This document shows positions 1 to 32,711 of a stretch of 32,711 bases of DNA, piece by piece. The notes under the pieces are model-generated. The model had not been told where the DNA came from and did no database searches. It saw only the letters and a list, made by a program, of their open reading frames with translations. This DNA is from Bacteroidales bacterium (lineage in GTDB: Bacteria; Bacteroidota; Bacteroidia; Bacteroidales; P3). Where the stretch lies: the NCBI GenBank assembly GCA_017645585.1, contig JAGCOF010000014.1, positions 1 to 32,711 of the forward strand. The letters are read 5' to 3'. The first letter of the stretch is position 1, and every line of letters starts with the position of its first letter. Made by a program: the position numbers and the translations under genes.

Positions 1-131
1 CTGATGAGGAACAGCAACAGCAATATCTTGATGCTGTCATAAACGAAGAAATTGAGTGCACTGCCGAAACGCGATGCACTGTCAAGTCCGATGAGGCTAT
101 ATATTAGCCAATCTGCGAATTGTTGAATCAT
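1..131 (-). CDS. Permease, N-terminal fragment (YraQ/DUF318-like), cut by window edge
   Basis: Only the first 43 codons are present; the gene runs off the left edge. The fragment starts MIQQFADWLIYSLIGLDS and continues into a hydrophobic stretch, FVYDSIKILLLLFLI. This opening resembles predicted permeases of the YraQ/DUF318 family, which are common in Bacteroidota ars clusters and are thought to move metalloid or organoarsenical substrates across the inner membrane. It lies 6 nt behind the ACR3 gene on the same strand, so it is almost certainly the distal gene of the arsenic operon. The family assignment rests on 43 residues and the context, so it is tentative; that a membrane protein starts here is firm. 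Confidence 0.6.
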   Translation of the reverse strand, partial: MIQQFADWLIYSLIGLDSASRFGSALNFFVYDSIKILLLLFLI

Positions 132-137
132 AGTGAT

Positions 138-1169
138 TTATGCTTTTATATAATTAAATTTATTAGATGTTCTATTGGCAATCCGTACCAAGGTGAGCAT
201 TATTGGCACTTCAACTAACACGCCCACTATAGTTGCCAAGGTTGCCCCGCTATCCAGTCCGAAAAGCGAAACCGATACAGCCACAGCCAGTTCAAAGAAA
301 TTGCTAGCACCTATCATTCCGGCTGGAGCAGCAATCTCGTAAGGAAGTTTCCACGCTTTCGCCCATCCATAGGTCAAGAAGAAAACGAGGAAAGTTTGTA
401 ATACCAATGGTATGGCTATCAATACGATATGCAATGGATTACTTATAATGGTCTCTCCTTGGAACGCAAATAGGATAATTAACGTCAATAATAGTCCTAT
501 GATAGTAAGATTGTCAAATTTACGAATGAAAAGATTGTTGAAATAGACTTTGCCTTTACGCTTTATGATGAACCACCTTGTAACAATTCCCGCCAACAAA
601 GGTATCAGCACGAACAATACTACAGATAGCATCAGCGTGTTCCATGGAATTTGCACACCGCCAACGCCGAGTAGCAGAGCTACAATCGGCACGAAAGCCA
701 CGAGAATGATCAAGTCATTGACTGCCACTTGCACTAATGTATAGGCTGGATTTCCATGCGAGAGATAGCTCCACACAAAAACCATGGCAGTGCATGGAGC
801 TGCACCCAACAAAACAGCTCCAGACAAGTAATCACCAGCCAAATCTGATGGTATCAGTGCTTTGAAAACCACAAAGAAAAACAGCCATGCCATCCCGAAC
901 ATTGTAAAGGGTTTGATGAGCCAGTTGGTTACACAAGTGACTACCAGTCCCTTGGGATGTTTACTCACATTTTTCACACTTTCGAAATCCACCTTGAGCA
1001 TCATCGGATAAATCATAAGCCATATCAGCACGGCAATTGGAAAGTTTACATGAGCATACTCAAGATTGCTCAAAAATTGTGGAAGCACGGGTATAAATCG
1101 TCCTGCAAGAATTCCCACAATCATGCAGCCAATTACCCAAAGTGACAAATATTTCTCAAAATTCTTCAT
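138..1169 (-). CDS. acr3: ACR3-family arsenite efflux permease
   Basis: The product is a 343-residue inner-membrane protein with about ten hydrophobic segments. The motif GAAPCTAMVFVWSYL followed by AYTLVQVAVNDLIILVAF is a clear ACR3 signature; the Cys in it corresponds to the conserved thiol needed for transport in the family. ACR3 proteins export As(III), and sometimes Sb(III), using the proton motive force. The start MKNFEKYLSLWVIG was chosen over longer in-frame options because its ATG overlaps the stop of the upstream permease gene in an ATGA arrangement, and because the longer extension is a frame shadow of that gene. It belongs to the ars operon read from arsR. It is not ArsB, which has a different fold and sequence; databases often label ACR3 proteins arsB. 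Confidence 0.95.
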   Translation of the reverse strand: MKNFEKYLSLWVIGCMIVGILAGRFIPVLPQFLSNLEYAHVNFPIAVLIWLMIYPMMLKVDFESVKNVSKHPKGLVVTCVTNWLIKPFTMFGMAWLFFFVVFKALIPSDLAGDYLSGAVLLGAAPCTAMVFVWSYLSHGNPAYTLVQVAVNDLIILVAFVPIVALLLGVGGVQIPWNTLMLSVVLFVLIPLLAGIVTRWFIIKRKGKVYFNNLFIRKFDNLTIIGLLLTLIILFAFQGETIISNPLHIVLIAIPLVLQTFLVFFLTYGWAKAWKLPYEIAAPAGMIGASNFFELAVAVSVSLFGLDSGATLATIVGVLVEVPIMLTLVRIANRTSNKFNYIKA

Positions 1170-1876
1170 AAGATAAAAATCGTTATGATGTAATATAATC
1201 CGATTGCCACAAACAATCCTCCCACCAGCCAGTTGAGCCATTTCTGGATAGTGTTCATCTTGCCGTAGAAACGTCCGATGCTGTTGGAACTGAACGCCAA
1301 AATCCATGCAATTAATAGTACCGGTAAAGCGGTTGCCACGGCAAAGACAATGGGCAACAACCAACCGCCTTTGACGGTGGCCGACAGCGGAATAAGCATC
1401 CCAAAATAGAAGATAGCACTTGACGGACAAAACGCCATTGCAAAAAGCAAACCCAGCAGCAAAGCCCCTAAATAGCCCTTGGTCGCCAACTTTTCACCGT
1501 TGCCTTTGAAGCCGAAGGATGGTAGATTCAATTTGCTTCCAATCAACATATAAAGACCAACTAAAAACAATATTGGGCCTATTACTTTTCCTCCGAATTT
1601 GCCAATGAATTTCTGGATGCCGAACAGGCTGTTGCCGCCTTTGACAATTACCAAGAGAATGATTCCCAACAAGGTATAAGCCATTATGCGCCCAAATGTA
1701 TAGAGCAAGCCTTTGGTGAAAATGCGCCGTCGAATTTCGATGTCCTTGCCGATAAAACCAATGGCAGCAATGTTGGTTGCCAAAGGGCACGGACTGATGG
1801 CGGTCATCAGGCCGAGCAGAAAAGCCGTGGCAATGGGCATACTGCTGTTGTCAAGTAGGTTTTGCAGGAATTCCAT
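1166..1876 (-). CDS. arsG: ArsG-like (DsbD-type transmembrane) permease
   Basis: This is a 236-residue, roughly six-helix membrane protein of the cytochrome c biogenesis/DsbD transmembrane superfamily. Two Cys-Pro elements stand out: ISPCPLATNIAAIGF near the N-terminus and AMAFCPSSAIFYFG in the middle. These paired Cys positions are typical of the ArsG family, whose Shewanella member exports trivalent aromatic arsenicals together with ArsE and ArsF. The start MEFLQNLLDN lies one base after the stop of the ArsF-like gene; a longer in-frame start at 1897 would overlap that gene by 20 bp and is less likely. The substrate here is inferred; an alternative role is electron transfer from the cytoplasm to the periplasmic thioredoxin-like lipoprotein encoded just upstream. 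Confidence 0.8.
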   Translation of the reverse strand: MEFLQNLLDNSSMPIATAFLLGLMTAISPCPLATNIAAIGFIGKDIEIRRRIFTKGLLYTFGRIMAYTLLGIILLVIVKGGNSLFGIQKFIGKFGGKVIGPILFLVGLYMLIGSKLNLPSFGFKGNGEKLATKGYLGALLLGLLFAMAFCPSSAIFYFGMLIPLSATVKGGWLLPIVFAVATALPVLLIAWILAFSSNSIGRFYGKMNTIQKWLNWLVGGLFVAIGLYYIITIFIL

Positions 1877-1877
1877 A

Positions 1878-2303
1878 TCAACGCAGCATTTTGTCAAGTT
1901 CTTGCTTCAGATTGGCCTTGAAAGTTTCAGGCTCAGTTCGGGCGTATCGAAAACCCATATCGGTCAAGTCGACTGTCGTCCCATCCTTGTCGAGAATCAA
2001 CGACGACCAAGCCACCTTATATCGGTCGGCAATCGCTTCACCATCAGGTTCCGAAAAATCAATGGACTTGAAGACGATTTTACCGTCCTTTTGTGCTTGG
2101 GCATATTCGTCGTCAATCAATTCAATAGTTTTGGCTTCAACGGCGCGGCAAGTGGCACAACGTTGGCTTCCATGGAAATAGAGTACCTGAACGATACCTT
2201 TTCCCGACAATGGTTTTACGGATTTATCCGTAGCCTGTCCACATGCTGTAATTGCAAACGACGCTATTATAAGCATCCCCATGATGAAAGATAATCGTTT
2301 CAT
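1878..2303 (-). CDS. arsF: ArsF-like thioredoxin-fold lipoprotein
   Basis: The product has 141 residues. Residues 1-20 form a signal peptide ending AITA before Cys21, a lipoprotein processing site, so the mature protein should be membrane-anchored in the envelope. A CxxC pair, Cys49-Ala-Thr-Cys52, follows the strand VLYFHGSQR, the usual position of the redox pair in a thioredoxin fold. It matches my recollection of the family annotated as the ArsF subunit of nitrophenylarsenical reduction, found beside ArsG permeases. The gene sits between a small CxxC protein and the ArsG-like permease with almost no gap, which suggests a redox relay. Whether it acts on nitroaromatic arsenicals, methylarsenicals or simply on protein thiols cannot be told from sequence. 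Confidence 0.75.
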   Translation of the reverse strand: MKRLSFIMGMLIIASFAITACGQATDKSVKPLSGKGIVQVLYFHGSQRCATCRAVEAKTIELIDDEYAQAQKDGKIVFKSIDFSEPDGEAIADRYKVAWSSLILDKDGTTVDLTDMGFRYARTEPETFKANLKQELDKMLR

Positions 2304-2323
2304 TATAATTCGTTTTTAGTTAG

Positions 2324-2557
2324 TCATTTTTTTTCAAGGATTTCTTTCACTTGGTCGGGTTTCAACAGGCCTTTGGCGACCACTTTTTCATCAATCACCA
2401 AGGCGGGCAAGGTCATGACATTGTACTTCATGATTTCCATCATGTCCTCCTGTTTGATAACTTCGGCATTGAGACCCATTTCTTCCACCACTTTCAGCAC
2501 CGTGGCGTGGAGCGATTTGCATTTGGAACATCCTGTTCCCAAAATTTTAATTGTCAT
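2324..2557 (-). CDS. Small thioredoxin-family redox protein (MTH895/TM0996 type)
   Basis: A 77-residue cytoplasmic protein with no signal peptide. It opens MTIKILGTGCSKCKSL, giving the redox pair Cys10-Ser-Lys-Cys13, and contains a cis-Pro region, VMTLPALVID, at about residues 47-56. Both are diagnostic of the small thioredoxin/glutaredoxin-like proteins related to MTH895 and TM0996. These often accompany DsbD-like or permease genes and probably pass electrons to them. It is the second gene of the ars operon, 81 nt after arsR and 20 nt before the ArsF-like lipoprotein. It may fill the role called ArsE in Shewanella, but I am not sure the two are homologous, so no symbol is given. Confidence 0.85.
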   Translation of the reverse strand: MTIKILGTGCSKCKSLHATVLKVVEEMGLNAEVIKQEDMMEIMKYNVMTLPALVIDEKVVAKGLLKPDQVKEILEKK

Positions 2558-2600
2558 TTTTTTGTGTGTTTAAGTTAAACTTGTTGATTATTGTTTGTAT

Positions 2601-2616
2601 TTCGTAAAACAACGAA
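2601..2616. promoter_or_regulatory. Second, weaker ArsR-operator-like palindrome
   Basis: The 16-nt sequence has arms TTCGT and ACGAA around six bases. It has the same total length as the upstream operator (3018-3033) and shares TTCGTAA at one end and CGAA at the other. It lies in the 81-nt gap between arsR and the small redox gene. I see no TAnnTTTG element beside it, so it may be a second ArsR binding site or a roadblock site rather than part of a separate promoter. Confidence 0.4.
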
Positions 2617-2638
2617 CATTATTTCCAAAAAAAAGCGG

Positions 2639-2965
2639 TCACCCGCAACATTGTCTGTTTTTGCAGACGCATTGTCCAAAGAACTCGCCAAAAAGTGCCT
2701 TGGCCTCCATCCAATTCTCCTTGTTGATGCAATACTTCACCTTGGGCGGCATGATTTCGCCCTGGATGAGTCCAGCCTCTTTCAACTCCGAAAGATGTTG
2801 CGACGCTGTGGCTTTAGCAATGGGAAGTTGTTCATGAATTTCACCGAAAAAGCAAGTTTCCTGCCTGGCCAAAAAGTCTATGATGGCAACACGCGCGGGA
2901 TTACCTAAAGCCTTGGCATATCGTGCCATACGAATCTGTTTTTCGGTGTATTCCTGTTTTTTCAT
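2639..2965 (-). CDS. arsR: ArsR-family metalloid-responsive repressor
   Basis: A 108-residue winged-helix protein. The ArsR core is visible as ALGNPARVAIIDFLARQ (about 19-35), then the recognition helix region PIAKATASQHLSELKEAGLI (about 48-67). Cysteines at 38, 79, 99, 101, 106 and 107 could bind As(III); the C-terminal CVCKNRQCC cluster recalls ArsR types with metalloid sites outside the classic helix. It is the first gene of the ars operon and probably represses it by binding the palindrome at 3018-3033, with release when arsenite or a trivalent organoarsenical binds. The start is about 25 nt downstream of the inferred transcription start. Which cysteines sense metalloid is not decidable from sequence alone. 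Confidence 0.93.
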   Translation of the reverse strand: MKKQEYTEKQIRMARYAKALGNPARVAIIDFLARQETCFFGEIHEQLPIAKATASQHLSELKEAGLIQGEIMPPKVKYCINKENWMEAKALFGEFFGQCVCKNRQCCG

Positions 2966-2991
2966 ATCTAAATCTCATTGATTTGACGCTG

Positions 2992-2999
2992 CAAAAATA
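2992..2999 (-). promoter_or_regulatory. ars operon promoter, -7 element
   Basis: Read on the minus strand this is TATTTTTG, an exact match to the Bacteroidota -7 consensus TAnnTTTG, about 27 nt before the arsR start. No good -33 TTTG is present at the expected 19-21 nt spacing; that position is occupied by the inverted repeat at 3018-3033. Confidence 0.7.
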
Positions 3000-3017
3000 C
3001 AAAATCTTTTTGATTTG

Positions 3018-3033
3018 TTCGTAATTTTACGAA
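3018..3033. promoter_or_regulatory. ArsR operator (perfect inverted repeat)
   Basis: Two perfect 7-bp arms, TTCGTAA and TTACGAA, are separated by TT. The repeat covers the place where the -33 promoter element should be, so a repressor bound here would block RNA polymerase. Dyads of this kind in front of arsR are the normal operator type for the family. The binding protein is inferred from position. Confidence 0.75.
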
Positions 3034-3129
3034 TAAATTTTCTCAAATTCTAGTGCTGATTTGTAGTACTCCCTTTGTTTAGACCAGTTTATGATTAATA
3101 TTGCGGAAAAAGTTTAACATTATTTATGA

Positions 3130-3546
3130 ACCCGTCGATGTCAATGTGTGCTCCGAATGGTAGGCTATGGGGAGAACCTCGGTTCTGGTTTTCCAACCAT
3201 CATATCCGCTTGGAAAGATGCCCACTGGGGAGAACCTGAATTGAAAAACAAATTTGAGATTGATGAGGTTGAATTGGTGCTTCCTATACCTGTGAGGGGG
3301 GGTAATGATAGGGTAAATGATAAGATAAATGATAGGATAAATGATAGGATAAATGATAGGATAAATGATAGGATAATGGCCACATATACCATTATCCGAT
3401 TAAATCCTGGTATCAAACGTAAAGACATTTCTAATATTTCAGGAAAGAGCCTTCCTACGATAGACAGACATATTGATGTTCTTACAGAAGATGGATTGAT
3501 TGAGTATAGGGGCTCAAGGAAAACCGGTGGCTATTATGTCAAATGA
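3130..3546 (+). pseudogene. C-terminal remnant of an AlbA_2 (Schlafen-type) ATP-binding regulator
   Basis: The readable part resembles the C-terminal half of the widespread AlbA_2-domain transcriptional regulators: LRMVGYGENLGSGFPTIISAW, then an Asn-Asp-Arg-Ile repeat linker, then a winged helix (GIKRKDISNISGKSLPTIDRHIDVL...) ending GGYYVK. The N-terminal AlbA_2 domain is missing: the frame is closed by a stop at 3127-3129, and the nearest possible start is a GTG at 3148 with no ribosome binding site. A neighbouring frame beginning at the ATG at 3126 reads NPSMSM, which could be the lost preceding residues shifted by one base, but nothing homologous lies further upstream. It could still yield a short DNA-binding peptide. 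It is AT-rich like the ars operon. Confidence 0.75.
3301..3372 (+). repeat. 12-bp tandem repeat, six units, in frame
   Basis: Six consecutive 12-bp units, the last four identical (ATAAATGATAGG), encode Asn-Asp-Arg-Ile repeats between the core and the winged helix of the regulator remnant. Because the unit is a multiple of three, gain or loss of copies keeps the frame. Asn-Asp repeats in this linker are a known habit of this protein family; the near identity of units at the DNA level points to recent slippage. Confidence 0.9.
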
Positions 3547-3708
3547 GGATTATGTTTGATTCACTTTCCTTGGCCACCTTTTGGCCACTTTTTCGACGTT
3601 TTACCGGATTTCTTTGTGTGATTTGAGTGTATAGATAATCGTAATATGCACAACTATAAACAGTTAGATTTAACAGAAAACAACTGAGGCGTTCCTGTTC
3701 CGGGCACT

Positions 3709-3742
3709 AAAAAGAGAAGCCCAAGCGTTCTTCTCTTTTTTT
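3709..3742. terminator. Intrinsic terminator, probably bidirectional
   Basis: An 11-bp perfect stem, AAAAAGAGAAG with CTTCTCTTTTT, closes a 10-nt loop and is followed by a run of T on the plus strand and of A before it. It sits between the regulator remnant (plus) and the unknown gene ending at 3766 (minus), so it can serve both converging transcripts. The rest of 3547-3765 is AT-rich with a short direct repeat (TTGGCCAC twice near 3570-3590); I see no gene there. Confidence 0.75.
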
Positions 3743-3765
3743 ATGTCATTTACAGCTCTTTGCGC

Positions 3766-4137
3766 TTAAAGCCACTTTACTTCCAAAGTGTCCTCCACAT
3801 CATAGTCCCATTCGTCGCCGTCCCAGGTGGTGCTACTCTTGTATGAGTTGAAATGCTTTTTGACCTCGCCAGGGTGAATGGTGTCGGTCTTGTCTTTGCG
3901 GTCAGGACCGAACAAGGCCGGCACAACAAAGGTTATCTCATCGTCGGTAATCTTGAGGATTTCCAACGCGACACTCTCATAGTAGGTGAAATAATAGTTT
4001 GAGGTTATCTCCGTCTCGCTGAATTTGATTTTCCCAAGCCTCGCTTCAAAGCGGCAGGTCGCCTCGGACCAATAAATCGCGCTGTGATTTATTCTGACTT
4101 CGAGCATCACAGGCTCCTTTGGTGTCTTGTTGTTCAT
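3766..4137 (-). CDS. Unknown small protein
   Basis: A 123-residue protein that I do not recognise. It has no signal peptide or membrane segment. It is rich in aromatic and acidic residues, with blocks such as NYYFTYYESVALEILKITDDEITF and an acidic C-terminus (WDGDEWDYDVEDTLEVKWL). The start MNNKTPKEPVML is preferred because AAAAGGA lies just before its ATG and because the longer reading overlaps aroE. It follows aroE by 23 nt on the same strand and is likely co-transcribed, but nothing ties it to the shikimate pathway. A beta-rich cytoplasmic domain is a reasonable guess from the alternating pattern. Confidence 0.7.
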   Translation of the reverse strand: MNNKTPKEPVMLEVRINHSAIYWSEATCRFEARLGKIKFSETEITSNYYFTYYESVALEILKITDDEITFVVPALFGPDRKDKTDTIHPGEVKKHFNSYKSSTTWDGDEWDYDVEDTLEVKWL

Positions 4138-4160
4138 ATCCTTTTGTATGTTGTTTTGGT

Positions 4161-4889
4161 TTATTTGAGTCCCCAGAGGTGCCAGCTGAGTTCGGCTTGG
4201 AGGTGCAGCATTGCGAGGCCGTCGCAGGTGTGGGCGCCCATTGTGGAGGCCCATTCCATGAGCGGGGTGGGCGAGGGGTTGTAGTTGAGGTCGTAGACGT
4301 AGTGGGGAGTGAACGGGGAGTGAATGGGGAGTGAGGGGGGAGTGAATGGGAGACCTGCGGGGGTGGCGTTGATGAGTAAGGTGAGAGGTGAGTGGTGAGA
4401 GGTGAAATCAGTGTAACCGAGGGCGTTGGGGTGCTGCTCGGGGTGGCGGCTGACAAAGCGGTAGGGGATGCCGAGTTGCTCAAGGGCATAGGCAACGGCG
4501 TGGGCGGCACCGCCTGTCCCGAGGATGTAGGCTTGGGAGAAATTCTTGATTCTTAATTCTTCATTCTTGATTTTCAGCAGTGTCTGTTGAAAGGCCGGCG
4601 CGTCGGTGTTGTGCCCTATGAGGCGCCCTTCGTCAATCACCACACAATTGATGGCGCCAATGCGTTCGGCTTCGGGGCTCAGGGCGTCAAGATGTTTGAT
4701 AACCTGCTGCTTGAAGGGGAAGGTGACGTTGAAGCCGCTGATTTGACGCTCCTCCACCCAGCGGCGCAGGTGGTCGAGCGACGGCATCTCGCAGAGTGTG
4801 TAGTCGGCGTCGGCGAAGTGCTGCGCGTCGAAGTATTCCTTTGAGTAGGAGTGCTTTAACGAGGTTCCTATCAGGGCGAAGTGTTTCAT
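4161..4889 (-). CDS. aroE: Shikimate dehydrogenase
   Basis: A 242-residue cytoplasmic enzyme that reduces 3-dehydroshikimate with NADPH in aromatic amino acid synthesis. Visible motifs are the shikimate-binding HSYS (about 13-16), the catalytic Lys region FNVTFPFKQQ, the Asn/Asp positions GAINC and GHNTDAPAF, the nucleotide loop ILGTGGAAHAVAYAL and the element NATPAG. The start MKHFALIGTSLKHSYS fits the family; a longer in-frame start at 4928 would lie upstream of the promoter element. Three simple-sequence tracts interrupt it: IKNEELRIKN (4542-4576), SHHSPLT (near 4380-4405) and a Pro/His/Phe-rich stretch coded by repeats of GGGGAGTGAA (4304-4353). All core motifs are kept, so it is probably functional but unusual. 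Confidence 0.92.
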   Translation of the reverse strand: MKHFALIGTSLKHSYSKEYFDAQHFADADYTLCEMPSLDHLRRWVEERQISGFNVTFPFKQQVIKHLDALSPEAERIGAINCVVIDEGRLIGHNTDAPAFQQTLLKIKNEELRIKNFSQAYILGTGGAAHAVAYALEQLGIPYRFVSRHPEQHPNALGYTDFTSHHSPLTLLINATPAGLPFTPPSLPIHSPFTPHYVYDLNYNPSPTPLMEWASTMGAHTCDGLAMLHLQAELSWHLWGLK

Positions 4890-4898
4890 ATCCGACTG

Positions 4899-4906
4899 CA
4901 AAGATA
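4899..4906 (-). promoter_or_regulatory. aroE promoter, -7 element
   Basis: The minus strand reads TATCTTTG, matching TAnnTTTG. The end of the element is only 9 nt from the aroE ATG, so transcription would begin almost at the start codon. No clear TTTG lies at the -33 spacing. A leader this short would leave no room for a ribosome binding site. Confidence 0.5.
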
Positions 4907-4933
4907 CGAAAAAAGATGATAACGCCATCCTTT

Positions 4934-5024
4934 CGACGACTGTTCAATGGTATTTCAACGGTATTTCGACGGAAAAAAGCGTTGAAATACCGTTGAAGTA
5001 CCGTTGAAATGAGGTCGAAGGGTC
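4934..5024. repeat. 11-nt-period hairpin element, copy A
   Basis: In the divergent gap between aroE and the flippase gene, arms at about 4943-4971 and 4980-5008 pair over 29 positions with three mismatches, around the loop GAAAAAAG. The right arm is made of heptamers GTTGAAA, GTTGAAG and GTTGAAA separated by the tetramers TACC, TACC and TGAG, then GTCGAAGGG. A left outer CCTTTCGAC pairs with that last unit. Architecture and loop match copy D at 21459-21550. The remaining bases to 5099 are AT-rich with no clear promoter. Confidence 0.85.
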
Positions 5025-5099
5025 GGTGTCAAGTGCTTTCTGGATGGTTTTTATGAATGGTGGGACAATAAATATATAAAAAATGCGTTGTAGGCAAAT

Positions 5100-6608
5100 A
5101 TGGGAGTGATAGCACGACAGAGCATCAAGGGGGCGTTGGCCAACTACCTGGGGGTGGCGATAGGGTTCGTCACCACGTTCTTTGTGCTGACACGCTACCT
5201 GACCGAGGAGGAGATTGGCCTGACGAGGGTGATGGTCGACGCGGCGATGCTCTTCTCCGGCTTGGCACAGCTGGGCTCCAACGCCTCCATTGTGAGGTTC
5301 TTCCCTCATTTCAAGGACAATAAGGACAACCACGGCATCTTCGGCCTTTCGTTGCTGCTGCCGCTGATTGGTTTCCTTTTGTTCGGCCTGGTGTTCTTGG
5401 TATTCCGTGAGCAGCTGACGGCTCTCTATGCCGCCAAGTCGCCCCTGCTGGCAGATTATTTCTACCTGCTACCGATGCTGACCTTCTTCGCGCTCTATAT
5501 GACCGTGTTCGAGACCAATGCGTCGGTGCTGATGCGCATCACGGTGCCCAAGATGGTGCGCGAGGTGGGTATCCGTGTGTTCAACCTGGCGGCCTACCTG
5601 CTCTATGGCTACCGCGTCATCAGTCTTGATGTCTTTGTGTGGCTCTTCTGTGGCAGCTACGCGCTGGCTATGGTGCTCAACCTGATGTATCTCATCAGTT
5701 TGGGACATATCTCTTTCCGTGTGGATTGGCAGTTCCTCACGCGTGAGCGGGTGGGGGAGATTGGACGTTACACGCTCTTCATGACTGCCACCGCGCTGGC
5801 GGGCAATATACCACTCGTCAACTCGCTCTTCCTCGGCGCCAAGGCCGGTGCCGCCCTGACGGGCGTCTACGCCATCGCCATGTATATTGCCAATGTGGTC
5901 GAGGTGCCCTACCGTTCGCTGGGTGCCATCACGAGGCCCGTGGTGGCCACCGCCGTGAAGGAGGGCAATTGGGACGAGGTGAACCGTCTGGGGCGGCAAG
6001 TGTCGCTGCACCAGCTGCTGGTCAGCACCGCCATCTTCTTTTTCATCTGGATCAACCTCGACACGCTCTACGCCTTCATTCCCAACGGTGCCAGCTTTGC
6101 CGGCGGTGTGGGGGTGGTGTTGCTCATGGGGTTGGCCAAGGTGGTCAACTCGTCGCTCTCCATCGGCACCGACGTGCTAAACTATTCGCGCTACTATTCG
6201 CGCTCGCTGCTGTTTATTGCCGTGCTTACGGCCAGCGCCATCGGCCTCAACAGCCTGCTGATAGGCATGTGGGGCATCGATGGCTCCGCTGCCGCCACGC
6301 TGCTCTCCTATATTCTCTATTTCCTGCTTCTGCTTGGCTATCTGTGGTGGCGGCTGAAGGTCAGCCTCTTCTCGGCGGCGCAGCTGAAGGTGCTGGTGTT
6401 GATGGCCGCCGGCTATGGGCTCAACCTGCTGTGGACCCATACCCTGACGCCCCTCATCACGCAACACACAACACTCGTAACGCTGTTGGTCGATGCCCTG
6501 CTGAAGACCGCCGTGCTGGCGGTGCTGCTGGCGGTGGCCGTCTATGCGTGGCGGGTGTCTCCCACGGTGAATAATATAGTGGATGGCAAGATAAGGAAGA
6601 GAAAATGA
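5100..6608 (+). CDS. Polysaccharide flippase (MATE/MVF superfamily, RfbX/Wzx-like)
   Basis: A 502-residue inner-membrane protein with about 12-14 hydrophobic segments. The opening, IARQSIKGALANYLGVAIGFVTTFFVLTRYLTEEEIGLTRVMVD, is typical of the COG2244 polysaccharide/lipopolysaccharide exporters of Bacteroidota. Such proteins flip lipid-linked oligosaccharides from the inner to the outer leaflet. Start at the ATG at 5100; the ORF begins right at the hydrophobic core as in relatives. Its stop overlaps the start of the T9SS cargo gene in ATGA, so the two are translationally coupled. No glycosyltransferase genes are nearby, so the substrate is unknown; peptidoglycan-lipid or O-antigen-like units are both possible. 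Confidence 0.85.
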   Translation: MGVIARQSIKGALANYLGVAIGFVTTFFVLTRYLTEEEIGLTRVMVDAAMLFSGLAQLGSNASIVRFFPHFKDNKDNHGIFGLSLLLPLIGFLLFGLVFLVFREQLTALYAAKSPLLADYFYLLPMLTFFALYMTVFETNASVLMRITVPKMVREVGIRVFNLAAYLLYGYRVISLDVFVWLFCGSYALAMVLNLMYLISLGHISFRVDWQFLTRERVGEIGRYTLFMTATALAGNIPLVNSLFLGAKAGAALTGVYAIAMYIANVVEVPYRSLGAITRPVVATAVKEGNWDEVNRLGRQVSLHQLLVSTAIFFFIWINLDTLYAFIPNGASFAGGVGVVLLMGLAKVVNSSLSIGTDVLNYSRYYSRSLLFIAVLTASAIGLNSLLIGMWGIDGSAAATLLSYILYFLLLLGYLWWRLKVSLFSAAQLKVLVLMAAGYGLNLLWTHTLTPLITQHTTLVTLLVDALLKTAVLAVLLAVAVYAWRVSPTVNNIVDGKIRKRK

Positions 6609-9445
6609 GGCAAGGGAGGATACATATTACCGGCAACATCTGGCGCTTTATCTGCGTCGGCCTCCTTTTTGCTTTTCACTTTTCATTTTTCGCTTCTCCC
6701 TTGCAGGCCCAGCCGCAGCTACGCAATGCTACCAGCTTCGACACGGGCGACTCGCTCTACTATTGGTCGGCGCGCATCGGCGCGCGCCTCTTCCGCGACA
6801 ACGTGACAAGCGACACCACAACAGGTTACCATGTGATGAGCAGTTGCATCGACATGCACGACCTGGTGGGCGACAGCCTCATCAAGAGTTTGTGCTACAA
6901 AGCCAGCGACACCAACTATACCTTCACCGACTCGGTGTTTATGAGCAGCCGTGATGCACTGAGTTTCCGCTTCACTATCTATGACAGTTCATCGGCGGGC
7001 CTTGACCGTTTCACCACCGACTCGTTAGGTCACGGCATGCAACGCATTGCGCCCGGCTACGAAACCTCCATACGTCTGGGTTGCATGTACAATACAGCAT
7101 TTGGAGTTGTTGTAGACCCTCAAGGCAACTATATCACCTACGACTCGCTGCAGGCCGTTATCGACACCTTTATTGTGACGCGAACTCTCCCTCCGGGATT
7201 AATTAGGGGATTGAACGAGATGTTCCGTGATTTGGGATGGCAGATTGACACTACCCGTGCTTTTGACACGCTGAACGTGCTTCAGCGGCGCCTCTCCAGA
7301 TTGACGGCCGGCTCGCAGTCGCTCTTCTACACCATGAGGGTGAACGAGGACAACGCGCTCCTCTTTATCAACTTCGCCCTGGTGGCCCGCAGCTATAACC
7401 ACGACACATGGCAGGCGGGCGAGTTCCTGGTGCGTGTCGTCAGCCGCGACTCGTCGGGCGAGTGGAAAAACGAGCCCATCAACGACAGCCTCTGGTACAG
7501 GGTCTCCGCTCCGCGCGATGTGGGCAACCTTGATCCTACCGGACCGTGGCGCATGGGAGCCGGTAGCGGCGACACGCTCGATTGGCCCAGCTGCTATGTC
7601 TACAAGCCGTGGAGCAAGTGTGCGGTGAACCTCATCGATTTCATCGGGCAGGATGTGCGCGTCGAATTCTACTCAAGCAACTGCATCTACGGCGTCGACC
7701 CCTTCTATGTCTACTTCGCCGGCGACTATATGCCACCGGCCCTCGCCTCGTCGGGCTGCACCGGCGGCACTTCGCCCTTCATTGACACCCTTATCGCTCC
7801 TCCAGGTCTCTTGGGCTACGAGTGGTTCGTGTCGCAGATAGGGCCGCAGGATGACCTCTTCGATACGGAGAACCTCGACACCATCCCCTGGCGCCGCCTG
7901 ACCAACTACCAGAGCAGCAATGTCTACTGCCCCACCGTCACCGACTTTGTGCTCTCCTCGTTCGACACCCTCTTCTGTCAGACCTTCAAGTGCATCATGT
8001 ACAGTGCCCTCGACCCGGCCAAGCCTATTGCCTCGACCCTATATGTCAATGTGTTCAACCACAAGCCTATGCCACAGTTCACCTGGACCGACTCGTGTGA
8101 CTTGGGCATCACCTTCACCGGCACCTCCACCGCCCCTATTGGCGACGAGATAGACACTGCCGCCACCTACTACATCATCTACAACGACCTTTACGGAAAC
8201 GAGCCCCTCGACACCCTCTATGGCAACACCGTGCGCTACGTCTTCCCGGAGGCCCGTCCTTTCCTCATCGAGCAGCACGTCTTCGTTATCCCCTATGACA
8301 GCGTTGGCACCACCTGTGGTGGTGGAAAGCGCACCGTCGTCACCCCCCGTGGCCCCACGCCGATACCCATCCGCCTCTCGGCACACAGCCTCTGCTACGG
8401 CAGGTCGCTTGCGGTCAGCACGCTGATTGACAGCACCGCCCGCGCCGAAATGGCCGACGGGACGCTCCACCTCGAATGGACCGTCAACGGGCAGCCCCTC
8501 TCAAGCCTCAACCCCGATTATGTCACCAACACGGGCGACACCATGCTCGTTCTCACCGCGTTGCCCGAGGGGAGTCACGAGGTGGCCCTCACCACCACCA
8601 ACCGATGTGGGTGCGTATACACCAGCCGCGACACCGTCTACATCTACCAGCAGCCCCGCATACTCACAGACCCTGCCAACGGCGTGCTCTGCCTCGGCGA
8701 CACACTCAGACTCGAGGCCTTCCGCGACGACCGCCAGCTTGACTCGGCCTGGTTTGAGTGGTCGGCCGAGCCGCCCGACAGCGACTTGGATGCCCAGCAG
8801 GGCTCCCCGATAGTGTATCTCAGCCCCGAGGTGAACAGCGTCTATACGCTCCACACCTCGCCCCTCAGCCTCTGCCAGGTCGAAGACATCTCGGTGGCCA
8901 TCACCGTCAGCGAATATCCCGTGCCGCAGCTTTCGGTCACTCCCAATCCGCTCGACATGGACCACCCCGTGGTCAACCTCAACGACCTCACCGAGGGGGC
9001 CATGTACAGCACCTGGTACCTTTCCGACGGCACCGTGCTCAGCGGCCTGCATCTCTCGCATAGCTTCCTCTCGGTGCCCACCGAGGGTGTCACCATCACC
9101 CTCCACACCTGCAACTATGCCGACTGCTGTGCCGACACCAGCGTCACCATTGGCCTTGCCGCCGCCACCCTCTGGATTCCCAACATCTTCTTCCCTGGCG
9201 GCGCGGACAACAATCGCTTCTTCCTCAGCTCCAACCAGCAGCTGCTCGAGTTCGAGATTTATATCTATGACCGGCGCGGCCAGCTTGTCTATACCACGAC
9301 CGACCCGCAGTTCGAGTGGGATGGCACCGACCTCCACGGCCAGCCCTTGCCGCAGGGCGCCTATGTCTACGTCTTCAGCTACCGCCTTGCCTCCTCCGAT
9401 ACCTACCGCTACCCCGTCAAAGGCACTGTCACCCTCCTGCGTTAG
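6605..9445 (+). CDS. Large secreted protein with T9SS type B (CHU_C) sorting domain
   Basis: A 946-residue exported protein. The N-terminus has a basic, then hydrophobic signal peptide ending near PLQAQ. The C-terminal ~90 residues (from LWIPNIFFPGGADNNRF, through EIYIYDRRGQLVY, WDGT and PQGAYVYVF, to KGTVTLLR) match the gliding-motility-associated C-terminal domain used as a type B signal for the type IX secretion system. The body is beta-rich with several Ig/PKD-like segments (for example PMPQFTWTDSCDLGITFTGTS), so an adhesin-like or surface-structure role is likely. The signal peptide is coded partly by a simple T-rich tract. It overlaps the flippase gene by 4 nt. The T9SS machinery itself is not in the window. 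Confidence 0.9.
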   Translation: MRQGRIHITGNIWRFICVGLLFAFHFSFFASPLQAQPQLRNATSFDTGDSLYYWSARIGARLFRDNVTSDTTTGYHVMSSCIDMHDLVGDSLIKSLCYKASDTNYTFTDSVFMSSRDALSFRFTIYDSSSAGLDRFTTDSLGHGMQRIAPGYETSIRLGCMYNTAFGVVVDPQGNYITYDSLQAVIDTFIVTRTLPPGLIRGLNEMFRDLGWQIDTTRAFDTLNVLQRRLSRLTAGSQSLFYTMRVNEDNALLFINFALVARSYNHDTWQAGEFLVRVVSRDSSGEWKNEPINDSLWYRVSAPRDVGNLDPTGPWRMGAGSGDTLDWPSCYVYKPWSKCAVNLIDFIGQDVRVEFYSSNCIYGVDPFYVYFAGDYMPPALASSGCTGGTSPFIDTLIAPPGLLGYEWFVSQIGPQDDLFDTENLDTIPWRRLTNYQSSNVYCPTVTDFVLSSFDTLFCQTFKCIMYSALDPAKPIASTLYVNVFNHKPMPQFTWTDSCDLGITFTGTSTAPIGDEIDTAATYYIIYNDLYGNEPLDTLYGNTVRYVFPEARPFLIEQHVFVIPYDSVGTTCGGGKRTVVTPRGPTPIPIRLSAHSLCYGRSLAVSTLIDSTARAEMADGTLHLEWTVNGQPLSSLNPDYVTNTGDTMLVLTALPEGSHEVALTTTNRCGCVYTSRDTVYIYQQPRILTDPANGVLCLGDTLRLEAFRDDRQLDSAWFEWSAEPPDSDLDAQQGSPIVYLSPEVNSVYTLHTSPLSLCQVEDISVAITVSEYPVPQLSVTPNPLDMDHPVVNLNDLTEGAMYSTWYLSDGTVLSGLHLSHSFLSVPTEGVTITLHTCNYADCCADTSVTIGLAAATLWIPNIFFPGGADNNRFFLSSNQQLLEFEIYIYDRRGQLVYTTTDPQFEWDGTDLHGQPLPQGAYVYVFSYRLASSDTYRYPVKGTVTLLR

Positions 9446-9448
9446 GGA

Positions 9449-9559
9449 TGACTCCGCCCCTTTTCCAACCCTTCTACATCAGTTCTTCAACAGTTCTTCA
9501 AGAAATTATTGAAGAACTGTTGAAGAACTGATGTAGAACATTCGAAGAAAAGTAGGAGT
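9449..9559. repeat. 11-nt-period hairpin element, copy B
   Basis: This 111-nt element holds a perfect 30-bp stem (9472-9501 with 9509-9538) around the 7-nt loop GAAATTA. Each arm is built of heptamers GTTCTTC/GAAGAAC at 11-nt spacing with tetramers AACA/TGTT between them, then a third unit CTTCTAC/GTAGAAC. The outer ends, TGACTCCGCCCC and AGTAGGAGT, match copy C in the opposite orientation. It lies between the T9SS cargo gene and prfA and could act as a terminator or processing stem, but no long U-run follows it. Confidence 0.92.
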
Positions 9560-9615
9560 TAGGATGCAATAAAAGAGGATTGTTCCCGTTATTATATTTT
9601 AAAACAAAAAGGACT

Positions 9616-10686
9616 ATGTTAGACAAACTCGAAGCTATATACGCCCGTTATCAGGAGATTGAAGGGCAGATGAATGACCCGCAGGTGACGGCCGACATGA
9701 AACGCTATGTGAAGCTCAGCAAGGACTACAAGGAGCTGCAGCCTGTGGTGAAGGCCTACAAGGACTACAAGGCGCTGCTCGACACCATCAGCGAGTGCAA
9801 AGAACTGTTGGAGACCGAGAAAGACCCCGAGTTGCGCGAGATGGCCAAGGAGGAGCTCACCGCCAGCCAGGAGCGCCGTGACAAGATGGAGGACGAGATA
9901 CGCATACTGCTCATCCCCGCCGACCCGCAGGACTCGAAGAACGCCGTGGTGGAGATACGTGGCGGCACGGGTGGCGACGAGGCCTGCATCTTCGCCGGCG
10001 ACCTCTTCCGCATGTACACCCGCTACTGCGAGAAGAAGCGCTGGAAAGTGGAGGTCACCGACTTCAACGAGGGCACCTCGGGCGGCTACAAGGACATCAC
10101 CTTCACGGTGACCGGCGAGGGCGTCTACGGATTGCTGAAGTATGAGAGCGGTGTGCACCGTGTGCAGCGCGTGCCCGCCACCGAGACCCAGGGCCGCATC
10201 CACACCAGCGCCGCCGGCGTGGTGGTGCTGCCCGAGGCCGAGGAGTTCGATGTGGAGCTGAACATGAACGATGTGCGTGTGGATACCTTCTGCGCCAGCG
10301 GCCCCGGCGGGCAGTGCGTGAACACCACCTACTCGGCGGTGCGCCTGACCCATATCCCCACCGGCATTGTGGTCAGCATGCAGGATCAGAAGAGCCAGAT
10401 TAAGAACAAGGAGAAGGCCATCAGCATCCTGCGCACACGTCTCTACGAGCGCGAGTACAACAAATACATGGAAGAACTCTCCAGCAAGCGCAAGACAATG
10501 GTGGCCACGGGCGACCGCAGCGAGAAGGTGCGCACCTACAACTACCCCCAGAGCCGCGTCACCGACCACCGCATCGGCTGGAGCATGCACAACCTGCCCG
10601 ACTTCATGGACGGCAACATTGAGGACTGCATCGAAGCCCTCCAGCTGGCCGAAAACGCTGAGAAACTAAAAGCTTCGGTAGGTTGA
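9616..10686 (+). CDS. prfA: Peptide chain release factor 1
   Basis: A 356-residue cytoplasmic factor that ends translation at UAA and UAG. The stop-codon recognition tripeptide PAT is at about 187-189 (HRVQRVPATETQGRIH) and the catalytic GGQ at about 231-233 (SGPGGQCVNTTYSAVRLTH). PxT rather than SPF marks it as RF1 and not RF2. The start MLDKLEAIYARYQEIEGQ is preceded by AAAAAGGA; the longer reading from 9580 has no such site and is not conserved in the family. The hairpin copy B separates it from the cargo gene upstream; the next gene starts 14 nt after its stop. Confidence 0.97.
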   Translation: MLDKLEAIYARYQEIEGQMNDPQVTADMKRYVKLSKDYKELQPVVKAYKDYKALLDTISECKELLETEKDPELREMAKEELTASQERRDKMEDEIRILLIPADPQDSKNAVVEIRGGTGGDEACIFAGDLFRMYTRYCEKKRWKVEVTDFNEGTSGGYKDITFTVTGEGVYGLLKYESGVHRVQRVPATETQGRIHTSAAGVVVLPEAEEFDVELNMNDVRVDTFCASGPGGQCVNTTYSAVRLTHIPTGIVVSMQDQKSQIKNKEKAISILRTRLYEREYNKYMEELSSKRKTMVATGDRSEKVRTYNYPQSRVTDHRIGWSMHNLPDFMDGNIEDCIEALQLAENAEKLKASVG

Positions 10687-10700
10687 AACACTTGACAATT

Positions 10701-13700
10701 ATGAAGAAATACATCCTTATAGCCTTTGCCCTGCTGCTGTGTCTCCCCGTGTTGGCGCAGAGGAGTTCGGTGCCCAACTTCAGTGTGGAAGAACTGCCGG
10801 CTGAGCTGCTGAATTACCTGAACGGCAATGCGCCCGACAGCGACAAGCAGAAAGAGAACAAGCGCACCATCGAGGCCTTCGGCTCGGCCTACAACGCAAT
10901 GGACGAGCGCATGCAGGAACGTGTGGTGAATGTCTTCATCTATGCGGTCAAGTCCAAGATGAAGGGTAACCCCGAGATTGGCGACCTGGCACGCGTGATG
11001 ACGGCCTATGCCAATGCGGGCGACAACTTCGGTGGCTGGATGATGGCCCTGGAGACCTACTCCAAGCGCAACGCCAAAGCCAAGTATACGGTTGATTTTG
11101 TGACGTGGAGTGACCTGTTGCTCAGCGAGCGTGTGCTCTACCGCTCCAGCAGCAGCGAGTGGAGTTTCGACAACAAGACCCCCTTCCGCCTCGGCGTGGA
11201 GGAGGGGAGTGTCCGCGTGTGGTTCGACAGCCCGTCGGACCTGCACTATGCCTCCTCGAAGGATTGGAACGCCATTCACGGCACCGTGGGTGTGTTCGAC
11301 TACAAGGACGGCCTCTGGCGTGGCCAGGGCGGCCGCCTCGATTGGGCCCGCACAGGCCTGGGAGCCGAAGCCTGCTATGCCGACCTGGGCCGCTACAAGG
11401 CCGAGGTGAAGTTCCCCAAGTTCACCGCCGACAGTGTGCAGTTCGTCAATACGCACTACTTCAGCCAAGCCATTCTTGGACGTGTGGAGGAGGCCATGCA
11501 AGGCTCGATGGAGCCCGAGAAATACACCTACCCCCGTTTCCGCAGCTACCAGCGCGATTTCGTCATCCGCAACATCATGCCCGATGTGGATTACAGCGGC
11601 AGTTTCATGATGAACGGCTCCAAGTTTATCACTGCCAGCAGCAAGCATCCCGCCAGCCTCATTTTCAACCGTGGCGGCAAGCCCCAGCTGAGCGTCACCT
11701 CGCTGAAGTTCACCATCACCCCTGAGCGTCTCAGTGCCGAGAACGCGCAGGTGGCTTTCTATATCGGCAGCGACGACTCCATTACCAATACCGGCGTCAC
11801 GGTGCGCTATATTCCGGCCGAGCGCAAGGTAACGCTCGTCAACAACCAGCAGCGCAACTTCTACAGCCCCTATATCGACACCTACCATCAGCTGGATATC
11901 TACAGCGAGAGCATCGTATGGCTCACAGACAAGGACCGCCTCGAGTTCTCGGCGCTGGCCGCCGAAGGGGCACTCAGCACCTCTACCTTCGAGAGCAGCA
12001 ACTACTACACCTACCGCAAGTATCGCGATATACAGGGCATCGACGAGATCAGCCCCGTGCAGCGTGTGTACGACTATGCCGAGGGTAACAATTACTATTT
12101 CTCGGTCAAGAAATTCGGCAACTATATCGGCCTCGACGAGAGCCAGACACTGTTGATGATACATACCCTCTGCCGTCACGGTTTGGTCAGCTACAACGAG
12201 ATGACAGGTCGTGTGCTGGTCAAAGACAAGTTGGAAGACTATGTCAAAGCTTTTTCGCATGCCAAGGGCTTCGACTATGACGCCTTGACGCTTGAAAGCA
12301 CCACCCGTGGCGTCAACGCCCGGATGAGCCTCAACGACTATGACCTCACCATCCGTGGGGTGGAGCAGTTTGTGGTCAGCGACAGTCACGCGGTGGTGGT
12401 GCGCCCCGATTCCGTTTCGGGCCGCATGGTGCATGTGGGCAAGAACCGCAATATACACTTCAGCGGCACGGTGGAGTGCGGCAAGTTCATTATGCAGGTC
12501 ACCGACTGTGACTTCAACTATGAGGGCTTTGCCTTCGATATGCCCACCATCAACAAGGTGGAGTTCTATGTGCCCGACTTTGTCAATCCCGACTACGAGC
12601 AGTTGGTGCGCACTCCCTTGAGCGGTCTGGTGGGCAGTCTGCAGGTCGACCGGCCCGACAATCACAGCGGCCTCACCAAGAACAAGGAATACCCCATCTT
12701 TGTGAGCCGCGAGAACAGCTATGTCTACTACGACCGCAAGGCCATCCAGAACGGGCAATACAAGCGGGAGAGCTTCTACTACACACTGCACCCCTTCACC
12801 ATCAACAGCTTGGCTGACTTCGTCACCGACAGCCTGCAGTTCAATGGTGTGCTCACCTCGGCCGGTATCTTCCCTGACATTGTCGAGCCCCTGAAGGTGC
12901 AGCAGGACTACTTCCTCGGCTTTAACACCGAGACCCCTGCCGGCGGACTGCCTGCCTACGGTGGACGTGGTACCTATGGCAAGAATATCCGTCTCGACAG
13001 TCACGGTCTGCATGGCAAAGGCAAACTCGACTACATCGTGTCGCGTGCCGCTTCCGACGACTTCCTCTTCCTGCCCGACTCGGCGCTGGCCGTCACCGAT
13101 ACTTTCTTCGTCCGTGAGGAGCAGGGGTATCCTGATGTCCAGGGAGGTCGCACGTCGCTCCATTGGCTGCCCTATCGCGATTCGCTCGATGTGACTACCT
13201 TCGGCAAGGGCCGTCCCCTGACCATGTATCACTCCGACGCCCAGCTGCGCGGCCACATGGCGGTGATGCCCAAAGGCGCAATGGCTGCCGGCACTGCCAC
13301 CGTCAAGGAGGGCACCCTCGTCAGCAACCGCTTCGACCTGCTGGCGCGCGAGATGAACGCCACCGTCAGCGACTTTACCCTGCGTAGCACCACCTTCGGT
13401 AACGTTGCCTTCTCGGCCAAGCGAGTGCAGTCGCACGTCGACTATGATGCTCGTCACGCCGACCTCACCATGCCTGGTGGACCGCAAATCACCGAGTTGC
13501 AGCTGATGCAGTATGAGGCTTATGCCGACCACTTCTCATGGGATATGGACCGCAAGGTGCTTGACATCAGCAACGCTACACGAGGTACCTCTGAGGGACT
13601 CGATGGCATGGACATCCGTATGCGTCTGCCTAAAGCCGACGATATGCCCGGTGTGCGCTTCGTGAGCACCGACCCCAAGCGCAATGGCCTCACTTGGAAC

Positions 13701-15221
13701 GCCCTCCTCTCCACCTACCGTTACAATGCCGCCGACCTTACCGCCACCGGTGCCTACCTTATTCCTGTGGCTGACGCCGTCATTGCTCCTGCCGCCGACA
13801 CCCTCCACATCGACAAGGGCGGCGCTATGCGTCCGCTCAACAATGCCACCATCCTTTGCGACCGCACCAATGCCTGGCACCTCGTCAGCGATGCCTACCT
13901 CGTTGTCAATGGTGCCAACAGTTATAATGGCAAGGGTTACATCGAGTGGCCGCCGACAGTTGAGCCAGCCTCCGAGCCGCAGCGTATCTATCTCAGTGAT
14001 ATAAACGTTGTCAACGGCACTACTGTAGGCAACGGCACCGTCAACGAAACCGCCACCATCAACCTCAGCCCCGCCTTTGCCTTTGCCGGCAAGGTGCGTA
14101 TGGAAGGCGACAAGCAGTTGCTCTGGTTCGAAGGCGGTGTGCGTCTGCTGCAGACCTGCATCCCGCGCGAGCAAACGGGCCTGCTGGCCTATGCCGGCTA
14201 TACCGACCCCGATGACATACACATCACTGTGCCTGAACTGCCTACCGATTGGCGTGGTAAACGCATTACCGCTTCCATACTCCTCGACAAGGGCACCCTT
14301 AAGCCCACCGCTGCCTTCCTCACCAATGAACGCGCCGCCGACAACGAGTTGCTCGGTGCCCACGGCGTGCTGGCCTATTTGCCCGACAGCCGCACCTACA
14401 TCATTGGTTCCGAAGAGAAGGTCGACGACCCCGAAGCCGTCACCGAACCTTACCTCGCCATGCGAACCGACGGCTGTGTGGTCGAGGGAGAAGGTCCTGT
14501 CAACCTCTCTCTCAAGCGCACCCAGGCCAACTTTTACGCCTATGGTAGCGCTTCTGTGGGCATCCAGCGTTCCGACGAGGACCGCCTGAATACCGTCTTC
14601 GGCTTCTCCTTCCCATTGGCCCCCGAGGCTGTCGCCACTATGGTCGACGCCCTCAAGGATGACCTCCGCCTGGCTCCCACCAGCCCTACCTCCAACGCTG
14701 AGATGCGCCATGCGCTGATGTACCACCTCGGCACCGAGAAGGGAGCTGCCGCCTATGCCGCCTATAGTTCAGAGGGTCGCCTCGAGCGAGTGCCTGAGGC
14801 TATGCGTAGCATGTTGCTCTTCGACAACGTCCGTTGGCAGCATCTGCCGGGCTTCGGCCTCTATGCCGACGGCAAGGTGGGCCTTGTGGCTTCGGGCGAC
14901 AAGTCTCTTGGCCTCCAGGTGCGTTTCAAGGCGCAGATTACCAAGCGCGGTAATGCCCAGCAGATGACCCTCTATGTGGAGGCTGCGCGCGACCATTGGT
15001 ATTTCTTCCGCTACGATATTCTCTCACAAGACTTGACAATCTACTCTTCGATGGGTGTGTTTGAGGACGCCATCAAGTCGGTCCCCGCCGAGAAGCGCCG
15101 TGTTGAGAAAGACGGCCTCGGCATCTTCCGTTATCATATCGGCAACAGCCGCAGCGAAGTCTCCGATTGGCTCACCCACTTCAGCAAGACCGTCTATGCT
15201 GGCGACGAAGAGGACTTTTAA
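10701..15221 (+). CDS. Large exported protein of unknown function
   Basis: A 1506-residue protein with a clear signal peptide (MKKYILIAFALLLCLPVLAQ) and no later membrane helix, so periplasmic or surface. I do not recognise a named domain. The N-terminal ~150 residues look helical (IEAFGSAYNAMDERMQERVVNVFIYAV); most of the rest is beta-rich with repeated strand-turn patterns such as HVGKNRNIHFSGTVECGKF and NVAFSAKRVQSHVDYDARHADLTM, suggestive of a long beta-helix or AsmA/LPS-transport-like beta layers. No T9SS sorting domain is seen at the C-terminus (VYAGDEEDF). The start at 10701 is chosen for the signal peptide; a TTG at 10683 would add six residues and overlap prfA. Lying between prfA and dnaE with short gaps, it is probably co-transcribed with them. 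Confidence 0.85.
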   Translation: MKKYILIAFALLLCLPVLAQRSSVPNFSVEELPAELLNYLNGNAPDSDKQKENKRTIEAFGSAYNAMDERMQERVVNVFIYAVKSKMKGNPEIGDLARVMTAYANAGDNFGGWMMALETYSKRNAKAKYTVDFVTWSDLLLSERVLYRSSSSEWSFDNKTPFRLGVEEGSVRVWFDSPSDLHYASSKDWNAIHGTVGVFDYKDGLWRGQGGRLDWARTGLGAEACYADLGRYKAEVKFPKFTADSVQFVNTHYFSQAILGRVEEAMQGSMEPEKYTYPRFRSYQRDFVIRNIMPDVDYSGSFMMNGSKFITASSKHPASLIFNRGGKPQLSVTSLKFTITPERLSAENAQVAFYIGSDDSITNTGVTVRYIPAERKVTLVNNQQRNFYSPYIDTYHQLDIYSESIVWLTDKDRLEFSALAAEGALSTSTFESSNYYTYRKYRDIQGIDEISPVQRVYDYAEGNNYYFSVKKFGNYIGLDESQTLLMIHTLCRHGLVSYNEMTGRVLVKDKLEDYVKAFSHAKGFDYDALTLESTTRGVNARMSLNDYDLTIRGVEQFVVSDSHAVVVRPDSVSGRMVHVGKNRNIHFSGTVECGKFIMQVTDCDFNYEGFAFDMPTINKVEFYVPDFVNPDYEQLVRTPLSGLVGSLQVDRPDNHSGLTKNKEYPIFVSRENSYVYYDRKAIQNGQYKRESFYYTLHPFTINSLADFVTDSLQFNGVLTSAGIFPDIVEPLKVQQDYFLGFNTETPAGGLPAYGGRGTYGKNIRLDSHGLHGKGKLDYIVSRAASDDFLFLPDSALAVTDTFFVREEQGYPDVQGGRTSLHWLPYRDSLDVTTFGKGRPLTMYHSDAQLRGHMAVMPKGAMAAGTATVKEGTLVSNRFDLLAREMNATVSDFTLRSTTFGNVAFSAKRVQSHVDYDARHADLTMPGGPQITELQLMQYEAYADHFSWDMDRKVLDISNATRGTSEGLDGMDIRMRLPKADDMPGVRFVSTDPKRNGLTWNALLSTYRYNAADLTATGAYLIPVADAVIAPAADTLHIDKGGAMRPLNNATILCDRTNAWHLVSDAYLVVNGANSYNGKGYIEWPPTVEPASEPQRIYLSDINVVNGTTVGNGTVNETATINLSPAFAFAGKVRMEGDKQLLWFEGGVRLLQTCIPREQTGLLAYAGYTDPDDIHITVPELPTDWRGKRITASILLDKGTLKPTAAFLTNERAADNELLGAHGVLAYLPDSRTYIIGSEEKVDDPEAVTEPYLAMRTDGCVVEGEGPVNLSLKRTQANFYAYGSASVGIQRSDEDRLNTVFGFSFPLAPEAVATMVDALKDDLRLAPTSPTSNAEMRHALMYHLGTEKGAAAYAAYSSEGRLERVPEAMRSMLLFDNVRWQHLPGFGLYADGKVGLVASGDKSLGLQVRFKAQITKRGNAQQMTLYVEAARDHWYFFRYDILSQDLTIYSSMGVFEDAIKSVPAEKRRVEKDGLGIFRYHIGNSRSEVSDWLTHFSKTVYAGDEEDF

Positions 15222-15239
15222 CAGATAAATTCCCATACT

Positions 15240-18200
15240 ATGGCCCAATTCACTCACTTGCATGTACATTCGCACTATTCGATGCTCGATGGAATGTCGA
15301 AGATACCTGACCTAGTCGACAAGGCCCGTCATGACGGCATGTATGCCATGGCCCTGACGGACCACGGCAATATGTTTGGCATCAAGGACTTCCTCGATAC
15401 TGTCAACAAGGTGAACAAGGGCCGTGCCGAAGGGGAGCCTGCCTTCAAGCCCATTGTGGGCACCGAGGCCTACTGCGCTCGTCGCAGCTTGCACGACAAG
15501 GACAAGAACCTGAAGGAGATAAACCCCGAGACGGGCCGTGACCGCATTGTGGATAGCAGCGGCTACCACCTTATCCTGCTGGCCAAGAACCTTCAAGGCT
15601 ACCATTCGTTGTGCAAGCTGGCCTCCATTGCCTATACGGAGGGCTTTTACAACCGTCCGCGTATCGACCACGAGGTGCTGAAGCAATACCATGAGGGTCT
15701 CATCGTCTGCTCCGCCTGTCTGGGCGGCGAGATACCGCAACTTATCATGCGTGGCGACCTGGAAGGGGCCGAGCGTGCGGTGCTGTGGTTCAAGGAGGTG
15801 TTCGGCGACGACTACTACATCGAGCTGATGCGCCATCAGACCGACAAGCCCAACGCCAACTACGACACCTATAAGTTTCAGAAGAAGGTGGAACCCGTGC
15901 TCATTGAGTTGGCCCGCAAGCACAATATCAAGATTATAGCTACCAACGACACCCACTTTGTGCTTGAGGAGCACGGCGATGCCCACGACCACCTCATCTG
16001 CTTGGCCACTCAGAAGGACTATGACGACCCCAACCGTCTACACTACACCAAACAGGAGTGGCTGAAGAGCCCCGAGGAGATGGAGACCGTCTTTGCCGAC
16101 TTGCCCGAGGCCTTGGCCAACACGATGGAAATTGCCGACAAGGTGGAGGTCTACAGCATCGACAGCGACCCCCTGATGCCGGTGTTCCCCATCCCCGAGA
16201 GTTTCGGCACCGAGGAAGAGTGGCGCGCCAAGTTCACCGACCAGCAGCTCTTCGACGAGTTTACGCGCAACGAGAAGGGCGAGGTGGTGATGAGTCAGGA
16301 GGCTGCCGAGAAGAAAATTAAGAAACTTGGCGGCTACGATAAGTTGCGCCGCATCAAGTTCGAGGCCGACTATCTGGAGCACCTTGTTTGGGAGGGTGCC
16401 AGAAAGCGCTACGGCGATGAACTGAGCGATGAATTGCGCGAGCGCATCACCTTCGAGCTTCACACCATCAAGACGATGGGCTTCCCTGGCTACTTCCTAA
16501 TAGTGAGCGATTATATACGTGCTGCGCGCGAGGAGTTGGGCGTCAGTGTGGGCCCGGGCCGCGGCAGTGCGGCCGGTTCCGTTGTGGCCTACTGCTTGTG
16601 GATTACCGACCTGGACCCGATGCGCTACAACTTGCTGTTCGAGCGTTTCCTCAACCCTGACCGCATCTCGCTGCCCGATATCGACGTGGACTTCGACGAC
16701 GCCGGTCGTGGACGTGTGCTTGACTGGGTGACGCAGAAGTACGGCAAGGAGCGTGTGGCCCACATCATCACCTACGGCACCATGGCCACCAAGAGCAGTA
16801 TCGCCGATGTGGGGCGCGTGGAGAAGATACCTCTCAATACTGTTAATGACTTGAAGAAACTCATCCCCGACCGTGGCTTCCCCGACAACGTCAAGGACGA
16901 GAAGGGCAAGTCGCCCAAGGTGAACCTGAAGAACTGCTACAAGTATGTTCCCGAGCTGCGCCGCATCATGGAGGGCGAGGACGTGAAGCTGAAGCAGATG
17001 CTTACCTACGCCGAGGAGCTGGAGGACACCAACCGCCAGATAGGCATCCACGCCTGTGGCGTCATCATCGGCTCGCAGGACATCACCAACGTGGCGCCGG
17101 TGTGCGTCATCAACGACAAGGAGAGCGGCGAGGATGTGCTGGTGACACAGTACGACGGCCATGTGGTGGAAAATGTTGGCCTCATCAAGATGGACTTCCT
17201 GGGACTCAAGAACCTCACCATCATCAAGAACTGTGTGCGTATGGTCAAGAAGCGGCTGGGCATCGACATCGACGTGGACCACCTGCCGCTGGACGACGAG
17301 CTCACCTACAAACTCTTCTGTGAGGGCAACACTGTTGGCGTGTTCCAATTCGAGTCGGCAGGCATGCAGAAGTACCTACGCGAATTACAGCCGCATGTCA
17401 TCGACGACCTTATCGCTATGAATGCCCTCTATCGTCCGGGCCCCATGGATAATATCCCCGAGTTTATCGACCGCAAGCAGGGGCGCAAGCCTATTGAGTA
17501 CGATATTCCTGTGATGGAGAAGTATCTCAAGGATACCTATGGCATCACCGTCTACCAGGAGCAGGTCATGCTCCTGAGCCGCCTGCTGGCGGGCTTCACG
17601 CGCGGTCAGAGCGACACCCTGCGCAAGGCCATGGGCAAGAAGCAGATTGACAAGATGAACGAGCTGGAGATGCTCTTCTATGAGGGCGGTGAGAAGAACG
17701 GCCACCCCAAGGAGATACTCTCTAAGATCTGGGAGGAGTGGAAGAAGTTCGCTTCTTACGCTTTCAACAAGTCCCACGCCGCCTGCTATTCGTGGGTGGC
17801 CTACCAGACGGCCTACCTCAAGGCACACTATCCCGCCGAATACATGGCGGCCGTGATGACCTCGGCGCAGACCGACATCAGCCGTGTGCGCGAGTTGATG
17901 GATGACTGCCGCCGTCAGGGCGTCGAGGTGGCAGCCCCGTCGGTCAACGAAAGCGACATGGACTTCAGTGTCGACAGCGAGGGTCGAATCCGCTTCGGAC
18001 TCCAGGCCATCAGCGGCATGGGTGAGGCAGCCAGCAGCGTCATCATTGCCGAACGCGAGAAAGATGGTCCCTACAAAGATATCTTCGACTTCCTCAAGCG
18101 GGTGGACATGCACGCCGTCAACCGCAAGAACATAGAGGTGCTGGTCAAGGCCGGCGCCTTCGACGGCGTTGGCGATATGCACCGTGCGCAGTACTTCTTC

Positions 18201-19037
18201 AAGGAGAACGAGCTGGAGACTACCCCCACCTACCTTGATCAGCTGGTGCGCTGGGCTGTGCGGCGCCAGGACGGTGCCAATTCGGCCCAGATGAGCATCT
18301 TCGACATGAGCAGCGAATTGTCCGAGGAGGACCATCCGCCTGTGCCGCAGTGCGAGCCTTGGACCAACATCGTCAGGTGCAAGCACGAGAAGGAGGTCAT
18401 CTCCACCTACCTCAGTGGCCACCCCCTCGACGACTACAAGTTCGAGATGCGTTGGATGACCGACATCACCGTCGACAAACTTGCCAACCTCGAAGCCCTG
18501 GGTGAACGCGAAGTGCGCTTTGCGGGTCTCGTCTCCGACTGCAAGAAGATGACTTCGCGCTCAGGCGAAGGCTTCGGCAGCATGACCATCGACGACTACA
18601 GCGGCAGCTATGAGCTCCGCCTGTTCGGACAGGAGTATGGCGACTTTGCCGGCTTCTTCCAGGACGACACCTTCATCTACTGCCGCGGCCGCATCACCAT
18701 CCGCAACTACACCGACAAGAACGGCAACCCGCGAGTCTATTCCAAGCTGCACATCAATACCATGATGTACCTCGCCAACGTGATGGACCGCTACACCTCC
18801 AAGCTCACCTTCAAGGTCAACCTCTCCGACATCGACGCCGACTTCTGCAACGCCATCGAGCGGCTGGCCAAGAAGCATAAGGGCAAAGTGGCGCTGCAAG
18901 CCACGGTTATTGATCCGGTGCACAACCTCTCGCTCACCATGGGTTCTCCGAGTCTCCGTGTCACTGCCCGCGACGTGCTGGCCGACCTGGAGAAAATCAA
19001 GGGTGTGTATGACATTAAACCCCAGCAGAAGTCATGA
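15240..19037 (+). CDS. dnaE: DNA polymerase III alpha subunit
   Basis: A 1265-residue replicative polymerase, near the usual length for the family. The PHP domain opens FTHLHVHSHYSMLDG with metal-binding-type histidines at 6, 8 and 10. The polymerase core shows GPGRGSAAGS (about 437), the acidic motif PDIDVDFDD (from about 479) and KMDFLGLKNLTII with Asp652, which together supply the catalytic carboxylates. A helix-hairpin-helix region (PYKDIFDFLKRVDMHAVNRKNIEVLVKAGAFD) and an OB-fold region follow. The start ATG at 15240 gives the canonical N-terminus, 18 nt after the previous stop. Its stop overlaps the next gene in ATGA. Confidence 0.98.
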   Translation: MAQFTHLHVHSHYSMLDGMSKIPDLVDKARHDGMYAMALTDHGNMFGIKDFLDTVNKVNKGRAEGEPAFKPIVGTEAYCARRSLHDKDKNLKEINPETGRDRIVDSSGYHLILLAKNLQGYHSLCKLASIAYTEGFYNRPRIDHEVLKQYHEGLIVCSACLGGEIPQLIMRGDLEGAERAVLWFKEVFGDDYYIELMRHQTDKPNANYDTYKFQKKVEPVLIELARKHNIKIIATNDTHFVLEEHGDAHDHLICLATQKDYDDPNRLHYTKQEWLKSPEEMETVFADLPEALANTMEIADKVEVYSIDSDPLMPVFPIPESFGTEEEWRAKFTDQQLFDEFTRNEKGEVVMSQEAAEKKIKKLGGYDKLRRIKFEADYLEHLVWEGARKRYGDELSDELRERITFELHTIKTMGFPGYFLIVSDYIRAAREELGVSVGPGRGSAAGSVVAYCLWITDLDPMRYNLLFERFLNPDRISLPDIDVDFDDAGRGRVLDWVTQKYGKERVAHIITYGTMATKSSIADVGRVEKIPLNTVNDLKKLIPDRGFPDNVKDEKGKSPKVNLKNCYKYVPELRRIMEGEDVKLKQMLTYAEELEDTNRQIGIHACGVIIGSQDITNVAPVCVINDKESGEDVLVTQYDGHVVENVGLIKMDFLGLKNLTIIKNCVRMVKKRLGIDIDVDHLPLDDELTYKLFCEGNTVGVFQFESAGMQKYLRELQPHVIDDLIAMNALYRPGPMDNIPEFIDRKQGRKPIEYDIPVMEKYLKDTYGITVYQEQVMLLSRLLAGFTRGQSDTLRKAMGKKQIDKMNELEMLFYEGGEKNGHPKEILSKIWEEWKKFASYAFNKSHAACYSWVAYQTAYLKAHYPAEYMAAVMTSAQTDISRVRELMDDCRRQGVEVAAPSVNESDMDFSVDSEGRIRFGLQAISGMGEAASSVIIAEREKDGPYKDIFDFLKRVDMHAVNRKNIEVLVKAGAFDGVGDMHRAQYFFKENELETTPTYLDQLVRWAVRRQDGANSAQMSIFDMSSELSEEDHPPVPQCEPWTNIVRCKHEKEVISTYLSGHPLDDYKFEMRWMTDITVDKLANLEALGEREVRFAGLVSDCKKMTSRSGEGFGSMTIDDYSGSYELRLFGQEYGDFAGFFQDDTFIYCRGRITIRNYTDKNGNPRVYSKLHINTMMYLANVMDRYTSKLTFKVNLSDIDADFCNAIERLAKKHKGKVALQATVIDPVHNLSLTMGSPSLRVTARDVLADLEKIKGVYDIKPQQKS

Positions 19038-19906
19038 TGCCGCCGCTCACCACCTCCGTTCCTGTGCCCCACATGCCGTTCAGGATTGACTTTGCCACCG
19101 GCATCGTCAGCCTCGGTTCTTGCTTTGCCGACGAGATAGGCAAACGCCTGCGCGACGGCGATTTCTACGTCGAGCTCAACCCCTTCGGCACCCTCTACAA
19201 CCCCGCCTCCATCGCCACGGCGCTCCACCGCCTTATCGATGACCGTGAGATTACCGCCGCCGACTTGGTTTTCCAAGACGACCTCTACCACTCATGGCAC
19301 CACCACGGCAGCTTCTCGCGGCCCACGCCCGAGGAAACTCTCGAGGTATGCAACAGCCGCATTCATCAGGCCCATCAGGCCCTCGGCAGCGCCAAGCTGC
19401 TCATGGTCACCTTCGGCAGCGCCTGGATATTCGAGCGCGAAGGGCAGGTGGTGGCCAACTGCCACAAGGTGCCGCAGCAGGAGTTTGTTCGCCGCCGCAT
19501 GACGGTGGACGACATCGTAGCCCTTTGGCATCCGCTGCTCGATGAGCTTCACGCCCTCTATCCGCAACTCATCGTCCTCTTCTCCGTCAGCCCTATACGC
19601 CACATGGCCGACGGCCTTCACGGCAACCAGCTCAGCAAGAGCACCCTTCTGTTGGCCATTGATGAGCTCGTCGCTCATCACTCATCACTTGTCTACTACC
19701 CCGCCTACGAGCTGGTCCTCGACGAGCTGCGCGACTATCGCTACTTCGGGTCCGACATGTGCCACCCCTCCGACCTGGCCGTCGAAATTGTCTGGGAGCA
19801 TTTCCAGCGTGCCACCATGGTCGGCGCCGTCCGCCAGCAGGCCCAATTCAACCGCAAGCAACACAAGCAGGAGCGCCACATTCCCCTGCATCCCAAAGAA
19901 GATTAA
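19034..19906 (+). CDS. GSCFA-domain protein
   Basis: A 290-residue protein whose signature LGSCFADEIGKRL names the GSCFA family, a group related to SGNH/GDSL hydrolases and common in Bacteroidota. Further family-like blocks are NPFGTLYNPASIA, VTFGSAWIFE and FSVSPIRHMADGLHGNQLSKSTLL. The Ser in GSCFA and the C-terminal D-x-x-H-like CHPSDLAVE could form an esterase-type site acting on acylated glycans or lipids, but the family's substrate is not established. It overlaps dnaE by 4 nt (ATGA). A short simple-sequence tract codes HHSSL near 19676-19692. No signal peptide is visible. Confidence 0.88.
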   Translation: MMPPLTTSVPVPHMPFRIDFATGIVSLGSCFADEIGKRLRDGDFYVELNPFGTLYNPASIATALHRLIDDREITAADLVFQDDLYHSWHHHGSFSRPTPEETLEVCNSRIHQAHQALGSAKLLMVTFGSAWIFEREGQVVANCHKVPQQEFVRRRMTVDDIVALWHPLLDELHALYPQLIVLFSVSPIRHMADGLHGNQLSKSTLLLAIDELVAHHSSLVYYPAYELVLDELRDYRYFGSDMCHPSDLAVEIVWEHFQRATMVGAVRQQAQFNRKQHKQERHIPLHPKED

Positions 19907-19925
19907 CAACAAATACAAGCAATAG

Positions 19926-21440
19926 ATGAAACGAATAGCCGTTCTTCTCGTTCTACTGCTGGCCGCCCGCCTCGCGGGGGCGCAGCAGGGCCTGGTGGTG
20001 GAGAGCTTCAGGCTCGACCCCTTCGACGCCACCGCCGCCACCTCGGAGCACCAGGTGCTCGACAACAACCTCAATCCCTGCGCGCTGGTCAAGGTGATGA
20101 TTATCGACAACACCGTCAACTTCAAGAGCGATTGGATTATCCGCACCGACTCGCGCGGCAAGAACGAGTATTGGGTCTACCTCTGCGAGGGCACGCGCAG
20201 CCTCACTGTCCGTTCAGACTTCTTCCTGCCGACGGAGGTGGTTTTTGCCGACTATGACCCCGAGATTATGGGCCTCAAGAAGAAGAATACCTATGTGCTG
20301 ACGCTTTCATATGCGGGCGAGATTGAGGACGGCAAGGTGGGCGTTACCTTCGCCTGCAACTCGCCGATGGCAGAGTACTTGATAGACGGATACGCCACAG
20401 AGCGCAACACCAACACCTTCCGCATCGAGCCCGGGGAGCACACGGTAGAGGTTAAAGCCGACGGCTACCAAAAGCTGACCACCACCGTCAAGGTCAGCCC
20501 TTACCTGAAGCGGCAGGAAATAGCCCTCACGCTCACGCCCGACCAAAGCATTGACTCTCTGATGGCCGAAGGCGACCGTTACTACGGCGAGAAGAACTAC
20601 ACAAAGGCCCTCGACCTCTACCGTCAGGTAGCAGCCAAAGGCAATGTCACCGCCATGAAATATATCGGTTACGCATATCTTTATGGTGAGGGCGTTGAAA
20701 AAGACTATGCGCAAGCCTTCAAGTGGTATAGTCAAGGGGCTGACAGGGGGGATGCCGGTTGTCAGTTGAAAATGGGATATATATATCTTGAAGGTTTGGG
20801 TGTTCAAAAAGACTATACCGAAGCAGTCAAGTGGTACCGCCTTGCAGCTGACCAGGGTCGGCCCTCGGCACAGAACGAAATGGGGAATATGTATTATAAT
20901 GGCCAAGGTGTGTCGCAGGATTACATGCAAGCATTTGAATGGTATAGCAAAGCAGCAGGCCAAGGTGATTATTATGCGCAAACCAATTTGGGAGTGATGT
21001 ATGGGAATGGTGTGGGAGTGTCGCAAGATTACACGAAAGCCTTTGAATGGTTCAGTAAGGCTGCAAATCAAGGTTTTGCTCCCGCACAAAACTTTTTGGG
21101 TGTGATATATGAGAATGGGATTGGTGTTCGGCAGGATTATTCACAAGCGTTTGAGTGGTACACGAAAGCTGCCAATCAAGGTGATGCCGAGGCACAATGC
21201 AATCTGGGGGTAATGTATTTTAGTAAGCGAGGGGTAAAAAAGGACTATCAGAAAGCATTTGAATGGTTCAGCAAGGCTGCGAACCAAGGGAATGACCATG
21301 CACAGTTTTGTTTGGGCGCTATGTATGAATATGGCTGGGGCGTGAAGAAAAACAAGGCTGAAGCGGAAAAATGGTACCTCAGGGCGGCGGCCCAAGGCAG
21401 TGATGCTGCTATAAAGGCCCTTGAGCGTTTGCAGGATTGA
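19926..21440 (+). CDS. Exported PEGA-domain protein with Sel1 repeats
   Basis: A 504-residue protein. Residues 1-19 form a signal peptide (LLLAARLAGA before Gln-Gln). Residues ~21-130 are a module shared with the gene at 24218-25471. A PEGA-like domain follows at ~137-204 (IDGYATERNTNTFRIEPGEHTVEVKADGY), then a TPR-like helix pair, then seven 36-residue Sel1 repeats (~241-492; pattern A.YNLG.MY..G.GV.QDY.KAFEWY.KAA.QG). Sel1 repeats build a solenoid for protein binding; PEGA domains are typically surface or cell-wall associated. The Sel1 half is distinctly AT-richer than the first 230 codons. It starts 19 nt after the GSCFA gene. A scaffold role in the envelope is inferred. Confidence 0.88.
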   Translation: MKRIAVLLVLLLAARLAGAQQGLVVESFRLDPFDATAATSEHQVLDNNLNPCALVKVMIIDNTVNFKSDWIIRTDSRGKNEYWVYLCEGTRSLTVRSDFFLPTEVVFADYDPEIMGLKKKNTYVLTLSYAGEIEDGKVGVTFACNSPMAEYLIDGYATERNTNTFRIEPGEHTVEVKADGYQKLTTTVKVSPYLKRQEIALTLTPDQSIDSLMAEGDRYYGEKNYTKALDLYRQVAAKGNVTAMKYIGYAYLYGEGVEKDYAQAFKWYSQGADRGDAGCQLKMGYIYLEGLGVQKDYTEAVKWYRLAADQGRPSAQNEMGNMYYNGQGVSQDYMQAFEWYSKAAGQGDYYAQTNLGVMYGNGVGVSQDYTKAFEWFSKAANQGFAPAQNFLGVIYENGIGVRQDYSQAFEWYTKAANQGDAEAQCNLGVMYFSKRGVKKDYQKAFEWFSKAANQGNDHAQFCLGAMYEYGWGVKKNKAEAEKWYLRAAAQGSDAAIKALERLQD

Positions 21441-21458
21441 AATAGCCCAGCCCCGCAC

Positions 21459-21550
21459 TGACTCCTACTGTTTTTCGGTTGATATTTGTCCGTTCTTTGG
21501 AAAAAAGCAAAGAACGACCAAAGAACGGCCGTTGAACGGTCGGAGAACGG
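21459..21550. repeat. 11-nt-period hairpin element, copy D (decayed)
   Basis: The inner 8-bp stem GTTCTTTG/CAAAGAAC encloses the loop GAAAAAAG, identical to the loop of copy A. Beyond it the arms match at about 21 of 30 positions. The right arm keeps the heptamer grid AAAGAAC, AAAGAAC, GTTGAAC, GGAGAAC with four-base spacers. The left end TGACTCCTACTGTTTTTC closely matches the left ends of copies C and E. Confidence 0.75.
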
Positions 21551-21557
21551 CTGGTGG

Positions 21558-21668
21558 TGACTCCTGCTTTTCTTCATTTGTTCGACGACAGTTCTTCAAC
21601 AGTTCTTCAACTTTTTCTTGAAGAACTGTTGAAGAACTGCTGTTGAACAGTTGGAGAAGGGGCGGACA
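21558..21668. repeat. 11-nt-period hairpin element, copy C
   Basis: A 111-nt element directly after copy D. Arms 21581-21610 and 21618-21647 pair at 27 of 30 positions around the loop CTTTTTC. The right arm reads GAAGAAC, GAAGAAC, GTTGAAC, GGAGAAGG with four-base spacers. The outer ends TGACTCCTGCTTTTCTTC and GGAGAAGGGGCGGACA match the reverse complement of copy B, which has the same total length. The element ends about 50 nt before the ligase gene. Confidence 0.92.
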
Positions 21669-21716
21669 CAATAAATAGGCATAGGGTAACGTTATGGAAT
21701 TATTAATAGGAATGAT

Positions 21717-22706
21717 ATGAAAAAGAACATAGCACTTGTCATGGGTGGTTACAGCGGCGAGCACGATATCAGCATCGCCAGCGGCAACCAGGTGTACGGT
21801 CAGCTGGACCATAATAAGTATAATGTATACAAGATTGTGGTGGAGCGCGAAGGATGGTATTGGCTCGACGGGGAGGAGCACCGCCCTGTAGACCGCGGTA
21901 ACTTCACTATTCAAGCAATCACGCAATCAGGCAATCAAACAATTCATTTCGACCTGGCGTTCATTATCATTCACGGCAACCCGGGCGAGAACGGCGTGTT
22001 GCAGGGCTATTTCGATATGCTGGGCATCAAGTATACTACCTGCGGCTTCTACGCTTCGAGCCTCACCTTCCACAAGGGTTTCTGCAACCCCGTGGTGAAG
22101 AGCTTCGGCATCGTCAAGGTGGCCAAATCCATTCTGCTCAACGAGGAGCCCAAGGACACTGCGTTCTTCACGCTGACGCTGCCGGTCTTCGTCAAGCCGG
22201 CTGCCGGTGGCAGCAGTGTGGCCACCACCAAGGTGAAGCGCGAGGAGGACCTGCTGCCCGCCATCCGCGAGGCCTTCACCGAGGACCATGCCGTGCTGGT
22301 GGAGGAGTGCATCAAGGGGCGCGAGTTCGACTGCGGCGTGTTCCGCAAGGCCGACGGCGAGAAGCTGGTCTTCCCCATCACCGAGATTATCCCCAAGGGA
22401 GGCCATGAGTTCTTCGACTACGAGGCCAAGTATCAGGGCTTCAGTAATGAAGTAACGCCCGCCGAAGTCGACGAGCGTATTTCAAAGCATATTCAAGAGG
22501 TTTCGTCGCAGCTCTACGACTTGTTGGGCTGTCGTGGCATCGTGCGCTTCGACTTTATCCACGACATGGCTGCCGATGAGCTTTATTTCCTCGAGGTCAA
22601 TACCATTCCGGGCCAGAGCGCGGAGAGCATCGTGCCCAAACAGGCCAAGGCGATGGGCATCAGCCCTGCCGAACTGTATGAGATGGCTATCCAGGCCGCC
22701 CTATAA
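21717..22706 (+). CDS. ddl: D-alanine--D-alanine ligase
   Basis: A 329-residue ATP-grasp enzyme that joins two D-Ala for peptidoglycan precursors. Motifs in order: GGYSGEHDISIASG (N-terminal substrate loop), HGNPGENGVLQGYFD (family form HGxPGExG), VFVKPAAGGSSVATT (ATP-binding KPxxxGSS), VEECIKGREFDCGVF and the metal/substrate site YFLEVNTIPGQS. The start ATG at 21717 follows TAATAGGA. Residues around 65-78 (FTIQAITQSGNQTIHF) are coded by a CAATCA-type simple repeat (about 21912-21945) and form a short insertion just before the beta-strand leading to HGNPGENG. The catalytic motifs are intact. The gene stands alone between the hairpins and the GC palindrome cluster. Confidence 0.96.
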   Translation: MKKNIALVMGGYSGEHDISIASGNQVYGQLDHNKYNVYKIVVEREGWYWLDGEEHRPVDRGNFTIQAITQSGNQTIHFDLAFIIIHGNPGENGVLQGYFDMLGIKYTTCGFYASSLTFHKGFCNPVVKSFGIVKVAKSILLNEEPKDTAFFTLTLPVFVKPAAGGSSVATTKVKREEDLLPAIREAFTEDHAVLVEECIKGREFDCGVFRKADGEKLVFPITEIIPKGGHEFFDYEAKYQGFSNEVTPAEVDERISKHIQEVSSQLYDLLGCRGIVRFDFIHDMAADELYFLEVNTIPGQSAESIVPKQAKAMGISPAELYEMAIQAAL

Positions 22707-22765
22707 ACTATAATGGGGGTTCTTCGTAAGACTACATAGCCCTGTTAAGGGCGTCAGTGTTTAGA

Positions 22766-22929
22766 CGTGGGCGTAAGCCCACGGTACAGAGACCTGACAA
22801 TAACAGAGCCCCGTAGGGGCGGCACTACGTTGATTGTTATGTGTCGCCCCTACGGGGCTTAAATGGCTTCTTCGTTTCGTTTCCGTGGGTTTGCACCCAC
22901 GGCTATTGGCTATCGTCCCCTACGGGGAC
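22766..22929. repeat. Cluster of GC-rich palindromes at a convergent gene junction
   Basis: Five short palindromes lie in the 254-nt gap between two converging genes: CGTGGGC-GTAA-GCCCACG (22766-22783); AGCCCCGTAGGGGCG (22807-22821) with its exact reverse complement at 22845-22859; CCGTGGGT-TTGC-ACCCACGG (22883-22902); and GTCCCC-TAC-GGGGAC (22915-22929). The motifs come in two kinds, GTGGGC/GCCCAC and CCCCGTAGGGG, that alternate. Palindromes like these recur between genes in many Bacteroidota. They could end both transcripts or be REP-like elements. Confidence 0.8.
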
Positions 22930-22960
22930 TTAGGGGATGTCTTCTGAAAAGCCGGAGTTG

Positions 22961-23395
22961 CTATTTGTTGCGGACGCCGTAGCCCACCAATTGACGGAGC
23001 AGCGCATCGTAGTTGAGGTTGATGTATACCGAGCCACGATAGCGCCCTGTGGGCGTTTGGCGCGGTTCGTCCTCAAGCTGCGCACCGGCGATGTGGGGCT
23101 TGTAGGGGGCGTTCTTGCCGGTGAAGAAGGTGTGCGAGAGCCAATATTTGTTCTCCTTCTGCATCAGTTTCTCGCCGCCGTTGATGCCGGGCACGCCTTC
23201 GGTGAGCAGGATATACATCAGCGCTTCGCTTGCGCAGGCTTCGATGTCGCCTTTCTTGTCCACCTCCACCTCGACGGCGAAGAGGGCCTGTTTGCCTTTG
23301 TGCTCCAGCAGCACGGCCTTGCCGTCATAGGTGTTCTGGGCTGCCGCCGAGAACAGCGACAGCACCAGAACGGCCAATGTTAAGAGTTTCCTCAT
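22961..23395 (-). CDS. Small exported protein of unknown function
   Basis: A 144-residue protein with a signal peptide (MRKLLTLAVLVLSLFSAAAQ). The mature part is a mixed alpha/beta domain with LLEHKGKQALFAVEVEVDKKGDIEACASEALMYILL, which resembles no family I can name. It starts 12 nt after the CsgG/LpoB-like gene and is the last gene of the nine-gene minus-strand operon. The central segment carries the only Cys of the mature protein. A periplasmic or outer-membrane-associated role is inferred from export and neighbours only. Confidence 0.8.
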   Translation of the reverse strand: MRKLLTLAVLVLSLFSAAAQNTYDGKAVLLEHKGKQALFAVEVEVDKKGDIEACASEALMYILLTEGVPGINGGEKLMQKENKYWLSHTFFTGKNAPYKPHIAGAQLEDEPRQTPTGRYRGSVYINLNYDALLRQLVGYGVRNK

Positions 23396-23407
23396 GATAA
23401 GTGCTGT

Positions 23408-24160
23408 TTAGAAGTGCAGCCAGGGCTCCTCCTTGGAGGTGACGACCATCTGGATGCCTTCGTCGAAGTTAGTCTTGATTTCCTTGTTGCCTTTGGTGAT
23501 GGTGATTTCGGACATTTCCTCGCCCATCACCTCTTTCACCTTGGCGGTGCCGATGGTCTTGTAGACCTTCTTGCCGGCGATTTCGGTCTCGACCTGCACG
23601 TCGAAATAGAGACCGTCGCAGACACCGATTATTTCGCCACCCTCAATGTAGGCGGTGTTGGCTTTGTCCTTCTTGGCTTCGTTGATGCCCACGAGGGGAA
23701 CGCGCACGGGGCAGCCTTTGTCGATGAGGCGGCGCATATCCTGGTCCTGGAACTTGAGGGCGTCGTTGATGGAAGCATCCTTGCTGCCGTTGTCGGTACC
23801 AATGCTGCTGGCGTCGCGGGTGGCCATCACTTTGCCGGTGCGGGCGTCAGTAATCTGCAGGTTGAAGTTGACGGTGGTGGCCCAATAGTCACCGGTGAGG
23901 GTGCTGGTTTTCTTTTCGGTGGTGGGGTCGGCGATGCGGCCGGTGATGATGTAGTCCACTTTGTCTTTGTCAACGTTGTTCAGGTCAACGGCATTGACGC
24001 GGCAGGTGGGCATGGCGGTCAGGGCGGCGGAGCGCATGGCGGAAGCATTCTTGCCGGTGAACTCGCCGACGGCGACGGTGACTTTCTCTTTGGTGTACTG
24101 GGCATAGCAGAACGACATACCCATCAGCGCTAACAGCGCAAAGGTGAATACTTTCTTCAT
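23408..24160 (-). CDS. Exported CsgG/LpoB-like domain protein
   Basis: A 250-residue exported protein (signal MKKVFTFALLALMGMSFCYAQ). The mature part runs KVTVAVGEFTGKNAS, then VDYIITGRIAD, then TTVNFNLQITDARTGKVMATRDASS. This order of strands (a first strand on a conserved functional F, a 'D-Y-I-I-T-G' strand, and 'L-x-D-x-x-T-G-x-V') is typical of the CsgG/LpoB/TolB-N-like periplasmic fold. CsgG forms outer-membrane export pores; LpoB activates peptidoglycan synthases. It has no lipobox, so it is not a classic CsgG lipoprotein. A C-terminal beta-rich extension (GGEIIGVCDGLYFDVQVETE) follows. It lies 57 nt behind the SUMF1-fold gene, the largest gap in the operon, with no promoter element that I can see. 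Confidence 0.75.
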   Translation of the reverse strand: MKKVFTFALLALMGMSFCYAQYTKEKVTVAVGEFTGKNASAMRSAALTAMPTCRVNAVDLNNVDKDKVDYIITGRIADPTTEKKTSTLTGDYWATTVNFNLQITDARTGKVMATRDASSIGTDNGSKDASINDALKFQDQDMRRLIDKGCPVRVPLVGINEAKKDKANTAYIEGGEIIGVCDGLYFDVQVETEIAGKKVYKTIGTAKVKEVMGEEMSEITITKGNKEIKTNFDEGIQMVVTSKEEPWLHF

Positions 24161-24217
24161 AATGGTGTTGTTTTTATTTTAAATGTTTGTATTGTTTTGT
24201 ATTGTTCGTTGCTTTTT

Positions 24218-25471
24218 TCAATCGTCCATGGCGAGACGGAAGCCCACGGTGGGCGCCGAGTCGTTGGGGTCCATGTGGTTGCGGGTGGTGGCGCGGAGCG
24301 GATAGTCGGTCGGCGAGTCATAGCTGCCGCCACGGATCACGCGGTGCCAACCACGGTCGGGACCCGAGGGGTTGACGGTGCGCTCGGTGGGGTAGTAGCC
24401 AAACCAATCGGAGCACCATTCGGCCACGTTGCCGGCCATGCCTTTAAGCTTCAGCACGTTCTCGCCGCAGGCCGAGACAAGGCCAGGGGTGTTGGTCTTG
24501 TAGATGGCGCCTTTGGGGGCTTTCTGTCCGTCGTTGGTGCCGCGGGCACGGGCGGCGAACTCCCATTCTGCCTCGGTGGGCAGACGGAAGTGGGTGCCGC
24601 AGCGGGCGTTGAGGCGCTTGATAAACTCGAGACAGTCGTCGTAGGTGACGTTCTCCACGGGCCGGTTGGGCTCGCCCTGGTAGACCGAGGGGTTGCTGCC
24701 CATCACCTTCTCCCACAGGGCCTGCGACACCTCGGTGGCGCCGATGCTGTAGTTGCGCAGCACCACGTCGTGGGGAGCGGCTACGTTGAAGTTGGCCTTG
24801 TTGAGCACGTCGGTGGTACCCATGGTGAAGGTGCCGCCGGCAATCTTGACCATCTCGTAGCTGATGCCGTCGAGCGAGAAGGTGCCGGCAGCGTGCATGG
24901 TCATGCTGCAGGTAATTTTCTTGTTCAGCTGGATGTCCACGGTTTGGCGCTCGTCGTTGTAGCCTTTGGCGCGCAGCTCGATGTCGTGCTTGCCTTCGGG
25001 GCCCTTGTATTCGTAAGGGGTCACGCTGCTCATCTTCTCGCCGTCCACATAGACGTCCACGTCCTTAATGTTGCTCTCAATTTTCACGGTGCCGGTGGGA
25101 CCGTCGTAGGCAATCTGTGGGCGTTCGATGTTCATCACGTAGGTGACGTTGCTCTCGATGGGGTTGAACTCGTGGCGCAGGGGCAGGTACTTCTTGGTCT
25201 TGATGGTGATCCAATTGGCCCCCTTCATCATGTAGACCCACCACTCGCCGTCTTTGTATTCCTGCGAGATGATGTCACCCTCGAACTGTGCGTCGGGGAT
25301 GACGAGGCCCATGCGGATGAGGCCGCAGCGCACGCCGTTGGCGTCCTCTTTGGGATACTTGACCGCGTCGGTCATCGTCATGTCGGCACGGAACTCAAGC
25401 ACCTTCAGTTCCTGGGCGAAGGCACCGAAGCTGAGCAGGACCGTAAGGGCTGCTATCAGTACTTTCTTCAT
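24218..25471 (-). CDS. Exported PEGA + formylglycine-enzyme-fold (SUMF1) protein
   Basis: A 417-residue protein: signal peptide 1-19, a module at ~21-117 homologous to that of the Sel1 protein at 19926-21440, a PEGA domain at ~125-190 (VDVYVDGEKMSSVTPYEYKGPEGKHDIELRAKGY), then an FGE/SUMF1 fold at ~205-414. Fold markers are GGTFTMG, ATEVSQALWEKVMG, RLPTEAEWEFAAR, GMAGNVAEWCSDW, RGGS and VGFRL. The two active-site cysteines that true formylglycine-generating enzymes carry just after RGGSY are absent (residues 384-393 hold Ser, Thr and Pro instead), so it is probably structural or a binding protein, as for GldJ/GldK-type relatives. It starts 8 nt after the NTF2-like gene. Confidence 0.9.
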   Translation of the reverse strand: MKKVLIAALTVLLSFGAFAQELKVLEFRADMTMTDAVKYPKEDANGVRCGLIRMGLVIPDAQFEGDIISQEYKDGEWWVYMMKGANWITIKTKKYLPLRHEFNPIESNVTYVMNIERPQIAYDGPTGTVKIESNIKDVDVYVDGEKMSSVTPYEYKGPEGKHDIELRAKGYNDERQTVDIQLNKKITCSMTMHAAGTFSLDGISYEMVKIAGGTFTMGTTDVLNKANFNVAAPHDVVLRNYSIGATEVSQALWEKVMGSNPSVYQGEPNRPVENVTYDDCLEFIKRLNARCGTHFRLPTEAEWEFAARARGTNDGQKAPKGAIYKTNTPGLVSACGENVLKLKGMAGNVAEWCSDWFGYYPTERTVNPSGPDRGWHRVIRGGSYDSPTDYPLRATTRNHMDPNDSAPTVGFRLAMDD

Positions 25472-25479
25472 GATGGAAG

Positions 25480-26439
25480 TTAGTTAAGTTTGAAGTTGTT
25501 GAGGGTGAAGACCTCGCTGTCGTCGATCTGCATGGGCTGCCAGGTGCGGACCATGATTTTGGGTTGGAACTCGTCGGTGAAGTCCCAGACGATAAAGACG
25601 ATGCCCTCGTCGCTGTAGTTCTTGGTGAACCAGCCCTGCTTCAACGTGACGCCGTAGTAGTTGGGCTTAGCGCCGTGGCGCACAATCTCGATGTCGTCGA
25701 ACTTGACGTTGATGTAGCCGTTGTTCTTGAACACGCGGCGCAGGCCGGCGAGGTATTGCTGCTTGCCCTGGGTGGTGTATTCCACGCTGATGGGCTTCAT
25801 GTCGGTGTGCTCGCGCTTGACCACCTTACCGGTGACAATCAGGGCATCGTCGCTGAAGACGTTCTCCATGAAGTTGATGTCCTTCTGGCAGTAGGCGTTG
25901 CGGAACTGCTCCACCCAGTGGAGTATCTGCATGCGGCGGTCCATGTCGTTCAGTTTCTCACCTTCCTTGATAATCTTCAGGTATTGCTGCAGACCCATGG
26001 TGATGTTGAAGTCGCTGATTTTGCCGTTGCGGTCAAAGTTGATGCAGACCTCCTGGTTGCGGTCGCCCACATAGGAGTTGTCGAGGGGCTTCATCTCCAC
26101 GGCGATGTTGCGCACCTGGTAGCCGATGACGGCGCCCGAGCTGGACTTGACACGGAGGCAGTGCTCCACGATGTCGTCGTCGACCACGCGGAAGTGCACG
26201 TTGTTCCACATCATGCCGATGCTCTGTGATGCAAGGTTGTCGATGCCAATGCCGCTGTAGTTGATGTCGGCGTTGCGCGACTCGGCGCGGTTGATGGCCG
26301 TCAGCAGGCGTGTGGTGTTCTGCTCCATGGTGGCCTTGATGGTGCCGTCGATGCCATCGGAGAACTCGAAAGCAACTTCGTCCTGGGCGTGCAGGGCAAA
26401 GGGGAGTAGCATGGCCAATACTAATAATATCTTTTTCAT
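25480..26439 (-). CDS. Exported protein with NTF2-like C-terminal half
   Basis: A 319-residue exported protein (signal MKKILLVLAMLLPFALHAQ). The C-terminal half begins with a helix, HWVEQFRNAYCQKDINFMENVFSDDALIVTGKVV (about 174-207), the usual opening of an NTF2/SnoaL-like domain, and continues with strands of the expected type (YYGVTLKQGWFTKNYSDEGIVFIVWDF). The N-terminal half is a beta-rich domain that I do not recognise. No catalytic residues can be assigned. The gene is 8 nt after the LPP20-like gene and 8 nt before the SUMF1-fold gene, so all three are one transcript. Confidence 0.8.
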   Translation of the reverse strand: MKKILLVLAMLLPFALHAQDEVAFEFSDGIDGTIKATMEQNTTRLLTAINRAESRNADINYSGIGIDNLASQSIGMMWNNVHFRVVDDDIVEHCLRVKSSSGAVIGYQVRNIAVEMKPLDNSYVGDRNQEVCINFDRNGKISDFNITMGLQQYLKIIKEGEKLNDMDRRMQILHWVEQFRNAYCQKDINFMENVFSDDALIVTGKVVKREHTDMKPISVEYTTQGKQQYLAGLRRVFKNNGYINVKFDDIEIVRHGAKPNYYGVTLKQGWFTKNYSDEGIVFIVWDFTDEFQPKIMVRTWQPMQIDDSEVFTLNNFKLN

Positions 26440-26447
26440 CTTTGTTG

Positions 26448-27281
26448 TTATTTTGCTAAGTTAAACCAAAGTGCGTTCATACCTTTGTACTCGCTAAGCG
26501 AGGAATATTGCATGTTTTTGTAGTCGATGCGCTGCGTGGTGCCAGGACCCAGGATGGTCACCAACTTGCCGTTGCTGTCGAAGATGGCCCAATAGGCATC
26601 GGCGGCCGAAGGGCAGTTGTCGGCGTTGCCGTAACGCTTGATTTTGTATTCGGCTTTCAGACGGTTCAGTTTGGCGCGTACCGACGTCATGTCGGGGCAC
26701 TCGAGCAACGACACCATTGCCATCTGCTGCCATCCCGTAAGGGGCGACTCCACCTTGCCTGTGGTAGTGGCTGCGGGCTGTTGTTGCTGTTGCGGTTGAG
26801 TCTGACTTGCTTTTGGAGCGGGAGCAGGCGTCTCGGTGACGGTCGGCATTGAGGTGCTTTGGGTGGTGTTCGTCATACCTTGGGCAGGCAGGTTCACTGC
26901 CGTGTTGGTGTTGTTGTTCACCGCCACGGTGTTGGTGACTGCCTCAATGTCGTACTTTTTGACGTAGACAAACACACGGTGCATCTCGCCGCGCATCATG
27001 CTGAGCGACTCGCCCTTGGTCTTTACGTCCTTGATAAGCACGTTGTCGGCGGCGCTGAGCATTTGGCTTGAGGCAATGTATTCCTGCACCTGCTGCAGCA
27101 GCAGTTCATAGGCCACGCTCTGTGCTTCCTCCTCACTCTCCATCGTCGCTTCAGCGTAGAGGTAGAGGGGGCTGCGCTTAATCTGGTTGATTTGCTTTGA
27201 GGTGGTCTGGGCCATGGCCGAGAACCCCATCAGCAATGCTGCGGCCGCGAGGGCCACCCTTTTGAATTTATTTATATTCAT
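26448..27281 (-). CDS. Exported LPP20-like protein with Gln-rich linker
   Basis: A 277-residue protein with a signal peptide (NINKFKRVALAAAALLMGFSAMAQ). The N-terminal domain, SPLYLYAEATMESEEEAQSVAYELLLQQVQEYIASS, matches the pattern of LPP20/FlgT-N-like domains. A low-complexity linker rich in Asn, Thr, Pro and Gln (including QTQPQQQQQP) leads to a C-terminal domain, about 90 residues, not recognised. The start at 27281 has AAGGAAA just upstream and gives a normal signal peptide; a longer reading from 27320 lies mostly inside the preceding gene. The chosen start overlaps the preceding gene by 14 nt. LPP20-like domains occur in envelope lipoproteins and flagellar T proteins. Confidence 0.8.
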   Translation of the reverse strand: MNINKFKRVALAAAALLMGFSAMAQTTSKQINQIKRSPLYLYAEATMESEEEAQSVAYELLLQQVQEYIASSQMLSAADNVLIKDVKTKGESLSMMRGEMHRVFVYVKKYDIEAVTNTVAVNNNTNTAVNLPAQGMTNTTQSTSMPTVTETPAPAPKASQTQPQQQQQPAATTTGKVESPLTGWQQMAMVSLLECPDMTSVRAKLNRLKAEYKIKRYGNADNCPSAADAYWAIFDSNGKLVTILGPGTTQRIDYKNMQYSSLSEYKGMNALWFNLAK

Positions 27282-28212
27282 TTTCCTTAAATAATGATTT
27301 GACATTGGAAATAGGTACATAGCTGTTCAGTCGCGCGCTCATGTTGCCTTTGCGGTCGACAAGGATGGAGGGATTGAACTCGAACTTCATCACATGGGCA
27401 TAGCCGAGGGCCTCGTTCTGCATCACGTATTCGCAGACCACCTTGCCCTCCTCCGAACTGATGACGCCGAAGAATGGGGTGCATCCTTGCTCGATGCCGA
27501 AGGCCACCCACTGACGTAGCGGCACGGTGGCATCTTCGGTGCGGTAGCCGTACTTCACCATGCGTATGTCGAGCATGAGCTGGTTGTCAATGTCGGTGCC
27601 GGTGGTCAGGTTGGCCATGGTCTCCAAGGGCAGGTCCTCGCTGTATAACAGTTCGAACTTTCCGTGCTCATTCTTGACATAGTAGCGGTTGGTGTTCAGC
27701 TCGGGCAGAACATAGCTGGAGCCCGCCAGCAGGTAGACAGCACTTGTGCCCATCTGTTGAAGCAGCTCTTCCACTACCTGATGTTCCTCCACCTTAGGCA
27801 GCGGGGTGCGCCACACATCCTCGAACAGCCGGTTCTCGGCTTCCATCAGGGTAGTGCCGAGGATGAGCTGGTAGGAGGCGGGATAGCTGATGATGACCGT
27901 GCGCTGGTCGCCACGGAAGAAACTCACCGCATAGCGTTTGCCATCGACAAGGCTGATTTCAATTGCTGCGCTGTCGGCCAAAGCCGCTTGCAGCTGGCTG
28001 AAGCCACCTTGCAGGAAGGCAATCTTCTCCTCGCGCAGGTAGGTGTCCACAGGCTTGCCCTGTATCTCACCCTGTGCGTAGCCTTCGGTCAGGCGCTGCA
28101 GAAAGCGGTAGTGCTGCTGCTCCACCCCCGTCTGGGCCACGGCCGTCGCCGAGCCTCCTACAAGGAGCAGGAGGCTCAGGGCGAAGGTCGTCAATAAGCG
28201 ATGGATGTTCAC
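27268..28212 (-). CDS. Exported protein of unknown function
   Basis: A 314-residue protein with a signal peptide (LLTTFALSLLLLVGGSATAVAQ). The mature part starts with a helical segment (EQQHYRFLQRLTEGYAQGEIQGKPVDTYL) and continues as mixed alpha/beta (DGKRYAVSFFRGDQRTVIISYPASYQLILG). I do not recognise the family. It begins 6 nt after the zinc-ribbon gene and its 3' end overlaps the LPP20-like gene by 14 nt, so the two are probably translationally coupled. A short conserved-looking C-terminal motif, SYVPISNVKSLF, closes the protein. Confidence 0.8.
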   Translation of the reverse strand: MNIHRLLTTFALSLLLLVGGSATAVAQTGVEQQHYRFLQRLTEGYAQGEIQGKPVDTYLREEKIAFLQGGFSQLQAALADSAAIEISLVDGKRYAVSFFRGDQRTVIISYPASYQLILGTTLMEAENRLFEDVWRTPLPKVEEHQVVEELLQQMGTSAVYLLAGSSYVLPELNTNRYYVKNEHGKFELLYSEDLPLETMANLTTGTDIDNQLMLDIRMVKYGYRTEDATVPLRQWVAFGIEQGCTPFFGVISSEEGKVVCEYVMQNEALGYAHVMKFEFNPSILVDRKGNMSARLNSYVPISNVKSLFKENEYK

Positions 28213-28218
28213 TTTGCT

Positions 28219-28815
28219 TTAGATGTTGAACCACTTGCGGGTGCCATCGGCACGGTGCAGTTCGCCGGCACGCAGGATGCCATTCTCGAACTTGGTGTTC
28301 TCGATGGTTTCGCCGGCGCTCACCTCAAGCTTCGAGCCGCGACCGTCCTTCAGGTCGATGCTGTAGCTCTGGGTGATTCTCAGCGAGCCGCCCACACCGT
28401 GAGGAACGCCTCCTTGGGTAGGACCTTGATAGTTGGCCCAGCCGAGGTTCTTGCTGGCGGTCGAGGTGGTTTGTTTGGGAGTATCCTGAGTGGTCTTCTT
28501 GGGTTCGGCTTTCTTTTCGGCAACGGGAGCCTCGACAGCCTCAATGACGGTGTCGTTGGTGGCTGCTTTATCCTTCTTGCCGTTGAGGCCGAAGTAGGCA
28601 CCGGCACCGCCGCCACCGAGCACCACGATAGCAGCCGCGATAATCAGGGGCAGTTTCTTGTTGCCTCCCGAGGGCTTGGTCTTGCCTTCCAGCTCGTGCA
28701 GGTCTTTGCCGCACTCCTGGCATTTGAATTCGGTAGAATCTACCTCTTGGATTTCGTTATTGTCTGCAAGCGAGCAGTTGTCAAAGTTCTTGCAGACGCC
28801 TTTCTTTAGTGCCAT
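28219..28815 (-). CDS. Zinc-ribbon, single-helix membrane protein with MORN-like end
   Basis: A 198-residue protein without a signal peptide. Cys8, Cys14, Cys32 and Cys35 (C-x5-C ... C-x2-C-G) form a zinc ribbon. One membrane helix follows at about 55-77 (PLIIAAAIVVLGGGGAGAYFGL), flanked by Lys. A Lys/Thr/Pro/Ala linker leads to a C-terminal part with YQGPTQGGVPHGVGG, close to the MORN pattern YxGxxxxGxPHGxG. The positive charges before the helix place the zinc ribbon in the cytoplasm and the MORN-like end outside. It lies 21 nt behind the tubulin-like gene, so it is a good candidate to tie that GTPase to the membrane. The MORN call rests on one motif and is tentative. Confidence 0.8.
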   Translation of the reverse strand: MALKKGVCKNFDNCSLADNNEIQEVDSTEFKCQECGKDLHELEGKTKPSGGNKKLPLIIAAAIVVLGGGGAGAYFGLNGKKDKAATNDTVIEAVEAPVAEKKAEPKKTTQDTPKQTTSTASKNLGWANYQGPTQGGVPHGVGGSLRITQSYSIDLKDGRGSKLEVSAGETIENTKFENGILRAGELHRADGTRKWFNI

Positions 28816-28836
28816 AATATTCTATTGTTTTTAAGT

Positions 28837-31800
28837 TTATGCTTCTTTTAATTCGTTGTTGAGAATCTCGACGGCGAGGTTCTTGTACTTCTGGAACTCG
28901 GGATGGAATTCGTTGCCTTCGCAGAGCGAGTCCTTCACCAAGGTGGACAGCACCTGACCCAGGATGGGCTTCAGGGCAGCCTTCTGGTCGTTGCTGCGTG
29001 CCTCGGTCTGCAGGGTGCGCTGCACCAGGTTCTGCAGTTCGACGGCTTTGCCATAGTCGTTGGACAGGGCTTCCCATACCGTGGCGAAGGTTTTTCCGAG
29101 CGGGACCCACTCGTCGTTGCCGAAGACATCTTTCTTCTTCATGGCCGAGAAGCGTTCGCCCGTGGTGGGGTTCTGCTGCTCCTGGATGAGACCGAGGGTG
29201 TAAGCCAGCATCAGAGGTTTGATAACCTCCTTGCGGATGTCGCGGCTGTCTTTCTCGAAGAGTGACGGGAACTGCAGGCCGCTTTCGGTATGCAGCACCA
29301 TGCGGTTGAAGGCACCATCGGGGGCGGCCAACAGGCGCTCGTACTTGTCGCGCAGGGTGACCATGTTGGCCAGGTAGCGCAGCGGGAAGCCGGCGTTGAC
29401 GCACACGCACACAATCTCGTTGGGTTTGTAGTGCGTCGACACATCCTGCGGCGTGAAGCCCGGGACAGCCTTCATGAAGGCGTCGACCAGCTGGTTGCGG
29501 AAGGCCTGGGTGCTCTCATCGGCGGCGGGGATGCTCACCTGCACCATGCTCATCATGGCACCGGTGTTGCCGGCGATGACTTTGCTCTTCTCCTGGGCGT
29601 TGAACTGCACATAGGTGCTGGCGTTCTGCACAATCTGCTTGACGAACTGTTCCAGGCGATCCTCGCTGGTGAGTTCTTGTTTCAGTTTGTCAAGGATGTT
29701 GACACCCACCATGCGGCTCAGCGGGTCGCTCTTGGCGGTCTCCTCCATGGCGCTGACGGCGTTGTCGGTGCAGATGTCGAGTACCGTGTCGCTCACGCTG
29801 TTGAAGTCGGTCTTGTCATACAGGTTGGCAAACGAACGCTCGCCGTCCTCGCCGAGGTTGGCAATAAGGCTGTTGCGGACGCTTTGTGCTGTCTGTTCCT
29901 GATATTCCTTGTTGGAGGTGTACTGACGCACAATCATGCGCACTTTCTCGGGGTCGTACTTCTTGATGTTCGACTCATCCTCGTCCTCGTGGGTCTTGCA
30001 CTTGCTGGCAGCCTGCTTCTCCACCTCGACGTTGATTTCGGCGATGCGGTCCTTGAAGGCACGCACACCTTCCTGCATCTTGCTCAGCTCGAGCACGATT
30101 TCGCCGAGGAGTTCCTTGGCGTAGTCGTAGGCCTCCATGCGGGTCGTGGTGGTGTAGTAGTCGCTGATGGCGGTCTGGAAGCGGCCGAAAATCTTGCCCG
30201 AGGCACCGGTGATGGCGTCGCGCAGCCACCCGATGTTGTCGTACTCAATCTTCTGCAGCTTCATCTCGTCGATGGCTTTGGGCAGGGCGTCGTTGGCCAG
30301 GTTGGACTTCTGGGTGGTGAACTTGCCAATGCGCTCGTTGCAGTCGCCGATGAGGATGCCGATGTATTTCTCAATCTCGAGCATCGACTTGTTGCCGGTG
30401 GCCCAATCGGTGAACATTTTGTTCTCGATGTGGCGGCGGATGAACTTGGCGTAGGCCTTCAGTTCTCTGCGCTGGTTGGCGTAGAAGGTCTTGACGCCCT
30501 GGTTGCGGAAGTCGCGCTCGAAGAAGTTCTTGCAGCGCTCGGTGAGCTCGTTGACCCACGTCTTCTTGTCGGCCACGGTCTGCATGATGTCGTTCACCTC
30601 GCGGGCGGTGCGGGTCTCCCAGGTGTTGTCGAGTTCTTTCCACTTCTTGCTCGAGTCGTTCTCGATAATCATCTCCGACAGCATCAGGTGGCTGTTGTCG
30701 AGCATCAGCGAGCCGCGGTTCTTCGGGCTCTTGATTTCCTCCACATAGCCGGAGCCCACCTCGTCGAGGGTGCGCTCGCTGTAGCCCTGGCCGTCGAGCC
30801 AATAGTTATAGGTGAGCTGTTTGGCAGCCTGGGTGGCATAGCTGTAGGTGACGAATTCGCGCACCTCGCTCTCGGGATAAGCCACACGGGTGATACCGAA
30901 GCTGAGGAACTTGCGCGAGCGGGTACGGGCACCCGACTGATCCACCTCGGGGCCAGCGCCTTCGTTCTCGCAGCCTTCCATGCGGGCCATCTTGCCCTGG
31001 CCGCCGGCCAGCGTGCTGGCCACTACGGTCTGGAACAGGAAGTCGGCCACCACGGCGGGCAGCGCATGACCCAGCTCGAGCACCTTGCCGCGCTCGTTGA
31101 CGTTGCTGTAGATATAGCAGGCTTCGAAGGGCTCCTGGTTCTGCAGCAGGCGCTGCACCTGGCCGCTGAAGATGTCGCGCTCGCCCTTGACGTCGACGGG
31201 CTTGTAGCTGCCCACGCTCATGGCGTTGAGCTCGGAGAGGGCGGCGTAGCCGTTGGCCTGGTAGAAGCCGGCGTCGTGGTCGGTGTGCACCATCGTCTGC
31301 TCGGGCATGTACACCATCAGGCGCATCTTGAAGGATTTGGTGTCTTGGTTGTAGGGGAACCAGGTGCGTATCTGGGTCACGGCGTCGACAATGGAGCCGG
31401 AACCCGTGCCGCCGGCCAAACCGGCGCAGATGTGGAAGGTCACATCACTATCGCCGCTGTCTTGCTGCAGACGCTTGACGGCGCCACGCACAACGCTCTC
31501 GAAGTTGAGCGAATTGTTCTTGTCGCTCAGGTTGTTGGCAATCAGGGTGCGGCCCAAGCGGCGGCGCTGGCCACCGATACCGGCGCTGATCAGCGGACCC
31601 ATCTTTTCGCGCATCATGCGGATGTCTTCGGGGTTGAGGAAAGCCTGCAGGCCGGGATACATGTTGATGTTCTCCAGCATCGAGGCGTTGATTCCGTTGA
31701 TGTTCACTTTCTGGCTCTCGCCCAGGTGCACGCTCTTACCCATGACCTTCCAATCCTTGCGGTCGTTGAGGTCGGCGGGCGACGAGTCGACATAGACGTA

Positions 31801-31920
31801 GTCGAGGTGCAGGCCGTGGCCGGGCTCGATGGTGCGGAACTCTTCGTAGATGCGTTTGCGGAACTCGCGCAGGACTTTGCCGCCGGTGCCGCCTAATCCG
31901 ATGATAAGGTGATTTGACAT
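28837..31920 (-). CDS. Tubulin/FtsZ-superfamily GTPase (Tubulin_2-like)
   Basis: A 1027-residue cytoplasmic protein with no signal peptide. The N-terminus, LIIGLGGTGGKVLREFRKR (about 5-23), is the first nucleotide-binding strand-loop, and ICAGLAGGTGSGSIVDAV (about 164-181) is the tubulin signature loop (G-G-T-G-S-G), a variant of the FtsZ GGGTGTG. Both suit the large Tubulin_2 (PF13809) type rather than FtsZ, which is about a third of this size. The long C-terminal part (about 400-1027) is mainly helical, with regions likely to form coiled coils (KEYQEQTAQSVRNSLIANL, EIVLELSKMQEGVRAF). Relatives are little studied and are often predicted to act in membrane remodelling. It is the second gene of the nine-gene operon. 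GTP binding is inferred from motif; polymerisation is a guess. Confidence 0.87.
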   Translation of the reverse strand: MSNHLIIGLGGTGGKVLREFRKRIYEEFRTIEPGHGLHLDYVYVDSSPADLNDRKDWKVMGKSVHLGESQKVNINGINASMLENINMYPGLQAFLNPEDIRMMREKMGPLISAGIGGQRRRLGRTLIANNLSDKNNSLNFESVVRGAVKRLQQDSGDSDVTFHICAGLAGGTGSGSIVDAVTQIRTWFPYNQDTKSFKMRLMVYMPEQTMVHTDHDAGFYQANGYAALSELNAMSVGSYKPVDVKGERDIFSGQVQRLLQNQEPFEACYIYSNVNERGKVLELGHALPAVVADFLFQTVVASTLAGGQGKMARMEGCENEGAGPEVDQSGARTRSRKFLSFGITRVAYPESEVREFVTYSYATQAAKQLTYNYWLDGQGYSERTLDEVGSGYVEEIKSPKNRGSLMLDNSHLMLSEMIIENDSSKKWKELDNTWETRTAREVNDIMQTVADKKTWVNELTERCKNFFERDFRNQGVKTFYANQRRELKAYAKFIRRHIENKMFTDWATGNKSMLEIEKYIGILIGDCNERIGKFTTQKSNLANDALPKAIDEMKLQKIEYDNIGWLRDAITGASGKIFGRFQTAISDYYTTTTRMEAYDYAKELLGEIVLELSKMQEGVRAFKDRIAEINVEVEKQAASKCKTHEDEDESNIKKYDPEKVRMIVRQYTSNKEYQEQTAQSVRNSLIANLGEDGERSFANLYDKTDFNSVSDTVLDICTDNAVSAMEETAKSDPLSRMVGVNILDKLKQELTSEDRLEQFVKQIVQNASTYVQFNAQEKSKVIAGNTGAMMSMVQVSIPAADESTQAFRNQLVDAFMKAVPGFTPQDVSTHYKPNEIVCVCVNAGFPLRYLANMVTLRDKYERLLAAPDGAFNRMVLHTESGLQFPSLFEKDSRDIRKEVIKPLMLAYTLGLIQEQQNPTTGERFSAMKKKDVFGNDEWVPLGKTFATVWEALSNDYGKAVELQNLVQRTLQTEARSNDQKAALKPILGQVLSTLVKDSLCEGNEFHPEFQKYKNLAVEILNNELKEA

Positions 31921-31966
31921 AGTGATGTGTGTTTGTTTATTGATTTATTTTTGTTTGTTTTCCCAA

Positions 31967-32440
31967 TCAGAAGTCCTCGAAGCGGGTGTTGGTGCTGTAG
32001 CCCTCGCCGTCGTCGCGTCGGCGCGAGGGGCCTCGGCGGCCGCCCACGTCCTGCATGGTGCGTTCGGTGATGAAATAGGTCAGCACCGAGGTGAGCACCA
32101 TCAGGATGATGCAGACGATGATGGTGCGGTTGGCGGTGCGCTCGATGCGGTCGTTGACGCGCTGCGAGAGCTCCGACACGCCGTAGTTGACTATTTCGTC
32201 GGCGCCCATGGCGGTGGCTATGTCGTTCACACCTTCGCCCACGCCGGCCACCGTGGCCGTCAGGTTCTGCTTGGCTTCGATGGCGCCCGTCAGGCCCGAC
32301 GCCTCGAGCCACAGCAGCAGAAAGCCCACTGCCAGAACAATATACGACAAGGTCGTCAGTTTCTTACGTCCGTTCATACCTGTGACCAACAGGCTCACCA
32401 GCAGTGTCAGCACAAGTGCTATGATAATTCCCCAAGGCAT
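31967..32440 (-). CDS. Three-helix inner-membrane protein of unknown function
   Basis: A 157-residue protein with membrane helices at about 4-22, 28-49 and 105-123. Between helices 2 and 3 is a roughly 50-residue segment with an amphipathic or coiled character (ATVAGVGEGVNDIATAMGADEIVNYGVSELSQRVNDRIERTANR). The C-terminus is basic then acidic (GGRRGPSRRRDDGEGYSTNTRFEDF) and should be cytoplasmic by the positive-inside rule. It is the first gene after the promoter at 32532-32563 and lies 46 nt before the tubulin-like gene. A membrane anchor or receptor for that GTPase is a plausible role. I know no family match. Confidence 0.8.
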   Translation of the reverse strand: MPWGIIIALVLTLLVSLLVTGMNGRKKLTTLSYIVLAVGFLLLWLEASGLTGAIEAKQNLTATVAGVGEGVNDIATAMGADEIVNYGVSELSQRVNDRIERTANRTIIVCIILMVLTSVLTYFITERTMQDVGGRRGPSRRRDDGEGYSTNTRFEDF

Positions 32441-32531
32441 AGTATATTCTTTACATTATTAATCGTTGATTGTTTATAACTTGTTGTTCCACAATAGCCT
32501 GCGCTATGATAGTCAGAATATTGTAGAACTG

Positions 32532-32563
32532 CAAAGGTAAACACTTATTTTGAATTTTGCAAG
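32532..32563 (-). promoter_or_regulatory. Promoter of the nine-gene tubulin-like operon
   Basis: On the minus strand, a -7 element TACCTTTG (32539-32532) fits TAnnTTTG, and a TTG (32562-32560, within CTTG) lies 20 nt upstream, the correct distance for the Bacteroidota -33 element. The sequence between them is AT-rich. Transcription would begin about 85 nt before the first gene, leaving a leader with no obvious riboswitch or long hairpin. Confidence 0.75.
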
Positions 32564-32604
32564 CGATTTATTGATTTTTATAAAATTTTTTCATGGTTCA
32601 TATT

Positions 32605-32642
32605 GAGGGTGACTACCCTCCAAGCAGTGGATGACTGCCCTC
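32605..32642. repeat. Paired dyads with a direct repeat upstream of the operon promoter
   Basis: GAGGGT-GACT-ACCCTC (32605-32620) and GCAGT-GGATG-ACTGC (32624-32638) are adjacent inverted repeats. They share a direct repeat, GGGTGACTACCCTC (32607-32620) and GGATGACTGCCCTC (32629-32642), at 22-nt spacing, about two helical turns. The position, some 45-80 nt upstream of the -33 element, suits an activator site, but the dyads also abut hairpin copy E. Confidence 0.45.
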
Positions 32643-32711
32643 TGACACCCACTGTTATTCGATTGTTGTCCCATTGTTGTCCCATTGTTGTCCCATTATA
32701 AAACGGACAAC
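32643..32711. repeat. 11-nt-period hairpin element, copy E (cut by window end)
   Basis: The left end TGACACCCACTGTTATTC matches the left end of copy D. It leads into three identical heptamers GTTGTCC at 11-nt spacing (32665, 32676, 32687), each preceded by ATT-containing tetramers. After CATTATAAAAC the first right-arm unit, GGACAAC (32705-32711), is the exact reverse complement of the heptamer. The rest of the right arm lies beyond the window. Confidence 0.8.

Follow-up and report, generated by a model that had tools for sequence, protein, structure and literature searches.

What does a large tubulin-like GTPase do in an operon whose other products are membrane and exported proteins? GTPases of the FtsZl1/Tubulin_2 type have been known since 2010, and their role is predicted; we found no test of it in the literature searched. 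The window analysed here, a stretch of 32,711 nucleotides (positions 1-32,711 of contig JAGCOF010000014.1, assembly GCA_017645585.1, Bacteroidales bacterium (P3)), holds such an operon at 22961..32440. The nine minus-strand genes of the preliminary description, with gaps of 46, 21, 6, -14, 8, 8, 57 and 12 nt, are all found as frames. The features are as follows:

32532..32562, minus: predicted Bacteroidota-type promoter TTG-N20-TAnnTTTG, sole exact motif match in the window
31967..32440, minus: gene 1, three-helix membrane protein, 157 aa (ORF, hydropathy, profile relatives)
28837..31920, minus: gene 2, tubulin-like GTPase (Tubulin_2/FtsZl1 type), 1027 aa (PF13809, GGTGSG loop)
28219..28815, minus: gene 3, putative zinc ribbon-TM-MORN transmembrane adaptor, 198 aa (hydropathy, PDB profile match)
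28693..28815, minus: gene 3 zinc ribbon, residues 1-41 (co-inherited with gene 2, rho 0.81)
28654..28692, minus: probable recombination junction zone, zinc ribbon/TM helix (position from the DNA homology edges of relatives)
28597..28653, minus: gene 3 TM helix, residues 55-73 (hydropathy)
28219..28446, minus: gene 3 predicted periplasmic MORN-type domain (co-inherited with genes 4-6)
27268..28212, minus: gene 4, exported, family without a Pfam name, 314 aa (shared envelope core)
26448..27320, minus: gene 5, exported, LPP20-like N-terminal part, 290 aa (start may be 27281)
25480..26439, minus: gene 6, exported, possibly NTF2-like, 319 aa (best-conserved envelope protein)
24218..25471, minus: gene 7, exported PEGA + SUMF1-fold, 417 aa, accessory (Pfam; relatives)
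23408..24160, minus: gene 8, exported, 250 aa (relatives of 509-524 aa in L002, L019 and L023)
22961..23395, minus: gene 9, exported, 144 aa (ORF)

The spacing of -14 nt between genes 4 and 5 requires that gene 5 begin at the in-frame Met 14; with its longest frame, gene 5 would overlap gene 4 by 53 nt. The claim of a single good promoter agrees with one predicted exact match in the window (32532-32562) to TTG-N20-TAnnTTTG, the Bacteroidota-type promoter consensus, where 0.17 exact matches are expected and at least one occurred in 15 of 100 shuffles. The contig ends 271 nt past gene 1. Housekeeping genes lie in the flank of the operon within the window.

A tubulin-like GTPase among membrane and exported proteins

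Gene 2 belongs to Tubulin_2, as first described (Pfam PF13809, E-value = 2e-51, 175.8 bits against a cut-off of 27). Its GGTGSG loop, invariant among 15 aligned relatives, fits the G-G-T-G-S/T-G signature. Like FtsZ in the divisome, the product is a tubulin/FtsZ superfamily GTPase linked to membrane and envelope proteins. Unlike FtsZ, it does not have the equivalog TIGR00065 among its NCBIfam matches (E-value<=1), and a conventional ftsZ lies apart in 16 of 17 genomes, the exception being a 65% complete bin; that of the source genome is separate from the operon (G000:C20). Weak Tubulin_2 matches (E-value 1e-5 to 1e-3) were disregarded: five loci fetched for them (L029-L033) received no gene-2 label, and the matches at G148:C29 and G013:C103 are ftsZ matches. 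PDB profile searches with genes 2, 4, 5, 6 and 8 returned nothing useful.

The description of gene 3 as a zinc ribbon/TM/MORN-like protein is borne out by cysteine pairs (read by eye), one hydrophobic helix (residues 55-73) and a match of the C-terminal profile to MORN1 in the PDB (E-value = 1.1e-4). A profile of the MORN domain matches 7 of 252 order genomes, in every case within such loci; six of these matches had themselves contributed rows to the model. A Paraburkholderia plasmid encodes the GTPase with a zinc ribbon-TM partner without MORN. Gene 1 shows the expected three hydrophobic helices and has profile relatives at ten loci (L002, L005, L016, L017, L018, L020, L023, L136, L137 and L140).

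Genes 4 to 9 all have export-signal-like N termini (read by eye), as the label of six exported proteins implied. Pfam returned sub-cut-off matches only for genes 1, 3, 4, 5 and 6, and none for genes 8 and 9. The PEGA and SUMF1-fold assignment of gene 7 is firm (FGE-sulfatase, E-value = 5.9e-33; PEGA, E-value = 2.5e-9), and relatives of this gene occur in several copies at some loci. Gene 7 shares the SUMF1-type fold with GldK/PorK of the type IX secretion ring, but its 65.4 bits to TIGR03525 are far under the cut-off of 350, and that identity was rejected. No member among 13 gene-5 proteins matches LPP20 itself (E-value<=0.5); the LPP20-like label is supported only indirectly, through a longer exported family, with residues 3-130 of which the gene 5 profile aligns (probability 96.8) and whose member L121 matches LPP20 at 2.5e-8. 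The NTF2-like character of gene 6 is weak (Cds6_C, 0.0019, under the Pfam cut-off). The CsgG/LpoB-like label of gene 8 was not confirmed: the window protein matches no family and five members yielded one weak FlgT_C match (0.0034).

Two modules recombining inside gene 3

Comparison of 15 genomes shows, at the level of sequence, two modules that recombine inside gene 3, one made of the GTPase and the gene 3 zinc ribbon, the other of the gene 3 TM-MORN part and the exported genes 4-6. Distances of the zinc ribbon, from an alignment of just 41 columns, follow those of the GTPase (rho = 0.81; partial correlation given envelope and FtsZ 0.77, p = 5e-4), and distances of the MORN part follow those of genes 4-6 (rho = 0.68-0.81; partial correlation with the envelope 0.66, p = 5e-4). 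Between the MORN part and the GTPase rho is 0.30, with a partial correlation of -0.01 (p = 0.49), and between the GTPase and FtsZ it is 0.13; gene 2 keeps a moderate correlation of 0.40 with genes 4 and 5. By sequence comparison, gene 3 encodes a protein with a single membrane pass; its cytoplasmic zinc ribbon shares the inheritance of gene 2, and its TM-MORN part that of genes 4-6. Membership of gene 1 in the swapped cassette was unsupported (0.06 with the GTPase, 0.26-0.49 with envelope genes, in nine genomes only).

Between the sister genomes L002 and L023, identity is 79% for gene 4 and 93% for gene 6, against 26% for the GTPase and 42% for the ribbon, and within gene 3 it is back at 79% from the TM helix onward. 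The pair L017/L052 exhibits the reverse pattern, with 53% in both the GTPase and the ribbon, 28% in the MORN part, 18% in gene 4 and 33% in gene 6. At the DNA level, homology between L002 and L023 sets in 4 nt ahead of the TM helix and is absent further upstream; between L017 and L137, from different families, it stops 34 nt before the helix; and an edge between zinc ribbon and TM helix is also present in L017/L016. The GTPase data reject the envelope tree (AU 2e-50) and the species tree (AU 8e-31), and the envelope data reject the GTPase tree (AU 3e-51). The envelope and species trees conflict with AU 1.3e-5 on the envelope data and, marginally, 0.047 on the species data.

FtsZ and GyrB served as species markers (L002 without GyrB, the window and L005 with partial GyrB), RpoB being dropped, as several bins lack it or have only part of it. 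The distance and tree tests left out L016, whose contig stops within gene 4, L051 (bin without ftsZ) and L140 (gene 2 interrupted). Single chimeric loci could be assembly errors, the genomes being mostly metagenome bins. The homology edges and trees show both modules to have recombined in several lineages at the zinc ribbon/TM helix junction; the tubulin-like protein and the zinc-ribbon end of gene 3 seem to have been exchanged among species as a unit, while the outer parts stayed. Alternatively, the same breakpoint could arise, without contact between GTPase and ribbon, from a recombination hotspot in the conserved TM stretch.

The envelope core and its cytoplasmic heads

The claim of a conserved gene block holds for this GTPase subfamily: gene 3 is found at 18 of 18 loci, and genes 4-6 at all 16 that are not cut by a contig end. 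Tubulin_2 exceeds its cut-off in 14 of 149 family genomes and 10 of 295 order genomes, with this subfamily in 8 and 5. A GTPase without the exported genes, named beforehand as an argument against the proposed operon, is half borne out: it does not occur at the uncut loci of the subfamily, but ten other Tubulin_2 loci fetched do lack genes 3-6 (three on contigs <9 kb, two with vWA or Hsp70 neighbours over the Pfam cut-off). The six exported proteins, the repeated SUMF1/C-type-lectin-like folds and the PEGA and Lcl_C/Fib_succ_major-like neighbours would suit an operon for a surface structure or for adhesin export, with gene 3 and the GTPase as regulatory passengers only. We regard this as very improbable, given that the strict co-inheritance of GTPase and zinc ribbon and the constant presence of gene 3 argue for a dedicated link.

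The operon is not "built around" the GTPase as had been proposed: genes 4 and 6, often with gene 5, are present in many genomes that lack it, and the GTPase moves as a cassette together with the zinc ribbon. Profile matches show that, in relatives lacking the GTPase, a predicted kinase or TIR domain is attached to this TM-MORN part instead. The cytoplasmic part of gene 3 is a protein kinase in L113 (4.7e-28) and a TIR domain in L114 (3.5e-14) and L119 (4.6e-6, 27.6 bits against a cut-off of 28), and these three genomes have no Tubulin_2 match. Heads other than the zinc ribbon thus number three only (one kinase, two TIR). L119 keeps gene 6 but neither gene 4 nor gene 5. L115 and L142 have a lipoprotein-type MORN protein without a cytoplasmic part, and at eleven loci with genes 4 and 6 the MORN protein was not found (L109-111, 138, 139, 141, 143-147); therefore a cytoplasmic head is not obligatory.

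These heads bear on an outward-acting cytoskeleton, in which the GTPase would polymerise under the membrane and, via gene 3, position an envelope structure or drive its assembly, in the manner of FtsZ and the divisome. The FtsZ-superfamily fold and GTP-loop of gene 2, its membrane and exported partners, and the "membrane remodelling" role proposed for the family in the part of Makarova and Koonin (PMC2875224) considered here are in keeping with it. However, kinase and TIR heads, incapable of providing force or a track, sit on this TM-MORN part at loci with genes 4 and/or 6, which makes a GTPase filament driving envelope assembly less likely, and the envelope core exists without the GTPase. T6-H7 elements were not detected in this family according to the same part of that paper, so that it may or may not form filaments. 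We consider such a cytoskeleton rather unlikely.

The TIR heads of L114 and L119, the patchy presence of Tubulin_2, the exchange of cassettes, the integrase gene just upstream in L005 and comparable parts in proposed conflict systems (PMC7159879, in the portion considered) could also indicate anti-phage or anti-competitor immunity, the envelope part sensing attack and the TIR, kinase and GTPase heads acting as abortive effectors. This is unlikely in view of PADLOC (2023 library), which matches 0 of the nine proteins at E-value<=0.1, of the housekeeping flank, and of relatives of gene 6 not being found in viral contigs or plasmids, nor those of the GTPase in phages. A defence-system label was not adopted, PADLOC giving no match.

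A proposed signalling device and its nearest described relatives

The module swap and the kinase and TIR domains at the inner end suggest a membrane-spanning signalling device with interchangeable inner ends. Our main reading, to which we give a probability of about 0.55, is a two-part transmembrane device whose envelope assembly addresses interchangeable cytoplasmic heads, here zinc ribbon and GTPase. The earlier idea of a cytoplasmic GTPase linked via membrane proteins to exported ones is retained in so far as the link runs through gene 3. The exported proteins would form a periplasmic assembly, with PEGA-SUMF1 proteins as accessory recognition parts, and gene 3 would read this assembly by way of its MORN domain and TM helix. 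The zinc ribbon may be the docking site of the GTPase and alter its nucleotide or polymer state; the GTPase would then be the cytoplasmic output, in place of the phosphorylation or TIR activity of the sister versions. Gene 1 may be a further membrane anchor. The outside-to-inside direction of the signal is the least certain step.

The loci amount to natural domain-swap experiments that point to one partner, the gene 3 zinc ribbon. It is possible, though we think it doubtful, that they represent a receptor-like family, in which one periplasmic sensor assembly has swappable outputs (TIR, kinase, or a zinc ribbon switching a tubulin-superfamily polymer) and the GTPase is a signalling effector, possibly in immunity, rather than part of the cytoskeleton or of division. 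If so, GTPases of the tubulin family would, alongside kinases and TIR domains, be outputs that can be plugged into a transmembrane receptor.

As the preliminary description stated, no system with this gene set was found in the literature searched; in the parts of the two papers considered, the nearest are the vWA/FtsZl1 operons (Makarova and Koonin 2010, PMC2875224) and the GAP1-N2 GTPase-centric conflict systems (Kaur et al. 2020, PMC7159879). FtsZl1 (Tubulin_2, PF13809) operons, as treated there, similarly encode a large protein with an N-terminal FtsZ-like domain and a helical C-terminal part, coexisting with conventional FtsZ and accompanied by membrane or envelope partners and, in some, kinases. 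Unlike those operons, the nine genes lack the vWA protein, P-loop GTPase and OmpA protein; Pfam matches to these three types were absent from the nine genes, ten other window proteins and ten neighbours at eight relative loci. The zinc ribbon-TM-MORN adaptor and exported genes 4-6 present here are not mentioned for FtsZl1 operons in that part of the paper.

The GAP1-N2 systems, in the portion of Kaur et al. considered, share with this locus tubulin-domain proteins, zinc ribbons, membrane location and PEGA, NTF2 and FGS (SUMF1-fold) domains, and their tubulin, HSP70 and kinase themes interchange, which is a further likeness. At the centre of theirs stand GAP1 and TRAFAC GTPases, accompanied by vWA and FNIII proteins, and the tubulin theme is, in the authors' wording, confined to firmicutes and actinobacteria. 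None of the nine genes matches GAP1, TRAFAC (DO-)GTPase, vWA or FNIII in Pfam, which may not model all GAP1/TRAFAC domains. Unlike in the GAP1-N2 systems as presented there, the swap of heads seen here would take place inside one transmembrane protein.

Identity of the operon genes

The positions and gaps of the nine minus-strand genes (32440 to 22961) are those of the preliminary description, and ahead of them is one match (32532-32562) to the Bacteroidota-type promoter consensus. Gene 2 is a Tubulin_2 protein (Pfam E-value = 2e-51), gene 7 exhibits the proposed PEGA and SUMF1 matches in Pfam, and gene 3 is, as described, a single-TM-helix protein that begins with a zinc-ribbon-like region and ends in a MORN-type part. 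The proposed LPP20 likeness of gene 5 holds solely through a longer relative, 13 gene-5 proteins having no direct LPP20 match at E <= 0.5; the NTF2 likeness of gene 6 has a weak Pfam match; the profile search gave no confirmation of gene 8 as CsgG/LpoB-like. The window is an entire contig of a genome that is 83% complete in 62 contigs, with a single GTPase copy.

Three other reading frames of the window may be recorded:
19926-21440, plus strand: PEGA and seven Sel1 repeats, near the operon and ranked by the gene-7 profile
10683-15221: 1512-aa open frame (TTG start) between peptide-release-factor and DNA polymerase III alpha genes, with zero Pfam matches and overlapped by long antisense frames
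6605-9445: 946-aa protein bearing a CHU_C domain (type IX secretion signal), adjoining a polysaccharide exporter-like gene

FtsZl1 and its vWA/GTPase/OmpA operons were defined by Makarova and Koonin (2010; PMC2875224), who proposed a role in membrane remodelling. Kaur et al. (2020; PMC7159879) describe membrane-associated GAP1-N2 systems in which a tubulin, an HSP70 or a kinase theme can replace one another, and PEGA, NTF2 and FGS domains also occur. In a 2023 FtsZ/tubulin survey (PMC9871819), Tubulin_2 proteins are described as divergent and patchily distributed. Gene 2 belongs to FtsZl1 by protein family, but the system differs from the vWA/FtsZl1 operon and, with no GAP1 or TRAFAC GTPase match among the nine genes in Pfam, is probably not of the GAP1-N2 type. 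Literature searches brought up no account of this combination of genes.

Distribution of the GTPase loci

Tubulin_2 scores above cut-off in 14 of 149 family genomes and 10 of 295 order genomes. Sorting by profiles made from the window genes places 18 loci in this GTPase subfamily: the window, L002, L003, L004, L005 (the same locus as L028), L016-L020, L023, L050-L052, L056, L136, L137 and L140. Gene 3 accompanies the GTPase in all 18, and genes 4-6 are present in all 16 that are uncut by a contig end. The cut loci are L016 and L051; in the L051 genome genes 4-6 lie on a separate contig (L118). Gene 2 of L140 (10934-14062) is split across two frames, through either a sequencing error or a broken gene. 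A Lipase_3 lipoprotein gene (3907-5913) lies between a three-helix protein and gene 2 in L051, and a phage-type integrase gene (8240-9232) lies immediately upstream of the operon in L005.

Genes 3-6 are absent from ten other Tubulin_2 loci (L021, L022, L024-L027, L053-L055, L057), of which L024, L025 and L057 are on contigs shorter than 9 kb. Pfam scans of the neighbours in four of the ten revealed a vWA protein (L026) and an Hsp70-like protein (L053) above cut-off, a vWA match below it (L055), and no vWA or Hsp70 match in L021. As for ftsZ itself, one genome (G116:C25:21897-23882; L166, L167) exhibits several partial ftsZ-like matches in a row, one with an internal stop, besides a normal ftsZ; the metagenome bin containing L003 (G441) has two ftsZ genes above the model cut-off (L159, L164).

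Among 72,556 plasmid records, a single one contains a relative of the GTPase (28.7% identity over 92%):
L188, Paraburkholderia sp. PREW-6R plasmid NZ_CP155075.1 (1.09 Mb), 9881-13725: unannotated tubulin-like gene (1005 aa) and zinc ribbon-TM gene

By eye, the latter gene, which follows the GTPase, has a TPR-like C terminus replacing MORN. No relatives of genes 4-6 occur in the 22.7 kb analysed. This single example, from outside the Bacteroidota, agrees with the view that the GTPase and ribbon-TM protein would form a lasting unit.

Two modules meeting within gene 3

Pairwise identities reveal that GTPase and exported-gene divergence disagree, the pattern switching within gene 3. In the FtsZ+GyrB tree L002 and L023 come out as each other's sisters (L002 being placed by FtsZ only); L017 and L052 exhibit the reverse pattern.

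Identity (%) between loci, in the order GTPase, zinc ribbon, MORN part, gene 4, gene 5, gene 6
L002 and L023: 26, 42, 79, 79, 58, 93
L017 and L052: 53, 53, 28, 18, 30, 33
Window and L003: 60, 49, 30, 22, 31, 38

Once L016, L051 and L140 had been left out, distances were compared in the 15 genomes where every part is present. Those of the zinc ribbon, from a short alignment of 41 columns, correlate with the GTPase (Spearman 0.81) and hardly with FtsZ (0.15); those of the MORN part correlate with genes 4, 5 and 6 (0.68, 0.74, 0.81) and with FtsZ (0.53) better than with the GTPase (0.30). In partial Mantel tests with 2000 permutations the values were 0.77 for ribbon-GTPase (p = 5e-4; the same 41 columns), 0.20 for ribbon-envelope (p = 0.14), 0.66 for MORN part-envelope (p = 5e-4), -0.01 for MORN part-GTPase (p = 0.49) and -0.08 for GTPase-FtsZ given envelope (p = 0.66). 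Gene 1 does not track the GTPase (rho 0.06, 9 genomes).

In tree tests, the GTPase data reject both the envelope and species trees. With the envelope data the GTPase tree is rejected, and so, at lower strength, is the species tree (AU 1.3e-5); with the species data the GTPase tree is again rejected, but the envelope tree just marginally (AU 0.047). The envelope part therefore keeps closer to descent than the GTPase, though imperfectly.

The switch is also visible in DNA. Between L002 and L023 no match exists in the initial 4137 nt of L002, which hold the upstream region, genes 1 and 2 and the zinc ribbon; matching sets in 4 nt ahead of the TM helix and continues onward. Between L017 and L137, from different families, the match covers gene 2 from its start and stops 34 nt short of the TM helix, with none beyond; between L017 and L016 it ends 41 nt before the helix, L016 itself stopping soon afterwards. 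By these boundaries, the exchanged unit comprises gene 2 and the zinc ribbon. The simplest reason for joint exchange would be that zinc ribbon and GTPase need a mutual fit; alternatively, the conserved TM stretch may be a recombination hotspot, which would also explain the shared breakpoint.

Other cytoplasmic heads and the proposed direction of signalling

The gene 6 profile matches 18 of 149 family and 35 of 295 order genomes, and the gene 4 profile 15 of 393 order and 9 of 395 phylum genomes, where four matches lie solely at E-values of 1e-8 to 1e-16; both profiles reach many genomes without this GTPase. Three such genomes, with no Tubulin_2 match in the 295-genome order search, exhibit a TM-MORN protein with an alternative cytoplasmic domain: a protein kinase (L113, 4.7e-28) followed by genes 4, 5 and 6; a TIR domain (L114, 3.5e-14) followed by genes 4 and 6; and a TIR domain (L119, 4.6e-6; 27.6 bits, just under the cut-off of 28) followed by gene 6 and SUMF1 proteins, genes 4 and 5 both being missing from the locus. 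Characteristic motifs are kept: the glycine loop, HxDxKPxN and DFG in the L113 kinase, and a WxxxE glutamate in the TIR domain of L114. A MORN-domain-only profile matched 7 of 252 order genomes (six already rows of the model), all within these loci, with zinc ribbon (4), TIR (2) or kinase (1) heads.

In L115 and L142 the MORN protein lacks a cytoplasmic domain, and its N terminus has one hydrophobic segment or looks like that of a lipoprotein. No MORN protein occurs in L109-L111, L138, L139, L141 and L143-L147, despite genes 4 and 6 (and 5 in some); several have TPR, Sel1 or WG-repeat neighbours. The Sel1 proteins adjoin genes 4 and 6 in L109-L111, and may be compared with the PEGA-Sel1 protein of the window.

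The membrane part and exported partners are constant, and the inside end varies: kinase, TIR, or zinc ribbon plus GTPase. Since kinase and TIR heads would be sensible outputs or regulators, not motors, the GTPase may take the output position of a transmembrane device, with the signal running from envelope to cytoplasm. Such signalling appears more probable than envelope assembly driven by a filament; its binding, direction and purpose are putative. The system may also have an immune role, which TIR heads, the patchiness and swapping of cassettes and the integrase adjoining the L005 operon would fit, but none of the nine proteins matches PADLOC at E <= 0.1, the window flank holds housekeeping genes, and searches gave no match to gene 6 among plasmids and viral contigs and none to gene 2 among phages.

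Among 42 gene-6-profile matches in the order search, 25 sit in long open frames (511-676 aa). Six such proteins were compared with the operon genes: their N-terminal halves correspond to gene 5 (probability 96.8), their C-terminal halves to gene 6 (probability 100), and the L121 protein matches LPP20. Examples of these exported proteins of about 600 aa, apparent fusions of gene 5 (LPP20-like) and gene 6, are:
L121, 8943-10784
L125, 4929-6734
L124, 8326-10209

Since a natural fusion exists, genes 5 and 6 may be suggested to act together. The fusion-like form is commoner across the order than the split genes, and often lies close to PEGA or SUMF1-type proteins.
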